64,000 bases of DNA from Alkalibacterium putridalgicola (GTDB lineage Bacteria > Bacillota > Bacilli > Lactobacillales > Carnobacteriaceae_A), in NCBI RefSeq assembly GCF_900109825.1, contig NZ_FOBL01000004.1:1-64000 (forward strand), read 5' to 3'. The first letter of the stretch is position 1. Each line of letters begins with the position of its first letter. The notes beneath the pieces are model-generated. The model saw only the letters and a program-made list of their open reading frames with translations, was not told where the DNA came from and did no database searches. This document shows, piece after piece, positions 1 through 64,000 of the stretch. The position numbers and the translations under genes were made by a program.

Positions 1-180
1 GAGCGTGCTCAAGTAGAAACTCTAGCGAGTATTGCCAATGTTGCTCTCATTGAGCGTACTGAGAGAAAAATCCATGTGAGTACTGCCAATGTTGCACTCA
101 TTGAGCGTACTGAGGCAGAATTCCCATTGAGTACTGCCAATGCCGCTCTCATTGAGTGTGTTCCGACAGAAAACACGCTA
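1..180. repeat. Array A: 51-bp period intergenic tandem repeat, cut by the window edge
   Basis: Unit starts (GAGCGT/GAGTGT) fall at 1, 52, 103 and 154, an exact 51-bp period. Units are imperfect copies. A dyad inside the unit pairs about 79-91 (AGTACTGCCAATG) with 99-111 (CATTGAGCGTACT), 10 of 13 positions, span 33 bp. The array lies beyond the 3' end of the minus-strand DUF72 gene. It probably continues left of the window. No gene is seen in 1-293. Confidence 0.85.
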
Positions 181-211
181 AAGATCTTTTCAATAAGGTC
201 CTGATCAGGCG

Positions 212-236
212 TAAGGCCTGATCATTCATCATTATT
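212..236. terminator. Hairpin beyond the DUF72 gene
   Basis: The inverted repeat TGATCAGGC-gtaag-GCCTGATCA lies 3' of the DUF72 gene on the minus strand. There is no long T tract, so its role as a terminator is uncertain. Confidence 0.4.
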
Positions 237-247
237 AATGCAAAAAG

Positions 248-280
248 GACCATACTCGCTGAACAGCGAGTATGCCCCAC
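248..280. repeat. Hairpin element, copy 1 (CATACTCGC dyad)
   Basis: The dyad CATACTCGCTG-aa-CAGCGAGTATG (251-274) is preceded by GAC and followed by CCCCAC. A second copy with the same flanks (GAC before, ACCCAC after) and a different loop occurs at 57577-57610. Both copies sit between a gene 3' end and a 51/52-bp array. This copy could also serve as terminator of the minus-strand DUF72 gene. Confidence 0.7.
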
Positions 281-293
281 TCTAGAAACACAG

Positions 294-1130
294 TTAAAAC
301 AAGTCGAGCTGTTTTGGGGCAAGACCAGAAAAATCAAGTCCCAGCAAGTCCTGCAGTTCTTTGGCGTTCTGGGGCGCATGCCCGCCGGAATTGTTATTGA
401 AAATCACACAGACTTCGTCAGCATCTGACTCGAGCTGTTTCACTAAATCCGCAAAGTCCCTTAGTTCATCCTCTGAATAATGATAAAGCGTCCGTTCAGC
501 ACGCCAGTCGGTCACGTTTTCGCCGAGCCAGCCTTCATAATTCCGTCCGTGGAGACGCAGAACACTTAAAGTGGGAGCGGTGACTTCAGGGACCTGGGGC
601 ACACTGTTATTCGGAGTCTGCGGCTGGTCGACCACCACATTCGTCCAGCCCTGATCTTTCAAAAAAGCAAGCGTCCGCTCTTTGTTGGTTTTACTGAACC
701 AGCTGGGATGCCGGAATTCTACAGCGACAGGCAGCTCCGTCATTTGCTTCTTAACGTAACGGAGATAATTGACGTGTTTTTTTACACAGTCAAAATAAGG
801 AGGGAACTGAAAGAGGAACGCTTTGATCTTTTTCTGTTCAAGCATCGGCTGAAAGGCATCCAGGTAGGCTTCAAAGGCTTCATCCATAGTCGTGAACTCC
901 TCTTGATACGGCTTATGTAGAGTCATGACACCATAAGCTTTTGGAAAAAACTGGAAGATATCGGGCATTTTTTCTATCCAGCTCATGATCGTCTCGTTTT
1001 TAGGGATGGCATAAAAACTGGTATCGAGTTCCACGACCGGGAAATGGCCGGCGTATTCGATCAGTTTTTTATTCGCACTGCGCTGGATGAGAGGATGGTC
1101 GCTCCAGCCGGTCAATCCTATTGTGATCAT
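294..1130 (-). CDS. DUF72 (YecE-like) TIM-barrel protein
   Basis: The 278-residue product opens with MITIGLTGWSDHP and continues with VVELDTSFYAIP and FFPKAYGVMTLHKPY, the hallmarks of the DUF72/YecE family (a TIM-barrel fold of unknown biochemical role). The later motifs VAVEFRHPSWF and VCVIFNNNSGGHAPQNA match the conserved family blocks. Length is about normal. It lies 6 bases downstream of the DUF188 gene on the same strand, so the two are probably one transcript. It has no evident link to the sugar locus. No catalytic function can be assigned from sequence. Confidence 0.9.
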   Translation of the reverse strand: MITIGLTGWSDHPLIQRSANKKLIEYAGHFPVVELDTSFYAIPKNETIMSWIEKMPDIFQFFPKAYGVMTLHKPYQEEFTTMDEAFEAYLDAFQPMLEQKKIKAFLFQFPPYFDCVKKHVNYLRYVKKQMTELPVAVEFRHPSWFSKTNKERTLAFLKDQGWTNVVVDQPQTPNNSVPQVPEVTAPTLSVLRLHGRNYEGWLGENVTDWRAERTLYHYSEDELRDFADLVKQLESDADEVCVIFNNNSGGHAPQNAKELQDLLGLDFSGLAPKQLDLF

Positions 1131-1136
1131 TCCATT

Positions 1137-1607
1137 CTAATCCTTTCGCTGATTTTTAATTTCTTCAATAACAGTTTCCAGCAAGTCCACGTAATCCATC
1201 TGGGTCTGATCGGCAAAGGGGTGGAGGGACTTGACCCGGCGACTGCGTTTTGAGGTCCGTCTTTCTTTGGCTGAAAGATGCCGACCGTCGATAAGCTGCT
1301 GGATGACACTGTCAGTATATTCGTATCCGTCATGATGCAGGACCCGGCACCCTTTTGGCAGCAGCATGGAGGCCAGGCCGTAATCCTGCGTAATGACGAC
1401 GTCGTTGGGTTTGGCAATGGCCACGATCTTGAAATCCGCCTGATCACTGCCGCGTTCGACCCATAACTGTCTCACATGATCGGGGACTTCTTTTGTTGAA
1501 AAGTGGGCGATACTGGCGACCAGTACCACTTCCAGACCGTACTGCTTTGCCAGGGCAATGGTCTCTTCTTTCGTGGGGCAGGCATCGGCGTCGATGATTA
1601 TTTTCAC
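1137..1607 (-). CDS. DUF188 (YaiI/YqxD) family protein
   Basis: The start of the protein, KIIIDADACPTKEE, with EVVLVASIAHFS and the block VVITQDYGLASMLLPKGC, is diagnostic of the UPF0178/YaiI/YqxD family, which has a PIN/NYN-like nuclease fold but no proven activity. The conserved Asp residues of DADACP are intact. Three starts compete: ATG codons at 1616 and 1613 lie almost on top of the GAAAGGA ribosome site, whereas GTG at 1607 has about 9 bases of spacing and gives the usual family N-terminus, so GTG is preferred. First gene of a two-gene minus-strand unit with the DUF72 gene. Confidence 0.85.
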   Translation of the reverse strand: MKIIIDADACPTKEETIALAKQYGLEVVLVASIAHFSTKEVPDHVRQLWVERGSDQADFKIVAIAKPNDVVITQDYGLASMLLPKGCRVLHHDGYEYTDSVIQQLIDGRHLSAKERRTSKRSRRVKSLHPFADQTQMDYVDLLETVIEEIKNQRKD

Positions 1608-1733
1608 TGTCATCATCCTTTCGTTCTCTTTCCTACCAGTTTAACACAGTCCAAACATTTGAGACATGGATAAGGCGGTTTCAGTGACGTAAAAAATTTT
1701 CTCGAATTTACAGCATCGACCTGTGGTTATGCG

Positions 1734-1799
1734 TTGACATCGTTTACAAAAAAGCTTACTCTTATTCATGAGGGGTTTGTTTAATAATTGAACAAACCC
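1734..1799 (+). promoter_or_regulatory. Promoter, cre-like site and dyad operator of the GH2-uxuB unit
   Basis: A -35 TTGACA (1734-1739) is followed after 17 bp by TACTCT (1757-1762). The -35 is embedded in TTGACATCGTTTACA (1734-1748), which fits the CcpA cre consensus WTGNAANCGNWNNCA at all but one fixed position. Just downstream lies a perfect dyad GGGTTTGTT-N9-AACAAACCC (1773-1799), placed to block transcription. Its half-sites recall Bacillus XylR/ROK operators (TTTGTT/AACAAA) but differ from the GTTAGTT type before aguA and xylA, so its repressor is unknown. Confidence 0.65.
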
Positions 1800-1827
1800 A
1801 AAATCGAAACCGAAGAGAGGCATTTGA

Positions 1828-4800
1828 GTGAATCAGACATTACTTTTCAATAAAAACTGGGAATTCAGTAAAGTTTCAGGAATCATGGAAGACATACCGG
1901 CTGACTTCAGACCGGTCGACGTGCCGCATGACTGGCTCATTTATGACACAAAAAATCTGTATGAAGACAGTGTGGGCTGGTATCGCAAACGGTTCGACTT
2001 TGACGGAAGAGCAGAGCAGGTAATCCTCCGTTTTGACGGGGTGTATATGGATGTGACCTTATTCGTGAATGGTCAGGAAACAGGGGAGTGGAAGTACGGC
2101 TATTCGCGTTTTGAATGCGACATCACCGATGCACTGACTAAAGGTGAGAATGAGATCCTTTTGAAAGTGGTGCATCAGGCACCGAACAGCCGCTGGTATA
2201 CCGGTGCAGGCATTTACCGGGATGTATGGCTCGTCATGCGCGGGAAGACCTATATCGAAAGCGAGGGCTTATACATAAGCACCATTAAAAAAAACAATTG
2301 GTCGCTGACGGTAAATACAGACGTCGTTTCAACAGGTTCAGTCAAGCTCAAACATCGTCTGGTCGATGACAAAGGCCACGTCATTGGAGAAAAAACCATT
2401 GTTGGAAAATCAGACAAGACACTCACGGTTACTTTCAGTGATCTTGAGCCGAAGGAATGGCATCCGGAAAATCCTTATCTGTATACACTCGAAACAACTC
2501 TTTTCGAGGAAGGATCAAAGGACATGAGTGAACAGATCCGTACAAAGGTCGGTTTCAAGGACATAGATATGGATCCGAATAAAGGCTTGTATGTGAATGG
2601 GGAACCTTTAAAACTGAAAGGGGTCTGTGAACACCACGACTTAGGTACACTGGGTTCTGCTTTCAACCCGCATGCGCTGAGACGCCGATTCGAGATCCTG
2701 AAAGACATGGGCGTGAATGCGGTCAGGACTTCTCATAATATGCCGGCCAAGGATTTGATGGACCTGGCAGACGAGATGGGATTCCTGATCGTTTCCGAAT
2801 CTTTCGATATGTGGGAACGCCCGAAAACCGAACATGACTATGCCCGTTTCTTCAATGACTGGGCTTATAGAGATGTCAAAAGCTGGGTGAAGCGTGACCG
2901 AAATCATGTCAGTCTTTTGATGTGGACGATCGGGAACGAGATCTATGACACCCATGCCGATGAACGGGGACTGGAAACGGCGAAAAAACTGATGGCTTAT
3001 GTCCGCGAATTTGATCCTGACAGGAATGCGGAGCTGACGATCGGCTCCAATTACATGCCTTGGGAGAATGCGCAGAAGGTCGCTGACGAGGTAAAGATCG
3101 CCGGCTATAACTATGGCGAAAAGTATTACCAGGAGCACCACAAAGACCACCCGGACTGGGTCATTTACGGCAGTGAAACAGCCTCCGTCGTCCAGAGCCG
3201 GGGCATCTATCATTTTCCGTACAGTCAGTCTGTGCTGGCGGATGACGATGAGCAGTGCTCGGCTCTCGGGAACAGTTCGACGAGCTGGGGCGCCAAGTCA
3301 GCTGAAGCCATCATTACCGGTGAGCGGGATACGCCGTATTCCATGGGGCAGTTCATCTGGACCGGTTTTGACTACATCGGGGAACCGACCCCTTACCATA
3401 CGAAAAATGCCTACTTTGGCCAGATCGATACGGCAACGTTCAAAAAAGACAGTTATTATATCTATCAGTCGGCCTGGACAGATGTGAAAGACCAGCCGGT
3501 GATCCATCTTTTTCCTTACTGGGACTTTAATCCGGGACAGACAGTGGACGTCCGGGTCGCGACCAATGCGCCGGAAGTGAAACTCTTTTTAAATGGCAAA
3601 GAAGTGGCAGAGACGACTATCGATCACCAAAAGGATACTGAAATCATTCCGACCTGGCAGATCCCTTATGAAGAAGGGGAGCTGAAAGCTGTCGCCTACA
3701 ATGAACACAACGAAATGATCGGTGAAAGTATCCGGCATTCCTTTGGCGATGCCAGACGCGTTACCTTGAAACCGGACAAAGAAGTCCTTCAGGCAGATGG
3801 TCGCGATCTGATCTTTGTGGAGGTCGGGACTGAAGATGCGAATAGCTATCCAGTGGAAAATGCCACGAACCGTGTTGATTTAAAAGTTTGGGGGGCTGGC
3901 CGCCTGGTCGGTTTCGACAACGGTGACAGCACGGACTTCGACCAGTATAAAGGACTGTCCAGACGTTTGTTCAGCGGGAAAGCCATGGCTGTGATCCAGG
4001 CGACAGACGAAAGTGGACCGGTAAACATCAAAGCCACCTCAAAAGACCTTGATCCAGCGGAATGTGAACTGAGAGCCGTCCCAACTGATCAGCCGATACA
4101 GTATGAAGTGAATGCAGGAAACACCGAACGCAGGATCGAAACCGGTCAGCGGGACGAGGTGCCAGTCAGAAAGATCGAACTTATAAGCAGTCAGGGCCGT
4201 TACTTGTCACCTGAAATCACCGAAACGACCGTCACTGCAGCGCTATATCCTATAAACACGTCTTACACAGAGGTCGAGTGGAGCGTGGTGAATGATGCAG
4301 GTGTTGAAGCCACGAATGCCAGGATCGAAGTGCAAGGAGCAGACGGCCGTCAAGTCAAGATCACAGCTAAAGGTGACGGACCCTTCAGAGTACGGTGCAC
4401 GTCTAAAAACGGCACAGATAAAATCAAGCTGATCTCTGAACTGGATATGGTGATCGAAGGGGTGGGGACAGCGTATAAACATCCGTATGCCCTTGTGTCC
4501 GGATCCTTATATGATGAGTCGATCGGCGATGTCTCAAACGGGAATGAACGCGGTGTGGCTACCAGCCGGGACGGTGAAACGATCATCGGCTTCCATGATA
4601 TCGATTTTGGCAAGCACGGGTCAGATCAAATCACCCTTCCGATTTTTGCCTTGAGTGACGACCACTATATTATTGAAATCTGGGAAGGCTCTCCGAAAGC
4701 CGGCGGGACGCTGCTTAAAGAAGCGGATTATCAGAAAAAATCGATCTGGAACGTCTATCAGGAAGAAACATACACTTTATCCAAACGATTGACAGGCATT

Positions 4801-5235
4801 ACTTCGCTGTATTTTGTGATGCGTGCCAAAGTCCATCTGAAAGGCTTCTACTTTGAAGCGATGAATCCGGCCTTTGATTATAACAGAGCCGTGGATGCGG
4901 ATGCGATCTACGGTGACCAGTTTGAAAAGTCAGAAAAGGTCGTTAAAAACATCGGAAATAATGTCTCACTGGTCTACACTGACGTTGACTTTGGGGATGT
5001 TGAAGCCAAGCTGATCAAAATCCAAGGCCATTCACCGATAGAGAAAAATACGATCCATGTCCGCTTTGAAACGGATGAAGGCGAAACATTCAACCAGGTC
5101 GTCGAATTTACACAGACATCTTCTATAAAAGAAAAAGAATTTGAACTGGAACCACTGACCGGCAAGGGGACACTGACATTTGTCTTCCTGCCCGGCAGCC
5201 AGTTTGATTTTAAGGCTTTTCAATTAATTAAATAA
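1828..5235 (+). CDS. Glycoside hydrolase family 2 enzyme with C-terminal accessory domains
   Basis: A 1135-residue GH2 protein. The order is an N-terminal jelly roll (VDVPHDWLIYD, SVGWYRKRF, about 1-170), an Ig-like domain (to about 265), a TIM barrel (RTSHNMPAKDLMDLADEMGF) with acid/base Glu371 in WTIGNE and nucleophile Glu450 in YGSETAS, then beta domains with a DUF4982-like region (about 590-670) and two C-terminal CBM6-like modules (about 880-1135). No signal peptide, so intracellular. GTG start supported by AGAGAGG at 1814-1820. Co-transcribed with uxuB 26 bases on. GH2 covers beta-galactosidase, beta-glucuronidase and related activities; the pairing with uxuB hints at uronate- or galactose-capped xylo-oligosaccharides, but the substrate is not settled by sequence. 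Confidence 0.9.
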   Translation: MNQTLLFNKNWEFSKVSGIMEDIPADFRPVDVPHDWLIYDTKNLYEDSVGWYRKRFDFDGRAEQVILRFDGVYMDVTLFVNGQETGEWKYGYSRFECDITDALTKGENEILLKVVHQAPNSRWYTGAGIYRDVWLVMRGKTYIESEGLYISTIKKNNWSLTVNTDVVSTGSVKLKHRLVDDKGHVIGEKTIVGKSDKTLTVTFSDLEPKEWHPENPYLYTLETTLFEEGSKDMSEQIRTKVGFKDIDMDPNKGLYVNGEPLKLKGVCEHHDLGTLGSAFNPHALRRRFEILKDMGVNAVRTSHNMPAKDLMDLADEMGFLIVSESFDMWERPKTEHDYARFFNDWAYRDVKSWVKRDRNHVSLLMWTIGNEIYDTHADERGLETAKKLMAYVREFDPDRNAELTIGSNYMPWENAQKVADEVKIAGYNYGEKYYQEHHKDHPDWVIYGSETASVVQSRGIYHFPYSQSVLADDDEQCSALGNSSTSWGAKSAEAIITGERDTPYSMGQFIWTGFDYIGEPTPYHTKNAYFGQIDTATFKKDSYYIYQSAWTDVKDQPVIHLFPYWDFNPGQTVDVRVATNAPEVKLFLNGKEVAETTIDHQKDTEIIPTWQIPYEEGELKAVAYNEHNEMIGESIRHSFGDARRVTLKPDKEVLQADGRDLIFVEVGTEDANSYPVENATNRVDLKVWGAGRLVGFDNGDSTDFDQYKGLSRRLFSGKAMAVIQATDESGPVNIKATSKDLDPAECELRAVPTDQPIQYEVNAGNTERRIETGQRDEVPVRKIELISSQGRYLSPEITETTVTAALYPINTSYTEVEWSVVNDAGVEATNARIEVQGADGRQVKITAKGDGPFRVRCTSKNGTDKIKLISELDMVIEGVGTAYKHPYALVSGSLYDESIGDVSNGNERGVATSRDGETIIGFHDIDFGKHGSDQITLPIFALSDDHYIIEIWEGSPKAGGTLLKEADYQKKSIWNVYQEETYTLSKRLTGITSLYFVMRAKVHLKGFYFEAMNPAFDYNRAVDADAIYGDQFEKSEKVVKNIGNNVSLVYTDVDFGDVEAKLIKIQGHSPIEKNTIHVRFETDEGETFNQVVEFTQTSSIKEKEFELEPLTGKGTLTFVFLPGSQFDFKAFQLIK

Positions 5236-5261
5236 TAATGAATAAAAAGGAGAGAAAGTAA

Positions 5262-6881
5262 ATGAAGTTGAAGAATGAAGCAATTCAGTCAGTTGAACAG
5301 TGGAAAGACAAAGGGTATGCCTTACCCGAATACGACCGCAGCGAGGTGACTGAGGCAACCAAAGCCGAACCGACTTGGCTGCATCTTGGCGCAGGAAACA
5401 TTTTCCGTGCCTTTCCGGCTATGCTGAATCACCGGTTATTGAATGAAGGGAAAATGAATAAAGGCATCATCGTGGGTGAGGGGTTCGACTATGAGATCAT
5501 CGAAAAAGCTTACCGCCCGTATGATGAACTGAGCCTTTTAGTGACTCTGAAAGCTGACGGCTCGGTCGACAAAACAGTTGTCGGTTCCGTCGTGGAATCT
5601 CTGCGTATGGACAGCGCCAATGAAGAAGAATTCAGCCGTCTGAAAGAAATATTCACCGCGGACTCCCTTCAGATGGTCAGCTTTACCATCACTGAAAAAG
5701 GCTACAGCCTGGTCAATGCCCGCGGCGAAGTCATGGGATCCGTGAAAGAAGATTTTGAAAAAGGTCCGGACAAACCTGTCAGCTACATGGGGAAACTCAC
5801 CGCGCTGCTTTACGAGCGCTATAAAAACGGCGCCAAGCCGATCGCTTTAGTCTCCATGGACAATGCGTCGCATAACGGGGCCCTGCTTCAGAAAACAGTT
5901 ACGGAATTTGTCGACCAGTGGGTGAACGCCGGAGTCATGGACAAGGGATTCAAAGATTATGTCAACGACACTTCAAAAGTGACCTTCCCGTGGAGCATGA
6001 TCGATAAAATCACGCCGCGCCCCGATGCCGATGTCCAGTCGATCCTGAAAGAAGACGGTTTTGAAGATGCCGATACGATCATTACGGACAAAAACACCTA
6101 TACGGCACCTTTCGTTAATGCAGAAGAAGCAGAATATCTTGTCATTGAAGATACTTTCCCTAACGGCCGTCCGCCGCTGGAAGAAGCCGGCGTCATCTTT
6201 ACTGACCGTGAGACTGTAGATAAAGCGGAAACAATGAAAGTGACGACCTGTCTGAACCCGCTGCACACCGCTCTGGCAATATACGGCTGTCTGCTGAGAC
6301 ACACATCGATCCATGAAGAAATGAACGATACGGAACTCAAAGCACTGATCGAAAAAATCGGTTATGAGGAAGGACTGCCGGTCGTTGTCGATCCGGAGAT
6401 CCTGGATCCTAAGTCCTTTATCGATGAAGTCATAAATGTCCGTTTCCCGAATCCTTTTATGCCGGATACACCGCAGCGTATCGCGACAGACACGTCTCAG
6501 AAGCTGTCGATCCGTTATGGTAAGACCATGCAGGCTTATATCGAAGCACGGGACAAAGATGTGCGTGACCTGACGTTTATCCCGCTTGTGCTGGCCGGAT
6601 GGCTGCGCTACCTGATGCAGGTGGACGACAAAGGGACTACGTTTGAACTCAGTCCTGACCCGCTGCTGGATGAACTGACACCGCTGATGGACAAAATCGA
6701 GTTAGGGGATAATGAAGCCGTCGAAGACAAGCTGAAACCCATCTTGAGCCGTAAAGATATCTTCGGTGTCGACCTTTACAGAGTCGGCCTTGCGGATAAA
6801 GTGACGGGCTACTTCAAGCAGTTGAATGAAGGTCCGGGCGCGATTCGAGAAACACTGAAACAGACACTGGCCAACGTTTAA
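5262..6881 (+). CDS. uxuB: D-fructuronate reductase (mannonate oxidoreductase), mannitol dehydrogenase family
   Basis: A 539-residue long-chain polyol dehydrogenase. The N-terminus holds the dinucleotide motif LHLGAGNIFRAFPA; later come SMDNASHNGALL, FPWSMIDKITPRP (with the conserved catalytic Lys) and NPLHTALAIYGC. It is expected to reduce D-fructuronate to D-mannonate with NADH, the step before mannonate dehydratase, which is encoded at 10995. The family also contains tagaturonate reductases and mannitol dehydrogenases; the presence of uxuA and two alpha-glucuronidases in the locus favours fructuronate. The ribosome site AAAGGAGAG is well placed. Glucuronate isomerase (UxaC), needed upstream, is not in the window. 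Confidence 0.88.
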   Translation: MKLKNEAIQSVEQWKDKGYALPEYDRSEVTEATKAEPTWLHLGAGNIFRAFPAMLNHRLLNEGKMNKGIIVGEGFDYEIIEKAYRPYDELSLLVTLKADGSVDKTVVGSVVESLRMDSANEEEFSRLKEIFTADSLQMVSFTITEKGYSLVNARGEVMGSVKEDFEKGPDKPVSYMGKLTALLYERYKNGAKPIALVSMDNASHNGALLQKTVTEFVDQWVNAGVMDKGFKDYVNDTSKVTFPWSMIDKITPRPDADVQSILKEDGFEDADTIITDKNTYTAPFVNAEEAEYLVIEDTFPNGRPPLEEAGVIFTDRETVDKAETMKVTTCLNPLHTALAIYGCLLRHTSIHEEMNDTELKALIEKIGYEEGLPVVVDPEILDPKSFIDEVINVRFPNPFMPDTPQRIATDTSQKLSIRYGKTMQAYIEARDKDVRDLTFIPLVLAGWLRYLMQVDDKGTTFELSPDPLLDELTPLMDKIELGDNEAVEDKLKPILSRKDIFGVDLYRVGLADKVTGYFKQLNEGPGAIRETLKQTLANV

Positions 6882-6958
6882 GCCTAAAATAAACGAACCT
6901 TCTTCTTCTCTGGTATGATTCCGGAAATGGGAGAAAGTTTTTCTTTGATCAGGATGAA

Positions 6959-7255
6959 GCTTGCGGCAGGCCGCAAGCAGACCTTATTGAAAAAGGTCTT
7001 GACTGTCATCGGGAAAAGGACGTTCGGCACTTTGGTATATAAAAATGCATCCTAATGACCGAAAGACAAAACGTTCGTTCATTAGCATGAGAGAAGAGTT
7101 ATGTATCGACCGAAGTTTGGACCTGTTCGGCAGTTAGAGATTTAAACGAGTATCCTACTTACCGAATAAGACGTTATTCGGTAAGTAGGGACGATGATGA
7201 GACTGGAACATGACGAACAAGGGCCCTGTTCGGTAAGTAGGAATAGAAGTCGACG
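6959..7255. repeat. Array B: 51-52 bp period intergenic repeats between convergent uxuB and the ROK gene
   Basis: The anchor GTTCGG/ATTCGG/GTTCGT recurs at 7022, 7073, 7125, 7176 and 7228 (spacings 51, 52, 51, 52). The dyad spanning 7154-7189 is a perfect 16-bp stem, CCTACTTACCGAATAA, with loop GACG. Further hairpins precede the anchored units (GCTTGCGG/CCGCAAGC at 6959-6978 and AGACCT/AGGTCT at 6979-7000). The array fills most of the 530-bp gap between two convergent genes; no coding sequence is supported there. Confidence 0.85.
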
Positions 7256-7293
7256 GTGAAAGAGCCGAATTCAGCTAACTTCGGCTCTTTCAC
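7256..7293. terminator. Hairpin at the end of array B
   Basis: Perfect 14-bp inverted repeat GTGAAAGAGCCGAA / TTCGGCTCTTTCAC with a 10-base loop. No T run follows on the plus strand, so it may be a weak terminator of uxuB readthrough. Confidence 0.5.
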
Positions 7294-7360
7294 GAGTAGC
7301 TGCCTTCTGTAAGTGTCGAACGCTCAATAAAGGTCGCGGCTCATGTTCTCATAAACAAAA

Positions 7361-7397
7361 AAAGAGTCACGAGCCTACGCCAGGCTCGTGACTCTTT
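7361..7397 (-). terminator. Terminator of the ROK regulator gene
   Basis: Perfect 16-bp stem AAAGAGTCACGAGCCT / AGGCTCGTGACTCTTT with a 5-base loop. On the minus strand it is followed by TTTTTTTG, a canonical intrinsic terminator 15 bases past the stop codon. Confidence 0.9.
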
Positions 7398-7411
7398 CAT
7401 ATATATATCGG

Positions 7412-8590
7412 TTATTCGACTTCCAGTACTTTTTCCATGTCCAGATTAAAGCCGACATTATCGACATGCAGAAACTCTTTCAAGTTCATGACAGTGGCAC
7501 CGTAAAGACTGGCTTTGCGTCCGAGGGCCGACTGTTTGATCGGAACATTCTTGTAGATCGTCATATTCAGATAATGGTTCAACAGGCTGATAAGTTCGGG
7601 GATCTCTTCTAGAATCTCTGAATTGATGTAGACGATTTCCGGATCGTAGTTCCCGATGACATTCATCAGACCGATACCGAAATCTTTGGCAAACTGCAGG
7701 ATCATATTCAGTGTCGCAGAATCTTTCTGATGATAAGCATCGACCAGATCATCAAACGTTAATGACGGATCACCTTTCAGCTGCTGAAATTTACGCAGAA
7801 TAGATTTGGTCGAGCAGTACTGTTCCAGACAGCCCTGATTCCCACAGGGACAACTGATACCGTTCGGATAAAGGACGGTGTGTCCAATCTCGCCGCTTCG
7901 ACCCTTATAGCCGCGGTAAAGCTGGCCGTCCAAGATGATCCCGGCGCCGATACCGGTATGGGCACTGAATGAGATTAGTTTTTTATGTTCGGTATCAAAG
8001 GCCGATTCAGCCAGGGCCGATAAATTCGCTTCGTTTTCGATATGCACAGGCAGGTCCAGCTCTTCTTCCAGTAAATGAACAAGGTCCAGATGATCCAGAT
8101 CGAAGTAAGGGGTGAATTCGATCTGATTATTATCGACGATACCATGGATCGATATCGTTACACCGATGATGCCGAAAGGGGTCTCTTTCATATTGGAGCG
8201 GAAATCATTGACCACTGTAGTTATATAGTCCACGATATTGTGTTTGGTGATTTCCGTTTCTTCTATAGTATAATCGATCTTTTCGCCGTCCAGATAAGTG
8301 ATCAGGTAACTGATACGGTCATATCGTACGTCAAAGCTGATGGAGATGCCTGCTTTCTTGTTCACTGTCAGCAGGATAGGGCGCCGTCCACCGGAAGACG
8401 TGCTTTTACCAGGACCGATTTCGATCACATAGTCATCCTGGATCAGCTTTCTGACGATTTCCGATACGGTCGCCTTGTTCAAACCCGTTACTTCAGAAAT
8501 CATCGCCCGGGAGATTTCCGGCCGGTTCATGATCTCCGACAAGACAAGAAGACTGTTGTTCTCTCTGATGTTATTCTTCATTCTAAACAT
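7412..8590 (-). CDS. xylR: ROK-family transcriptional repressor (XylR-like)
   Basis: A 392-residue protein with an N-terminal winged helix-turn-helix (NNSLLVLSEIMNRPEISRAM, ATVSEIVRKLIQDDYV, about residues 8-60) fused to a ROK sugar-kinase-like domain containing the zinc motif CPCGNQGCLEQYC (about 245-257) and the glycine-rich phosphate loop SAHTGIGAGIIL. This is the domain plan of Bacillus and lactobacillus XylR, which releases DNA on binding xylose. It is transcribed away from aguA, whose promoter region carries a GTTAGTT-N5-AACTAAC operator, with a near-identical site before xylA. The gene name rests on this context; the effector could instead be a xylo-oligosaccharide or an aldouronate. 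The start has GAGGGA five bases upstream. Confidence 0.85.
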   Translation of the reverse strand: MFRMKNNIRENNSLLVLSEIMNRPEISRAMISEVTGLNKATVSEIVRKLIQDDYVIEIGPGKSTSSGGRRPILLTVNKKAGISISFDVRYDRISYLITYLDGEKIDYTIEETEITKHNIVDYITTVVNDFRSNMKETPFGIIGVTISIHGIVDNNQIEFTPYFDLDHLDLVHLLEEELDLPVHIENEANLSALAESAFDTEHKKLISFSAHTGIGAGIILDGQLYRGYKGRSGEIGHTVLYPNGISCPCGNQGCLEQYCSTKSILRKFQQLKGDPSLTFDDLVDAYHQKDSATLNMILQFAKDFGIGLMNVIGNYDPEIVYINSEILEEIPELISLLNHYLNMTIYKNVPIKQSALGRKASLYGATVMNLKEFLHVDNVGFNLDMEKVLEVE

Positions 8591-8710
8591 GTGGATCCCT
8601 CGATTCTAATGGTATATAATTGCTATAAAATAAAATAAATACGTTAATAAACTTACAAAATATAAGTAAGGAAGAAGATGTTAATAAAATACCGAAACGA
8701 TGAAAAAAGT

Positions 8711-8780
8711 ATCTGGAAGCGCTTGACATTAAAAATCAAATTCGCTATAGTTATATCATAAGTTAGTTAATCCAACTAAC
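8711..8780 (+). promoter_or_regulatory. aguA promoter with cre-like box and XylR-type operator
   Basis: -35 TTGACA (8723-8728), 17-bp spacer, -10 TATAGT (8746-8751). The sequence TGGAAGCGCTTGACA overlaps the -35 and has the AAGCGCTT core of CcpA cre sites. The operator GTTAGTTAATCCAACTAAC (8762-8780) lies just after the -10, where a bound repressor would block RNA polymerase. A site matching it at 17 of 19 positions lies before xylA (35136-35154). The leader from here to the aguA start is about 190 bases and shows no other clear signal. Confidence 0.8.
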
Positions 8781-8968
8781 AAACTACCGATACAAACAGT
8801 GTAGCACATTTGCTTATAGAAAAAAACAAGAAATGTAAAGGTTTTCTTATAGTTTCATGTTACACTATATCGCTGAATTTGGAAAGTCGGCAACGACCTC
8901 ATTTTTTTGCAAAAAACGAGGTAATGGACTGCAAATCAGCGATAATCAAAAATAAAAGGGGACTCAGC

Positions 8969-10930
8969 ATGACGACCAAACTTGATTTTGATTTAAGCTG
9001 GCTGGCGCCGGAGACACTTAAGGCCTGGCCTTTCGGAGAACTCAAGACCGAAAATGCGGCTCATCTGAAAGAGACACTAGTGAAGGAATTCGACTATTAC
9101 AGCGAACCTTTTCCAGAAGGTGATAAAGCACTTCGTTTAATAGTAGAAGATACGCCGGAAGTGACACTAGACGGTTATAAAGTATTAGAAGATAAGGATA
9201 CCGTTAAAGTCACGGCGAATCAACCGGAAGGACTGATCTACGGTTTCTTCCATATCGTAAGAAGTTATCAGCAAAGCGAACAGCCAGAATTGTCAACGCT
9301 TTCTAATCCGAAAAACAAGATCCGAATGATCAATCACTGGGACAACTTTGACGGATCAGTCGAAAGAGGCTATGCAGGCAAGTCACTGTTCTTCGTCAAC
9401 AACGAATTTCGTCTGCAGGATGAACGGTTCAACCAGTATGCCAAGATGCTTTCATCTGTTGGGATCAATGCCTTGACGATCAATAACGTCAACGTTCATC
9501 AGAAAGAAAGCTACTTCATTACAGACAGCTACATCCGTGAAGTGAAGCATCTGGCTGAGATTTTCAGAAGCTACGGGCTGACGCTTTTCCTCAGCGTGAA
9601 CTACGCGGCGCCGATCGAAGTGGACTGGGTCGACAGTGCTGATCCTTTAGATGACAAAGTCAGAGAGTTCTGGAAAAACACAGCAGAACTGATTTACGAA
9701 CATATTCCTTATTTCGGCGGCTTTGTCGTTAAAGCCGACTCGGAAAACCGTCCAGGTCCGTTCACTTACGGACGCACACATGCTGACGGAGCCAACATGC
9801 TGGGAGAAGCCTTGAAGCCATTCGGCGGGACTGTGTTCTGGAGAGCTTTCGTATATGACAACCATCAGGACTGGCGCGACAAGAAGACTGACCGTGCGCG
9901 GGCAGCTTATGATCACTATGCACCAATGGACGGCGACTTCGCTGACAACGTCGTGCTTCAGATCAAAAACGGACCGATGGACTTCCAGGTTAGAGAAGCA
10001 GTCTCACCGCTCTTTGGAAGTTTAAGAAAAACCAATCAGGTCCTTGAATTCCAGATCGCACAGGAATACACCGGACAGCAAAAACATATCTGCTACCTGA
10101 TCCCGATGTGGAAAGAAGTTCTTGATTTTGACACTTACGCCGACGGACCCGATACAACAGTCCAGGATATGCTCGTCAAGTATCCGGAAAATCCGGAACG
10201 CAACGGCATAACAGCTGTAGTCAATACAGGGATGGACGAAAACTGGACCGGACACAAGCTGGCACAGGCCAATCTTTACGGTTATGGCCGACTGATCTGG
10301 GATCCAAGCCTTTCAGCAGAAGAGATCGCCAAAGAATGGATACAAGCGACCTACTCACTTTCAGACAAAGGCAGAGAAACACTGCTGGACATGCTGATGA
10401 CGAGCTGGGATACTTACGAGAAATACACGTCGCCTTTAGGAATCGGATGGATGGTCCAGCCCAACCACCATTACGGACCGAACATCGATGGGTACGAATA
10501 CGACATGTGGGGGACTTACCACTACTCAGACCGAGATGGACTAGGCGTGGACAGAACGGTCGCGACAGGGACAGGATATACACGACAGTATCATGGTGAA
10601 AATTATGAAATGTATGAAAATGTGGAATCAACACCTGAAGAACTGCTTTTATTCTTCCATCATATGCCATACAGCCACGAGCTGAAAACAGGGAAGACGA
10701 TCATTCAGCATATTTATGATACGCACTTCGAAGGGTTCGACAAGGTTCTTGAGTATCAAAAACAGTGGGAGTCACTTGAAAAAGAAGTGGACGACGCTTC
10801 CTACCAGAACGTGAAAGAACGTCTGGAAGAGCAGCACCGCTGTGCGAGAGAATGGCGTGATCAAGTCAATACCTACTATTACCGCAAGTCAGGTGTCGAC
10901 GATGCTAAAGGCAGAAAAATCTATAAATAA
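8969..10930 (+). CDS. aguA: Alpha-glucuronidase, GH67
   Basis: A 653-residue enzyme predicted to release (4-O-methyl)-D-glucuronic acid from the non-reducing-end xylose of aldouronic acids. GH67 landmarks are clear: [20 protein letters not shown], the catalytic-centre block [10 protein letters not shown] followed by [20 protein letters not shown] (Glu259 of ADSEN is the likely general acid), and the C-terminal block [20 protein letters not shown]. There is no signal peptide; GH67 enzymes are typically intracellular. An upstream in-frame ATG at 8810 would add 53 unrelated residues in the leader; ATG 8969, behind AAAAGGGGA, gives the family N-terminus and is preferred. Followed by uxuA after a short hairpin, so release of the uronic acid is coupled to its catabolism. 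Confidence 0.95.
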
Positions 10931-10944
10931 ACATAAACAGGACA

Positions 10945-10965
10945 GAAGCGGGTCCGTCCCGCTTC
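10945..10965 (+). terminator. Intercistronic hairpin between aguA and uxuA
   Basis: GAAGCGGG-tccgt-CCCGCTTC forms a perfect 8-bp GC-rich stem in the 64-base gap. No T run follows, so it is more likely an mRNA stability or processing element than a terminator. Confidence 0.5.
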
Positions 10966-10994
10966 CCCGGTTTACTGCAAAAGGGGAAGATCGA

Positions 10995-12077
10995 ATGAAA
11001 ACAACATTTAGGTGGTACGGTAAAGGCAACGATACCGTTTCACTGTCAGATATCAGACAGATTCCTTCCATGCATAGCGTGGTCTGGGCCCTTCATGATC
11101 TGGGACCGGGCGAAGTCTGGCCGGTCGAACGCATCCAGGAAGTGAAAGACCAGGCAGCTGAGTATGATTTAGGTATCGATGTCGTCGAATCGGTCAATGT
11201 ACACGAGGCCATCAAACTTGGCACGGCTGACCGTGACGAATACATCGAGAATTACAAGCAGACGATACGCAACTTGGGTGAAGTCGGCGGCGTCAAGGTC
11301 ATCTGCTACAACTTCATGCCGGTATTCGACTGGGTACGCACTGATATGGCTAAAGAACATGAAGATGGTTCGACCGCACTCTTTTATGAAAACGCTAAAA
11401 TAGAAGGCGTCGACCCGCATGAGCTGTTCGAGCAAGTCAAGCGTTCTTCTAGAGGAATGACTTTGCCAGGCTGGGAGCCCGAGCGACTCGAAAAAATAGA
11501 AGAACTACTGAATGCCTACAATGGTGTTTCAGAAGATGATCTTTTCGAAAATCTGGCTTACTTCCTGAAAGAAATCGTTCCTGTAGCAGAAGAAAACGGG
11601 ATAAAAATGGCCATCCACCCAGATGATCCGCCGTTCCCCGTGTTCAACCTGCCAAGGATCGTTCACAGTAAAGAAAACCTGCAGCGCATCGTAGACGCTG
11701 TGGACAGCCCGTCAAACGGCCTGACCTTATGCAGCGGCGCTTTAGGCTCCATCAAAGGCAACGATATACCGGACATGATCCGAACATTCAAAGACCGTAT
11801 CCCGTTCGCTCATATCAGAAACGTCAAGGTTTATGAGAACGGTGACTTCATCGAGACGTCTCACCGAGAGCAGGACGGTTCAGTCCCGATACTTGAAATA
11901 ATGAAAGCGTATCATGAAATCGGTTTCGAAGGCTATATGAGACCAGACCATGGCAGACACTTATGGGGCGAAGAAAGTCGACCCGGCTATGGCCTCTATG
12001 ACCGTGCGCTTGGAATCATGTATATGATGGGTGCCTGGGACATGCTTGAAAAGCTGGAAAAAGAATCGAGTCAATAA
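10995..12077 (+). CDS. uxuA: D-mannonate dehydratase
   Basis: A 360-residue TIM-barrel enzyme that converts D-mannonate to 2-keto-3-deoxy-D-gluconate. Family landmarks include TFRWYGKGNDTVSLSDIRQI, GVVGVKV-like GGVKVICYNFMPVFDWVRTD, MAIHPDDPPFPVFNLPRIV and MRPDHGRHLWGEE, holding the metal-binding His/Cys/Asp residues. An in-frame ATG at 10842 lies inside aguA and would add 51 unrelated residues; ATG 10995 follows AAAAGGGGAAG and is the real start. Together with uxuB it supplies two consecutive steps of glucuronate breakdown; KDG kinase and aldolase are not in the window. Confidence 0.95.
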   Translation: MKTTFRWYGKGNDTVSLSDIRQIPSMHSVVWALHDLGPGEVWPVERIQEVKDQAAEYDLGIDVVESVNVHEAIKLGTADRDEYIENYKQTIRNLGEVGGVKVICYNFMPVFDWVRTDMAKEHEDGSTALFYENAKIEGVDPHELFEQVKRSSRGMTLPGWEPERLEKIEELLNAYNGVSEDDLFENLAYFLKEIVPVAEENGIKMAIHPDDPPFPVFNLPRIVHSKENLQRIVDAVDSPSNGLTLCSGALGSIKGNDIPDMIRTFKDRIPFAHIRNVKVYENGDFIETSHREQDGSVPILEIMKAYHEIGFEGYMRPDHGRHLWGEESRPGYGLYDRALGIMYMMGAWDMLEKLEKESSQ

Positions 12078-12119
12078 CACAAGCAAACAAATTTTTTGAG
12101 GATTAAAGGAGGAAAACCT

Positions 12120-13160
12120 TTGGATATAGATAGCCAAGTACCAGGCGGTGAAACAGGCCGTATTGCTAACAATCCCGAAACGGGAATCGTTTCTAAGCAA
12201 GGGGCGATGACCACATCAGAATATGAGGAAAAATTAAGACAGACGCGCGTCTCAAAATGGGAATCCGTGCGCAAGTCGCTTAAGAAGGACTGGCAGCTTT
12301 ATACGTTCCTGATTCTGCCGATCATTTATCTTTTCGTGTTTCAGTATTTACCTATGATCGGTAACGCGATCGCATTTAGACGTTTCGTTCCCGGCGGTTC
12401 GATGCTGGGTGAAGAGTTTGTCGGACTGCGCTACTTTGAAATGTATATGAACGACAGAACATTCTGGCGCGTATTTACGAATACCTTAGCCATTGGGGGA
12501 CTGACACTGCTGTTCAACTTCCCGATCCCGATCATTTTCGCTTTGCTGCTGAACGAAGTCAAGAATGTCAAATTCAAACGCTTTGTTCAAACAGCGTCTT
12601 ACCTGCCTTACTTTATCTCAATGGTTATCATTGCAGGTATGATCATGGAAATGCTGTCGGCAAATGGTATCGTCAACCAGATGATCACGTGGTTCGGCGG
12701 GGATCCAACGATCTTCCTGCAGCGTGCAGAATGGTTCCGAACGATCTATGTCGGTTCTGAAATCTGGCAGAAGACAGGCTGGGGAGCGATATTATACCTT
12801 GCAGCTTTAACAAATATCGACCCGAACCTATATGAAGCCGCAGCGATAGACGGAGCCGGGCGATTGAAACAAACCTGGCACGTGACGATCCCGGGCATCA
12901 TGCCGACGATCATCACACTGCTGATCTTGAATATCGGTAGCTTCATGAATGTCGGTTTTGAGAAAGTATTCTTGCTGTACAACCCACTGACATATGAAAC
13001 AGGAGACGTTATCTCGACTTACCTGTACCGAATCGGTTTAGGTAGTGCGAACTTCTCATATGCGACAGCCATCGGTCTGACGCAAGCTGTTATTGGTTTC
13101 ATCCTTGTCATGGGTGCGAATCTGTTGTCTAGAAAAGTCACAAATAGAAGTCTCTGGTAA
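12120..13160 (+). CDS. lplB: Carbohydrate ABC transporter permease, LplB type
   Basis: A 346-residue inner-membrane permease. A cytoplasmic N-terminal stretch of about 50 residues is followed by about six hydrophobic segments, beginning with LYTFLILPIIYLFVFQYLPM. The ATPase-docking EAA loop is present (EAAAIDGAG, TIPGIMPTI). The family imports oligosaccharides; in aldouronate clusters it pairs with an LplC permease and an LplA lipoprotein, as here. The start is a TTG at 12120 placed 7 bases after AAAGGAGG (12105-12112); the TTG at 12096 has no ribosome site. No ATPase gene is in the window, so a shared MsmK-like ATPase elsewhere is implied. Confidence 0.92.
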   Translation: MDIDSQVPGGETGRIANNPETGIVSKQGAMTTSEYEEKLRQTRVSKWESVRKSLKKDWQLYTFLILPIIYLFVFQYLPMIGNAIAFRRFVPGGSMLGEEFVGLRYFEMYMNDRTFWRVFTNTLAIGGLTLLFNFPIPIIFALLLNEVKNVKFKRFVQTASYLPYFISMVIIAGMIMEMLSANGIVNQMITWFGGDPTIFLQRAEWFRTIYVGSEIWQKTGWGAILYLAALTNIDPNLYEAAAIDGAGRLKQTWHVTIPGIMPTIITLLILNIGSFMNVGFEKVFLLYNPLTYETGDVISTYLYRIGLGSANFSYATAIGLTQAVIGFILVMGANLLSRKVTNRSLW

Positions 13161-13175
13161 GGGAGGGAGAAGCAT

Positions 13176-14060
13176 ATGCATTTAAATGATACGAAGGGAT
13201 ATAAACTATTCCGCTATTTCAATATTTTCGTCATGATCATGATCGTGGTCATCACGTTCGTTCCATTCATCAACATCATTGCCCAGTCATTCAGTAGTGA
13301 ACGCTTCATTACTGCAGGAGAGGTCTTCCTGATCCCTAAAGGGTTCAACGTGGAGACATATAAAGCAGTATTATCCAACGACCGCTTCTGGATCCACTAC
13401 AGAAACACGATCATCTATACGGCAGTCGGCGTCGCTATTTCGATGTTTTTAACGACGATGCTGGCTTATGTTCTATCAAAACCTAAAACACGCATCAAGG
13501 GTAAAGGATTCTTTGTCGGCTATGCTGTCTTCACGATGTTCTTTGCCGGCGGGATCATCCCGACTTATATCGTCTACAACAACACGTTGAATATCACGAA
13601 TACAATGTGGTCCGTTGTTTTTCCACTCGCATTAAGTATCTACAACATGCTGATCATGAAGGCGTTCTTTGAGAACCTGCCGACAGCACTTGAAGAAGCT
13701 GCTGCGATCGATGGCATGTCGAGCTACGGTATCTTCATGAAAATCGTTCTGCCTTTATCCAAACCTATCCTGGCAACGATGACCCTGTTCTATGCGGTTG
13801 CCTACTGGAATTCATGGTTCCAGGCCTTCATGTTCCTGAATGACTGGACACTGTTCCCCGTGACCTTATTCTTGAGAAACTTGATTTCAGGAGCTACAGC
13901 GACAGGCGAAGCTGCCGCAGCTGAAGCTGGCAGCACGCAGATCGCGTCCAACGTGAGATCCGTATCCATGTTCCTGACCGTTCTTCCGATCATCTTGGTT
14001 TATCCATTCGTTCAGAAGTACTTCGTCAGCGGTGTTATGCTCGGATCCGTTAAAGAATAA
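13176..14060 (+). CDS. lplC: Carbohydrate ABC transporter permease, LplC/YtcP type
   Basis: A 294-residue partner permease with six predicted membrane helices (first NIFVMIMIVVITFVPFINII) and the EAA loop EEAAAIDGM followed by FMKIVLPLSKP. It starts 15 bases after lplB behind GGGAGGGA, so the two are translated together. A segment near residue 250 is rich in Ala/Glu/Gly (TGEAAAAEAGSTQ), an extracytoplasmic loop typical of this subgroup. Predicted to form the channel for xylo- and arabino-oligosaccharides delivered by the LplA-type lipoproteins at 14361, 36862 and 45540. A hairpin follows the stop codon. Confidence 0.92.
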   Translation: MHLNDTKGYKLFRYFNIFVMIMIVVITFVPFINIIAQSFSSERFITAGEVFLIPKGFNVETYKAVLSNDRFWIHYRNTIIYTAVGVAISMFLTTMLAYVLSKPKTRIKGKGFFVGYAVFTMFFAGGIIPTYIVYNNTLNITNTMWSVVFPLALSIYNMLIMKAFFENLPTALEEAAAIDGMSSYGIFMKIVLPLSKPILATMTLFYAVAYWNSWFQAFMFLNDWTLFPVTLFLRNLISGATATGEAAAAEAGSTQIASNVRSVSMFLTVLPIILVYPFVQKYFVSGVMLGSVKE

Positions 14061-14079
14061 TCAGGCAGTAAACTACCTC

Positions 14080-14105
14080 GCTTGGGAAGTTCAACCTTCC
14101 CAAGC
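14080..14105 (+). terminator. Hairpin between lplC and the lipoprotein gene
   Basis: Perfect 10-bp stem GCTTGGGAAG-ttcaac-CTTCCCAAGC followed by AAGATTTTA. Probably a partial terminator or 3'-end stabiliser that decouples lipoprotein level from permease level. Confidence 0.6.
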
Positions 14106-14121
14106 AAGATTTTAAAAGAAA

Positions 14122-14157
14122 GTGTAAACGCTTGACAGAAAAGTCCTTGGTTATAGT
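14122..14157 (+). promoter_or_regulatory. Possible promoter with cre-like box upstream of the first lipoprotein gene
   Basis: AGTGTAAACGCTTGACA joins a cre-like core (TGTAAACGCTT) to a -35 TTGACA (14132-14137), the same fused arrangement as before aguA. The only good -10, TATAGT (14152-14157), is 14 bp downstream, shorter than the 17-bp optimum. About 200 bases of leader follow before the start codon; they include a CAGCTG...CAGCTG hairpin (14210-14246) and TTCTGT-aagaa-ACAGAA, with no recognised riboswitch. Confidence 0.5.
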
Positions 14158-14360
14158 GCAATAAGTAAAAATGAGAAGAGGACACCCTAATCATTCTGGT
14201 GGGATTTAACAGCTGCATGGAAAGAAAAGGGAACTTTCTTCAGCTGATGAGACTTATTGCCGCACAACTATTCTGTAAGAAACAGAAGGGGCGATGCGAT
14301 TAGATAAGGGTTAAAGAGTTAAGGGTATAAATTATAAAAAAGATTATTAGGAGGAAGAAA

Positions 14361-16022
14361 ATGGGATCATCATTAAAGAAAAAATTATTGACAGGCTTAA
14401 CGCTGACAACAGCAACATTACTTATGGCTTGCGGCGGCGACACTGAAGACACGAGTTCAGATAATGGCGGAGAAGAGGTTTCAGAAGAAGAAATCGGTTC
14501 AACTAATGCGATGGAGGACTTCCAAGTCGGCGATACGTTCAAGGCTGAGGAGCCAACATCCTTCTCATTCCTTTACCGTGATCATCCAAACTATCCGATC
14601 GATCCAGACTGGACATTCTTCAACATGTTAGAAGAGAAAACGAACGTGACTCTAGAAAATACAGTTGTGCCACTGTCAGACTTTGCTGAGCGTCGCTCTG
14701 TACTGATCGCTGCCGGGGATGCACCGGATATCCTGGCAAACGCTTATCCAGGTGAGGAAACACAATTTGTCGGTTCAGGTGCTTTACTGCCTATCTCTGA
14801 ATATGTTCACTTGATGCCTCACTTGTCACAACGGATCGAAGAGTGGGATCTGGAAGACGAACTTAACCAGAACATCCAAGCTGACGGCAACTACTACATT
14901 CTGCCGGGTATCGAAGAAAATGTTCGTCACGACTACACATTAATGATCAACAAAACAGTTTTCGAAGAACATGGGCTGGAAGAGCCTAACACTTGGGAAG
15001 AGCTTGAAGAAGCATTGATCGTTCTGCGTGATGAAACAGGAACGGTACCGTTCAACGATCAGTGGACGGGGCAAGCACTCTTGAACTTCGCGTCTCATTC
15101 ATTCGGCACAGTAGCTGGATGGGGATTCGGCGGCGGTGTTATTTTTGATGAAGAAGCAGACGAATTCAAATATGCACCGATGGAACAAGGCTACAAAGAT
15201 ATGGTTGAATACTTTGCAGGCCTAGTTGATCAAGACTTGATGGACCCTGAATCATTCACACAGGAAGATGAAACAGCTCAGAACTCATTTAATAACTTAG
15301 AATCATTCGTTATTTCTGCAAACTCACAGACTGTTATTTCTCAACGTGAATCAATGGATGAATTGCACGGTGAAGGCGCTTATGAAATCGGTAAGATCGT
15401 TTCACCAGAAGGTCCAGCAGGTCCTTACGTCGGTGGAAGCCGCTTCGTAGCTGGCTTTATGCTCCGTAATGACGTGAAAGACCGCGACGACTTCTTGTCA
15501 CTATTGCAATTTGTTGACTGGCTGTACTACAGTGAAGAAGGTAATGAATTAGCATGGTGGGGTGAAGAAGGCGAAACATTCGAGAAAACAGATGAAGCGC
15601 CTGGCGGCTATATGCCACTTGACCCAATCACTTACTTGGGCATGAACCCTGACGGAACGGAACACTTGCAGGAAGACCATGGTTTCCGTAACGGGATCAT
15701 TGCTTCAGGCGGAACGACTGAACTATTGCAATCTGTAATGGATGAAGAAGAGATCGCCTTCCAGAATGCTACAAATGAAGCGCGTGAAGTTGTCACACCG
15801 AACCCTGCTTACCCAATGGAAGCTATGGACCAGGAACAGCTGTCTCTGATCGGTACGCCACTTCAAGACACAACTGAAACTTATACCCTGCGCTTCATCA
15901 CCGGTCAATACGAGATGGACCGCTGGGATGAATTCATGTCAGACCTTGAAAACCAGAATGTCGATCAATATCTCGATATGATCAACGAAGCTTACCAGGA
16001 AGCACAGGCAAGCATGGAATAA
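14361..16022 (+). CDS. lplA: Extracellular solute-binding lipoprotein, LplA type (paralog 1)
   Basis: A 553-residue lipoprotein. The signal sequence KKKLLTGLTLTTATLLMAC ends in a lipobox with Cys24, followed by an acidic linker (DTEDTSSDNGGEEVSEEE). The mature part is a family-1 type solute-binding protein (AMEDFQVGDTF, PLSDFAERRSVLIAAGDAPDI, ETGTVPFNDQW, FVDWLYYSEEGNELAWWG). It should be anchored outside the membrane and hand oligosaccharides, probably aldouronic acids, to LplBC encoded immediately upstream. It is clearly paralogous to the proteins at 36862 and 45540 (shared AMEDF, VGDTF, YRD and PLSDF blocks). GGAGGAAG precedes the start. Confidence 0.93.
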   Translation: MGSSLKKKLLTGLTLTTATLLMACGGDTEDTSSDNGGEEVSEEEIGSTNAMEDFQVGDTFKAEEPTSFSFLYRDHPNYPIDPDWTFFNMLEEKTNVTLENTVVPLSDFAERRSVLIAAGDAPDILANAYPGEETQFVGSGALLPISEYVHLMPHLSQRIEEWDLEDELNQNIQADGNYYILPGIEENVRHDYTLMINKTVFEEHGLEEPNTWEELEEALIVLRDETGTVPFNDQWTGQALLNFASHSFGTVAGWGFGGGVIFDEEADEFKYAPMEQGYKDMVEYFAGLVDQDLMDPESFTQEDETAQNSFNNLESFVISANSQTVISQRESMDELHGEGAYEIGKIVSPEGPAGPYVGGSRFVAGFMLRNDVKDRDDFLSLLQFVDWLYYSEEGNELAWWGEEGETFEKTDEAPGGYMPLDPITYLGMNPDGTEHLQEDHGFRNGIIASGGTTELLQSVMDEEEIAFQNATNEAREVVTPNPAYPMEAMDQEQLSLIGTPLQDTTETYTLRFITGQYEMDRWDEFMSDLENQNVDQYLDMINEAYQEAQASME

Positions 16023-16106
16023 TCAACGTTCTGATGGAAAGATAAAAACGGGTGCGACCCAGATGCTTTAGGCCGCATTCAGGACAAGGGTTGTCCTCTG
16101 ATAAAG

Positions 16107-16150
16107 AAAGAGATGAAGAAGAGTAACTTACCGCTCTTCATCTCTTTTAG
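16107..16150 (+). terminator. Terminator of the first lipoprotein gene
   Basis: AAAGAGATGAAG (16107-16118) pairs with CTTCATCTCTTT (16136-16147), followed by TAG. Two smaller hairpins flank it (GGACAA/TTGTCC at 16082-16096 and AGAGG/CCTCT at 16149-16162). The rest of 16023-16358 shows no gene and no clear 52-bp array. Confidence 0.65.
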
Positions 16151-16358
16151 AGGATGACCTCTGTCTGTTTACATAGTGATAGACTCGGCTCAGTTGTTTC
16201 TACCTGTCAAGATAGATGAGGTGAACTTTGAGCACATAAAATGCGCTGAGATTCGATTTATAATACTCAGCATGAACATAGAAGGTAAGAGTATTGATCA
16301 TGCCGGCAACAATTGAGAAATCTAAAGTGATAAGGCATGAAAGTGAGAGGGAGTTTGT

Positions 16359-17054
16359 ATGACAGACAATAACATCGACATCGGCGAACGTCGCTTATAT
16401 AAAATAGCGCAGAATATTTCATGGTTCCTTTTTATTACGTTATGGTTCAATCTAAGCTTTGTTCCTCTGTTCTTCTTGTTCCTGTTCGTGGAACCCACGC
16501 TTTTAAATATCGTCTGGTACCTTATCGGACTGATCCCTTTAGGACCGGCGATCGGGGCACTTTTAGGCGCCACGATCCGCGTTATAGAAGAAGACGATTT
16601 TTCAGAACCGGGCAGAGATTTCAGACGGTATTATAAGCAGAACTTTATCGATACGATGAAGATCTGGCTGCCGTATCTTTTTCTGCTGTATCTGTTTTCG
16701 GTCAATATCAACTACTATATCGCTCTGACCGGAGGGACGCTTGCCTTGCTAGGTTATCTGTTCGTCGTCCTTTCCCTGATTTTGACGCTATATCTTATTC
16801 CGCTTTTCTTGATCCAGACGAAGTTTGAATTCAGGTATAAAGATTTACTGAAACTAGGCTGGTATTATTTCTTTATGAAAATGAAGCTGACTTTTGGTAA
16901 CTTCCTGTTCCTGTTCATTATTGCTTTCTTCGTTTTAGTCATTTCGGAATGGCTATTGCTGGCACTGCCGGCATTGCTTTCGTATATCTGGGTGCTCTAT
17001 AACTACAGTATCATCAAAGATGTCAAAGCTCATTTTGTTAAGCAGGAAGAGTAA
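16359..17054 (+). CDS. DUF624 (YesL-type) membrane protein
   Basis: A 231-residue integral membrane protein with about five or six hydrophobic segments: SWFLFITLWFNLSFVPLFFL, GLIPLGPAIGALLGATIRV, the soluble segment EPGRDFRRYYKQNF, and further helices to the end. This is the DUF624 pattern (Bacillus YesL), a family found repeatedly beside LplABC-type sugar importers; its role, possibly transporter assembly or regulation, is unproven. It sits between the lipoprotein gene and the GH43 xylosidase. GAGAGGGA precedes the ATG. Confidence 0.82.
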   Translation: MTDNNIDIGERRLYKIAQNISWFLFITLWFNLSFVPLFFLFLFVEPTLLNIVWYLIGLIPLGPAIGALLGATIRVIEEDDFSEPGRDFRRYYKQNFIDTMKIWLPYLFLLYLFSVNINYYIALTGGTLALLGYLFVVLSLILTLYLIPLFLIQTKFEFRYKDLLKLGWYYFFMKMKLTFGNFLFLFIIAFFVLVISEWLLLALPALLSYIWVLYNYSIIKDVKAHFVKQEE

Positions 17055-17099
17055 CGCTTCAAATAAAAATCACTATCAACTTATTAGGAGGATTCAATT

Positions 17100-18803
17100 A
17101 TGTCAATGATTCAAAACCCTGTACTGAAAGGTTTCAACCCTGATCCAAGCATGCTGCGCGTCGGTGATGACTACTACATCGCCGTCTCAACGTTTGAATG
17201 GTTCCCCGGCGTCGTGATCTACCACTCAAAAGACATGGTAAACTGGCATCAGGTCGCACGTCCTTTGAACCGCGTCGAACTATTGGATATGAAAGGCAAC
17301 CCAGATTCCGGTGGTGTCTGGGCGCCTCAGCTGAGCTACGCAGACGGCCAGTTCCATCTGATTTATTCAGATGTAAAAGTTACCGGCGGGATCTACAAAG
17401 ACGTGACCAACTATCTGACGACCTGTGAAACGATCGATGGCGAGTGGAGCGAACCGGTCTATATGAACCAATCCGGTTTTGACCCATCCCTGTTCCATGA
17501 CAAAGACGGCCGTAAATGGTTCGTGAATATGGTCTGGGATCACCGTGTCGGCAATCATGACTTTGGCGGGATCGTCCTGCAGGAATACAGTCACGATGAG
17601 AAGAAACTGATCGGCGACCGCAAAATCATATACAAAGGAACAGATGTCGGTCTGACTGAAGCCCCGCATCTCTACCATATCGGTGAATATTATTACTTAC
17701 TTACAGCTGAAGGCGGTACGATGTATGAACATCATGCAACCTTAGCCCGTTCCAAAAATATCGATGGTCCTTATGAAACACATCCGGATAATCCACTGAT
17801 TTCATCATGGGGACATCCAAGACTGGCTTTACAGAAAGCCGGACATGCCTCTCTTGTCGAAACGCAAAACGGCGAATGGTACCTGGCTCACTTGACCGGT
17901 CGTCCGACAAAAGCGCCTGGCGATGTCCTGTTGATGGACCGCGGCTACTGCCAGCTGGGACGCGAAACTGCGATCCAGAAACTGGAATGGAAAGACGGCT
18001 GGCCTTATGTTGTTGACGGCAATTATCCAAAAGTACAGGTCGAAGCGCCTGACTTGCCTGAACAGAAATGGAATGATGACTTCCCAGTAGTCGATCAGTT
18101 TGATTCAGAAGAGCTTGGTGGACAGTGGCAGACCCTGCGTATTCCATATACTCAGTTTGCATCATTGACTGACAACCCAGGCAACCTGCGTCTGTACGGT
18201 GCAGGCGGATTTTCTAACTTGCACAAACAAGCATTGGTTGCCCGTCGCTGGCAGGCCTTTGAATTTGAAGCAGAAACAAAAGTGAGCGCTGATCCTGTAA
18301 CGTTCCAGCAGCAGGCCGGCTTAGTGAACTACTACAACACGAAGAACTGGACAAGTGTACACCTCACATGGGATGAAGATAAAGGCAAGATCATCGATCT
18401 GTATGCATCAGAACGCAACAGCGTATCGAACCCATTAGGTGCCGATACCATCAAAGTGCCTGATGAAGCGGAAGCTATCTGGTTCAAAGTGAAGGTCGAT
18501 CAGTATACCTATCAGTACAGCTATTCCTTCGACGGAGAGAGCTGGAACGAGATCCCGGTCGTCTTTGACTCATGGAAACTGTCGGATGAATACATACAGG
18601 AATCCGGCTTCTTTACGGGTGCCTTTGTCGGCATGAGCTGTATCGATACAAGCGGCATGCAGATGGCTGCGGACTTTGAATACTTCCGCTATGAAGAAGT
18701 GGAAGACACACGTAACCACTGGACACAGACTAGACATTATAATGAAGAAAAAAGTACTGGCAGAAGTAAAACAGCCTTAGGTAAGACAGGTACATCAAAA
18801 TAA
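17100..18803 (+). CDS. xynB: GH43 beta-xylosidase
   Basis: A 567-residue five-bladed beta-propeller glycosidase with a C-terminal beta-sandwich. The N-terminus [20 protein letters not shown] carries the general base Asp in PDPS; the pKa-modulating Asp is in [12 protein letters not shown] and the acid Glu in [15 protein letters not shown]. The C-terminal half ([20 protein letters not shown] onward) matches the module of long intracellular beta-xylosidases related to Selenomonas and Geobacillus XynB. It should release xylose from xylo-oligosaccharides. The last about 30 residues ([17 protein letters not shown]) are basic and low-complexity, beyond the usual family end. No signal peptide. Strong AGGAGG upstream; xylB follows after a terminator. 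Confidence 0.92.
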
Positions 18804-18823
18804 TAATCTAAAAAAAAAGAGGA

Positions 18824-18890
18824 GACCGGTCAAGCAGGTAAAGCCAAAATCGATAACGCAGATGGGTGCTTTACGCTTTGCCGGTCTTTT
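18824..18890 (+). terminator. Hairpin between the GH43 gene and xylB
   Basis: GACCGGTCAAGC...GGTAAAGC (18824-18844) pairs with GCTTTACGCTTTGCCGGTC (18868-18886), followed by TTTTAATTT. An intrinsic terminator with an imperfect long stem; some readthrough into xylB is plausible. Confidence 0.8.
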
Positions 18891-18923
18891 AATTTAAAAA
18901 ATCGAGAGAATGGATGTGGCATT

Positions 18924-20420
18924 ATGAGTTATGTATTAGGTTTAGACTTGGGAACAAGCGGTTTGAAAGGAATCTTAGTCAATAAAGAAGGTAAGATCGT
19001 CGATGAGGCGTCATCAGAATATTCGCTGCTGACACCAAAGCGCGGGTTCAGTGAACAGGACCCACTTGAGTGGTATAGAGCGGCAAAAGAAGTAATGAAG
19101 GAGATCTTTAAATCGACTTCAGACGCGAAAGAGAAACTGGAAGGTATCAGTTTTTCCGGTCAGATGCATTCACTGGTCTTACTAGACGAAAAAGATGACG
19201 TACTGCGCAATGCCATTTTGTGGAACGATGTGCGTACGACGAAACAGTGTGACTTTATCACAGATAAAGTAGACAATCTGATCTCGATCACTAAAAATAA
19301 AGCACTTGAAGGTTTTACTCTACCAAAAATCTTATGGGTAAAAGACAATGAACCGGAAATCTTTGAAAAAGTCAGCACCTTCTTATTGCCGAAAGATTAT
19401 CTCGGCTTCCGTTTGACTGGAAGCAAGCAGATGGAATATTCTGACGCTGCAGGAACATTACTTTTAGATGTTGAATCACGTGACTGGAGTGAAGAAGTGG
19501 CGAAAGCTGTTGATGTACCGACAGCCATCTTCCCTGAACTCGTTCAGTCACAGGCTAAGATCGGTGATCTGGATCCTGCATTAGTTGAAGAACTAGGCCT
19601 GAAAAATACAGTGCCTGTCTTTTCAGGTGGAGCTGACAACCCATGTGCCGCAGTCGGAGCCGGTATCGTCCGTCCTGACCAGGGAATGGCAAGTATCGGG
19701 ACATCAGGTGTGTTCCTGTCCTATGAAGAAACAGGAGACAAAAACTACAATGGACACCTGCATTACTTCAACCATGTCGTACCGAATGCCTTCTATACGA
19801 TGGGCGTGACGCTTGCGGCAGGAAGCAGTCTGAACTGGTTCAAGAAAACTTTTGCACCGAATGAAAGCTTTGTAGAACTATTAAAAGGCGTAAAAGACAT
19901 CAAGCCGGGAGCGGATGGACTATTGTTTGCACCATATATATCAGGTGAACGTACACCGTATACAGATGGGAATATCCGTGGAACATTCTTGGGCATGGAT
20001 ATCGCACACACACGCGATCATTTTGCCCGTGCTGTTCTGGAAGGAATCACTTTCTCACTGAGAGATTCATTTGAACTGATGAAAAAACATTCAAATAAAG
20101 AATTCAAGCAGATCGTTTCTGTCGGTGGCGGAGCGAAGAATCCGGACTGGCTGCAGATGCAGGCTGATATATTTAATACACCGGTCGTTACACTGGAAAC
20201 GGAACAGGGTCCGGCAATGGGGTCAGCTATGATCGCTGCTGTAGGTGCCGGCTGGTTCGACTCTTTTGAAGCATGTTCCGAAGTCTTCGTTAACTATAAG
20301 TCAGAAGTCAAGCCGAATCCGGAAGCTGTATCTAAATACAACAAAGTATACGCCAACTACAAAGAAGTGTATCCGACTATCAAAGACCTTTCTCATAAAT
20401 TAGTGACAGATAACGACTAA
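18924..20420 (+). CDS. xylB: Xylulokinase
   Basis: A 498-residue FGGY-family kinase that phosphorylates D-xylulose to xylulose 5-phosphate. The phosphate loop GLDLGTSGLKGILV is at the N-terminus, the substrate-binding GISFSGQMHSLVLLD, ILWNDVRT and FTLPKILW blocks follow, and the C-terminal signature GGGAKNPDWLQMQADIFN is intact. Length is typical. It acts after xylose isomerase, whose gene is separated from it by 15 kb (35188), an unusual split of the usual xylAB pair. The ribosome site is weak (GGATGTGG). Confidence 0.95.
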   Translation: MSYVLGLDLGTSGLKGILVNKEGKIVDEASSEYSLLTPKRGFSEQDPLEWYRAAKEVMKEIFKSTSDAKEKLEGISFSGQMHSLVLLDEKDDVLRNAILWNDVRTTKQCDFITDKVDNLISITKNKALEGFTLPKILWVKDNEPEIFEKVSTFLLPKDYLGFRLTGSKQMEYSDAAGTLLLDVESRDWSEEVAKAVDVPTAIFPELVQSQAKIGDLDPALVEELGLKNTVPVFSGGADNPCAAVGAGIVRPDQGMASIGTSGVFLSYEETGDKNYNGHLHYFNHVVPNAFYTMGVTLAAGSSLNWFKKTFAPNESFVELLKGVKDIKPGADGLLFAPYISGERTPYTDGNIRGTFLGMDIAHTRDHFARAVLEGITFSLRDSFELMKKHSNKEFKQIVSVGGGAKNPDWLQMQADIFNTPVVTLETEQGPAMGSAMIAAVGAGWFDSFEACSEVFVNYKSEVKPNPEAVSKYNKVYANYKEVYPTIKDLSHKLVTDND

Positions 20421-20433
20421 TAGAAAGATACCG

Positions 20434-20461
20434 AAAAGCTATGATGGTTATCATAGCTTTT
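20434..20461 (+). terminator. Terminator of xylB
   Basis: AAAAGCTATGAT-ggtt-ATCATAGCTTTT, a perfect 12-bp stem followed by CTTTATCG, 14 bases after the stop codon. Confidence 0.85.
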
Positions 20462-20498
20462 CTTTATCGTAAGGGAAGTGAGTGGATCACTGTTATTT

Positions 20499-20914
20499 GT
20501 GCCTTTCATAAACTTCCTGAGTGAACGAAAGGCAGATAAGTAGCGGATATGTGCCCTTCAGGCGATCAGGTAAGACGTGAAGGGCGAAAAAGTGACTGAT
20601 ATATGCCCTTCAGGCAATTGGAGGATGCACGAAGGTCACAAAAGTGGCGTATATGTGCCCTTCAGGAAATCAGAGGATGCACGAAGGTCACAAAAGAGGC
20701 GGATATGTGCCCTCCAGCAGATCAAGGAGCGTACAAAGGTCACAAAAACCGCATTTATGTGACTCTCACAGTAAATATCGAAGCATGAAGGTCACAAAAG
20801 TGATGGATATGTGCCCTTCAGGAAATCAGAGGATGCACGAAAGGCAGATAAGTAACGGAAATTTACCCTTAGCTTGAATTGTCGAGTTCTGAGGGCACAA
20901 AAAGGTTCATTAGA
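20499..20914. repeat. Array C: 52-bp period intergenic tandem repeat, 8 units
   Basis: The anchor GTGCCC (or ATGCCC, GTGACT, TTACCC) falls at 20499, 20551, 20603, 20655, 20707, 20759, 20811 and 20863, exactly 52 bp each time. Within most units GTGCCCTTC pairs with GAAGGTCAC (for example 20655-20663 with 20683-20691, 8 of 9 matches, span 37 bp); in the second unit GCCCTTCA pairs perfectly with TGAAGGGC. The period is not a multiple of three and short open frames there follow the repeat, so it is not taken as coding. It fills the gap between xylB and the oxidoreductase operon. Confidence 0.93.
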
Positions 20915-20941
20915 AAAACAGGAACTAAGAACTTCTATAAT

Positions 20942-20970
20942 GAAAGCAATCGTCAAGCGATTGCTTTCTT
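20942..20970 (+). terminator. Hairpin ahead of the oxidoreductase operon
   Basis: GAAAGCAATCG-tcaag-CGATTGCTTTC, a perfect 11-bp stem followed by TTATT. It lies 54 bases before the first oxidoreductase start, so it could act as an attenuator or terminate readthrough. TATAAT at 20936-20941 just upstream lacks a good -35. Confidence 0.6.
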
Positions 20971-21023
20971 ATTGACAAAGAGACGCTACGGCTGAAAACA
21001 ACTGAACCGAAAGGATGGATCAA

Positions 21024-22163
21024 ATGTTACGTGTGGCAATAGTAGGAACGGGAGCGATCGCCCCGATGCATGTGGAGGCTTATCTTGAATTCTCAGAAGA
21101 GGTCAAGATCGTTGCCTTATGCGATATCTACCCGGAAAAAGCAGAAAAGATGGCGGCTAAATATAACTTGGATTCTGCTATCTATGACGATCATCAGGAC
21201 ATGCTGAAAAATGAAGAGATCGATCTGGTTTCCGTCTGTACCCCTCCATATGTTCATGCTGAAATAGCCATTAACAGTATGAAAGCAGGATCGAATACAG
21301 TTGTTGAGAAACCAATGGCTGCGTCCCTTAAAGAGTGTGATGATATGATTGAAACGTCCGAAGAAACGGGACAGACGCTTTCGGTTATTTCTCAAAACCG
21401 ATTTACCAATGATTACATGAAACTGAAAGCCCTTCTGGATGAAAAAGTGATCGGTAAAATCCTTCATACTCAAGTGGATTCCTTCTGGTGGAGAGGCAAT
21501 AACTACTATGATTTATGGTGGCGCGGAACTTGGGAAAAAGAAGGCGGCGGCTGTACATTGAATCATGCTGTCCATCATCTGGACATATTTAAATGGCTGA
21601 ATGGTCAGCCGAAAGAAATTCGTTCTGTGATGAGTAATGTTGCGCATGACAATGCCGAAGTGGAAGACATTTCCATTGCTTTAGGAAAGTATGAAGATGG
21701 CTCATTAGCCACATTGACAAGTTCGGTCATTCATCACGGTCAGGAACAGCAGATGATTTTTCAGGGGGAGACCGGAAGACTGTCAGCGCCGTTTAAAGTC
21801 TATGCTTCAAAAACAACTGAGAACGGTTTCCCGGAAGAAAATAATGAACTGATGAAAGATATAGATAATAAATGGCAGGCACTCGATGACTTGGCACATG
21901 AAGGACATACCGGACAATTGAACAACGTGATCCAGCATTTACTTGGAAACGAAGACCTTGTTGTTGATGGGGATCAAGGGAAGGAAACGCTGGAACTGAT
22001 CATGGCGATTTATTCAGCAGCAGAATCAGGAGAAACAGTGACCTTGCCGCTTGAGCCTTCTCATCCTTACTATACAAAAGAAGGTATATTGAAACAGGCC
22101 ACGAGATTCCACGAAAAATCGACATCTATTGAGAACTTTAGTCAGACAGACATCACAACCTGA
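21024..22163 (+). CDS. Gfo/Idh/MocA-family NAD(P)-dependent oxidoreductase (1 of 3)
   Basis: A 379-residue protein with the Rossmann motif RVAIVGTGAIAPMHVEAY, the family lysine motif VVEKPMAASLKECDDMI and the putative catalytic block NHAVHHLDIFKWLNG. The family oxidises or reduces sugars, sugar acids and inositols. The ATG at 21015 sits on top of its ribosome site AAAGGA, so the ATG at 21024, giving MLRVAIVG, is preferred. First gene of a probable ten-gene operon for xylan-derived oligosaccharides. The substrate is unknown; a xylose, glucuronate or 4-O-methylglucuronate derivative is a reasonable guess from context. Confidence 0.88.
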   Translation: MLRVAIVGTGAIAPMHVEAYLEFSEEVKIVALCDIYPEKAEKMAAKYNLDSAIYDDHQDMLKNEEIDLVSVCTPPYVHAEIAINSMKAGSNTVVEKPMAASLKECDDMIETSEETGQTLSVISQNRFTNDYMKLKALLDEKVIGKILHTQVDSFWWRGNNYYDLWWRGTWEKEGGGCTLNHAVHHLDIFKWLNGQPKEIRSVMSNVAHDNAEVEDISIALGKYEDGSLATLTSSVIHHGQEQQMIFQGETGRLSAPFKVYASKTTENGFPEENNELMKDIDNKWQALDDLAHEGHTGQLNNVIQHLLGNEDLVVDGDQGKETLELIMAIYSAAESGETVTLPLEPSHPYYTKEGILKQATRFHEKSTSIENFSQTDITT

Positions 22164-22182
22164 TAAATAAGGAGTTCAAACT

Positions 22183-23232
22183 ATGACTAATGCTGAAAAA
22201 AGTTTACGTGTGGGTGTAGTCGGGCTTGGAGAAGTGTCTCCAGTCCATCTGCAGGCCATAGAAGATAATGACCATGCCGACCTCGTAGCGGTGTGTGACA
22301 GGGACGACAGTTTGAAGCCGGCTGGCAGGGAAACGGCGTTTTATACAGACTATAAACAGATGATCAACGAGTGCCGGCTGGATGTCGTCCATATCTGTCT
22401 GCCGCATCATCTTCACTATCCTGTAACGAAACACTGTGCTGAAGCGGGTATTCATGTGTTCCTGGAAAAACCTTTGTCAATATCTTACGAGGAAGCATTA
22501 AAGCAGAAAGACTTGGAAGACACGACAGACAGCAAGATTTGTGTATGTTTTCAGAACCGCTACAACCCGACGTTTACTGAACTAGTAAACTGGCTGAGTA
22601 AAAAGGAAACGAGTCCGGTAACGGGAATCAAAGGTCTGGTGACCTGGTTTAGAAAAGAAGAGTATTATACATTAAGACCCTGGCGCAAAACCAAAGCAGA
22701 AGTTGGATATGGCAATATCATGAGTCAGTCGATCCACGCGCTGGATCTTATTGCCGTACTTGGAGGAGAAGTCGATTCTGTCAAAGCAACACTTTCAAAA
22801 TTGCTTGATTATGAAAGTGAAGTGGAAGATACAGCGAGTGCCGTCTTCAATTTTTCCTCTGGAGCTAAAGGGTATCTGCACGCAACAAACGCAAATATTT
22901 CAAATTCCAGTGTAGAACTCGAAGTACAAACTGAACATGAGAGGTTCTGGATCAAAGACGGAACGTTATACCGTACAGACCAGGCAGGCGATACACATAT
23001 TTTAGCTGAAGATGACCGAGTAGACGGAGCCAAATCATATTTCGGAGCCAGCCACAAACGCCTGATCGACGTTTTCTACACAGCCATATTGGACGATACG
23101 GATGAATACGTGACGGTCAAAGAAGCGTTGCCTTCCATTCAGTTGATCGAAATGATGGCCGCTTCCTCAAGAACAGTGGTAGAACCGGATATGATCACAG
23201 CAGACGAATTCTTAACTGATATGAAAGGATGA
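22183..23232 (+). CDS. Gfo/Idh/MocA-family oxidoreductase (2 of 3)
   Basis: A 349-residue protein with the nucleotide motif RVGVVGLGEVSPVHLQA, the FLEKPLSISYEEAL lysine motif and the block SQSIHALDLIAVLGGE with the expected His. It follows the first oxidoreductase by 19 bases behind AAGGAG. Sequence is distant enough from its neighbours to suggest a different substrate or step, not a recent duplication. Cytoplasmic; reaction unknown. Confidence 0.87.
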   Translation: MTNAEKSLRVGVVGLGEVSPVHLQAIEDNDHADLVAVCDRDDSLKPAGRETAFYTDYKQMINECRLDVVHICLPHHLHYPVTKHCAEAGIHVFLEKPLSISYEEALKQKDLEDTTDSKICVCFQNRYNPTFTELVNWLSKKETSPVTGIKGLVTWFRKEEYYTLRPWRKTKAEVGYGNIMSQSIHALDLIAVLGGEVDSVKATLSKLLDYESEVEDTASAVFNFSSGAKGYLHATNANISNSSVELEVQTEHERFWIKDGTLYRTDQAGDTHILAEDDRVDGAKSYFGASHKRLIDVFYTAILDDTDEYVTVKEALPSIQLIEMMAASSRTVVEPDMITADEFLTDMKG

Positions 23233-23237
23233 GTTAG

Positions 23238-24320
23238 ATGAGTAAAGTGAGCGGAATGAATCACGCACCAAAAGGAAAGCCCGATTCTGTCGTAGGGAAA
23301 GGTGAGTTCACAGTCGCGGCTATCGGCCTTGACCATGGACATATTTATGGCATGGCCAACGGTTGTGTTGAAGCAGGGGCAGTTATAAAGTGGGTCTTCG
23401 ATAAGGATCCGGAGAAAATGGCTGCCTTTAAAGAGAAGCACCCTGAAGCTCAGATCGCTGAATCAAAACAAGCCATTTATGACGATGAAGATGTCGATAT
23501 GGTTCTATCAGCCGCAGTAGCCAGTGAGCGAAGCACGATCGGGAACGAATCCATGCGTGCCGGGAAGCATTACTTTGCTGACAAAACGGCGTTCACTACA
23601 ATAGAACAGCTTGACGAAAGCAAACGTGTTGTAAAAGAAACAGGCAAACGCTTTTTTGTATACTTTGGAGAACGCTTGCATGTTGAAAGTGCTGTGTATG
23701 CCGGCCAGCTGATTGAAGAAGGAGTCATTGGGGATGTCATTCAAGTCACAGGCTTTGGTCCACACCGACTCAATAAAGAGAACCGACCTGACTGGTTCTT
23801 TGAAAAAGACAAGTACGGTGGTATCCTATGTGACATCGGCAGTCATCAGATCGAGCAGTTCCTGCATTATACAAGCAACACTGAAGCAGAAGTCGTTCAC
23901 AGTAAAGTGGCCAACTACAGCAACCCGGACAAACCCGGGCTGGAAGATTACGGGGATGCGACACTTGTAGGCGGGAATGGTGCAACCTTCTACTTTAAAG
24001 TAGACTGGTTCACTCCAGATGGTTTGTCGACCTGGGGCGATGGCCGGACCTTTATTACAGGGACCAAAGGAACGATCGAGCTCCGTAAATATGTCGATGT
24101 AGCCAAAGAAGAATCCGGCAACCATCTCTATTTAGTAACGGAAGAAGGAGAAGAGCACTACGACCTTAATGGAAAAGTGGGCTATCCATTCTTCGGTGAG
24201 ATGATCCTCGACTGCCTGAATGGAACAGAAAAAGCTATGACCCAGGATCATATCTTCAAAGCTCAGGAACTGGCTCTGCTGGCAGAAAGAGACGCCATAC
24301 AATTACAGCCTAAACTATAA
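23238..24320 (+). CDS. Atypical Gfo/Idh/MocA-family oxidoreductase (3 of 3)
   Basis: A 360-residue member starting 5 bases after the previous gene. It is unusual on two counts: the usual GxGxxG is replaced by AIGLDHGHIYGMANG, and the EKP motif is replaced by FADKTAFTT, keeping Lys but losing Glu and Pro. The catalytic-domain block CDIGSHQIEQFLHY is conserved. An extra about 20 residues (MSKVSGMNHAPKGKPDSVVG) precede the Rossmann fold. The family assignment is firm; the altered motifs suggest a distinct subgroup with its own cofactor handling or substrate. Confidence 0.85.
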   Translation: MSKVSGMNHAPKGKPDSVVGKGEFTVAAIGLDHGHIYGMANGCVEAGAVIKWVFDKDPEKMAAFKEKHPEAQIAESKQAIYDDEDVDMVLSAAVASERSTIGNESMRAGKHYFADKTAFTTIEQLDESKRVVKETGKRFFVYFGERLHVESAVYAGQLIEEGVIGDVIQVTGFGPHRLNKENRPDWFFEKDKYGGILCDIGSHQIEQFLHYTSNTEAEVVHSKVANYSNPDKPGLEDYGDATLVGGNGATFYFKVDWFTPDGLSTWGDGRTFITGTKGTIELRKYVDVAKEESGNHLYLVTEEGEEHYDLNGKVGYPFFGEMILDCLNGTEKAMTQDHIFKAQELALLAERDAIQLQPKL

Positions 24321-24344
24321 ACCTATAATACGAGGAGGATGTTG

Positions 24345-25376
24345 ATGAAAAAGTTTATCTGCAATCCGATCCTGCCTTTTGACGAATATATTCCCGATCC
24401 GGAAGTGCATGTTTTTGGTGATCGGGTCTATATATATGGAAGTCATGATGAATTCAACGGTAGGATGTACTGCGAAAATGACTATGTCACCTGGTCAGCA
24501 CCAGTCACCGATCTATCCAACTGGCGTTACGAAGGCGTCATTTATAAAAAATCCGACCACCAGTCCCCAGTAAAGATGGAAAAAAACAACATGTATGCCC
24601 CTGATGTGGCAAAAGGACCGGACGGTAACTACTATCTTTATTACTCGATCGCAGACTCAAGTGTGATATCCGTAGCTAAAAGTGACTCGCCGGCTGGACC
24701 CTTTTCGTATTATGGTGACGTGCAGTCTCATTCTGGTCATATTTATGGTGAGAGCAAGGAGGATTACTTTGAATTCGATCCAGCGGTACTGGTAGATGGG
24801 GATCGGGTGTATCTTTACTTAGGTTCTGGTCAGAAAGCGAACGAGAAAAATGGACATCCGGTCGTCGGTCTGTTTGTAAGAGAACTGGGGTCCGATATGC
24901 TGACAGCGAAAACAGAGCCAGAAATCTTGATGCCGGCGGATGATGACCGCAGTCAGCCGAACTTCTTTGAAGGGGCTTCGATACGTAAATTCGATGACTG
25001 GTATTACCTCTTGTATATGGCAACAGATTTGAGTGGTCTGCATTATATGATGAGCCGGTATCCGGACAGAGACTTCGAACACAAAGGATTACTGCATACG
25101 ACCAGTTCAAGTCAGCTCGTTGACGAACGTTCAATGTACGAAAGATATATCGTCGAGAATAACCACGGAAGTTTAGAAAAAATAAATGGAAAGTATTATA
25201 TCTTCAATCATCGTCACACGAATCAGTCACATTTTTCCAGACAAGTCGTTGGAGACAAGCTGGAAATGTCAGAAGACGGCACATTCCACCAGGCCGCATA
25301 CACAAGTGTGGGAGTGCGGGGGGAGCCGTTTAACGAGTTGACACACTATCCGGCAGCCATGACTGCAGTCTGGTGA
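24345..25376 (+). CDS. GH43 catalytic domain (arabinofuranosidase/xylosidase type), separated from its C-terminal domain
   Basis: A 343-residue beta-propeller glycosidase. Base Asp in YIPDPEVHVFGDRVYIYGSH, middle Asp in FEFDPAVLVDGD, acid Glu in FFEGASIRKFDDWYYLL. It closely parallels the first about 350 residues of the GH43 at 42318, which continues in one frame into a beta-sandwich; here the frame stops at 25374-25376 and the sandwich is encoded by the next frame, whose GTG overlaps this stop. The ATG at 24345 has GAGGAGG at 6 bases; ATG 24339 abuts it, so 24345 is the start. Likely removes arabinose or xylose from short oligosaccharides in the cytoplasm. Confidence 0.88.
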   Translation: MKKFICNPILPFDEYIPDPEVHVFGDRVYIYGSHDEFNGRMYCENDYVTWSAPVTDLSNWRYEGVIYKKSDHQSPVKMEKNNMYAPDVAKGPDGNYYLYYSIADSSVISVAKSDSPAGPFSYYGDVQSHSGHIYGESKEDYFEFDPAVLVDGDRVYLYLGSGQKANEKNGHPVVGLFVRELGSDMLTAKTEPEILMPADDDRSQPNFFEGASIRKFDDWYYLLYMATDLSGLHYMMSRYPDRDFEHKGLLHTTSSSQLVDERSMYERYIVENNHGSLEKINGKYYIFNHRHTNQSHFSRQVVGDKLEMSEDGTFHQAAYTSVGVRGEPFNELTHYPAAMTAVW

Positions 25377-25729
25377 ATGCGAAAGATTTAGCAGACCGTC
25401 CTTATATCACGCAGGAAGAAAAGGTAGGTGGCAGTCAGCCGCAGAGTTTAGTCAGGAACCTGTCAGATGGGGCTGAGCTGATCTATCGTTCCTTTTATTT
25501 GCCGGATGCAACGACTATAACAGTCGCTGTCAGAGGTCAGGCAAGAGGCGTGATCACCCTTATTTTTAGAAGCGACAGTGAGAAGTATGAACAGTTGAAA
25601 ATCGACTTGCCGACTTACGACTGGGAGGAACGCGAGATCAGTTTTTCACCTTATCAGAAGACATTTGATTTGACCCTTCGATATGAAGGGGAAGGAACAC
25701 TTGATATAAAAGAACTTAAATTTAATTAG
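25373..25729 (+). CDS. Split-off C-terminal beta-sandwich domain of the preceding GH43
   Basis: A 118-residue frame starting with GTG inside the stop region of the GH43 gene (GTGA overlap), which would allow translational coupling. Its PYITQEEK...LVRNLSDGAELIYRSFYL...TITVAVRGQARGVITLIF parallels PKITQEGK...YIQNMTDSATAGFKYFDF...KITLKVRGYCNGAFEIKT of the intact GH43 at 42318, so this is the missing CBM6-like module. Either a one-base frameshift (natural or an assembly error) or a real two-chain enzyme. There is no separate ribosome site. Confidence 0.8.
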   Translation: MNAKDLADRPYITQEEKVGGSQPQSLVRNLSDGAELIYRSFYLPDATTITVAVRGQARGVITLIFRSDSEKYEQLKIDLPTYDWEEREISFSPYQKTFDLTLRYEGEGTLDIKELKFN

Positions 25730-25750
25730 AAAAGGACGCTGGTAAAGTTT

Positions 25751-28700
25751 ATGTTTTTCGAATCGGATTATATAGCATTTAAAAATAATGAGAATCATGT
25801 TGCGGTAGTTGATGAAGAAACACTGCTGCCGATCGTTGTCTTAGACAACGAACACAAAAGTGTGAAGCGTGTGGCAGGCGATCTGCAGTCGGACCTGGAG
25901 AAAGTAACTGGGAAATCACCCGATATATTAACAGAACTACCTGAAGAGCCAGCCGTGATCGTCGGGACGGTTTCAAACGCTTCACTCATAGAACGCCTTG
26001 GGATAGACACTGCTGACTTACAGGGCAAGTGGGAAAGTTTCGCTATACAAACAGTCTTACTTCCTGGTCATGTCAGTGAAAGTATCGTCATTCTAGGCAG
26101 CGATAAACGCGGGGCGATATTCGGTGTTTATGACTTTACAGAAAAGATGGGCGTGTCTCCCTGGTACTGGTGGATGGATGTCCCCGTCAAACAGCATGAT
26201 GCCATCTACGTGAAAAAAGGCAAAGTTTCGCAGGGCGACCCAAGTGTCCAGTATCGTGGCTTTTTCCTGAACGACGAAGGCCCATCCCTGATGACCTGGG
26301 TGAGAACGCATTTCCCCGACTTTACTTATGAATTTTACGAAAAGATATTTGAACTGACACTAAGACTTAAAGGCAATTATCACTGGCCGGCCATGTGGGA
26401 CAGTACATTTTATGAGGACGATGAACTGAATATCGTCACGGCTGATCTATATGGTGTCATCATCGGAACCAGTCATCACGAACCGATGAACCGGCCGCAT
26501 GGGGACTGGAAAACACATAAAAAAGGTCCCTGGGACTATGCTGAAAATGAAATGTATCTTAAAAAGTTCTGGACTGATGGCATCGAACGCTCCAAACCTT
26601 ACGAAACGATCATTAACCTAGGTATGCGCGGTGATGGAGACGAACCGATGGGTGGAGACCTGACTTTCAAGGAAAAAATCAAGCTGATGGAAAAAATCAT
26701 CAAAGATCAGCGCGAGATCATGCAAGATACAATGGATGTGTCCATTGAAGAGGTGCCGCAGATGTGGGCCCTTTATAAAGAAGTGAAAGAGTATTATGAC
26801 TCAGGAATGGACGTGCCGGAAGACATTACGCTGCTCTGGGGTGATGACAACTTCGGAAATATCAGACGTCTGCCGACTAAAGCAGAACGCCAGCGCAAAG
26901 GCGGAGCAGGTATCTATTATCACTTTGATTATGTCGGTGGGCCGCGCTCTTATAAGTGGGTCAATACCGTCCCTATCCAGAAAACATACGAACAGATGCA
27001 CAAGGCTTATGAATATGAAGCGAAAAAACTCTGGATCGTCAACGTCGGGGATTTGAAACCGATGGAATATCAGACAGAATTCTTCATGAAGCTGGCATGG
27101 CAGGAAGAAGCGTTCAATCCGGGAAATCTTGAGGTCTATGCACAGGAATGGGCAGACTACACATTCGGTAAAGAACACGGTGAATCTGTGGCAAAAATCA
27201 TCCGAGATTACGTGAAGTTCAACGGACGAATGAAACCGGAAGTAATCAATCTTGTTGATCAGTACAGCTGGGACAATGAGTATGAAGCTGAGCGTATACT
27301 GAAAGAGTTTGAAGAAACAGTTGAGCTGGCAGAAACAGTATTCAATACGATACCGGCCGAGTATAAAGATGCGTTTTACCAAGTGGCCTATTATCCGGCC
27401 AAAGCGTCCTACACGGTCCTTAAACTTCAGCTGCTGGCCAACTTGAGCAAAAAGTATAAAAAGCAGGGACGCCGGGCAACGAATGTCATAGCTCAGGAAG
27501 CTGAGAGATTATTCGAAGCAGACAAGCAACTAACTTATGAATACAATAAACGTGTTGCTCACGGTAAATGGGATCATATGATGGACCAGCTGCATATCGG
27601 ATACACTTACTGGCAGCAGCCGGACGAACTGATCATGCCGGGAACTGCAACACTTAATGATGCTGAACGGACGGACGGTGACTGGGACATCGAGCTCGTA
27701 GACTCAAACAAAACGGACAGTTACAGCAGGAAACCGATAACGATTGACGTGTACAACAAAGGAAATGAATTGATTTCGCTGGAAGTTGCATCGGATAACG
27801 ACTGGCTGGTGATAGAACAGGAACAGCTTGATATCAGTATGCAGGAGCGGCTGGTGATCGATATCGACTGGACTAAAATCGGACACGGCGAAAATATCCA
27901 AGGCTCTGTTAAACTGAAGGATGCTGCTTCCAATGAAAGAGTGATAGATGTATTTGTGGATAATCCGAAAGAAAAATTGTCGGGCGGTTTTGTACCCGTC
28001 GATGGAAAAATAGCCATCGAAGCAGAAGACTTTTCTGAAAAAAGAGAAACCACTGGTCATCATTGGGAAGTCATCCCGGACTATGGACGCACCAAGTCAT
28101 CTCTCGCTATCTCTCCTGTAGAACGTGAACAGAATCTCTTGAGTGATGAGGCACCGAGACTGTCTTATGATATCGTCCTTCCAGAGAAAGGGAAGGCAGA
28201 TATCAAAGTCATCACAGCCCCGTCACTGCCATTCGATCCTGACAAAGGCGTGCGCCTGGGGATTTCCGTCGATGAAAAAGATATCACCGTCGTCAGCCCT
28301 GGCGACTTGTCTCAAAACGGTGAACATGACTCCAAGGATTGGGAACGCAGTGTGATTTATAACTGTCATGAGTATAAGCTCGAAGGCATTGAACTAGCTG
28401 AAGGCAAGCACACAGTCCATCTGACACTTATCGATCCTCAAGTCGTGATTCAAAAACTGGTCGTAAACTTGGGTGGAGTGAAACCGACTTATTTAGGTCC
28501 AATGCCGACACCGCATGCGGATAGACTAAACCAGTTTGAACCGTATATCCCAATAAAGAAAATCGACTTTGCCTCTCTTCCGGGGCTCGTGACACCAAAT
28601 GACGCTAAAGTTTATGCAGAAGAGAGCGGGATTTACTCTGTCGACTCGGAGTCGCTCGATGCCCTTTATCTCGATGAAAGCAAGAAACTGCTGAACGAGG

Positions 28701-29065
28701 ACAAGACAGTCTTTATCGAAAAGGGCTGGCACACTTTGAGAGTGGAAAATGATGTCCTGATCGACTTGGTCAAACCGCTGCCTTTAACTGTCAAGCCGGT
28801 CGTCACTCACATTAAAAACGAACTAGATGTACAGATGCTTCTCCATTATATGGGGGATGCTTCCCTGCTCGTCAAAACAGAAGTCAGCGTGAAAGCGAAA
28901 CTGCCGGACATCAATAAAGCCGCGGCAAAAAAATGGCTGAAAACAGATGAACAGCAGCTTAAAGACTTTATTTTCGACATTCCAAAGTCGGATGCCTTAT
29001 CCGTCAAGATCGACATTACAGTGGAGGGGCATACCTACACACTTTCTATACCTCTATATGAATAG
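25751..29065 (+). CDS. GH115 alpha-(4-O-methyl)-glucuronidase
   Basis: A 1104-residue enzyme. GH115 blocks include GVSPWYWWMDVPV, YRGFFLNDEGPSLMTWVR, LKGNYHWPAMWD, TSHHEPMNRP, INLGMRGDGDEPM and LLWGDDNFGNIRRLP, giving the usual N-terminal domain, TIM barrel and helical domain, then C-terminal beta modules (from about 650). GH115 enzymes can remove 4-O-methylglucuronate from internal as well as terminal xyloses, complementing the GH67 AguA that acts only at the non-reducing end. No signal peptide, so it works on imported oligosaccharides. The spacing from the possible ribosome site AAAGGA is rather long (about 14 bases). Confidence 0.95.
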   Translation: MFFESDYIAFKNNENHVAVVDEETLLPIVVLDNEHKSVKRVAGDLQSDLEKVTGKSPDILTELPEEPAVIVGTVSNASLIERLGIDTADLQGKWESFAIQTVLLPGHVSESIVILGSDKRGAIFGVYDFTEKMGVSPWYWWMDVPVKQHDAIYVKKGKVSQGDPSVQYRGFFLNDEGPSLMTWVRTHFPDFTYEFYEKIFELTLRLKGNYHWPAMWDSTFYEDDELNIVTADLYGVIIGTSHHEPMNRPHGDWKTHKKGPWDYAENEMYLKKFWTDGIERSKPYETIINLGMRGDGDEPMGGDLTFKEKIKLMEKIIKDQREIMQDTMDVSIEEVPQMWALYKEVKEYYDSGMDVPEDITLLWGDDNFGNIRRLPTKAERQRKGGAGIYYHFDYVGGPRSYKWVNTVPIQKTYEQMHKAYEYEAKKLWIVNVGDLKPMEYQTEFFMKLAWQEEAFNPGNLEVYAQEWADYTFGKEHGESVAKIIRDYVKFNGRMKPEVINLVDQYSWDNEYEAERILKEFEETVELAETVFNTIPAEYKDAFYQVAYYPAKASYTVLKLQLLANLSKKYKKQGRRATNVIAQEAERLFEADKQLTYEYNKRVAHGKWDHMMDQLHIGYTYWQQPDELIMPGTATLNDAERTDGDWDIELVDSNKTDSYSRKPITIDVYNKGNELISLEVASDNDWLVIEQEQLDISMQERLVIDIDWTKIGHGENIQGSVKLKDAASNERVIDVFVDNPKEKLSGGFVPVDGKIAIEAEDFSEKRETTGHHWEVIPDYGRTKSSLAISPVEREQNLLSDEAPRLSYDIVLPEKGKADIKVITAPSLPFDPDKGVRLGISVDEKDITVVSPGDLSQNGEHDSKDWERSVIYNCHEYKLEGIELAEGKHTVHLTLIDPQVVIQKLVVNLGGVKPTYLGPMPTPHADRLNQFEPYIPIKKIDFASLPGLVTPNDAKVYAEESGIYSVDSESLDALYLDESKKLLNEDKTVFIEKGWHTLRVENDVLIDLVKPLPLTVKPVVTHIKNELDVQMLLHYMGDASLLVKTEVSVKAKLPDINKAAAKKWLKTDEQQLKDFIFDIPKSDALSVKIDITVEGHTYTLSIPLYE

Positions 29066-29076
29066 GAGCGAATGAA

Positions 29077-30201
29077 ATGACAAAAGAAACACAGACATAC
29101 CGTAATGTATTCAAAGAAGTCGGTTACTCGGATGAAGCGATCCAGGATAAACTGGGATCGACTTGGAAAGCCATTTTTGAGAAGCCGGAGACCAAGTTTT
29201 ATTTCAGGAACGGTGACGACATGGGCTATATGGTCGATACCGGAAATACAGATGTCCGTACCGAAGGCCAGTCCTACGGGATGATGATGGCTGTGCAGAT
29301 GGACCGTCAGGATATCTTTGACCGCATCTGGAAATGGACCGATACTTTCATGCGCAATCATGAAGGTCCTTTCAAAGGTTATTTCGGCTGGCACGCATCA
29401 CTTGATGGCGAGAAAATGAGTGAGGGACCGGCACCGGATGGCGAAGAATTCTTCGCCATGGCCTTGTTCCTGGCTTCCAAACGCTGGGGCGATAAGGAAG
29501 AAAAACCCTTCAACTACAGTGAACAGGCTAGAGACCTGCTGAAAATCTGTGTGCACAAAGGAGAGGATGGAGAAGCCGGGGATCCGATGTGGGACCCTGA
29601 GAACTATCTGATCAAGTTTGTACCGGACTGTGACTTCACCGATCCATCCTATCATCTGCCGCATTTCTATGAAGTGTTTGCAGAAGAAGCTGCCGAAGAG
29701 GACCGAGAATTCTGGAAAAAAGCGGTTGAAGCCAGTCGAGACTATATACCACAATCCTGCCATCCTGAAACTGGAATGAATCCTGAATATGCCCATTATG
29801 ACGGGACACCTAATCCAGTGAATGACCATGGTGATTTCTACAGTGATGCTTATCGTACGGCAGCCAATATGGGCCTGGATTCTGAATGGTTCGGCAAACG
29901 CGAGGCTTACAAAACGTGTGTGACGAATTTACTGGAGTTTTTTGAAGACAAAGATCCTGAAGAGTACCAGAAATATGAAATCGACGGGACCGATACAGGC
30001 GAACCGTCCCTGCATCCGATCGGCCTGCTGGCGACGAATGCTATGGCGATTTTAGCCATCGATGACCAGAAACTCACTGAAAAAACAGTGAAACAGTTCT
30101 TTGAAACACCACCACGTTTAGGCAACCGCCGCTACTATGATAACTTCCTGTACATGTTCAGTGTACTGGCTTTGAGCGGTAACTACCGAATGAACTGGTA
30201 A
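29077..30201 (+). CDS. GH8 reducing-end xylose-releasing exo-oligoxylanase (Rex)
   Basis: A 374-residue (alpha/alpha)6-barrel enzyme. DVRTEGQSYGMMMAVQMD contains the catalytic acid Glu63; FGWHASLDGEKMSEGPAPDGEEFFAMAL and FYSDAYRTAANMGLD are the conserved GH8 blocks, in the form seen in Bacillus halodurans Rex and not in cellulase-type GH8. Such enzymes cut one xylose from the reducing end of xylo-oligosaccharides of three or more units. No signal peptide, consistent with a cytoplasmic role next to GH10 and GH43. Confidence 0.92.
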   Translation: MTKETQTYRNVFKEVGYSDEAIQDKLGSTWKAIFEKPETKFYFRNGDDMGYMVDTGNTDVRTEGQSYGMMMAVQMDRQDIFDRIWKWTDTFMRNHEGPFKGYFGWHASLDGEKMSEGPAPDGEEFFAMALFLASKRWGDKEEKPFNYSEQARDLLKICVHKGEDGEAGDPMWDPENYLIKFVPDCDFTDPSYHLPHFYEVFAEEAAEEDREFWKKAVEASRDYIPQSCHPETGMNPEYAHYDGTPNPVNDHGDFYSDAYRTAANMGLDSEWFGKREAYKTCVTNLLEFFEDKDPEEYQKYEIDGTDTGEPSLHPIGLLATNAMAILAIDDQKLTEKTVKQFFETPPRLGNRRYYDNFLYMFSVLALSGNYRMNW

Positions 30202-30228
30202 AAAACTAAAAACTGAGGAGAGATAGAC

Positions 30229-31221
30229 ATGTCAGAAATCACTTTAAAAGAAGCGTACAAAAACTATTTTAAAATTGGTGTGGCAGTTAACCCTAACACA
30301 CTAGAAAAAGATGGCGACTTAATCAAAAAACACTTCAACAGCCTAACACCGGAGAATCATATGAAACCGGAAGAACTTCAGCCAAAAGAAGGCGAGTTTA
30401 CCTTTGAAAAAGCAGATAAGATCGTTGCCTTTGCCAAAGAAAACGATATGGAACTGCGTGGACATACGCTGGTCTGGCACAACCAGACACCAGAATGGAT
30501 GTTCAAAGACGGTGACAAAGAAGCCAGCCGTGAAGTAGCATTGAAGCATATGAAAGAGCACATCGAAGCCGTACTTGAGCACTACAGCAAGGAACCATTC
30601 TATGCCTGGGATGTGATCAATGAAGTCATAGCGGACGAAGGTGACGAGCTGTTGCGTGAATCCCCATGGCGTTCTATAATTGGAGATGACTATGTTGAAA
30701 AAGCATTTGAATTTGCCCACGCAGCTGATCCGAACATGCCGCTTTACTATAACGATTACAATGAATCGCATCCAGAAAAACGCGAAAAAATTTATAAGCT
30801 GGTCAAAGGATTGAAAGACAAAGGGATCCCGATACACGGCGTTGGCCTGCAGGCGCATTGGGGACTGGAAGACCCGAGTCTGGATAATATCCGAGAAGCG
30901 ATCGAGAAGTATGCATCCCTCGGTCTGAAGCTCCATATCACAGAAATGGATGTATCCGTCTTCAACTTCGAGGACAGGCGTACAGACTTAAGTAAACCGA
31001 CAGAAGAAATGATGAAGAAGCAGGCCGAGCGCTATGATGCTTTCTTCAAGCTTTTCAGAGAATACAGTGAGCATATCGAGTCCGTGACATTGTGGGCAGC
31101 CAGTGACCGCTACAACTGGCTGAATGACTTCCCGGTCAGAGGACGCAAAAATTGGCCGATGCTTTTTGATACAGAGAATCAACCGAAAGAAAGTTTCCTC
31201 CGGGTCACTTCTTTCAATTAA
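30229..31221 (+). CDS. Intracellular endo-1,4-beta-xylanase, GH10
   Basis: A 330-residue single-domain GH10. Acid/base Glu132 in WDVINEVIAD and nucleophile Glu239 in LHITEMDVS are intact, with the substrate-binding blocks NSLTPENHMKPE and GHTLVWHNQTPEWMF. There is no signal peptide and no binding module; this matches intracellular GH10 enzymes of aldouronate clusters (Geobacillus XynA2 type) that shorten imported oligosaccharides. GAGGAGAG precedes the ATG. It follows the GH8 gene by 27 bases. Confidence 0.95.
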   Translation: MSEITLKEAYKNYFKIGVAVNPNTLEKDGDLIKKHFNSLTPENHMKPEELQPKEGEFTFEKADKIVAFAKENDMELRGHTLVWHNQTPEWMFKDGDKEASREVALKHMKEHIEAVLEHYSKEPFYAWDVINEVIADEGDELLRESPWRSIIGDDYVEKAFEFAHAADPNMPLYYNDYNESHPEKREKIYKLVKGLKDKGIPIHGVGLQAHWGLEDPSLDNIREAIEKYASLGLKLHITEMDVSVFNFEDRRTDLSKPTEEMMKKQAERYDAFFKLFREYSEHIESVTLWAASDRYNWLNDFPVRGRKNWPMLFDTENQPKESFLRVTSFN

Positions 31222-31246
31222 TTAGAATTAAGGAAGGAAGAATAAG

Positions 31247-32137
31247 ATGTCGATTGCAATGATCAAAGGAATGGCGAAACAAATGATGAAGGGGAAACGA
31301 CTGCTCTTGACAGTCGGGTATATCCTGGCGCTGACTGCCTGGGCGATAGCTGCCCAGATCCTGACAGGCCTGTTCCGGCTGCCTTCGCTTTTTGATTTCA
31401 CTGAAGCAGCATTAGAGGGAAGGCTTGGACTGAACATGACCACCCTGCTGTTTCCTGTTCTGCTTATTCTTCTTTTTATACTGGCAGATATGCTTCATGT
31501 CAGCTACCGCTGGTTTGGGCTGGATGTCATGGATGAAAAGACTGAAGAACCAAAAATGGTCTTTCAAGGCTTTCATAGAGATAAGATCAAGCGACTGATG
31601 TCTCTCGTTCTGCTGCGTTTTGTGATCGTTGCGGGCTGGAGTCTGCTCTTGATTCTGCCCGGCATTTGGAAAGCTTACTTATATAGCCAGGCTGCCAACA
31701 TCATGAAAACGGATGGAAAGGTTACAGCTATGGAAGCTTTGAAACAGTCTGAAGAGGTGATGGAAGGGAACGAGTGGAAATATGCAGCACTTCAGCTGAC
31801 TTTTGCACCATGGTATCTTATCCCGGCAGGGCTCTTCGCTTATTTTATAGGCAGCAACCTCTTTGAGATCGAGACAGGTTTTGAAACAGGGGCAGAGAGC
31901 GCTGAGCTTATTTATGGCTTGCTCGTTGCCGTCTTTTTCATGACGCTCTTGATCGTCTTCCTCTTCTCGATCTATGTCGAGCCTTTTAAAATGATGTCAA
32001 AACAGGTATTTTATACTGAATTGGTTAATCACACCAGAGAAGAGACGTATGATGACTATGAAGAAGTCCTTCTGAAGAGGCAGGGACTGGATTCCAGTAA
32101 AAACACTAAACGTAACCAGAAGCGAACAAAACGCTAA
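31247..32137 (+). CDS. DUF975 family integral membrane protein
   Basis: A 296-residue protein with about six hydrophobic segments and the DUF975 blocks WSLLLILPGIWKAYLYSQAAN and EALKQSEEVMEGNEWKYAALQL, ending in a Lys-rich tail (KNTKRNQKRTKR). The family is common in lactobacilli and clostridia and has no known function. It is embedded in the oligoxylan operon between GH10 and the esterase, so a role in transport or membrane adaptation during import is possible but unproven. Confidence 0.78.
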   Translation: MSIAMIKGMAKQMMKGKRLLLTVGYILALTAWAIAAQILTGLFRLPSLFDFTEAALEGRLGLNMTTLLFPVLLILLFILADMLHVSYRWFGLDVMDEKTEEPKMVFQGFHRDKIKRLMSLVLLRFVIVAGWSLLLILPGIWKAYLYSQAANIMKTDGKVTAMEALKQSEEVMEGNEWKYAALQLTFAPWYLIPAGLFAYFIGSNLFEIETGFETGAESAELIYGLLVAVFFMTLLIVFLFSIYVEPFKMMSKQVFYTELVNHTREETYDDYEEVLLKRQGLDSSKNTKRNQKRTKR

Positions 32138-32160
32138 TCATATACAGGAAAGAGAGAATA

Positions 32161-34050
32161 ATGATGACAAGTGAAAAAACGATGGCTTTACCCAGCTATA
32201 TCAGTGACGGGATGATCGTTCAGCGCCACGAGCCGATCCTTTTAAAAGGGAAAGACGCTCAGGGGACCGAAGTCAGTGTGACTTTTGACGGAGAAACCGC
32301 TCAGGTGACAGCGGACGATTCCGGTTTATGGTCGGTGACTTTATCAGAAAGAGAAGCAGGAGGTCCCTATACCCTAGAGATCAAGGGCTCAGAGTACTTA
32401 GAAATTAAGGATATCTACGTTGGTGAAGTCTGGCTGATCGGCGGACAGTCCAACATGGAGCTCCCTGTCAACCGTACCTATGATGAATTCAAAGAAGAGA
32501 TCGATGCAGCCGATCATCCGCTAATCCGTCAGTTTCATCTTGAGGCGGACCCTGAGTTTGATCAGCCGAAAGAATGGCTGACGCAGGGAGAGTGGAAGAC
32601 GGCTACTCAGGAAAACATCCAGGATTTTTCATCTCTTGGTTTTTTCTATGCAAAAAAACTTCATGAACAACTGGGTGTGTCTGTAGGGATCTATCATACA
32701 GCGGTTGGCGGGACGCCGATCGAAGCCTGGATGAGCGAAGAAACACTGCATGAGCTCGGTGACTATGATGAAGAGATCGCCTACTGGAAAAAACCGGAGA
32801 ATGTAGGAAAAGAGATCGAAAAAGATCTGAAGAACACCGAGGTCTGGTATACGGATCTTGACCAGAAGGACAGAGGTCTGAATGACTCGCCTAAGTGGAT
32901 GGAGGAGAACATCGATACGTCGGACTGGTTGACCATGGACTTGCCTGTCATGTTCAAGGATACCGAGCTCGATGGCTTTTCAGGCGCTGTCTGGTTCAGA
33001 AAAACGTTCGAGATGACGGCTGATCAGCTAGCATCGACTTCCTTCCGCTTGCGCCTAGGTTCGTTGATCAACGGAGACGAGACTTATCTGAACGGCGAAA
33101 AAGTCGGCGGAACCGAGTACCGTTATCCGCCCCGTAAATATACAGTAGATAAAGATGTCTTAAAGGAAGGGAAGAATACGCTGGTCGTCCGTCTGATGAT
33201 CGATGCGGCAAACGGCGGTTTCATCCCGACGTTCCCTTATCAGCTTGAACTGAACGACGACGCGATCGATCTGGAAGGGGAGTGGCTCTATAAGGTGGGC
33301 TATGAAAAAGAGGCGATCGCACCGATGCTGTTCCTGCATTATAAACCCGCTTCCGAATACAAAGGCATGCTTTCCCCGCTGAAAGATGTGGCTTTTAAAG
33401 GCGCGCTCTTTTACCAGGGAGAATCCAATACTGGCCAGCCAGCCGGCTACAAGGAACTGATGAAACGCATGGTTCGTGACTGGAGAGAGCTCTTTGACAG
33501 AGATTTCCCTTTCTATTATGTGCAGCTGGCAAATTATGTGGATCCTGCAGTCGGTATCGATGATGAGAATTGGGCCGAGCTGCGTTATGAGCAGGACCGC
33601 GCCCGTTTCCTTATCGAAAAATCTGAAATGATCCCGGCCTATGACTGCGGGATCTCTTATGAACTGCATCCGCATGACAAAAAAACACTGGCGCACAGAC
33701 TGGCACATATCGCTTTGAGCCGAGACTACGGTGTCGAAGAGATGTACGAAAACTTGGAAATCGAGGGTGCCGGTAAATCAGCGGATTCTATACTCCTGCA
33801 GGTAAAAGGTCTTAAAGGTGATCTTAAACTAACAGAAACCTTACCTGAAATTGAAGTCAGTGTGAATGGCGACTGGGTGGAGGTTCATATTAGTGAGATA
33901 AAGGGAAATGAGGTTCAAATCAGTATGACTGACACGACTGAAGTGGATGAAGTGACGGAAATCAGATATGCCTGGAGGAACGATCCACAAGGGTTCGTCT
34001 TTGATTCAGAAACGAATCTGCCGCTGCTGCCGTTCACTTATCCACTATAA
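32161..34050 (+). CDS. SGNH-hydrolase acetylesterase (sialate O-acetylesterase-like)
   Basis: A 629-residue protein. The catalytic Ser97 lies in GGQSNMELP; the block FKGALFYQGESNTGQP and YYVQLANY are typical of the DUF303 esterases, with a jelly-roll insertion (about 235-380, SGAVWFRKTFEM). The catalytic His appears as His503 in ELHPHDK, where the usual Asp two residues before is Glu501. In this locus it most likely strips acetyl groups from imported xylo-oligosaccharides. No signal peptide. ATG codons at 32161 and 32164 are both possible. Last gene of the operon; an array and hairpins follow. Confidence 0.88.
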   Translation: MMTSEKTMALPSYISDGMIVQRHEPILLKGKDAQGTEVSVTFDGETAQVTADDSGLWSVTLSEREAGGPYTLEIKGSEYLEIKDIYVGEVWLIGGQSNMELPVNRTYDEFKEEIDAADHPLIRQFHLEADPEFDQPKEWLTQGEWKTATQENIQDFSSLGFFYAKKLHEQLGVSVGIYHTAVGGTPIEAWMSEETLHELGDYDEEIAYWKKPENVGKEIEKDLKNTEVWYTDLDQKDRGLNDSPKWMEENIDTSDWLTMDLPVMFKDTELDGFSGAVWFRKTFEMTADQLASTSFRLRLGSLINGDETYLNGEKVGGTEYRYPPRKYTVDKDVLKEGKNTLVVRLMIDAANGGFIPTFPYQLELNDDAIDLEGEWLYKVGYEKEAIAPMLFLHYKPASEYKGMLSPLKDVAFKGALFYQGESNTGQPAGYKELMKRMVRDWRELFDRDFPFYYVQLANYVDPAVGIDDENWAELRYEQDRARFLIEKSEMIPAYDCGISYELHPHDKKTLAHRLAHIALSRDYGVEEMYENLEIEGAGKSADSILLQVKGLKGDLKLTETLPEIEVSVNGDWVEVHISEIKGNEVQISMTDTTEVDEVTEIRYAWRNDPQGFVFDSETNLPLLPFTYPL

Positions 34051-34118
34051 TAGTAACTATATAAACCAGCAGGTGGGTATAATAACTGGATGTACGGCTG
34101 TAACTATTTCGTAGAAAA

Positions 34119-34481
34119 TGTTCAGTCGTAAACGGTCACTGGCTCGAGAGCGACATTCTAAGCTTGAAAGTGTCGACTCGTGGATCAGGACTTCGATGAG
34201 TACGACAATTCAGGAAGAAAAATGTTCAGTCATGAGTCGCAATGCTACGAGTGATACATTCCGGGACTGAAAGTGTCAGCTCGTGCTCTGTTTCCAGCGT
34301 GACTGATACATTTTTCCAGCAAAAGTGCTCGCTCATCATCTCTGTCTTTCATGAGTGAACGTTTTTCGAGAGGTAACTGTTCACTCATCCATCTCCTGAT
34401 AGGTGAGTGCGACATTCACGCCCAAAAACTGTTCACTTACGCCTAACCACATTCCTGAGCCGACATCTCGTCACCTATACA
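34119..34481. repeat. Array D: 52-bp period intergenic tandem repeat, 7 units
   Basis: Anchors (TGTTCAGTC, TGTCGACTC, TGTTCACTC and variants) fall at 34119, 34171, 34223, 34274, 34326, 34378 and 34430: six spacings, five of 52 and one of 51. Dyads inside units include GTTCACTCATCC / GGTGAGTGCGAC (34379-34413) and GCTCGCTCAT / ATGAGTGAAC (34327-34360). The array lies in the convergent gap between the esterase gene and the small minus-strand gene. The arms resemble those of array F. No gene is supported here. Confidence 0.92.
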
Positions 34482-34541
34482 CCATTTACCAGTAACACAA
34501 ACCGAAGGAATAGACGACCCCGATTCTATATAAAAGGGGTG

Positions 34542-34567
34542 AAACGAGGCTTAGGCCTCGTTTTTTC
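34542..34567 (+). terminator. Terminator after array D
   Basis: AAACGAGGC-ttag-GCCTCGTTT followed by TTTCC. It lies almost 500 bases after the esterase stop, at the right edge of the repeat array. Confidence 0.75.
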
Positions 34568-34589
34568 CTTATCCAACGCTTTAAAGGAG

Positions 34590-34680
34590 AGAGATCGAAA
34601 ATCTTCGATCTCTTTCATAATAAAACTCCCTTTATAGTGGCAGAGAACACTTGGTATTTCTCTCTCTGCTATAAAAGGAG
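34590..34680. terminator. Two further hairpins in the esterase / small-gene gap
   Basis: AGAGATCGAA / TTCGATCTCT (34590-34613) is followed by a longer imperfect dyad pairing 34626-34647 (CTCCCTTTATAG...) with 34658-34680 (...GCTATAAAAGGAG). With the neighbouring terminators this makes four hairpins in a row. Confidence 0.6.
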
Positions 34681-34714
34681 CCGGTCATTCATTTCATTTA
34701 ATGCTAAAATTAAA

Positions 34715-34754
34715 AAAACTGCCGGATGAGTCTTGAGACTCATCCGGCAGTTTT
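34715..34754. terminator. Bidirectional terminator facing the small minus-strand gene
   Basis: Perfect 19-bp stem AAAACTGCCGGATGAGTCT / AGACTCATCCGGCAGTTTT with a 2-base loop, A-rich on the left and T-rich on the right. It ends 15 bases from the stop codon of the small gene. Confidence 0.9.
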
Positions 34755-34769
34755 AACTACATTATTGGA

Positions 34770-34976
34770 TTATTTATCTTCGTTATCGGCTTTTACTTCG
34801 TCCGCTTTTTCGACATCAAACGGTTTTTTATCCTCAGCTGAAGTTTCCTGTTCTTTTTCAGCTTCAGTTTTATCTAATTCACCTTCTGCTTTCGGTAAAC
34901 CGTCTCTCGTATTTTTAGCTGCTGCAGCATCAGCAGGTAGGTTAGGATTGTTCGCTGAATGGGGTTGATTTCTCAT
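34770..34976 (-). CDS. Small, charged, probably disordered protein (paralog of the one at 52431)
   Basis: 68 residues, no hydrophobic core, rich in Lys/Glu/Asp/Ala. The C-terminus KKPFDVEKADEVKADNEDK resembles EKFDIDKVDELEKSKKEDK of the 52431 gene; both N-termini have Asn/Gln/His/Pro-rich stretches (NQPHSANNPN versus NDPMQSTTHP). The upstream ATG (34994) has no ribosome site; AAAGGA lies 9 bases before ATG 34976, so that is taken as start. It is divergent from xylA with its own terminator, so it looks like a real gene. Function unknown. Confidence 0.72.
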   Translation of the reverse strand: MRNQPHSANNPNLPADAAAAKNTRDGLPKAEGELDKTEAEKEQETSAEDKKPFDVEKADEVKADNEDK

Positions 34977-35024
34977 AGTTAAAATTCCTTTCATTGTTAT
35001 TATTAAAAGTATAACACAAGATTT

Positions 35025-35154
35025 TTATAAACGCTTCCAATACGATTACACCAGTGACAGGATAAAGAAATATAAAAAGAGATTATTTTTTCAAAAAGTA
35101 TTGACACCGTTTCCATAATGGGTTATAGTTAGTTAGTAAGTTAAACCAACTAAC
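35025..35154 (+). promoter_or_regulatory. xylA promoter, two cre-like sites and XylR-type operator
   Basis: -35 TTGACA (35101-35106), 17-bp spacer, -10 TATAGT (35124-35129). TTGACACCGTTTCCA (35101-35115) matches the cre consensus at all but one fixed position and includes the -35; TTATAAACGCTTCCA (35025-35039) is a second near-match between the divergent genes. GTAAGTTAAACCAACTAAC (35136-35154) matches the aguA operator at 17 of 19 positions; an extra GTTAGTT half-site lies at 35128-35134. This points to double control by xylose (XylR) and by CcpA. Confidence 0.85.
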
Positions 35155-35187
35155 AATTTTTACTTAACGAAAGGAGAACATGTATAC

Positions 35188-36516
35188 ATGGCATATTTTT
35201 ACAACATAAGTAAAATTAAATATGAAGGCGCTCAATCAAAAGATCCTTTAGCATTTAAATTTTACAACCCTGAAGAACAGATCAACGGTAAATCAATGGA
35301 GGAATTGATGCGTTTCGGCGTAGCCTACTGGCACACATTCACTGAAGATCTAAGCGATCCATTCGGTGTCGGAACAGCTCAGCGTCCTTGGGACAAATAC
35401 TCTGACCCAATGGAAAAAGCTAAAGCACGTGTTGAAGCAGCCTTTGAATTCTTTGAAAAACTAGGGGTTCCTTACTTCTGTTTCCACGACTATGATATTG
35501 CTCCAGAAGGCAAGAACTTAAAAGAAACATTAGAAAACCAGGATATCATCGTAGACATGATCGAAGACCACATGAAAGACAGCAAAGTGAAACTGCTTTG
35601 GAACACAGTCAACAACTTTACTAACCCAATGTTCGTTCACGGTGCATCAACTTCAAACAATGCAGACGTGTTTGCTTACTCAGCAGCCAAAGTTAAAAAA
35701 GGTCTGGAAGTCGGTAAACGTTTAGGAGCAGAAAGTTACGTATTTTGGGGCGGACGTGAAGGTTACGAAAGTCTTCTGAACACGAACATGGGACTAGAAC
35801 TGGACAACCTGGCACGCTTCTTCCACATGGCTAATGACTATGCGAAAGAAATCGGCTTTGATGCACAGTTCCTGATCGAACCTAAGCCAAAAGAGCCGAC
35901 ATCACATCAATATGACTTTGACGTAGCGCATGGCTTTGCCTTCCTGCAGAAATACGGCCTGCAAGACGTATTCAAGTTCAACATTGAAGCCAACCACGCA
36001 ACACTTGCCGGACACAGCTTCGAACATGAACTGCACTATGCACGCATCAATGGCATGCTAGGATCTGTCGACGCTAACCAAGGTCATCCACACTTGGGAT
36101 GGGACACAGATGAATTTCCATCAGATCTATACTCTACAACTCTGGCTATGTATGAGATCCTTAAAAACGGTGGTCTTGAAAAAGGCGGCTTGAACTTTGA
36201 TGCGAAAGTACGTCGTACATCATTCAAACCAGAAGACCTGTTCAAAGCACACATCGTTGGTATGGACAGCTTCGCTATCGGTGCGAAAGTCGCTCAGCGT
36301 CTGCTAGACGACAAAGCACTTGAAAACATCATCGACAACCGTTACAGCTCTTACAATGACGGCGTCGGTAAAGAAATCGTCAGCGGAAACACTGACTTCA
36401 AGAAGCTTCAGGACTATGCACTGGGTATCGATAAGATCGAACACGAATCCGGAAACGTTGAAGTGATCAAATCTATCCTTAACCAGTATCTTGTTACAAC
36501 ACTTACTCAAGGATAA
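35188..36516 (+). CDS. xylA: D-xylose isomerase
   Basis: A 442-residue class II xylose isomerase converting D-xylose to D-xylulose. Signatures: [12 protein letters not shown] (active-site His), [34 protein letters not shown] (metal-binding Glu) and [21 protein letters not shown]. Length and order are typical. AAAGGAG lies upstream of the ATG. It is a single-gene transcript ending at a terminator, with xylB 15 kb away, and the codon use suggests high expression. Confidence 0.97.
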
Positions 36517-36534
36517 TTAAATAATAGTAAAATA

Positions 36535-36572
36535 GCATGAAGTCAGTGAGACTATGGCTTCATGCGGTTTTA
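36535..36572 (+). terminator. Terminator of xylA
   Basis: GCATGAAGTCA (36535-36545) pairs with TGGCTTCATGC (36555-36565), followed by GGTTTTAT, 19 bases after the stop codon. Confidence 0.85.
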
Positions 36573-36689
36573 TGCCATATAATTTGATTAAGTATATATG
36601 AACGAAACGTGAACAATAGACCGAATTTCTACAGATATCAACTAATTGAAAAACACTTAAAGTTCTACCTGCTGGATTTACTCATTCAT

Positions 36690-36712
36690 TATAATGTAAC
36701 CGCTTAATCACT
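36690..36712 (+). promoter_or_regulatory. Possible -10 and cre-like box before the second lipoprotein gene
   Basis: TATAAT at 36690-36695 is followed by TGTAACCGCTTAATCA, a cre-like sequence with one extra base near its right end. No convincing -35 is seen. The gap 36573-36861 holds nothing else I can name. Confidence 0.35.
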
Positions 36713-36861
36713 ATGTTTTCCGAACGTGCGTCTTACGCGTCTTTGGTTAAGTAAGCTAAGTATCCGGTTTGTCAAGGTACACTCATTACATAATAATGAA
36801 GTCAAACAGAAATGCTGACAAGGGTCAGAATAACTACTCAATATATAATGGAGGATCTACA

Positions 36862-38541
36862 GTGAAAAATAACCTAAGAAGATTTTTATTAACAAGTGTA
36901 ACTTTGAGCGGTGTTTTACTCATGGCAGCGTGCGGCGAAGATGCTGAAAGCACGGAAACTGAAGAAGGAACTGGCGAAGCAACTGAAGAAGTGGCCATCG
37001 GTTCAAAAGGCGCCATGGAAGATTTTAAAGTCGGTGACACGTTCGTAGCGACAGAACCGCTGGAACTTGAGATCCTATACCGCGATCTGCCAGCTTATCC
37101 TTTAGACAAAGAGTGGCTCTTCTTCCAGGAACTTGAAGAGAAAAACAATGTCACTTTCGAAACAGTCAGTGTTCCTTTATCTGACTGGGAACAGCGTCTG
37201 TCTGTAACGATGGGTGCCGGCGACTTGCCTGACTATTCAACGGATATCTGGGCTGGCCACGAAACACCTTATGTTGCTTCGAGAAGCCTGCTGCCGATTT
37301 CTGACTATGTCGAATACATGCCTCACTACCAGTCTCGCCTTGAAAACTGGGACGGTGTCAACGAGCAGATCGAAAACCTGAGACACCAGGACGGTAAGTA
37401 CTATGTTCTTCCAGGGATCAACGAGAACATCCTGTATGAATTCGGCCTGCAGTACAACAAACAGGTCTTCGATGAATACGGTGTAGAAGAGCCTCAAACG
37501 TGGGATGAGCTGAAAGAAGCTTTGACTGTCCTGCGAGACGAAACGGGCAAAGCACCGATGACATTATGGTGGCAAGGGAATGCCACGCTGAACTTCTCAG
37601 CAGGTTCATTTGATACGGTCGGCGGCTGGGGCTTCATGGACGGCGCCATGTATGATGAAGAAAAAGATGAGTTTGTCTATGCACCAATGCAGCAGGGCTA
37701 CAAAGATATGATCACGTACTTCTCAGAATTGACTAAAGAGGGACTATTAGACATCGAAGCGATGACGCAGGACGACGAAATGGCTAGAAACAAGATCGTC
37801 AACCTTGAAACATTTGTCACTTCCGGAAACGTCGGAACGATGACTGACGTGAACGAATCCTTAGCTGAAGCACACGGTGCAGGCGAGTATGAATATGTCC
37901 GTATGCCTATTCTTGAAGGACCGAACGGCCGTAAATTCCGCGGCGGGAACACGAACAGCGGTATGATGCTGAATGCAGACTTGGCAGAACGCGACGATTT
38001 CCAGGCAATCCTGCAGTTCATCGACTGGCTGTATTACAGTGACGAAGGAACAGAATTTGCTCACTGGGGTGTTGAAGGCGTGACCTTCGAGAAAACAGAT
38101 GAGATCGTTACTGGATATCTGCCAACAGAGAACATTCAGTACGAACGCTTCAATGTTGACGGCGAAGAGAACATGCAGGAAGACTACGGATTCGGTAACG
38201 CTGCCTTTGCCTACGCAGGTCCGGCACACATCCGTCAATCCGTTATGGAAGAAGCTGAATTCGAATATCAGGCACGCATGAACGAAGAAGTCGAAGTGAT
38301 CCTTCCAGATCCAGCTCGTCCGCTTAGCCCGGTCGACCAGGAACAGGCTACATTGCTGTCGACTCCGCTTAAAGATACAGTGGATCAGTACACCTTCCGA
38401 TTCATCTCTGGCCAGTACGACATCGAACGCTGGGATGAATTCATGGCTGAACTTGAACAGCAGAACGTGGATCAGTTCATGGACATCGTAAACAATGCAT
38501 ACAGAGAGAATCAGGAAATCCTGCAGAACGCAGCAGAATAA
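36862..38541 (+). CDS. Extracellular solute-binding lipoprotein, LplA type (paralog 2)
   Basis: 559 residues from a GTG start at 36862, supported by GGAGG (36850-36854); the ATG at 36769 lies in the leader and would bury the signal peptide. Signal KNNLRRFLLTSVTLSGVLLMAAC with lipobox Cys24, acidic linker (DAESTETEEGTGEATEE), then the same blocks as paralogs 1 and 3 (AMEDFKVGDTFVATEPLE, PLSDWEQRLSVTMGAGDLPD, FIDWLYYSDEGTEFAHWG). It has no permease genes next to it, so it probably uses LplBC at 12-14 kb. Placement after xylA suggests a xylo-oligosaccharide ligand. Confidence 0.9.
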   Translation: MKNNLRRFLLTSVTLSGVLLMAACGEDAESTETEEGTGEATEEVAIGSKGAMEDFKVGDTFVATEPLELEILYRDLPAYPLDKEWLFFQELEEKNNVTFETVSVPLSDWEQRLSVTMGAGDLPDYSTDIWAGHETPYVASRSLLPISDYVEYMPHYQSRLENWDGVNEQIENLRHQDGKYYVLPGINENILYEFGLQYNKQVFDEYGVEEPQTWDELKEALTVLRDETGKAPMTLWWQGNATLNFSAGSFDTVGGWGFMDGAMYDEEKDEFVYAPMQQGYKDMITYFSELTKEGLLDIEAMTQDDEMARNKIVNLETFVTSGNVGTMTDVNESLAEAHGAGEYEYVRMPILEGPNGRKFRGGNTNSGMMLNADLAERDDFQAILQFIDWLYYSDEGTEFAHWGVEGVTFEKTDEIVTGYLPTENIQYERFNVDGEENMQEDYGFGNAAFAYAGPAHIRQSVMEEAEFEYQARMNEEVEVILPDPARPLSPVDQEQATLLSTPLKDTVDQYTFRFISGQYDIERWDEFMAELEQQNVDQFMDIVNNAYRENQEILQNAAE

Positions 38542-38584
38542 ACACGGTTTAATTATTCTCCCTTGAATAAATAACTGAAAAGGA

Positions 38585-38620
38585 ACAGCATGGGACCGAC
38601 TCCGGCTCCATGCTGTTTTG
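38585..38620 (+). terminator. Terminator of the second lipoprotein gene
   Basis: ACAGCATGG (38585-38593) pairs with CCATGCTGT (38608-38616), followed by TTTGTATT. Confidence 0.85.
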
Positions 38621-38679
38621 TATTCAAGAACGTTCTGTGTGTCTGTTTGACTAATATCTAATCCAGTAATGAGAGAGAG

Positions 38680-38930
38680 TGCCGACAATAGCAACTCAAT
38701 AGCTTACGGGTGATTGAGTTTTGCTTACCACGGAGAATAACAGGTAGTCAGTTTAAAATTTTCTGGTGAGTTAGTGTTATCTCTGATGATATAAGGAACT
38801 CCAGTATGGCAAGGCTGCCGAGTACCTGTTATATGGGCTTATATCAGTAACTCGCATGCTTTGTAGTTACTCAGTTCCTATTATAAGGGTGAATATTAGG
38901 GACTCGGATAAGGTTTAAAATCTGAGATGC
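38680..38930. repeat. Array E: 52-bp period intergenic tandem repeat, 5 units
   Basis: The anchor ACTCA/AGTCA/ACTCC/ACTCG falls at 38694, 38746, 38798, 38850 and 38902, exactly 52 bp apart. Unit 1 folds as GCAACTCAAT (38691-38700) with ATTGAGTTTTGC (38714-38725), span 35 bp. The array sits in the convergent gap between the lipoprotein gene and the MATE gene. Confidence 0.88.
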
Positions 38931-38943
38931 CTTTATATAAGAA

Positions 38944-38988
38944 AATAACCTGAACTCAAATAGTGAAGACTTTTGAGTTCAGGTTATT
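38944..38988 (-). terminator. Terminator of the MATE gene (possibly bidirectional)
   Basis: Perfect 17-bp stem AATAACCTGAACTCAAA / TTTGAGTTCAGGTTATT. On the minus strand it continues TTCTTATA. It lies about 60 bases past the MATE stop codon. Confidence 0.85.
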
Positions 38989-39046
38989 CGACTTATGATT
39001 TAGCATTGTCTATCTTTTAGTCCGTTCATCCAATCATATACGTTAA

Positions 39047-40423
39047 TTATTTGCATGCTTCAAGTTTCGCCTGAGCGATGGATTTATCGAGCCAGCGCTT
39101 GTTTTTCCACCGGCGCAGCATCAGGCTCGAGCGGATCCATTCATCGATGATCATGGCCAGCCAGATGCCGGGAAGGCCCCAGCCTAACTGGATACTGAAG
39201 AGATAACCGAGAGGGACCAGGACGCCCCACATGACCGTTATACCGATCAGGACCGGAAACTTGGCATCTCCGGCTGCTCTTAAGGCACTGATGATGATTA
39301 AGTTCCCTGTACGGGCGGGCTGAATAATCAGTTCCAGGACCAGGATCAAAGAACCTAAGGCAATGACGCTCGGGTTGGAACTGAAGATACCGAAGATTTG
39401 TCTGCCGAAGCCGGCAAACAAACTGCCGATGACCACAGTGATTAAGAGAGCGATTTTCAGACCCGTAAACATATAGTGATAGGCTTCTCCCTGCTTCCTT
39501 GCGCCAACCAGCTGACCGATGAAGATCTGCGTGCCTTTAGTGATCGCCATGGAAAACACAGTTAAAACAGACATGAAATTGTAGATATAGACCCGAGTAG
39601 CTAGCGCCGTGGCACCAAGGGTCGTGATCATGATGGTCAGTACGATTTGACTGAGATTATAGGATAAGTGTTCACCTGCAGAAGGCACGCCGATAGCCAG
39701 GATCTTTTCAATAAATTCCTTTTCCAGTTTGAAAAAAGACTTGAAGGGGATCTTGATCGGCGACCTTTTGAACAGCAAAATCAGCATCCCCAGCATAACG
39801 ACGATCCTGACCGAGGCTGTTGATATCGCAACGCCGGTCACGCCGAGCTGCGGAAAACCCAGGGCGCCGAAGATGAACACATAGTTCCCGAAGACATTCA
39901 AGATGTTCATGATCAGAACGGATTTCATGACATCTTTTGTATAGCCCATAGCCTGGAGGATAGAAGAGATAGTCAGGATCATGGCCTGCGCGAAGAGAGC
40001 GAAACCGACGATCGACGTATAGTTGTTTGCATGGACAAAGAGATTCTTTTCCAGTGAAAATAAGTTGAGCAGGAAGGCTCGGTTAAACCCGACGAACAGA
40101 CTGATGCTCAAACCGAAAAGCAGATTGATCGCCAGGGCAGTACTGATCGTTTTCTTGACTGACTCCGGCTGCTTGGCACCAACATACTGGGACACCACCA
40201 CACCTGCACCCATAGCTGTGAAATTAAAGAGCACGAACATGAATGTCATCAGCTGATTGACGACACCGACGGCAGCCACCGCCGCATCTGAAACAAAACT
40301 CAGCATAAAGACATCAGTAAGCTTCATCAGCATCTGCAGGAACACTTCAATGAAAATCGGCCAGGTGATGAGGAACAAATATTTTTTAGCACTCGCTTTA
40401 TTGTCTACCATTTGAATATCCAT
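39047..40423 (-). CDS. MATE-family efflux transporter
   Basis: A 458-residue protein with about twelve hydrophobic helices. Family blocks include FIEVFLQMLMKLTDVFMLSFVSDAAVAAVG, AMGAGVVVSQYVGAKQPE and the equivalent second half KGTQIFIGQLVGARKQGEAY. Likely exports cations, drugs or metabolites using an ion gradient. It is the only gene inside the sugar locus with no evident link to it, and is transcribed against it. The first ATG (40432) overlaps its own ribosome site AAAGG; the ATG at 40423 has 8-base spacing and is preferred. Confidence 0.9.
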   Translation of the reverse strand: MDIQMVDNKASAKKYLFLITWPIFIEVFLQMLMKLTDVFMLSFVSDAAVAAVGVVNQLMTFMFVLFNFTAMGAGVVVSQYVGAKQPESVKKTISTALAINLLFGLSISLFVGFNRAFLLNLFSLEKNLFVHANNYTSIVGFALFAQAMILTISSILQAMGYTKDVMKSVLIMNILNVFGNYVFIFGALGFPQLGVTGVAISTASVRIVVMLGMLILLFKRSPIKIPFKSFFKLEKEFIEKILAIGVPSAGEHLSYNLSQIVLTIMITTLGATALATRVYIYNFMSVLTVFSMAITKGTQIFIGQLVGARKQGEAYHYMFTGLKIALLITVVIGSLFAGFGRQIFGIFSSNPSVIALGSLILVLELIIQPARTGNLIIISALRAAGDAKFPVLIGITVMWGVLVPLGYLFSIQLGWGLPGIWLAMIIDEWIRSSLMLRRWKNKRWLDKSIAQAKLEACK

Positions 40424-40536
40424 TTTTATCATCCTTTATCAGTACTAAACATGTCTATTATTTTAATCTCATCCGCGTTAAGTAACAATGAATACGTACT
40501 CTAATCACTAATATCGTCTACAAGAGTACTATGTAA

Positions 40537-42144
<1,608 letters not shown>

Positions 42145-42167
42145 CATTCTAACTGTAGTGCAGTGAA

Positions 42168-42286
42168 TTGAACGGCGAAAGGGAGTCCTTGAAGTACTCC
42201 TGCTGTTCGTTCAAACTGGAGTGCATGTATAAAAACTGAGATCTTTATCATTCACAGTTAAGATGATAACAGGTTTCAGTTTTTTC
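42168..42286 (+). terminator. Two hairpins after GH51, the second a terminator
   Basis: TTGAACG / CGTTCAA (42168-42214) closes an imperfect stem. Next, 42232-42251 (AAAACTGAGATC...TCAT) pairs with 42263-42283 (ATGATAAC...TTCAGTTTT) with T6 at the end, a standard terminator 90 bases past the stop. Confidence 0.75.
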
Positions 42287-42317
42287 TAATAAAATACAAA
42301 AGCTGGAGATGATATGA

Positions 42318-43727
42318 ATGAAAAAACAAGGCTTTAATCCTTATCTGCCTTCATGGGAATATATCCCGGACGGCGAACCTTATGTGTTTGATGAGCGAGT
42401 GTATGTATACGGCTCGCACGACCGCTTCAATGGGCATGTCTATTGTCTGAATGACTACGTCTGCTGGTCGGCCCCCGTTGACGATCTGACTGACTGGCGT
42501 TATGAAGGAGTCATCTACCCTAAAGATGAAGATCCTTTGAATCCGGACAGAGCCATGTGTCTCTATGCACCGGATATCACGGTCGGCCCGGACGGCAGAT
42601 ATTATCTGTATTATGTCCTGGATAAAGTGCCGATCGTTTCTGTTGCTGTTTCAGATACACCTGCTGGACCGTTTAAATTCTACGGCTACGTCAAAGATGC
42701 AGAAGGCAATCGTCTGGGGGAAAGAGAAGGAGACGAACCGCAATTCGATCCTGGTGTTATGACAGAAGGAGATAAAACATATTTGTATACCGGATTTTGC
42801 CCCAAAGAAGATAAATCGAGAAGCGGTGCAATGGTAACCGTTCTTGATGCGGATATGTTTACTATAGTTGAAGAGACGGCATTCGTTCTTCCAAGTGAAC
42901 ATTACAGCGAGGGAAGCGGGTTCGAGGGTCACGAATTCTTTGAAGCCCCTTCGATCAGAAAAGTCGGAGACATCTATTATCTGATTTATTCATCCGTCGT
43001 TTTTCATGAATTATGTTACGCAACGAGCTCTGATCCGACTAAAGGGTTTGTGTATCAGGGTGTGATCATCAGTAACAACGATCTGCATATCGATACCTAT
43101 AAACCGGCAGACAAACCGATGTATTACGGCGGGAACAACCACGGGAGCATCGTTCAGATCCAGAATGACTGGTACATTTTCTACCACAGACACACCAACG
43201 GGTCCAACTTCAGCAGACAGGGGTGTCTGGAAAAAATCGACATCGACAGTAACGGCAAGATCGCTCAAGTGGAAATGACATCGTGCGGGCCTAATGGCGG
43301 ACCTTTACGTGGCAAAGGTGAATACCCGGCGCATATCGCCTGCAACCTTTTCCATAAGGATGAAGCAATGTATACCGGTGACTTATGGATGGACAGCCAG
43401 TTTCCTAAAATCACCCAGGAAGGTAAGGACGGTGACAAGGAACCTGGGTATATCCAGAACATGACCGACTCGGCAACGGCCGGCTTCAAGTATTTTGACT
43501 TCAAAGACACGAAGAAAATCACACTGAAAGTCCGCGGCTACTGTAATGGGGCTTTCGAGATCAAAACAGCCTGGGACGGCGAAGCTATAGCCAAAATCCC
43601 CGTTAACTTTACCAACGTCTGGACAGACTACACAACGGATATAGAACTTCCTGATGGGGTACATCCTTTATATATTTCATACGCTGGTGGGGGAAGAGCA
43701 AGTCTGTTGTCGTTCACTCTAGACTAA
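42318..43727 (+). CDS. GH43 arabinosidase/xylosidase with C-terminal beta-sandwich
   Basis: A 469-residue enzyme. The propeller carries base Asp in YIPDGEPYVFDERVYVYGSH, middle Asp in QFDPGVMTEGDK and acid Glu in FEAPSIRKVGDIYYLIY, with the NNHGSIVQI and YHRHTNGSNFSRQG blocks. From about residue 365 it continues into a CBM6-like sandwich (KYFDFKDTKKITLKVRGYCN). This is the uninterrupted counterpart of the split pair at 24345/25373. Probably an arabinofuranosidase, judging from the flanking GH51 and AraR box, though xylosidase activity is possible. Start has GGAG at 10 bases. Confidence 0.9.
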   Translation: MKKQGFNPYLPSWEYIPDGEPYVFDERVYVYGSHDRFNGHVYCLNDYVCWSAPVDDLTDWRYEGVIYPKDEDPLNPDRAMCLYAPDITVGPDGRYYLYYVLDKVPIVSVAVSDTPAGPFKFYGYVKDAEGNRLGEREGDEPQFDPGVMTEGDKTYLYTGFCPKEDKSRSGAMVTVLDADMFTIVEETAFVLPSEHYSEGSGFEGHEFFEAPSIRKVGDIYYLIYSSVVFHELCYATSSDPTKGFVYQGVIISNNDLHIDTYKPADKPMYYGGNNHGSIVQIQNDWYIFYHRHTNGSNFSRQGCLEKIDIDSNGKIAQVEMTSCGPNGGPLRGKGEYPAHIACNLFHKDEAMYTGDLWMDSQFPKITQEGKDGDKEPGYIQNMTDSATAGFKYFDFKDTKKITLKVRGYCNGAFEIKTAWDGEAIAKIPVNFTNVWTDYTTDIELPDGVHPLYISYAGGGRASLLSFTLD

Positions 43728-43766
43728 TTGTAAGCACATATTTACTGTGAAAAAAGGAGTGTTGAT

Positions 43767-45281
43767 ATGAAAAAAGCCAAAGTAACTAATCCAGTCATTC
43801 CCTTAGACTATCCCGATCCCGATGTCATTCGTGTCGGGGAAGTCTACTACATGGTGTCTACGACCATGTATTTCTTCCCGGGATGCGAAATTCTGAGATC
43901 CATTGATCTGATCAACTGGGAACACGCCTCATTCGTATTTGATTCACTGGATGGAACAGAAAGTCAGAAACTGGAAAACGGTAAAAATATCTACGGTCAG
44001 GGGATGTGGGCGGCAACCTTCCGCTATCACAAGGGGACTTTCTACATTCTGTTCGCAGCCAATGATACCCACAAGACGTATCTATATACTTCTGACATTA
44101 TCGAAGGTCCATGGAAGAAACAGACGGTGAGGGGCTTCTATCATGATGCCTCTCTGCTGTTTGATGAGGATGATCGGGTATATATTGTTTACGGCAATAC
44201 GGATATTTACCTGACTGAATTGACCAGCGATCTCTCGGGTCCAAAACCTGATGGCATCGACCGCTGCATCATTTCCGAAAAAGACAACCCGAATCTAGGT
44301 TACGAAGGGGCGCATGTCTATAAGCTGAATGGCTATTACTATGTTTTTCTGATCCATTCCAAGCCGGACAAGTGGATGCGGGTCCAAGCCTGCTTCATGT
44401 CCAACTCTCTGGAAGGTGAATTTAAAGGCGAAGATATCCTGATCGATGACCGTGGTTTAAAGGGTCAAGGCGTCGCGCAGGGAGGTATCGTCGATACGCC
44501 GGATGGGGACTGGTATTCAATTATGTTTCAGGATACTGGGGCCGTGGGCCGTCTACCTGTTCTCACGTCCATGTCCTTTGAAAATGACTTTCCGGTGATA
44601 GGAAAGAATAAAAAGATTCCGAAAGAAGTGTATGTGGATCGTGTAAACGACAAGCATCCGTACCGACCGCTTGTGGACGGTGATGACTTCAAGACATTAT
44701 ATGACACACCATACGGGCTTAAACCCTGCTGGCAGTTCAATCATGAACCGCAAGAGAATGGCTACACTATCAACACTGAAGAAGGTTTATTCGAGCTTAG
44801 AAACACCTCGATAGAATGTAGTTTGATTCAAGCTCATAACACACTGACGCAGCGCATGTTGTACCCATACAGCAGTGCTGAAGTTAGAGTGGATGGTCGT
44901 TTACTTGAAGAGGGGGATGTGGCTGGACTATGTGCCTTTCAGAGTGCATATGGGGTTATTGCTCTCACAAAGGAAAGAGATAAGTATTATGTTGTTATGC
45001 GTTCAAGGAAAACGGAGAACAATGTTGGCGATATCGAACATGGACGAGTGGAAGTCGCTGGACCAGTTGTAAAACTTAAACTAACGGCTGATTTTAGAGA
45101 GGGCAGAGACAGGTGTGAGTTTTATTATAAGACTGATCAAAGCTATACAAAACTAGGTATCGAACATCATTTGACGTTCACACTCGACTTTTTCACCGGC
45201 TGTCGATATGGTCTGTTCAATTACGCGACTCAGAGGAAGGGCGGAACTGTTAAATTCAGTGAATTTACTTATCTACAATGA
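43767..45281 (+). CDS. GH43 glycosidase
   Basis: A 504-residue enzyme, propeller plus C-terminal sandwich. Base Asp in IPLDYPDPDVIRVGEVYYM, middle Asp in GFYHDASLLFDEDDRV, acid Glu in GYEGAHVYKLNGYYYV. The C-terminal module starts near residue 300 (GDDFKTLYDTPYGLKPCWQF). The GH43 class covers beta-xylosidase, alpha-arabinofuranosidase and exo-arabinanase activities; I cannot choose from sequence alone. AAAAAAGGAG precedes the start, 39 bases after the other GH43. Base use in the last 450 bases is more AT-rich than the upstream part. Confidence 0.88.
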   Translation: MKKAKVTNPVIPLDYPDPDVIRVGEVYYMVSTTMYFFPGCEILRSIDLINWEHASFVFDSLDGTESQKLENGKNIYGQGMWAATFRYHKGTFYILFAANDTHKTYLYTSDIIEGPWKKQTVRGFYHDASLLFDEDDRVYIVYGNTDIYLTELTSDLSGPKPDGIDRCIISEKDNPNLGYEGAHVYKLNGYYYVFLIHSKPDKWMRVQACFMSNSLEGEFKGEDILIDDRGLKGQGVAQGGIVDTPDGDWYSIMFQDTGAVGRLPVLTSMSFENDFPVIGKNKKIPKEVYVDRVNDKHPYRPLVDGDDFKTLYDTPYGLKPCWQFNHEPQENGYTINTEEGLFELRNTSIECSLIQAHNTLTQRMLYPYSSAEVRVDGRLLEEGDVAGLCAFQSAYGVIALTKERDKYYVVMRSRKTENNVGDIEHGRVEVAGPVVKLKLTADFREGRDRCEFYYKTDQSYTKLGIEHHLTFTLDFFTGCRYGLFNYATQRKGGTVKFSEFTYLQ

Positions 45282-45371
45282 TTGATGCTGTCGATAAACC
45301 CAAGTAATTAAAGAGTGAACCTAAGAACTTCAAACGATAAAAAAAGAACTTAACTTTTTTTATAAAACTAC

Positions 45372-45467
45372 TTGAACGTACCTAAGATACATGGTAGTAT
45401 TATTTCAAGCGAAAGGTACGGACAAGTTGTCCGGGTTATTTTTTAAAAATTTTTGTAAGCGATAACA
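45372..45467 (+). promoter_or_regulatory. Promoter, AraR boxes and consensus cre before the third lipoprotein gene
   Basis: -35 TTGAAC (45372-45377), 17-bp spacer, -10 TAGTAT (45395-45400). An AraR-like box, TGAACGTACCTAAG, overlaps the -35, and a second, AAAGGTACGGACAAG (45413-45427), lies just after the start point. Downstream in the leader, TTGTAAGCGATAACA (45453-45467) matches the cre consensus WTGNAANCGNWNNCA at every fixed position, a likely CcpA roadblock. Confidence 0.82.
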
Positions 45468-45539
45468 ATTAATGGAAAGGAGCAGGAAGTTACTGATTAA
45501 AGTTGATTTGCTTAATTACAGAACTTAGGAGGAGACACA

Positions 45540-47201
45540 TTGAAATTATTTAACAAAAATAAGTTTGTTTTAATGGCGACTCTATGCAGCGGGTTACTTT
45601 TAGCAGCATGCAGTACTGAAACTGAAAGTACTGACAGCGAAGAAGAAATTACTACAGAAGACATCGGAAATAAAGGTGCCATGGAAGACTTCAAAGTCGG
45701 AGATACTTTCGTTGCTACTGAACCTTTAGAAATAGGGTTGTTCTACCGAGATCTTACAGCTTATCCCTATGATCCGGATTGGGAATTCTTCAATGTACTG
45801 GAAGAAGAGCACAATGTGACGTTTGATGTAACCAGCGTGCCGCTGTCTGATTTTGAAGAAAGACGTTCAGTAACAATTGCTGCTGGAGATATGCCAGATA
45901 TCATTACGGATTCTTGGCCAGGAGTTGAAGATCCGTTCGTTGCTTCAGGAGCTATTCTTCCCATATCTGACTATGTGCATCTGATGCCGCACTACCAGAA
46001 ACGTCTTGATGAATGGGATTTGCATGGTCAAGTTGACAATCTGCGTTATTTAGATGGCAAATATTATGTTCTGCCCGGTCTGAATGAAGATGTCCACTTT
46101 GACTTTAGTATGAAATATAATAAGACCGTTTTTGATGAATACGGTATAGAAGAACCACAGTCTTGGGAAGAATTGAGATCGGCACTTGAAGTACTAAGAG
46201 ACGAAACTGGAGAAACACCTATGACGCTGTGGTGGCAAGGCGATTCGATGTTTAGTTTTGCAGGTCCATCCTTTGATACAGTAGGAGGCTGGGGATTCGG
46301 CGATGGAACAATGTATGACGAAGAAAATGATGAATTTATATACGGACCAATGCAGCAAGGGTACAGAGACATGGTCGAGTACTATGCGGGATTAGTTGAA
46401 GATGGTCTATTAAATCCAGAAGCCTTTACTCAAGATGGAGAAACGACTGAGAAGCAACTGGTTAATCTCGAATCATTTGTAAGTTCAGGACAAGCAGGAA
46501 CAATGGCTTCAGTAAATGAAGGTTTAAGAGATCTTCATGGCGAAGGTGAGTACGAATTCGTCAGAATGCCGATGCTAGAAGGCCCAGCTGGACCTAAAGT
46601 GAGTGGGGCTCGATTGGTGAGCGGTATTATGCTTAACTCCGCTGTTGCTGAGAGAGACGATTTCCTGGCAGTCTTGCAGTACATTGACTGGTTATACTAC
46701 AGTGATGAAGGAAATGAATTTGCTCAGTGGGGTATTGAAGGAGAAACTTACGAAAAAACAGATGAAGTTGCTGGAGGATTCAGACCGCTAGATAATATTA
46801 GCTTCGAAACGATGAACAGCGGGGCTGATGAAGATCTTCAGGAAGATTATGGATTTGGTAACGTAGCCTTTGCTTTTGCAGGAAACGCAGAAATTCGCCA
46901 GTCCATCATGGATGAACAAGAACTCGAATATCAGCAGACAATGAACGCTGAAAGAGAATTTATTGCTGAGGATCCGCCTTACCCAATGTCACAAGCAGAT
47001 CAAGAACAAGCGGCACTCCTGTCAACACCTTTAAAAGACACTGTTGATCAGTATACACTGAGATTTATTACTGGACAATATTCACTGGACAGATGGGACG
47101 AATTCATTGCTGATTTGGAAAATCAGAATGTTGAAGGCTATCTCGAACTAGTGAATGAAGCATATCAGGAATTCCAGGAAACACTGGAAGAAGTAGAATA
47201 A
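45540..47201 (+). CDS. Extracellular solute-binding lipoprotein, LplA type (paralog 3)
   Basis: 553 residues from TTG at 45540, 7 bases after AGGAGGAG. Signal KLFNKNKFVLMATLCSGLLLAAC ends at lipobox Cys24; an acidic linker follows (ESTDSEEEITTEDIG), then the family blocks AMEDFKVGDTFVATEPLEIG, PLSDFEERRSVTIAAGDMPDI and YIDWLYYSDEGNEFAQWG. Closer to paralog 2 in the N-terminal block. AraR boxes and the araR neighbour suggest it binds arabino-oligosaccharides. No permease gene adjoins it. It is more AT-rich at third codon positions than paralogs 1 and 2. Confidence 0.92.
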   Translation: MKLFNKNKFVLMATLCSGLLLAACSTETESTDSEEEITTEDIGNKGAMEDFKVGDTFVATEPLEIGLFYRDLTAYPYDPDWEFFNVLEEEHNVTFDVTSVPLSDFEERRSVTIAAGDMPDIITDSWPGVEDPFVASGAILPISDYVHLMPHYQKRLDEWDLHGQVDNLRYLDGKYYVLPGLNEDVHFDFSMKYNKTVFDEYGIEEPQSWEELRSALEVLRDETGETPMTLWWQGDSMFSFAGPSFDTVGGWGFGDGTMYDEENDEFIYGPMQQGYRDMVEYYAGLVEDGLLNPEAFTQDGETTEKQLVNLESFVSSGQAGTMASVNEGLRDLHGEGEYEFVRMPMLEGPAGPKVSGARLVSGIMLNSAVAERDDFLAVLQYIDWLYYSDEGNEFAQWGIEGETYEKTDEVAGGFRPLDNISFETMNSGADEDLQEDYGFGNVAFAFAGNAEIRQSIMDEQELEYQQTMNAEREFIAEDPPYPMSQADQEQAALLSTPLKDTVDQYTLRFITGQYSLDRWDEFIADLENQNVEGYLELVNEAYQEFQETLEEVE

Positions 47202-47236
47202 AGATAAGAGTTAGTATCAACAGGTGATCCCATTTT

Positions 47237-47290
47237 AAAACCGAAATCATTATCATTCCCTCTTTATCGATAATTGATTTCGGTTTTTTT
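47237..47290 (+). terminator. Terminator of the third lipoprotein gene
   Basis: AAAACCGAAATCA (47237-47249) pairs perfectly with TGATTTCGGTTTT (47275-47287), followed by TTT. Confidence 0.9.
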
Positions 47291-47384
47291 ATTTCAAATT
47301 GTCTTTATACAGATAATTAGGTAAACTGTATGTAACCCTTATCAAAAATAGGAAATGAATTTTAATTGTGAGGAATTTGTAGAT

Positions 47385-48467
47385 ATGAATAAGCCGGCTA
47401 AGTACATCGTCATAAAAAATGATATAAAAAAGGCAATAGAAAAGGAAGATTACGTTTTAGGAACCAAGATACCTTCGGAAGCTGAACTAAGAGCCAAGTA
47501 TCAAGTCAGCCGACATACGATCCGTCAGGCTATTGCAGAACTGGTCAATGATGGATATCTTCTTAAGCAGCAGGGATCAGGGACATTTGTGAGTGATCAA
47601 TACAAAACGCAGATAAAGCCGAACGGTAAAAAGAAGATAGGCGTCATTACCACTTATCTTTCGGATTATATCTTTCCTTCAATAATAAGAGGGATCGAAG
47701 AGGAACTGTCCAAACATGATTATTCTCTGATGCTCTCGAGTACACGCAACAATGTGAATAATGAACGGTCAAACCTGGAAAATATGATCGCCCAAAATGT
47801 TGATGGACTGATCGTCGAGCCTACAAAAAGTAATCTGATGAACCCGAACTTGAATTACTATTTAAGTCTAGCTGAAAAACATACACCACTGGTGATGCTG
47901 AATGCCGGTTATGATGAATTGGATTTGCCTGTGATCGCACTTGATGATATAAAAGCGGGGATGCTGGCAACAAATCACCTGATAGAATTGGGACACACAA
48001 AAATCGGTATGATCATAAAAGCGGATGACCTGCAGGGGAAAAACCGTCTGAAGGGGTATATAAAAGCTTTGCAGCAGGCAGGCTTGTCTTTTAACAGTGA
48101 ACATATTTTGAGATATGATACTGAGAGCAAACCTTTTATATCTGATAAAATTCGTCCTCTTTTAAATTCTGATGATATCCCGACTGCATTTGTAGCTTAT
48201 AACGACGAAATAGCTGTGACATTGATACATGATATTCATGCAGCAGGGAAAAGCTGTCCAGATGATTTTTCTATTGTGAGTCATGACAACAGTTTCTATA
48301 GTACATTATTACCAACGGTCAAGCTGACATCTGTCAATCATCCAAAAGAAGAACTCGGGCGGGCTGCAGCAAAATGGATCGTTGATGCTGTCGAAGGTAA
48401 AAAAAGCAATAAATCGATCATATTCGAACCGGAACTGGTTGTCCGGAATTCCACCAAGCACTTATAA
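47385..48467 (+). CDS. araR: Arabinose repressor, GntR-type DNA-binding domain fused to a LacI-type sensor domain
   Basis: A 360-residue regulator. Residues 1-75 form a GntR winged helix (YIVIKNDIKKAIEKEDYVLG, KIPSEAELRAKYQVSRHTIR, GYLLKQQGSGTFV); the rest is a periplasmic-binding-like domain (KKIGVITTYLSDYIFPSIIRG, DGLIVEP, AYNDEIAVTLIHDIHAAG). This fusion is characteristic of AraR of Bacillus and lactobacilli, released from DNA by L-arabinose. AraR-type palindromes before GH51, lipoprotein 3 and araD define its likely local regulon. ATG 47385 has GTGAGGA at 10 bases; ATG 47355 has one-base spacing and is disfavoured. Confidence 0.93.
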   Translation: MNKPAKYIVIKNDIKKAIEKEDYVLGTKIPSEAELRAKYQVSRHTIRQAIAELVNDGYLLKQQGSGTFVSDQYKTQIKPNGKKKIGVITTYLSDYIFPSIIRGIEEELSKHDYSLMLSSTRNNVNNERSNLENMIAQNVDGLIVEPTKSNLMNPNLNYYLSLAEKHTPLVMLNAGYDELDLPVIALDDIKAGMLATNHLIELGHTKIGMIIKADDLQGKNRLKGYIKALQQAGLSFNSEHILRYDTESKPFISDKIRPLLNSDDIPTAFVAYNDEIAVTLIHDIHAAGKSCPDDFSIVSHDNSFYSTLLPTVKLTSVNHPKEELGRAAAKWIVDAVEGKKSNKSIIFEPELVVRNSTKHL

Positions 48468-48485
48468 TTTTAAGTGCTTTTTTTG
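48456..48485 (+). terminator. Terminator of araR
   Basis: AAGCACTTA-taattt-TAAGTGCTT followed by TTTTTTG. The left arm contains the last codons of araR. Confidence 0.9.
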
Positions 48486-48508
48486 TATTGAAATATGCAA
48501 GTTACCGA

Positions 48509-48561
48509 TTGACATGTACGTACCTTTAAGGTAAACTTAAATTGGAATGAAAACAGTTACA
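48509..48561 (+). promoter_or_regulatory. araD-araA-araB promoter with AraR box and cre-like site
   Basis: -35 TTGACA (48509-48514), 17-bp spacer, -10 TAAACT (48532-48537). The AraR box ATGTACGTACCTTT (48514-48527) fills the spacer. ATGAAAACAGTTACA (48547-48561) matches the cre consensus except that the central G is A. Repressor and CcpA sites are thus both placed over or just after the promoter. Confidence 0.82.
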
Positions 48562-48599
48562 TAAAGAGGATATGTAATCTATCAAGAGGAGAATGTTCA

Positions 48600-49292
48600 G
48601 TGCTTGAAAAATTAAAGCAAGACGTTTACGAAGCTAATATGGCTTTACCTAAACATGGACTGGTCGTCTTTACCTGGGGCAACGTGAGTGGTGTAGACCG
48701 TGAAAAAGAACTTGTCGTGATCAAACCAAGCGGTGTGGATTACGATGAGCTGTCACCAGAAAATATGGTGGTGGTCGATTTCGACGGCAATTTGGTTGAA
48801 GGAGATCTCAAACCATCGAGCGATACGGCTACACACATTGAACTTTATAAAAACTTTAAAGATATCGGAGGAGTTGTCCATACTCACTCACCATGGGCAG
48901 TCAGTTTTGCTCAAGCGGGTGTTGATCTACCTGCAGCTGGGACGACCCATGCCGATTACTTTTATGGAGATATCCCGGTCACTCGAGCTATGAAACAGGC
49001 TGAGATCGAGACAGAATACGAAAAAGAAACAGGCTCAGTCATCGTTGAGACCTTCAAAGAACGCAACATCGAGCCGAACCAGATCCCAGGTGTTTTAGTA
49101 AACGACCATGGACCTTTCACGTGGGGAACGGATCCGGCGAATGCCGTCTATAATTCAGTTGTCCTGGAGCAGGTCGCTCAGATGACGTACCACGGGATGC
49201 AGCTGAAAGGTGAGTCGGTTCGCATGGATCAGACGCTTTTAGACAAGCATTACTTAAGAAAACATGGTGAAAACGCTTATTACGGACAATAA
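48600..49292 (+). CDS. araD: L-ribulose-5-phosphate 4-epimerase
   Basis: A 230-residue class II aldolase-fold enzyme converting L-ribulose 5-phosphate to D-xylulose 5-phosphate. Zinc ligands are visible in VVHTHSPWAVSFAQ and NDHGPFTWG; TWGNVSGVDR, KPSGVDY and GTTHADYFYGDIPVTR are the phosphate and substrate blocks. Starts with GTG 8 bases after AAGAGGAG. First gene of the araDAB transcript. Confidence 0.96.
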   Translation: MLEKLKQDVYEANMALPKHGLVVFTWGNVSGVDREKELVVIKPSGVDYDELSPENMVVVDFDGNLVEGDLKPSSDTATHIELYKNFKDIGGVVHTHSPWAVSFAQAGVDLPAAGTTHADYFYGDIPVTRAMKQAEIETEYEKETGSVIVETFKERNIEPNQIPGVLVNDHGPFTWGTDPANAVYNSVVLEQVAQMTYHGMQLKGESVRMDQTLLDKHYLRKHGENAYYGQ

Positions 49293-49319
49293 AAATTTAG
49301 AAGATTAGGATGTGCTTAT

Positions 49320-50744
49320 ATGTTAACGAGTCAAAAAAGAGAATTCTGGTTTGTCGTTGGAAGTCAGCATTTATACGGACCGGAAGCACTGAATGAAGTC
49401 GAAAGTCATGCTAAGGAGATCGTTGATGCGTTGAATGACGAAGGGAACTTCTCATTCCCGATCAAATTTAAAGCGCTTGTAACGACCGCTGATGAAATCA
49501 AAAATGTCATGAAAGATGTCAACTATCAGGATGAAGTGGCCGGTGTGATCACATGGATGCATACCTTCTCACCAGCTAAAATGTGGATCCCTGGAACGAA
49601 GCTTCTACAAAAGCCGCTTCTGCACCTATCCACTCAGTTCAATAAAGAGATCCCTTGGGAAACGATCGATATGGACTTCATGAACCTGAACCAGAGTGCA
49701 CACGGGGATAGAGAATATGGCTTCATCAACGCACGTTTGAATATCAAAAATAAAGTTGTCGTAGGACATTATCAGGACGAAGAGGTTCATAAAGAAATGA
49801 ACAACTGGATGCTTTCAGCTGTTGGCTATGCTGAATCGCAAAACATCAAGGTCGCCCGTTTCGGTGACAACATGCGTAACGTTGCTGTTACAGAAGGCGA
49901 CAAAGTGGAAGCTGCGATTCAGTTCGGCTGGACTGTTGATTACTTTGGTATCGGAGATCTCGTTGCTGAAATGGACAAAGTGTCTGATGAAGACATCCAG
50001 TCTACTTATGATGAGTGTCAGGATCTTTACGACATGACACCTGGCGACAACGAAGCTGACTTTTATGAAGCGCACGTGAAAGAACAAATCAAGATCGAGA
50101 TCGGTCTGCGTCGCTTCCTTGAAGAGGGCGGCTATACAGCCTTTACGACGAACTTCGAAGACCTGCATGGCATGAAACAGCTCCCTGGTATGGCAGTTCA
50201 GCGTCTGAATGCTGAGGGCTACGGCTTTGCCGGCGAAGGTGACTGGAAAACAGCTGCTTTGGACCGCTTAGTTAAAGTTATGGCAAACAACGAATCAACA
50301 GGCTTTATGGAAGACTACACATACAATATGGCTAAAGGCAACGAGTATATCGTTCAGTCACATATGCTTGAAGTGGACCCGACCTTTGCAGAAACCAAGC
50401 CGCGTGTTGTTGTGAATCCACTAGGTATCGGTGACAAAGAAGATCCCGCTCGTCTCGTCTTTGACGGCAAAGCAGGCGAAGGCTTCACAATCTCCATGCT
50501 AGACCTAGGCACTCACTACAGACTCATGGTGAATACATTTGAAGCTGTGACGCCGGAAGAAGAAGCACCAAACCTTCCTGTGGCACGTGTGATCTGGAAA
50601 CCAAATCCTGACTTCAAGACCAGCATCAAGAAATGGATCGAAGCAGGCGGCGGGCATCATACAGTTGCGACTTTGGCACTGGATCCTGAAGTTATTCTGG
50701 ACTGGGCTCAAATGGTCGATTTGGAAACAGTCGTTATCGATTAA
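49320..50744 (+). CDS. araA: L-arabinose isomerase
   Basis: A 474-residue enzyme converting L-arabinose to L-ribulose. It opens with REFWFVVGSQHLYGPEAL and holds GVITWMHTFSPAKMWI, MNLNQSAHGDREYGFI, TTNFEDLHGMKQLPGMAVQRL, EGDWKTAAL and SHMLEVDP, with the manganese-binding Glu and His residues. Length typical. Between araD and araB; a hairpin follows the stop codon. Confidence 0.97.
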   Translation: MLTSQKREFWFVVGSQHLYGPEALNEVESHAKEIVDALNDEGNFSFPIKFKALVTTADEIKNVMKDVNYQDEVAGVITWMHTFSPAKMWIPGTKLLQKPLLHLSTQFNKEIPWETIDMDFMNLNQSAHGDREYGFINARLNIKNKVVVGHYQDEEVHKEMNNWMLSAVGYAESQNIKVARFGDNMRNVAVTEGDKVEAAIQFGWTVDYFGIGDLVAEMDKVSDEDIQSTYDECQDLYDMTPGDNEADFYEAHVKEQIKIEIGLRRFLEEGGYTAFTTNFEDLHGMKQLPGMAVQRLNAEGYGFAGEGDWKTAALDRLVKVMANNESTGFMEDYTYNMAKGNEYIVQSHMLEVDPTFAETKPRVVVNPLGIGDKEDPARLVFDGKAGEGFTISMLDLGTHYRLMVNTFEAVTPEEEAPNLPVARVIWKPNPDFKTSIKKWIEAGGGHHTVATLALDPEVILDWAQMVDLETVVID

Positions 50745-50756
50745 TAGAAATCTATC

Positions 50757-50794
50757 AGAAATAGGAGATGTTCATGAGAGCATCTCCCATTTCT
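50757..50794 (+). terminator. Intercistronic hairpin between araA and araB
   Basis: 17-bp arms 50757-50773 (AGAAATAGGAGATGTTC) and 50778-50794 (GAGCATCTCCCATTTCT), one G-U pair and one mismatch, 4-base loop. No T run. It contains the first two ATG codons upstream of araB, which supports the later start. Probably an mRNA stabiliser or processing site. Confidence 0.75.
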
Positions 50795-50827
50795 AGTATC
50801 TACTATGTTGAAGCAAAGGATGAGAGT

Positions 50828-52417
50828 ATGGCAACAGAAAAGAATATCCAAGGAAAAAAAGTACTAGGTATCGAATTCGGCTCGACCCGGATCAAAGCAG
50901 TATTGATCGATGATCGTTATGAGCCCTTGGTCAGTGGTGCCCATGAATGGGAAAACCACCTGATCGACGGCTTCTGGACATACGGTATCGATGAGGTATG
51001 GTCCGGCCTGCAGGCTGCTTATAAAGAACTGGCAGAGGCTTATAAAGAGTCATATGGGGAACCGCTGAGCGAGATCGATGCGATCGGATTTTCGGGCATG
51101 ATGCATGGTTATTTGGCTTTTGATAAAAATGAAAGCCTTTTAGTTCCGTTTAGAACCTGGAGAAATACTACGACAGAAGAAGCTGCGAGCCAGCTGACTG
51201 AACTGTTTGCATTCAATATCCCGCAGCGCTGGAGCATTTCCCACCTTTACCAGGCGATGCTGAATAATGAAGACCACGTCAAAGACATCGATTTCGTCAC
51301 GACTTTAGCTGGCTATGTGCACTGGAAACTGACAGGTGAAAAAGTCCTTGGTGTAGGCGAAGCCTCAGGCATGTTTCCTATAGACAGCGAGACCGGTCAG
51401 TTTGACGAAAAACGCGTTCAGCAGTTCGAAGAAAAAACCGCAAGTTATGACAAAGACTGGAAACTTTTAGATGTATTTCCTAAAGTCCTGACGGCTGGCG
51501 AATCAGCCGGTCAGCTGACTGCAGAAGGCGCTAAGTTACTGGATCCTTCTGGTGATCTGAACCCTGCTAGTCTGTTATGCCCACCTGAAGGTGATGCCGG
51601 AACAGGGATGGCAGCGACGAATAGTGTCGCAGAAAGAACAGGTAACGTATCTGCTGGGACATCAGTCTTCTCCATGATCGTGCTGGAAGAAGCTTTGAAC
51701 GACTATTACACTGAAATCGATATGGTGACGACTCCTGCAGGTAAACCGACTGCGATGGTGCACTGCAATAACTTTACGACTGATATCAATACCTGGGCCC
51801 GTTTGTTTAAAGAACTCGTTGATTCGTTAAGTCTTGACGTAACATCTGAAAAACTCTTTACCACGTTATTCAATAAAGCGATGGAAGCAGATGATGACAA
51901 CGGTCAGTTGATGAGCATCAACTACTATTCCGGCGAACCGATCACCGGTTTTGAAGAAGGGCGCCCGCTGTTCCTGCAGATGCCGGACAGTAACCTGAAC
52001 CTAGCTAATTTCATGCGTACGCATATCTACTCTGCACTAGCGACTTTGAAAATCGGCATGGATATCCTGACGAAAAAAGAAGATGTGTCTGTGGACCAGC
52101 TTCTTGGTCATGGCGGCTTCTTCAAGACGAAAGAGGTAGGTCAGCAATTGATGGCAGATGCTCTGGACGTTTCTGTATCAGTTATGGAAAGTGCTGGCGA
52201 AGGCGGACCATGGGGCATGGCGCTATTGGCTTCCTACATGGTCAACAAAGGGGCAGATGAGTCACTGGAAACGTATCTCACAGAGAAAGTATTCAGCAGT
52301 CAGGAAGCTTCCAGTCTGGATCCGACAGAAAAGGGCAAGGGAAATTTTTCAGCCTTCATGAAACGTTATGAAAAGATGCTTGAAGTGGAAGAAACAGCCG
52401 TTAAAAAAATGAAGTAA
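50828..52417 (+). CDS. araB: L-ribulokinase, FGGY family (lactic acid bacterium type)
   Basis: 529 residues from ATG 50828, 7 bases after AAAGGATGAG. ATGs at 50768 and 50774 lie within the hairpin. The phosphate loop [73 protein letters not shown] and [14 protein letters not shown] follow the AraB type of Lactobacillus and Enterococcus and not the E. coli type. Phosphorylates L-ribulose before AraD. Followed after 13 bases by a small gene. Confidence 0.94.
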
Positions 52418-52430
52418 AGGAGGAAAAATT

Positions 52431-52643
52431 ATGCAGAATGATCCAATGCAAAGCACTACACACCCTATAACAAGCAAGCCTGATCCAAAAGATGAGGATA
52501 CGAAAAAAGATTCAGGCTTACCCAAAAAAGATGATGAAGATTTTGCACAAGATGAAAGCAGACCGGAAGACTATGAAAAATTCGATATAGATAAAGTTGA
52601 TGAACTCGAAAAGTCTAAAAAGGAAGATAAATCCAAAAAGTGA
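52431..52643 (+). CDS. Small, charged, probably disordered protein (paralog of the one at 34770)
   Basis: 70 residues, mostly Lys, Asp, Glu, Ser and Pro, no hydrophobic segment. EKFDIDKVDELEKSKKEDK at the C-terminus matches PFDVEKADEVKADNEDK of the 34770 gene. It starts 13 bases after araB behind AAAGGAGGAAA, an excellent ribosome site, and ends at a terminator, so it is the last gene of the araDAB transcript. Function unknown. Confidence 0.75.
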   Translation: MQNDPMQSTTHPITSKPDPKDEDTKKDSGLPKKDDEDFAQDESRPEDYEKFDIDKVDELEKSKKEDKSKK

Positions 52644-52650
52644 TTAAAGT

Positions 52651-52711
52651 AAGAGGTGTGGCTCATGAGGTCAAGTTGACAACTCATTTTATTTCTGCAC
52701 CTCTTTTTTTA
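52651..52711 (+). terminator. Terminator of the araDAB-small gene transcript
   Basis: AAGAGGTG (52651-52658) pairs with CACCTCTT (52698-52705), followed by TTTTT. The loop is long, about 39 bases. Confidence 0.75.
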
Positions 52712-52722
52712 AGGAGAGGAAT

Positions 52723-54684
52723 ATGAAAACACATATAAACGATTCATTCTGGCAGAGATATATTCAATTGATCCGAACAGAGATGATCCCTTATCAGTGG
52801 CGTGTCCTGAATGATGAAGCAGGGATAGCCATAGATAAAGAACGGGACGACGACAACATTCCTTCTGATAAAAGCAATGCGATAGAGAACTTAAAGATCG
52901 CTGCCGGACAGAAAGAAGGTCATCATTATGGTTACCTGTTTCAGGACACGGATGTCTATAAGTGGCTGGAGTCGGCTGCGAATACTTATGCAATAAAACC
53001 TGATGAAAAACTGAAGAGTATGATGGATGATGTGGCTGTGCTTATAGAAGAAGCTCAGGAAGATGATGGATATATCAGTACATATTATCAGATCGACGCA
53101 CCGGAACAGAAATTCAGACGCTTATTTGAGAGCCATGAACTTTACAGTGCCGGACATTTAATCGAAGCATCTGTCGCATACTACAAGGCAACTGGTGAGG
53201 ACCGGCTGATCAGCGTATCAAAAAAACTTGTCGTGTGTATACAAAATGCTTTTGGACCTGAAGAAGGCAAGATCCACGGTGCAGATGGCCATCAGGAGAT
53301 CGAGTTAGCCTTGGTCCGTTTGTATGAAGTGACGGGCGATCAGTCTTATCTGGATTTAAGTGAGTGGTTTCTGGAGATTCGCGGACAGGATCCTGACTTT
53401 TACCAGAAGCAGCTGGATGAGAATAAAAAGATGGGCATCAGACATGAAAAGACCTGGGGCATCGATCCTGTTTACCTGCAGGCCCATAAACCTGTTCCCG
53501 AACAGGAAGAGGCAGTGGGCCATGCTGTCAGACTTGTTTATATGGCCACAGCGATGGCGGAAGTCGCTTATCACAATAAAAACCAAAAATTACTGAAGGC
53601 AGCCAAAAGCCTTTGGAAAAGTATCGTGACAAAACGACTGTATATAACGGGAGGCATCGGCTCAACTGTACATGGCGAAGCCTTTACGTTCGACTATGAC
53701 TTGCCTAATGACACGATGTACTGTGAAACCTGTGCCTCGATCGGTCTGATGTTTTTTGCCCGTGCCATGATGAAAAACGAAGTGGATGCAGAATATGCGG
53801 ACATTATGGAGCGCGCTTTGTATAACACGGTCATCAGTGGAATGGCACTTGATGGGAAGCACTTTTTCTATGTGAATCCTTTGGAAGTGGATCCCAAGTC
53901 AAGTAAAAGGGATCCGGGCAAGAGTCATGTGAAACCGACACGTCCATCATGGTTCGGGTGTGCCTGCTGCCCGCCGAATCTGGCTCGCACGCTTACATCA
54001 CTCGACCGCTATATTGCTTCAACAACGACGGATTCCTTATCCGTCCACTTATACATGGGGATGGAAGGCACGTATGAGCTGGAAGATCAGATGATCAAAC
54101 TGAAACAGACGACTCAAATGCCTTACGAAGGAGAAGTGACGCTGGAGATAAAAGAAGTTGTGCATCCATTCACTCTAAGGTTACGCATACCTTCCTGGGC
54201 AGAAGATTTTAAGCTCAAGGTGAACGATATACCAATCGAAATAGAACGTTCAGACGGGTATGCGATGATTGAAATAACTTCTGATGCAACACTGTCCCTT
54301 ACTTTTGCCATGCCCGTGCTGGAATGGCAGTCACATCCGCTAGTCAAAGAAGATAAAGGTAAAGTGGCCGTTCAGAGAGGTCCTTTCGTCTACTGTATCG
54401 AGGAAGAAGACAATGAAGCGCTTCTGCATCTTTACACGCTGGCAGATAAGCCTGAACCTAAATTTAGTGAATATGAGAGGCTCGGAGACTTCGTGGCTCT
54501 GGAAGGAACAGCAGAGAAAATCCTTATTGATGATTCCTGGTCAGGTGTTCTTTATAAAGCAGGCATCAAGAAGCAGAGGACAGAAATGAAAAAACTGACG
54601 TTCATTCCTTACCATTTGTGGGCCAATCGTTCTACAGGAGAAATGCGTGTCTGGGTAGACAGAAAGCAGGGAAAAGATGTATAA
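52723..54684 (+). CDS. GH127 beta-L-arabinofuranosidase
   Basis: A 653-residue (alpha/alpha)6-barrel enzyme. The zinc and catalytic residues of Bifidobacterium HypBA1 have clear equivalents: Glu335 and Cys337 in MYCETCASIG, and Cys413, Cys415 and Cys416 in FGCACCPPNLAR, with Cys415 the expected nucleophile. Other blocks: HELYSAGHLIEA, LYITGGIGSTVHGEAFTFDYDL. GH127 acts on beta-linked L-arabinofuranose, as in hydroxyproline-rich glycoproteins; its presence widens the substrate range beyond xylan. No signal peptide. Overlaps the next gene by 8 bases. Confidence 0.93.
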   Translation: MKTHINDSFWQRYIQLIRTEMIPYQWRVLNDEAGIAIDKERDDDNIPSDKSNAIENLKIAAGQKEGHHYGYLFQDTDVYKWLESAANTYAIKPDEKLKSMMDDVAVLIEEAQEDDGYISTYYQIDAPEQKFRRLFESHELYSAGHLIEASVAYYKATGEDRLISVSKKLVVCIQNAFGPEEGKIHGADGHQEIELALVRLYEVTGDQSYLDLSEWFLEIRGQDPDFYQKQLDENKKMGIRHEKTWGIDPVYLQAHKPVPEQEEAVGHAVRLVYMATAMAEVAYHNKNQKLLKAAKSLWKSIVTKRLYITGGIGSTVHGEAFTFDYDLPNDTMYCETCASIGLMFFARAMMKNEVDAEYADIMERALYNTVISGMALDGKHFFYVNPLEVDPKSSKRDPGKSHVKPTRPSWFGCACCPPNLARTLTSLDRYIASTTTDSLSVHLYMGMEGTYELEDQMIKLKQTTQMPYEGEVTLEIKEVVHPFTLRLRIPSWAEDFKLKVNDIPIEIERSDGYAMIEITSDATLSLTFAMPVLEWQSHPLVKEDKGKVAVQRGPFVYCIEEEDNEALLHLYTLADKPEPKFSEYERLGDFVALEGTAEKILIDDSWSGVLYKAGIKKQRTEMKKLTFIPYHLWANRSTGEMRVWVDRKQGKDV

Positions 54685-55948
54685 GTTTAGAACTTGGGCT
54701 AAGACCCCTCCCAAAGGCTGGAACAGCTGGGATAGTTACGGAGCTTCAGTCACGGAAAAAGAAGTCAGACAACATGCGGAATATATGGAAAAATACTTGA
54801 AAGATTATGGCTGGGAATTTGTGGTGGTCGATATCCAATGGTATGAACCGACCGCCGATTCCAGCATCTACCATGCCTATGCCGATCTGGAAATGGATGA
54901 GTTTTCGCGTCTGCGCCCGGCAGCGAATCGCTTTCCCTCGTCAGAAGAGGATAGGTGCTTTAAACCCTTAGGAGATTACATCCATTCATTAGGCTTGAAA
55001 TTCGGGATCCATATCATGAGAGGCATTCCAAGGCAGGCCGTTCATAAAAATACTGCTATAAAAGGAACAGATTTAAGGGCAAGGGATATCGTTCAGCCAA
55101 ATTCGATTTGTCCATGGAATACCGATATGTATGGTGTGGACACGACAAAACCGGGCGCGAAAGAGTACTATCAGTCGCTGATCGAACTCTATACCGAGTG
55201 GGGCGTGGACTTCATCAAGGTGGATGACATCGCCGACTCGAAACTCTATGGGGCTCATTTAGCTGAGATCGCCTTACTTAGAGAAGTTATCGACGAATCA
55301 GGTCGTGAAATCGTTTTGAGTCTGTCACCCGGACCGGCATCATTGGAACATGGTGCTTACCTTGAAAAACATGCGAATATGTGGCGTCTGACAGATGACT
55401 ACTGGGATAACTGGGCGCAGCTTCGTGACATGTTCGACCGCTGTCAGAAGTGGGCATCTTTCGTTGGGGAAGGGACTTGGCCGGACTGCGACATGCTGCC
55501 GATGGGCCACCTGGGCATTCGTTCAGTGGATGGAGGAGGAAGCGACCGGCTTACCCGATTTACCAAAGATGAACAGGAAACCATGATGACACTGTGGTCG
55601 CTTTTCCGATCGCCCCTCTTTTTCGGCGGCGAGCTGACGGACCTTGATGAATGGACACTGCATCTTCTGCAGAATGAAAGGCTTATCGAAATTCATTCAA
55701 ACGGGCGAAATCCGGAAGAGGTTTATCGGGATAGTGAATTCATTGTATGGAAGACTGAAACCGACTCAAACCGATGGCTGGCTGTGTTCAATGTTTCTGA
55801 TGAAAAAGCAGAATCTGAGAGGATCAGTGAGAAGCTGGCCAACATCGTTTCAATAAGTAAGCACGATATTACTGTAAGTAAAGATACGCCTGCCAAAGAT
55901 GGAAGCAATACAATACCGGCACATGGTGTCGTCTTGTTCAATTATTAA
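54677..55948 (+). CDS. GH27 enzyme, probable beta-L-arabinopyranosidase
   Basis: A 423-residue GH27 TIM-barrel enzyme. PPKGWNSWDSYGA opens the family; the nucleophile is Asp183 in FIKVDDIAD; WRLTDDYWD carries the acid/base region. At the position where alpha-galactosidases have DD (binding the C6 hydroxyl of galactose) this protein has Asp52-Ile53 (VVVDIQWYEP). The same Ile is known from the Streptomyces avermitilis GH27 beta-L-arabinopyranosidase, so arabinopyranoside preference is inferred. Translationally coupled to GH127 (ATG 8 bases inside it). Confidence 0.88.
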   Translation: MYKFRTWAKTPPKGWNSWDSYGASVTEKEVRQHAEYMEKYLKDYGWEFVVVDIQWYEPTADSSIYHAYADLEMDEFSRLRPAANRFPSSEEDRCFKPLGDYIHSLGLKFGIHIMRGIPRQAVHKNTAIKGTDLRARDIVQPNSICPWNTDMYGVDTTKPGAKEYYQSLIELYTEWGVDFIKVDDIADSKLYGAHLAEIALLREVIDESGREIVLSLSPGPASLEHGAYLEKHANMWRLTDDYWDNWAQLRDMFDRCQKWASFVGEGTWPDCDMLPMGHLGIRSVDGGGSDRLTRFTKDEQETMMTLWSLFRSPLFFGGELTDLDEWTLHLLQNERLIEIHSNGRNPEEVYRDSEFIVWKTETDSNRWLAVFNVSDEKAESERISEKLANIVSISKHDITVSKDTPAKDGSNTIPAHGVVLFNY

Positions 55949-55970
55949 TCTCATAAAGGAGTTCACTTAA

Positions 55971-57509
55971 ATGTCTACATTTACCAATCCGATTTTAAAA
56001 GGTTTTTCACCCGATCCGTCTGTCTGTGCAGTAGGCGAGGATTATTATCTTGTCACTTCCACCTTCAGTTATTTCCCGGGAGTGCCGATCTACCATAGTA
56101 AAGATCTGGTCAACTGGAAACAGATCGGCAATATCCTGGACCGGAAAGAGCAGCTGCCTTTGGAAGGGGCCGGCCATTCCAGGGGGATCTTTGCGCCGAC
56201 ACTACGTTATCACAATGGTATGTTTTACATGATCACAACGAACGTGGATCACGGCGGGAACTTTATCGTGACAGCTGAAAAGCCTGAAGGACCATGGTCT
56301 GATCCCTACTGGCTAAAGGATGCGCCCGGTATCGATCCGAGTCTGTTCTTTGATGATGACGGGAAATGCTACTATACCGGTACACGTCCGAATCCTGAAG
56401 GACCTAAATACAATGGGGACTGGGAAGTCTGGCTGCAGGAACTTGATCTGGAGACCATGCAGCTGACAGGTGTCAGCACGAAAATATGGGCCGGAGCGAT
56501 GAAGAATGCTATCTGGCCGGAAGGTCCGCATCTTTACAAGAAAGACGGCTACTATTACGTGATGATCGCTGAAGGCGGCACCGGTTATAACCATTCCATC
56601 ACCATTGCGCGCAGTGAAAGAATCGATGGTCATTATGAAGGCTATAAAAACAATCCGATATTGACTCACCGCCACTTAGGGAAGGCATTTCCCGTGCATA
56701 ATGTGGGGCATGGCGATTTGGTCGAGACGCCAGATGGCCAGTGGTTTCTCACATGTCTGGCGAGCCGTATCTTTGATGGGTACAGTAATCTGGGGCGGGA
56801 AACCTTCCTGGCAAAAGTCGAATGGGAAGACGGCTGGCCGGTCGTCAATCCAGGTATCGGCCGACTCCTGGCAGAGCAGGAACATTCTTTGCCGATGGTT
56901 CCAGTCGAACAGCAGGAGCAGTATGACTTGTCAGAAGACAGTCCGGCCTTTATGTATCTGAGACATCCTCAAATGGAAAACTATGACCGAAAAAGCAGAG
57001 CCGGCTGGCTGAGACTGCACGCCACGTCTGAGACGCTTAAGGATCTTTCATCACCGACTTATCTGGGTCTTCGTCAGCAGGCCATGAACTACACGCTGAC
57101 GACTCAGCTTGATGCGAGTTCCTTGGCCAATGATAAAGCGGAAGTCGGACTGGCAGTAGTTCAGAATGACCGGTATGCGATCCGTCTGGTCGCTTCTCCC
57201 TTTGAAGAAGGCTTTACTGTTCGGATGATCACCACCATCGACGGAGTGGATGAAGTGGTTGGAGAAGTGACCGGTATGGGTGCGCTTCTGGAGTTATCTT
57301 TCATCGGCGAAGGGCAGCAGGTCAAAGCGCTGGTTAAAGATATTGAAAGCGGCAGAGAAGACACCGTTGCGGAAAATATCGACACGCATTACTTGAGTAC
57401 AGAAGTCGCCGGCGGTTTTGTCGGCTGTACGATGGGACTGTATGTCACTTCTGATAATAAGGGCGATTACGCTGACTTCAACTGGCTTGAACAGAAAATA
57501 ACTAAATAA
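55971..57509 (+). CDS. GH43 beta-xylosidase/alpha-L-arabinofuranosidase
   Basis: A 512-residue enzyme, propeller plus C-terminal sandwich. Base Asp in GFSPDPSVCAVGEDYYL, middle Asp in GIDPSLFFDDDGK, acid Glu in IWPEGPHLYKKDGYYYV. The C-terminal module begins at about 320 (MYLRHPQMENYDRKSRAGWL). It resembles the XynB-type enzyme at 17100 more than the two shorter GH43s. Strong ribosome site TAAAGGAG. Last gene of the arabinose half, followed by a terminator. Confidence 0.9.
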   Translation: MSTFTNPILKGFSPDPSVCAVGEDYYLVTSTFSYFPGVPIYHSKDLVNWKQIGNILDRKEQLPLEGAGHSRGIFAPTLRYHNGMFYMITTNVDHGGNFIVTAEKPEGPWSDPYWLKDAPGIDPSLFFDDDGKCYYTGTRPNPEGPKYNGDWEVWLQELDLETMQLTGVSTKIWAGAMKNAIWPEGPHLYKKDGYYYVMIAEGGTGYNHSITIARSERIDGHYEGYKNNPILTHRHLGKAFPVHNVGHGDLVETPDGQWFLTCLASRIFDGYSNLGRETFLAKVEWEDGWPVVNPGIGRLLAEQEHSLPMVPVEQQEQYDLSEDSPAFMYLRHPQMENYDRKSRAGWLRLHATSETLKDLSSPTYLGLRQQAMNYTLTTQLDASSLANDKAEVGLAVVQNDRYAIRLVASPFEEGFTVRMITTIDGVDEVVGEVTGMGALLELSFIGEGQQVKALVKDIESGREDTVAENIDTHYLSTEVAGGFVGCTMGLYVTSDNKGDYADFNWLEQKITK

Positions 57510-57511
57510 GT

Positions 57512-57557
57512 AAAACCAGGAGACATCGATTGATTTAATCGTTGTCTCCTGGTTTTT
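57512..57557 (+). terminator. Terminator of the GH127-GH27-GH43 unit
   Basis: 57512-57530 (AAAACCAGGAGACATCGAT) pairs with ATCGTTGTCTCCTGGTTTT with one mismatch, followed by TCAT. Confidence 0.9.
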
Positions 57558-57576
57558 CATTAATAAGGTTTGAGAT

Positions 57577-57610
57577 GACCATACTCGCCAGTCGGGGCGA
57601 GTATGACCCA
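57577..57610. repeat. Hairpin element, copy 2 (CATACTCGC dyad)
   Basis: GACCATACTCGCC-agtcg-GGCGAGTATGACCCAC. Same flanks and stem as 248-280, different loop. It lies directly before array F. Confidence 0.7.
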
Positions 57611-57624
57611 CTTTGAAAAGCAAA

Positions 57625-58040
57625 CGCTCACTCAGAGTATGATCGTACCTTCAGTACAACATTTTTAGATGAGAAATATTTACTTAGAGTCCAATCACAC
57701 CATCAGTAAGACATATTCAGTCGAAAAACGACCACTCATACAGCGTTATAGGTCCGATTGCTACAATACTGTCTAGGAAATGTTCACTCACGAGTTGATA
57801 AGACGTTCAGTGAGCATTTTTATCACCCATATGTCGCACTCGCAAGCAGAAAAGAAGATGAGTGAACAGTATTGTCACGGAAAGTGTTCACTGACGAGTA
57901 GATGAGACGCTCAGTGAGCATTTTTGTCCCCCGAATGTCGCACTCGCAAGCTGAGAAGAAGATGAGTGAACAGTATTGTCACGGAAAGTGTTCACTGACC
58001 CCAGATAAGACAGTGAGCGGGACATTCCGCTGTAAAACTT
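57625..58040. repeat. Array F: 52-bp period tandem repeat, 8 units, with a 104-bp higher-order duplication
   Basis: Unit starts at 57625, 57677, 57729, 57781, 57833, 57885, 57937 and 57989, each exactly 52 bp. Units at 57781/57833 and 57885/57937 form two consecutive, much more similar 104-bp copies. TGTTCACTGA (57885-57894) pairs with TCAGTGAGCA (57911-57920), span 36 bp, followed by TTTTT. Located in the convergent gap between GH43 and the pentapeptide-repeat gene. No gene is supported. Confidence 0.94.
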
Positions 58041-58057
58041 AGGGCAGCGTCAGGACA

Positions 58058-58699
58058 TCACTCATCTCTGATCTCCATACCCATCAGCTCCATAAATGCC
58101 AAAGCCTGTGACTGGCTGACGACGGCACCTTTCAATGCGTCCAGCTCGATGGAAAGAGAATCGAAGGTCGACGTGCTGATGTCGACGCCTTTAAGTGACG
58201 TACGGGTGAACCGGGACTCGTTCAGAAGACATTCTCTAAAGAGAATGTCCGTCCACTTAAGCTCTAAAAAATCAGCTTCGTTCAACCGTGACTTGCTGAA
58301 TTCGCACACCTTCAGTGAGCTGAAGCCGAAACTGCAGAGATCCATGACACAGTCGTCAAAAAGCACGTGTTCCAGTTTGGAATCGTTGAACAGTGTTCCG
58401 TTCAGTCGACACTCTTTAAAAGTGACTTGTTTAAATATCGCATGAGAAAACACCGCATTGATGAACTGGCACTTTTCAAAGATGACATCTCTGAAATAGC
58501 CTTCTTCCAGATCGACTGCTTCAAATTGAACATTGATGAAGCGGACCGTTTTGAACTCCAGACGGCGAATGTCATGCATCGGGACGACACAATCCCTGAT
58601 CTCCACATATTCGATGTAGGGATCTTCCAGGTCAAAACTGTCATCAAAGGTCTGCTGGTCCAGGTGTTTAGGTACTTGAGGATCGACGCGTTTTTTCAT
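58058..58699 (-). CDS. Pentapeptide-repeat protein
   Basis: 213 residues. From about 50 to 185 the sequence follows the A(D/N)LXX-like five-residue pattern with bulky residues at the centre (VRFINVQFEAVDLEEGYF, CQFINAVFSHAIF, CRLNGTLFNDSKL, SRLNEADFLELKW, ESRFTRTSLKGVDI), which folds as a right-handed quadrilateral helix. Some relatives (Qnr, MfpA) protect DNA gyrase by mimicking DNA, but most have no known role. The presence of the array-F gap at its 3' end is noted without inferring a link. AAAGGAG precedes the start. Confidence 0.88.
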   Translation of the reverse strand: MKKRVDPQVPKHLDQQTFDDSFDLEDPYIEYVEIRDCVVPMHDIRRLEFKTVRFINVQFEAVDLEEGYFRDVIFEKCQFINAVFSHAIFKQVTFKECRLNGTLFNDSKLEHVLFDDCVMDLCSFGFSSLKVCEFSKSRLNEADFLELKWTDILFRECLLNESRFTRTSLKGVDISTSTFDSLSIELDALKGAVVSQSQALAFMELMGMEIRDE

Positions 58700-58788
58700 A
58701 TGTAACCGCTCCTTTAATAAGAATTATAGCATGCCGAATGGTTTAATTATAAGAATATAGAAAGATTTTTCTATTTCCGGCAAATCTT

Positions 58789-58797
58789 TGTTATAAT
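58789..58797 (+). promoter_or_regulatory. Extended -10 promoter of the helicase gene
   Basis: TGTTATAAT (TGn plus TATAAT at 58792-58797). The -35 position (TTCTAT, 17 bp upstream) is weak, as expected for extended -10 promoters. About 95 bases to the start codon. Confidence 0.6.
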
Positions 58798-58893
58798 AGA
58801 TAGATGAACTTTTGACGTCTAACGACAGAAACGTTTTTATTTATATAGCAGCATTTTTCAACAAATTATAGGTTAAAGGACTGACAAAACCTT

Positions 58894-61800
58894 ATGAAAA
58901 AACAAACCTTTCCGGAAATGACACTGACGAGTCTGGCAAGTAATTATCCGACTTTTCTGCAGGGTAAAGAACTTTATAAAAAAGGAAAAGTAACGAATCT
59001 GAAAGCCGATGAGAAGAACAATACCATTCAGACGTCTGTGGAAGATAAACAGCTCCAGACTGTCCATCTGCGCTTTTACCCGAACGGCGTGGCGCGCAAG
59101 TATCACTGTACATGTAAGGCCTTTGAAAAAAATACGGGGGCCTGCCGACATGTCGTGGCTTCGATGATGCACCTGAATGACCTGGATGCCGATGACTTGA
59201 CAGCGGAGTCGACGGCCGCCAAAAATGCGTCTCAGGGATCGATGTTCTCGTATAAAAAGAGTGAAAAAGCGATCAATGCGCTGATCCATTTTTCGAAAAA
59301 AGAGATCTCCCGTCAGACGGATATCCTTTACAAGCAGCCGGTTTATGTGGAGTATATGCTGAATGTCAGCGGGACGAAAGCCAATCCTGTGTACGAACTG
59401 TACTTTAAAATGGGCAAGGATTATCTGTATGTCATCAAGAACAGCTCACAGCTCATCGACGATATCGTGAACGAAGAGGATATCGTGTTTGGGAAGAACT
59501 TCACCTTTAATACCGAAGACTATGCTCTGATGCCGGAAGACAAGAAGGTTTTTGACCGCTTGAGCGAGATCCAGACGGTCATCAAATCAGTGCTTCCGAT
59601 GGGGTACGAGAACCAGTTTCTCAACAAGGACAGTTTCACTCTGCCGCCATCTTATATCAAAGAGATCCTGTCTCTCCTGGATAAAACGATGGGTGCCTTT
59701 GTGCGTTTCGGCCGTCCGCCAAGACAGCTGTCTCAGGCTGATAGAGGCGAAGCGCTGATGATCGAAGATGATCTGTCTCAGCTTAATCTGTCCTTCAGCA
59801 TCGATAAGATCGACAATCTGTTCCACTTTAAACTCACAGAGGCAACGACCAATATCCAGGGCATGTCGTTTCATGATCAGGCTAAAATGGTCGAATATAA
59901 GCATGCCTTCTACTTTTTTGAATCACCGCATTACGAACTGATCAAACAGATCATTGAAGGGCTCAAGGAATCGGGTTCGGATACTTTGGTCATGCGCCGA
60001 AAAGAACTGGAGACCTTCCTTTCAGTGACCTTGAGTCAGCTTAAACAGATCGTCGATGTCACGATGGATGAAGAGATCCAGTCACTGCTGTATCAGGCGC
60101 CGTTTGAAGCGCAGCTGTATATGGATACACAGAATGATAATCTCTTGATCCGACCGGTCTTTACGTACGGGAACGTCACGATTTACCCGCTTGAAGAAGC
60201 CGTGTCTGACAGTGATGATTCTATCGTTGTCCGACAGTGGGCAGAAGAATCAAAAGTCCTCGGGCTTTTATTCGAAGAGATCCCGCTGCCGGCTCGTAAA
60301 GGGGACATGTGGGAGCTGACGCAGACAGACACGATCAGTAACTTTCTGTATGATGCCTTGCCGGCTTTAGCGGACTATATGGAGATTTTCCTGTCCCAGT
60401 CGGCGCGCGGGTTGCTTTACAGTCCGTCTCGTCAGCCGAAGATCACGATGGAGATGCGCGAGTCGTCTAATCTCCTGGATATCTCCTTTGATACGGAAGA
60501 CATTTCCACAGACGAACTGAAAGACCTGCTCAAAGAACTTGAGAAGAATCAGTCGTATTATAGACTTTCCAGCGGTCAGATCGTCAACCTGAAAGACCCG
60601 GCATTTCAGGCGATGCGACGTGCCACGAACTCACTGGATCTGGAAGATGACGAGATCGAAAAAGACATGACGGTTTCGGTGTTCCAGGGACTGTCAGCGC
60701 TGGAAGAAGACACGATCCAGACTGGGAAACGATTCAAGGAACTCGTCAAGCAGCTGTTTACTCCTGAAGATCTGGCATTTGAACTGCCGAAGAAACTGAA
60801 CGCGCATATGCGTCCGTATCAGGTGACCGGATTCAAATGGCTGAAGAGCCTGGATCATTACGGCTTCGGCGGGGTCCTGGCCGATGATATGGGACTGGGT
60901 AAAACGATCCAGACCATTGCATTTATCCAGTCAAAAATCGAACAGGAAGATGGCAAATATCTGATCATCTGTCCGTCAAGTGTGCTGTTCAACTGGCAGC
61001 ACGAATGGGACAAATTCGTTCCCGACACAGATACGATCATTATTTCAGGCAGCAAGGAAGAGCGTGAAGCCAAGCGTCAGGAAGCGATCGACAAGAACAT
61101 TTCTGTTTGGATCACCAGTTATCCGCTTATCCAGCGGGATTCCGATCTGTATGAAGAAGACGTCTTTAAAACCATTATCCTGGACGAATCACAGAATGTG
61201 AAAAACAGTGCCGCCAAGACGACCAAAGCAGTGAAACGACTGAACTCGGAAACGAAAGTGGCGCTTTCGGGGACACCGATCGAAAACCATCTCGGTGAAC
61301 TGTGGTCACTCTTTACGATCATTCAGCCGGGTCTTTTCAGAAACAAAAAGGCCTTCCAGTCGATGGAACACGAGCGGATCGCGGCGAAGATCAAGCCGTT
61401 TATCCTCCGACGACTCAAGCGTGATGTACTGGACGACTTGCCTGAAAAAACAGAGACGACGGAATATATCGAACTCTCCGAAGGGCAGAAACGTCTGTAT
61501 CAGACTCAGCGTGCGGCCATCAAGCAGGAACTGAAAGAGCTTGTCGATGCTGATACGCTGCGTTCCAACCGCATCAAAGTGCTGGCGGGCATGACGCGCC
61601 TCCGTCAAATCTGCTGTGATCCGAGACTGATCATGCCGGATTATGAAGGCGAATCCTCCAAACTGGAACGTCTGATGGAATACCTGGAAGAAGCCAGAGA
61701 AAACGGCAAGCGCGTCGTCCTGTTCTCCCAGTTCACGTCGATGCTTAAGATCATCCGCGAACGTCTGGACAAGATCGATGTGGATTACCACTATCTGGAC

Positions 61801-62172
61801 GGCCAGACTAAAAACGAACAGCGTCTGGAACTGACGACCCGCTTCAATACAGGCGAGAAAGACTTGTTCCTGATCTCGCTGAAAGCCGGCGGTACAGGGC
61901 TGAACCTGACGGGTGGCGATACTGTTATCCTCTTTGACTCCTGGTGGAACCCGGCGATCGAAGACCAGGCAGCTGACCGTGTCCACCGTTTCGGACAGAA
62001 GAAATCGGTCCAGATCATCCGCTTCATCACCACAGGGACCATTGAAGAACGTATCAATGACCTGCAGGCGAAGAAGCGCGAGCTGATCGACTCGGTGATC
62101 ACCAAAGGCAACAAAGAGTCCGTCACCAGTCTGTCGACAGAAGAGATTCTGGAACTGCTTTACGAAGACTAA
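58894..62172 (+). CDS. SNF2-family helicase with N-terminal SWIM zinc finger
   Basis: A 1092-residue protein. A SWIM motif near residues 68-90 (KYHCTCKAFEKNTGACRHVV: C-x-C...C-x-H), a long middle region, then the SNF2 ATPase: Walker A LADDMGLGKTIQT, CPSSVLFNWQHEW, DESQ box LDESQNVKN, SGTPIENHLGELWSLF, and motifs V-VI LKAGGTGLNLTGGDTV and DRVHRFGQKKSV. ATP-driven remodeller or translocase on double-stranded DNA, as in Bacillus YwqA-type proteins; the exact role in bacteria is unclear. Intact and of typical length. Housekeeping rather than part of the sugar locus. Confidence 0.93.
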   Translation: MKKQTFPEMTLTSLASNYPTFLQGKELYKKGKVTNLKADEKNNTIQTSVEDKQLQTVHLRFYPNGVARKYHCTCKAFEKNTGACRHVVASMMHLNDLDADDLTAESTAAKNASQGSMFSYKKSEKAINALIHFSKKEISRQTDILYKQPVYVEYMLNVSGTKANPVYELYFKMGKDYLYVIKNSSQLIDDIVNEEDIVFGKNFTFNTEDYALMPEDKKVFDRLSEIQTVIKSVLPMGYENQFLNKDSFTLPPSYIKEILSLLDKTMGAFVRFGRPPRQLSQADRGEALMIEDDLSQLNLSFSIDKIDNLFHFKLTEATTNIQGMSFHDQAKMVEYKHAFYFFESPHYELIKQIIEGLKESGSDTLVMRRKELETFLSVTLSQLKQIVDVTMDEEIQSLLYQAPFEAQLYMDTQNDNLLIRPVFTYGNVTIYPLEEAVSDSDDSIVVRQWAEESKVLGLLFEEIPLPARKGDMWELTQTDTISNFLYDALPALADYMEIFLSQSARGLLYSPSRQPKITMEMRESSNLLDISFDTEDISTDELKDLLKELEKNQSYYRLSSGQIVNLKDPAFQAMRRATNSLDLEDDEIEKDMTVSVFQGLSALEEDTIQTGKRFKELVKQLFTPEDLAFELPKKLNAHMRPYQVTGFKWLKSLDHYGFGGVLADDMGLGKTIQTIAFIQSKIEQEDGKYLIICPSSVLFNWQHEWDKFVPDTDTIIISGSKEEREAKRQEAIDKNISVWITSYPLIQRDSDLYEEDVFKTIILDESQNVKNSAAKTTKAVKRLNSETKVALSGTPIENHLGELWSLFTIIQPGLFRNKKAFQSMEHERIAAKIKPFILRRLKRDVLDDLPEKTETTEYIELSEGQKRLYQTQRAAIKQELKELVDADTLRSNRIKVLAGMTRLRQICCDPRLIMPDYEGESSKLERLMEYLEEARENGKRVVLFSQFTSMLKIIRERLDKIDVDYHYLDGQTKNEQRLELTTRFNTGEKDLFLISLKAGGTGLNLTGGDTVILFDSWWNPAIEDQAADRVHRFGQKKSVQIIRFITTGTIEERINDLQAKKRELIDSVITKGNKESVTSLSTEEILELLYED

Positions 62173-62204
62173 ACGTATTTAAAAAAATAATCAATTACGA
62201 CAAG

Positions 62205-62247
62205 ACTGCCTGACGCGTTTAGACTAAACGCGTCAGGCAGTTTTTTT
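62205..62247 (+). terminator. Terminator of the helicase gene
   Basis: Perfect 18-bp inverted repeat ACTGCCTGACGCGTTTAG / CTAAACGCGTCAGGCAGT, one base apart, followed by TTTTTT. Confidence 0.92.
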
Positions 62248-62310
62248 ATAGGATTATAAGGCAGATGTCGGCATTCCGGCCGACATCACCTTTATCAAGA
62301 GCTTTTTTAC

Positions 62311-62560
62311 TGGCTACTTAAACTAGAGAGGAAATGAGCGGGTAGAAGAAAAAAGGATTCGTCCATCTGAGTGTGAGACAAGACGTGAGCGGCTAATAAA
62401 GAGAGGGTGTTCTGCCCGTTCGCTGTTAAATACGTTATGGCAATCATGAAATCCCCCTTGTAGTGCCCGCTCAGAGCCTAAGAAATTCTCAGTTTGAACC
62501 AGAAGCCACTTCTAATGCCGACCGATTTTTAAAACTTAAGTGAGCGGGCAATACATCTAA
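62311..62560. repeat. Array G: 51-52 bp period intergenic repeats before miaA
   Basis: Related units begin at about 62311, 62362, 62414, 62465 and 62517 (spacings 51, 52, 51, 52). GAGCGG recurs at 62336 and 62387, GCCCG at 62414 and 62465, GCCGACC at 62517, and TGAGCGGGCA at 62541-62550 closes a dyad of about 35 bp. This is the most degenerate of the seven arrays. It follows the helicase terminator in a tandem gene gap. Confidence 0.7.
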
Positions 62561-62603
62561 ACAAATCAGTATAAAAAAGATCAAATCTGTCAGTGGATGT
62601 CTT

Positions 62604-62632
62604 TTATCATCCCGGCTGCTCTATGCTATACT
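62604..62632 (+). promoter_or_regulatory. miaA-hflX promoter
   Basis: -35 TTATCA (62604-62609), 17-bp spacer, extended -10 TGCTATACT (TATACT at 62627-62632), 31 bases before the start codon. Confidence 0.7.
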
Positions 62633-62663
62633 GGATAGGAGAGCGAATGAGTGGAGGATTTAT

Positions 62664-63599
62664 GTGAAAGATAAGATAATCGTAATTGTAGGCCCTACAG
62701 CGGTAGGAAAAACGCAGTTAGGCATCGACCTGGCAAAGGCCTTTGACGGTGAAGTCATCAATGGTGATTCGATGCAGGTCTACAAAGGACTGGATATTGG
62801 GACCGCCAAAGTGACAGAAGAAGAGAAGGACGGTATCCCGCATCATCTGATCGATATCAAGTCACCAGAAGATTCGTATGCCGTGTCGGATTTCAAACTG
62901 GATGCCGGAGAAAAAATCCATGAGATAACTAAAAGAGGGAAGCTCCCTATCGTGGTCGGCGGGACCGGCTTATATATCGAGTCGCTGCTTTATAACGTCA
63001 GTCACGGGGGAAAAGCTGAACCGAATCCCGACTTCAGGGAAGAGATGGACCGCTTTGTCCGTGAAAACGGACGGGAAGCTTTGCATCAGAAACTTCAAGA
63101 TAAAGACCTCAAAGCAGCAGAAGCCATTCACCAGAACAATGTGAGGCGAGTGATCCGTGCCCTTGAAGTGATTCATGAAACAGGGAAGAAATTTTCCGAC
63201 TATCAGGATGAAAAGAAAAAAGAACCGGTGTATGATGCCTATGTCATCGGCCTTAACACTGATCGCGACGTCCTGTATGACCGCATCAATATGCGAGTCG
63301 ATCTGATGCTGGAGAACGGTCTGCTTCAGGAAGTGACGTGGCTGTATAAGAATTATCCTGGTAATATCCAGAGCAAGAAAGGGATCGGCTATAAAGAGTT
63401 CAGACCGTTTCTGGAAGGCCGTCAGCCACTGGTGGAAGCGGTGGAACAGGTCAAGCAGCATTCAAGGAATTATGCCAAGCGCCAGCTGACCTGGTTCAGG
63501 AACCGCTTTGAAGTGAACCAGTGGGCGGACCTGGTCAAAGAGCCGGAAAGTTTACAAGAAGTAAAAGCGAACATCCAAAAATTTACAGAGGGTGATTAA
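62664..63599 (+). CDS. miaA: tRNA dimethylallyltransferase
   Basis: A 311-residue enzyme that adds the dimethylallyl group to adenosine-37 of tRNAs reading UNN codons. Phosphate loop VGPTAVGKTQLGIDLA, then EVINGDSMQVYKGLDIGTAK, HHLIDIKSPEDSYAVSDF, VVGGTGLYIESLLY, and GIGYKEF and YAKRQLTWFRNR near the end. Starts with GTG 5 bases after GTGGAGGA. The stop codon is immediately followed by the hflX start; miaA-hflX pairs are common in Firmicutes. Confidence 0.96.
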   Translation: MKDKIIVIVGPTAVGKTQLGIDLAKAFDGEVINGDSMQVYKGLDIGTAKVTEEEKDGIPHHLIDIKSPEDSYAVSDFKLDAGEKIHEITKRGKLPIVVGGTGLYIESLLYNVSHGGKAEPNPDFREEMDRFVRENGREALHQKLQDKDLKAAEAIHQNNVRRVIRALEVIHETGKKFSDYQDEKKKEPVYDAYVIGLNTDRDVLYDRINMRVDLMLENGLLQEVTWLYKNYPGNIQSKKGIGYKEFRPFLEGRQPLVEAVEQVKQHSRNYAKRQLTWFRNRFEVNQWADLVKEPESLQEVKANIQKFTEGD

Positions 63600-64000
63600 G
63601 TGGACGAAGAAAAAGTATATGAAAAAGTCATTATCGTTGGGATCGAAAAGCAGCATGAAGAAGAGGCTTTCCAGTATTCCTTTGACGAACTGGAACAGCT
63701 TGTTGAAAATGCCGGTGGGAAAGTTGTGGCCCGACTGTCTCAAAAACGCGAGCGGCCGGATCACAAGACCGTGATCGGTAAAGGGAAAGTCAACGAACTC
63801 AAGAACCTGGTCGAAGAACTGGACGTTCAGACCGTCGTCTTCAACCAGGAGCTGTCGCCGAGTCATGTCAGGAACATCCAGGAAGTCATTGAAACAAAAG
63901 TCATCGACCGCATCCAGGTCATCTTGGATATCTTTGCCCTGCGAGCCAGAAGCAAAGAAGGCCGGCTGCAGGTGGAACTGGCTCAGCTTTCTTATATCCT
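63600..64000 (+). CDS. hflX: GTPase HflX, N-terminal part (gene runs off the window)
   Basis: About 133 residues visible from GTG 63600, directly abutting the miaA stop. The N-terminal HflX domain is recognisable: VIIVGIEKQ, FDELEQLVENAGGKVVARLSQKR, TVIGKGKVNELK, VVFNQELSPSHVRNIQEVIETKVIDR and LQVELAQLSYIL. The GTPase domain lies beyond the window. HflX splits stalled or hibernating ribosomes. Confidence 0.95.
   Translation, partial: MDEEKVYEKVIIVGIEKQHEEEAFQYSFDELEQLVENAGGKVVARLSQKRERPDHKTVIGKGKVNELKNLVEELDVQTVVFNQELSPSHVRNIQEVIETKVIDRIQVILDIFALRARSKEGRLQVELAQLSYI

Follow-up and report, generated by a model that had tools for sequence, protein, structure and literature searches.

A candidate glucuronate side-chain module of Gfo/Idh/MocA oxidoreductases at the head of a xylan operon in Alkalibacterium putridalgicola

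The operon described here begins with three consecutive oxidoreductase genes, W1, W2 and W3, and lies within a xylan cluster in a 64,000-nucleotide stretch of the A. putridalgicola genome (hereafter the window). We consider it somewhat more probable than not that W1 and W3, joined in this genus by W2, constitute an NAD-dependent module that works on the glucuronate side-chain sugar freed by the GH67 and GH115 alpha-glucuronidases. The basis for this is the gene order, the family placement, the conserved active-site residues and the co-occurrence with GH67, UxaC and W3, all of which we observed. The features concerned are as follows.

8810..12077, + strand: GH67 alpha-glucuronidase and UxuA mannonate dehydratase, within the same xylan cluster
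18924..20420, + strand: XylB xylulokinase
20433..20462, + strand: terminator-like hairpin of 13 pairs, 3' of xylB (hairpin scan)
21015..22163, + strand: W1, WlbA / glucuronide-3-dehydrogenase-type member of the Gfo/Idh/MocA oxidoreductases; opens the operon (Pfam, solved chains, motif segment, alignment)
22183..23232, + strand: W2, Gfo/Idh/MocA oxidoreductase (Pfam, 52% identity to C43b, tree)
23238..24320, + strand: W3, Gfo/Idh/MocA oxidoreductase of the 2P2S/3U3X family (Pfam, 69% identity to C43c, tree)
24339..25729, + strand: GH43 protein (345 aa) with a 4-bp overlap with a 118-aa ORF (Pfam; directly 3' of W3)
25751..29065, + strand: GH115 alpha-glucuronidase (Pfam)
29077..30201, + strand: GH8 protein (Pfam)
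30229..31221, + strand: GH10 xylanase (Pfam)
31247..34050, + strand: DUF975 protein and SASA-type esterase, end of the closely spaced run (Pfam)
35188-36516: XylA xylose isomerase

From the start of W1 to the end of the esterase gene at 34050, no intergenic gap exceeds 27 bp, while 594 bp separate xylB from W1. The hairpin 3' of xylB sets that gene apart from the W1 operon, although the scan found no excess of such elements over shuffled sequence (terminator-like 9 vs 13.4, promoter-like 23 vs 22.1). The W1 reading frame opens at 21015; the start at 21024 given by the sequence-only reading is its second ATG. W1, W2 and W3 encode 382, 349 and 360 aa, and each matches PF01408 and a C-terminal partner domain (PF02894/PF22725) above the curated Pfam cut-offs, W3 being the weakest of the three on PF01408 (28.8 vs a cut-off of 24). 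They are distinct from each other: BLASTP gives partial alignments at 27% identity for W1/W2 and 24% for W1/W3, and no match between W2 and W3 at 1e-5. The earlier description of three distinct members of the superfamily heading an operon with GH115, GH8, GH10 and an esterase is therefore borne out by the Pfam matches, the identities of at most 27% and the 594-bp 5' gap, with a GH43 gene to be added. In the other four genomes of the genus that carry W1 the gene order is identical (the G008 copy is split across two contigs), so the arrangement is not a product of chance. The region of GH43 and the 118-aa ORF is a single ORF of 460-469 aa in the four relatives. The inverted repeat at 20944-20966 might have been a conserved operator, but it is missing 5' of W1 in four relatives and we rejected the idea. 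Inspection of the GH10 xylanase by eye revealed no obvious signal peptide.

The closest solved chains to W1 by sequence are those of WlbA, a UDP-GlcNAcA 3-dehydrogenase (3Q2I and 3Q2K; UDP-GlcNAcA bound), followed by the P2B11 glucuronide-3-dehydrogenase, 8TDI. WlbA also leads the comparison of the predicted W1 model with solved structures (Z 24.6 for both 3Q2I and 3Q2K), while 8TDI, at Z 22.9, ties with several other superfamily members, with many further dehydrogenases, inositol and glucose-fructose ones among them, just behind at Z 21-23. With ranks this close, the fold cannot separate substrates. Mean pLDDT of the W1 model is 68.6, with the active-site loop mostly below 50; the W3 model, at 53.6, was too poor for a structure search. 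WlbA and 8TDI share with W1 both a W-x-R-x3-YY-x3-6-WR segment and an N-x3-H segment. In the alignments compared, the former is not seen in DgpA. In the A. putridalgicola genome it is found in W1, W2 and two proteins of a second operon, C43a and C43b, and is missing from W3, C43c and five other Gfo proteins (C19, C47a, C47b, C8, C34), in a comparison that leaves aside three further PF01408 matches. W1 differs from WlbA in its identity of only 26% and in its place among catabolic xylan genes; WlbA acts in synthesis of a cell-surface sugar. It is known of Gfo/Idh/MocA proteins that a conserved lysine of an E-K-P-type motif and a histidine in a C-terminal helix have active-site roles. K99, N183 and H187 of W1 are invariant across a 20-row alignment, as are D115-K116 and D199-x3-H203 of W3 across five aligned rows.

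None of the three proteins reached the cut-off of any curated NCBIfam model. The scores of W1, W2 and W3 were 114.6, 95 and 45.9 for iolG (cut-off 355), 83.7, 58.5 and 40 for the levoglucosan model (650) and 76.6, 35.1 and 18.8 for Gfo6 xylose dehydrogenase (350), and the top model for W1 was an archaeal UDP-GlcNAc 3-dehydrogenase (118.9 vs 450). The BT_2158 and BT_2159 glycoside 3-dehydrogenase models also stayed below cut-off, with 46/750 and 38.8/650 for W1, 37.2 and 20.4 for W2, and 35.9/650 for W3 (BT_2159 only). Orthology to inositol or glucose-type dehydrogenases, which the sequence-only reading had set against its own proposal, is thus not what the inositol, xylose and levoglucosan models indicate. 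A GH109-like role found no specific support: 2IXA and 6T2B align only to the N-terminal half of W1 (residues 4-151 at 45 bits and 5-174 at 43 bits), and 6T2B ranks 50th against the W1 model (Z 21.1), with a fold common to the whole superfamily.

The second operon, C43, holds relatives of these proteins. C43a is a clear orthologue of 8TDI (483 bits, compared with 120 for W1 and 68 for W2), and beside it stand C43b, of W2 type, C43c, of W3 type, and a TIM-barrel protein matching 8TCT/8TCD/8TCS; the operon also carries UxaC, UxuA, an SDR, KdgA and KdgK, and with them a complete glucuronate route. W2 is 52% identical to C43b and W3 69% identical to C43c (BLASTP). W1, by comparison, is ∼28% identical to C43a. 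In a phylogenetic tree both W1 and W2 fall outside the 8TDI and C43a clade (100/100) and are not 8TDI orthologues, with W2 branching beside that clade (99/97). W3 shares a clade (100/100) with 2P2S and 3U3X, aligning to them over residues 24-353 (360 bits) and 23-353 (299 bits), respectively; these are entered in the PDB as a putative oxidoreductase and an oxidoreductase, names that offer no functional explanation. W3 pairs with W1 or with a homologue of glucuronide-3-dehydrogenase.

The distribution of these genes was surveyed in a phylum sample of 398 genomes, the searches for W1, W3, GH67 and UxaC being taken as one sample because they share genome handles; two of the searches scored no more than 4 and 5 candidates per genome. 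At 1e-60 the W1 search returned 18 genomes, five of which (G357, G178, G212, G303 and G066, at 33-36% identity) were not counted as orthologues. The remaining 13 W1-positive genomes all hold W3, 12 hold UxaC and 11 hold GH67 (for all 18, the numbers are 13, 14 and 13). Fisher tests for association with W1 give 1e-20 for W3, 2e-13 for GH67 and 2e-11 for UxaC, values that are overstated given that the sampled genomes are related; counted per genus, co-occurrence is 8/8, 6/8 and 7/8. GH67 is lacking from two W1-positive genomes, G131 and G088, the latter with a GH115 homologue. Conversely, W1 is missing from 13 of the 24 GH67-positive genomes, which shows that alpha-glucuronidase users can manage without it. 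W3 lies downstream of W1 on the same strand in 16/24 W1 loci. An alpha-glucuronidase gene is present within the fetched stretch in 11 of these loci and W1 stands apart from glucuronidase genes in the other 13; in one (L078) it is close to an Obg-type GTPase gene, and four loci of family f4 have an AraC-type neighbour and no xylan-gene match. W1 and W3 are a unit, and their co-occurrence with each other, GH67 and UxaC places the pair in glucuronate side-chain metabolism, beside the ordinary route. Together with the uronate-type 3-dehydrogenases closest to W1, this supports the earlier suggestion that the cluster has gained a redox step, one linked to the glucuronate side chain.

The sequence-only reading also held that aldouronate clusters need no sugar oxidoreductase. 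This is not so in general, though a Gfo/Idh/MocA enzyme is unusual: a Geobacillus glucuronate/xylan cluster, as described in the passages of PMC4428132 seen, comprises alpha-glucuronidase, ABC transporters, uronate isomerase, mannonate dehydratase and a short-chain dehydrogenase. A. putridalgicola has the same complement, whereas the rows seen of the Geobacillus xylan table include no Gfo/Idh/MocA or 'oxidoreductase' entry to compare with the W1-W3 operon. The same passages place 'oxidoreductase domain' proteins without assigned function in Geobacillus arabinan clusters. Apart from these passages, searches of the open literature (excluding subscription journals) listed nothing on point for oxidoreductases in xylan clusters, nor anything on 3-keto glucuronide cleavage or explaining bacterial handling of 4-O-methylglucuronate.

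Other roles for the trio have to be weighed against ours. One, raised by the sequence-only reading, is oxidation-driven glycoside cleavage, in which W1 or W2 would oxidise C3 of a glucuronoside, a TIM-barrel lyase would eliminate the aglycone, water would be added and W3 would reduce the 3-keto-glucuronate, making the trio a spare glucuronosidase for linkages missed by GH67 and GH115. Glycoside cleavage via a 3-ketone is established chemistry, and this genome contains such a set in C43a and its TIM-barrel neighbour, in the operon that holds the paralogues of W2 and W3. The W1 operon itself, however, has no lyase-type TIM-barrel gene. A PF01261 (AP_endonuc_2) profile search of the genome gave five matches, namely the window UxuA, the window XylA, the second UxuA, the C43 operon protein and C64; leaving the C64 match aside, the C43 protein is the sole candidate for a lyase-type partner. 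It was not found by six-frame protein search (E 1e-5) in G005, G008 or G010, all of which keep W1-W2-W3, the genome has no member of PF06439 (3-keto-disaccharide hydrolase / keto-sugar lyase family), and the linkage is already cut by GH67 and GH115. In its known form the proposal emerges weakened, and we regard it as unlikely.

We are more sceptical still of an oxidative pentose or aldonate route, in which W1 and W3 would oxidise xylose (or a uronate) at C1 to a lactone that passes to dehydratases. In its favour stands locus L013, where the neighbours of W1-W3 include a D-xylonate dehydratase of the YjhG/YagF type (1137 bits against a cut-off of 808), a mandelate-racemase-type dehydratase, an FAH protein and an aldehyde dehydrogenase whose nearest match is alpha-ketoglutarate-semialdehyde dehydrogenase (625 vs a cut-off of 770), with GH67 and GH10 adjoining. 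W3-type genes on alpha-proteobacterial plasmids adjoin sugar ABC transporters, some with lactonase or dehydratase genes (an SMP-30 lactonase and dehydratase-family genes in two loci), and no xylanase is annotated in the stretches seen, a point against our own reading. In the window, by contrast, XylA and XylB are both encoded and provide the ordinary xylose route, the Pfam-scanned proteins include no ILVD/EDD or FAH protein, and W1 falls far short of the Gfo6 model, as above. That the trio replaces UxaC/UxuB by leading from glucuronate to mannonate along another path is very improbable. In its favour, UxuA is clustered with GH67-W1-W3 in three of four g100 stretches (the fourth is incomplete), and UxaC lies elsewhere in those genomes. 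We rejected this substitution on the presence of UxaC in 12 of the 13 W1-positive genomes and on the C43 set, where UxaC, a second UxuA and an SDR stand together.

Returning to a module for the freed side-chain sugar, we infer its substrate, cofactor, position of oxidation and the direction of each enzyme as follows. GH67 and GH115 would release the sugar from imported aldouronates, and W1 would oxidise a ring hydroxyl, most likely at C3, of glucuronate or 4-O-methylglucuronate. The resulting ketone would make the adjacent carbons reactive enough for an isomerisation or a lyase-like step; the hydride would be given back by W3 (or W2), leaving the cycle redox neutral, and the product would feed the UxaC/UxuA route.

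Wood xylan bears 4-O-methylglucuronate, and reasoning from the pathway suggests that the methyl ether should keep this sugar from passing the KDPG-aldolase step by which glucuronate is ordinarily broken down. The purpose we find most attractive for the module is to take off the 4-O-methyl group, though as its net result demethylation is a tentative suggestion that we would not expect to hold. C3 oxidation by W1 would give an alpha-methoxy ketone whose tautomer is an enol ether; hydrolysis would free methanol, and W3 or W2 would reduce the remaining ketone to yield glucuronate for UxaC. Such redox-neutral demethylation by W1 and W3 is, in our estimation, doubtful. If true, several lineages of the phylum would cleave a sugar methyl ether by cycling NAD, with no need of oxygen or corrinoid.

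As a conserved pair accompanying alpha-glucuronidase in several lineages, mostly in UxaC-holding genomes, W1 and W3 provide a short and testable list of candidates for 4-O-methylglucuronate, and the placement of W3 hints at what the 2P2S/3U3X structural family may do.

Three Gfo/Idh/MocA oxidoreductase genes, W1, W2 and W3, open the xylan operon, each matching the N- and C-terminal Gfo/Idh/MocA Pfam domains above the curated cut-offs:

21015-22163, forward strand: W1, Gfo/Idh/MocA oxidoreductase
22183-23232, forward strand: W2, Gfo/Idh/MocA oxidoreductase
23238-24320, forward strand: W3, Gfo/Idh/MocA oxidoreductase

The three are adjacent, yet mutually distant in sequence. From W1 to the end of the esterase gene at 34050 every intergenic gap is at most 27 bp, and by Pfam this run also holds GH43, GH115, GH8, GH10, DUF975 and SASA-type esterase genes, together with a 118-aa ORF without a Pfam match. 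The sequence-only reading, which placed three different members of this superfamily at the head of an operon, is borne out by the domain scores, the mutual distance and the close spacing. Upstream of W1, the same cluster carries GH67, UxuA, an ABC transporter, GH43 and XylB; xylB ends at 20420 and is followed by a 13-pair terminator-like hairpin, leaving a gap of 594 bp to W1. XylA begins at 35188, downstream of the run.

The xylB-W1 gap contains a tandem repeat (20538-20841; 5.8 copies, period 52, 72% matches) and is shorter in four relatives than in the window. A perfect 9-bp inverted repeat with a 5-bp spacer, present as one copy in the window (20944-20966), lies upstream of W1, a position from which it is absent in four relatives. 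GH43 and the 118-aa ORF (24339-25729) lie in different frames and share 4 bp; four relatives have a single ORF of 460-469 aa, and the 118-aa ORF shows only 26-27% identity to the C-terminus of the two relatives' ORFs compared. A further tandem repeat (2.2 copies, period 104) lies at 57776-57999.

W1, W2 and W3 all score below the cut-off of every NCBIfam model. Among solved structures, W1 is closest by sequence to WlbA, a UDP-GlcNAcA 3-dehydrogenase (two chains), and to the P2B11 glucuronide-3-dehydrogenase 8TDI. When the predicted W1 model was compared with the 1000 best Foldseek chains, the two top ranks, at Z 24.6, went to WlbA and the third to 8TDI at Z 22.9, a value tied with several lower rows, with inositol and glucose-fructose enzymes next at 21-22. 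For W2, WlbA is again first and second and 8TDI fourth, while W3 matches 2P2S and 3U3X, which the PDB names just (putative) oxidoreductase. A segment W-x-R-x3-YY-x3-6-WR is found in W1 and W2, and in C43a and C43b, two Gfo/Idh/MocA proteins encoded on contig C43 of the same genome; it is absent from W3, from C43c of that contig and from five other Gfo proteins tested (the genome has three further PF01408 matches). Grouped by best hit, it occurs in 25/26 rows for W1, 3/3 for W2, 11/14 for C43a and 5/7 for C43b, and in 0/5 for W3 and 0/28 for C43c. In the aligned stretches WlbA and 8TDI carry the segment, and the glucoside enzyme DgpA lacks it; the role of the segment, we infer, is to bind the carboxylate of the uronate. 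Across 20 aligned rows (W1 plus 19 relatives of 50-75% identity), the EKP Lys and, in the C-terminal helix, the Asn and His never vary.

Contig C43 carries a second, glucuronide operon (L001 1276-15062 and L127 5769-12929, two fetched stretches). Its run reads AraC-type, C43a, C43b, a TIM-barrel AP_endonuc_2 protein and C43c, followed by GntR-type, GPH-type, GH3-type and HAD-type genes (types assigned by eye; the GPH-type transporter and GH3-type gene also have NCBIfam matches, below cut-off), and goes on into UxaC, UxuA, SDR, KdgA and KdgK. C43a is an 8TDI orthologue (483 bits over residues 6-389 of 391), and the TIM-barrel protein matches 8TCT, 8TCD and 8TCS, which we take to be lyases from the same published pathway as 8TDI. 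Identity is 52% between C43b and W2 and 69% between C43c and W3; in the tree, W2 and C43b stand beside the 8TDI clade (99/97), while W3 and C43c are sisters (100/99) within the 2P2S/3U3X clade (100/100). W1 and its orthologues group with three alpha-proteobacterial W1-like rows at a weak fork (76/95) that also draws in the long branch of C8, another Gfo protein of the genome. Given the kinship of W2 with C43b and of W3 with C43c, in identity and tree, the trio seems to combine a W1 gene with W2 and W3 genes of the kind seen in the glucuronide operon.

W1 and W3 belong together as a unit. Among 398 sampled genomes of the phylum, 13 have a W1 orthologue (51-61% identity outside its own genome, the next best match being 36%) and 18 a W3 orthologue; W3 is present in every one of the 13 W1 genomes. 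GH67 is found in 24/398 genomes and 11/13 W1 genomes, UxaC in 47/398 and 12/13; counted by genus, W1 is in 8/267, of which 8/8 have W3, 6/8 GH67 and 7/8 UxaC. Fisher values from these counts are too small because the sampled genomes are related. W1 is missing from 13 of the 24 GH67-positive genomes. UxaC is lacking in one W1 genome, G088, where a GH115 homologue (32% identical to that of the window) lies 5.9 kb upstream of W1 and UxuA downstream.

The comparison of gene order covered 24 loci with W1: one in the window, four in genus relatives, six on other genome contigs, one on a plasmid and 12 in the sampled phylum genomes. Sixteen of them have W3 downstream in the same orientation, and within the genus W2 stands between the two. 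At L017 the two genes are divergent, in G008 a contig end falls between them, and at six loci (L012, L016, L081, L086, L087, L088) W3 is not within the fetched stretch. In four of the latter (L081 and L086-L088, family f4) W3 is elsewhere in the genome, adjoining a C43a-type gene (L111-L114). C43a-type genes in other genomes are likewise accompanied by W3-type genes, and in several by a TIM-barrel protein too. An alpha-glucuronidase gene lies within the fetched stretch at 11 of the 24 loci: the five genus loci, L013, L079 (a GH115 homologue) and L082-L085 (GH67). L083 reads UxuA, ABC transporter, GH67, W1, W3, GH52, GH39 and acetyl xylan esterase; L084 and L085 have ORFs of similar length at matching positions, and the L082 stretch ends early. 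Among the plasmid regions opened, four from Rhizobiales and one from Rhodobacterales have a W3-type gene beside another Gfo gene, which is W1-like in several; sugar ABC transporters accompany most of them. A Phyllobacterium plasmid (L122 6897-10068) has three consecutive Gfo/Idh/MocA genes, W3-type and W1-like members included, before a sugar ABC transporter. A Streptomyces plasmid (NZ_CP108712.1 250708-251721, hit H32) gives a W1-like match at 33% identity, in a stretch annotated with a Gfo/Idh/MocA oxidoreductase and an endo-1,4-beta-xylanase.

Within the genus, W1 is present in 5 of 12 genomes, the other seven giving no match at 1e-60. The surrounding cluster has the same content and order in all five, the G008 copy lying across two contigs; W2 of G008 (L011 2659-3661) is split across two overlapping frames. 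Only these five have a PF01232 match, to a conserved cluster gene (5262-6881) for a long mannitol-dehydrogenase-family protein of 539 aa. Fructuronate reductase is not a clear fit for this protein, whose score of 130 bits falls short of the 603-bit cut-off; it also stays below the cut-offs for tagaturonate and arabinitol dehydrogenases.

What, then, might the trio do? It is no substitute for the ordinary glucuronate pathway, for which its own genome already has UxaC, UxuA, SDR, KdgA and KdgK in one run. Of the readings first offered for an added redox step, oxidation-driven glycoside cleavage is unlikely in its known full form, oxidation followed by elimination, because the TIM-barrel protein was not found by six-frame search in genomes G005, G008 and G010, which keep the trio, and PF06439 was not found in the organism's own genome; a distant lyase, or a lyase activity of W2 or W3, may nevertheless serve as the cleavage partner. 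A xylose-oxidising role is suggested by L013 (3100-20581, a MAG), where W1-W3 sit among a D-xylonate dehydratase, two aldehyde dehydrogenases, an FAH protein, a mandelate-racemase-type dehydratase, GH67 and GH10, a gene content that we read as an oxidative pentose or uronate route; against this, the window already has XylA and XylB.

W1-W3 are members of a known superfamily and similar to a pathway module already known, but differ in setting and lead enzyme. In the open literature, as far as it was accessible, we found no description of a W1/W3-like pair in a xylan operon, which does not imply absence elsewhere. Redox genes amid glycosidase genes are not unique, since two papers report a 3-keto-maltose step inferred from a thuAB-like pair in Paenibacillus (PMC4765114) and oxidoreductases of unknown function in arabinan clusters (PMC4428132).

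We favour a role of W1 and W3 in uronate metabolism, all chemical steps of which we infer. GH67, assumed to be intracellular, and GH115, which by eye has no obvious signal peptide, would release glucuronate and 4-O-methylglucuronate from aldouronates, and plain glucuronate would pass to UxaC. By analogy with its nearest relatives, W1 would oxidise a ring hydroxyl, probably at C3; a neighbouring carbon would then be altered and W3 would give the hydride back. For the methylated sugar, the 4-O-methyl group would have to be lost: a ketone at C3 next to a methoxy group at C4 could tautomerise to an enol ether, whose hydrolysis would yield methanol and a 4-ketone, to be reduced by W3 or W2. Reduction of a keto-glucuronate would fit as a role for W3 that suits both kinds of operon.
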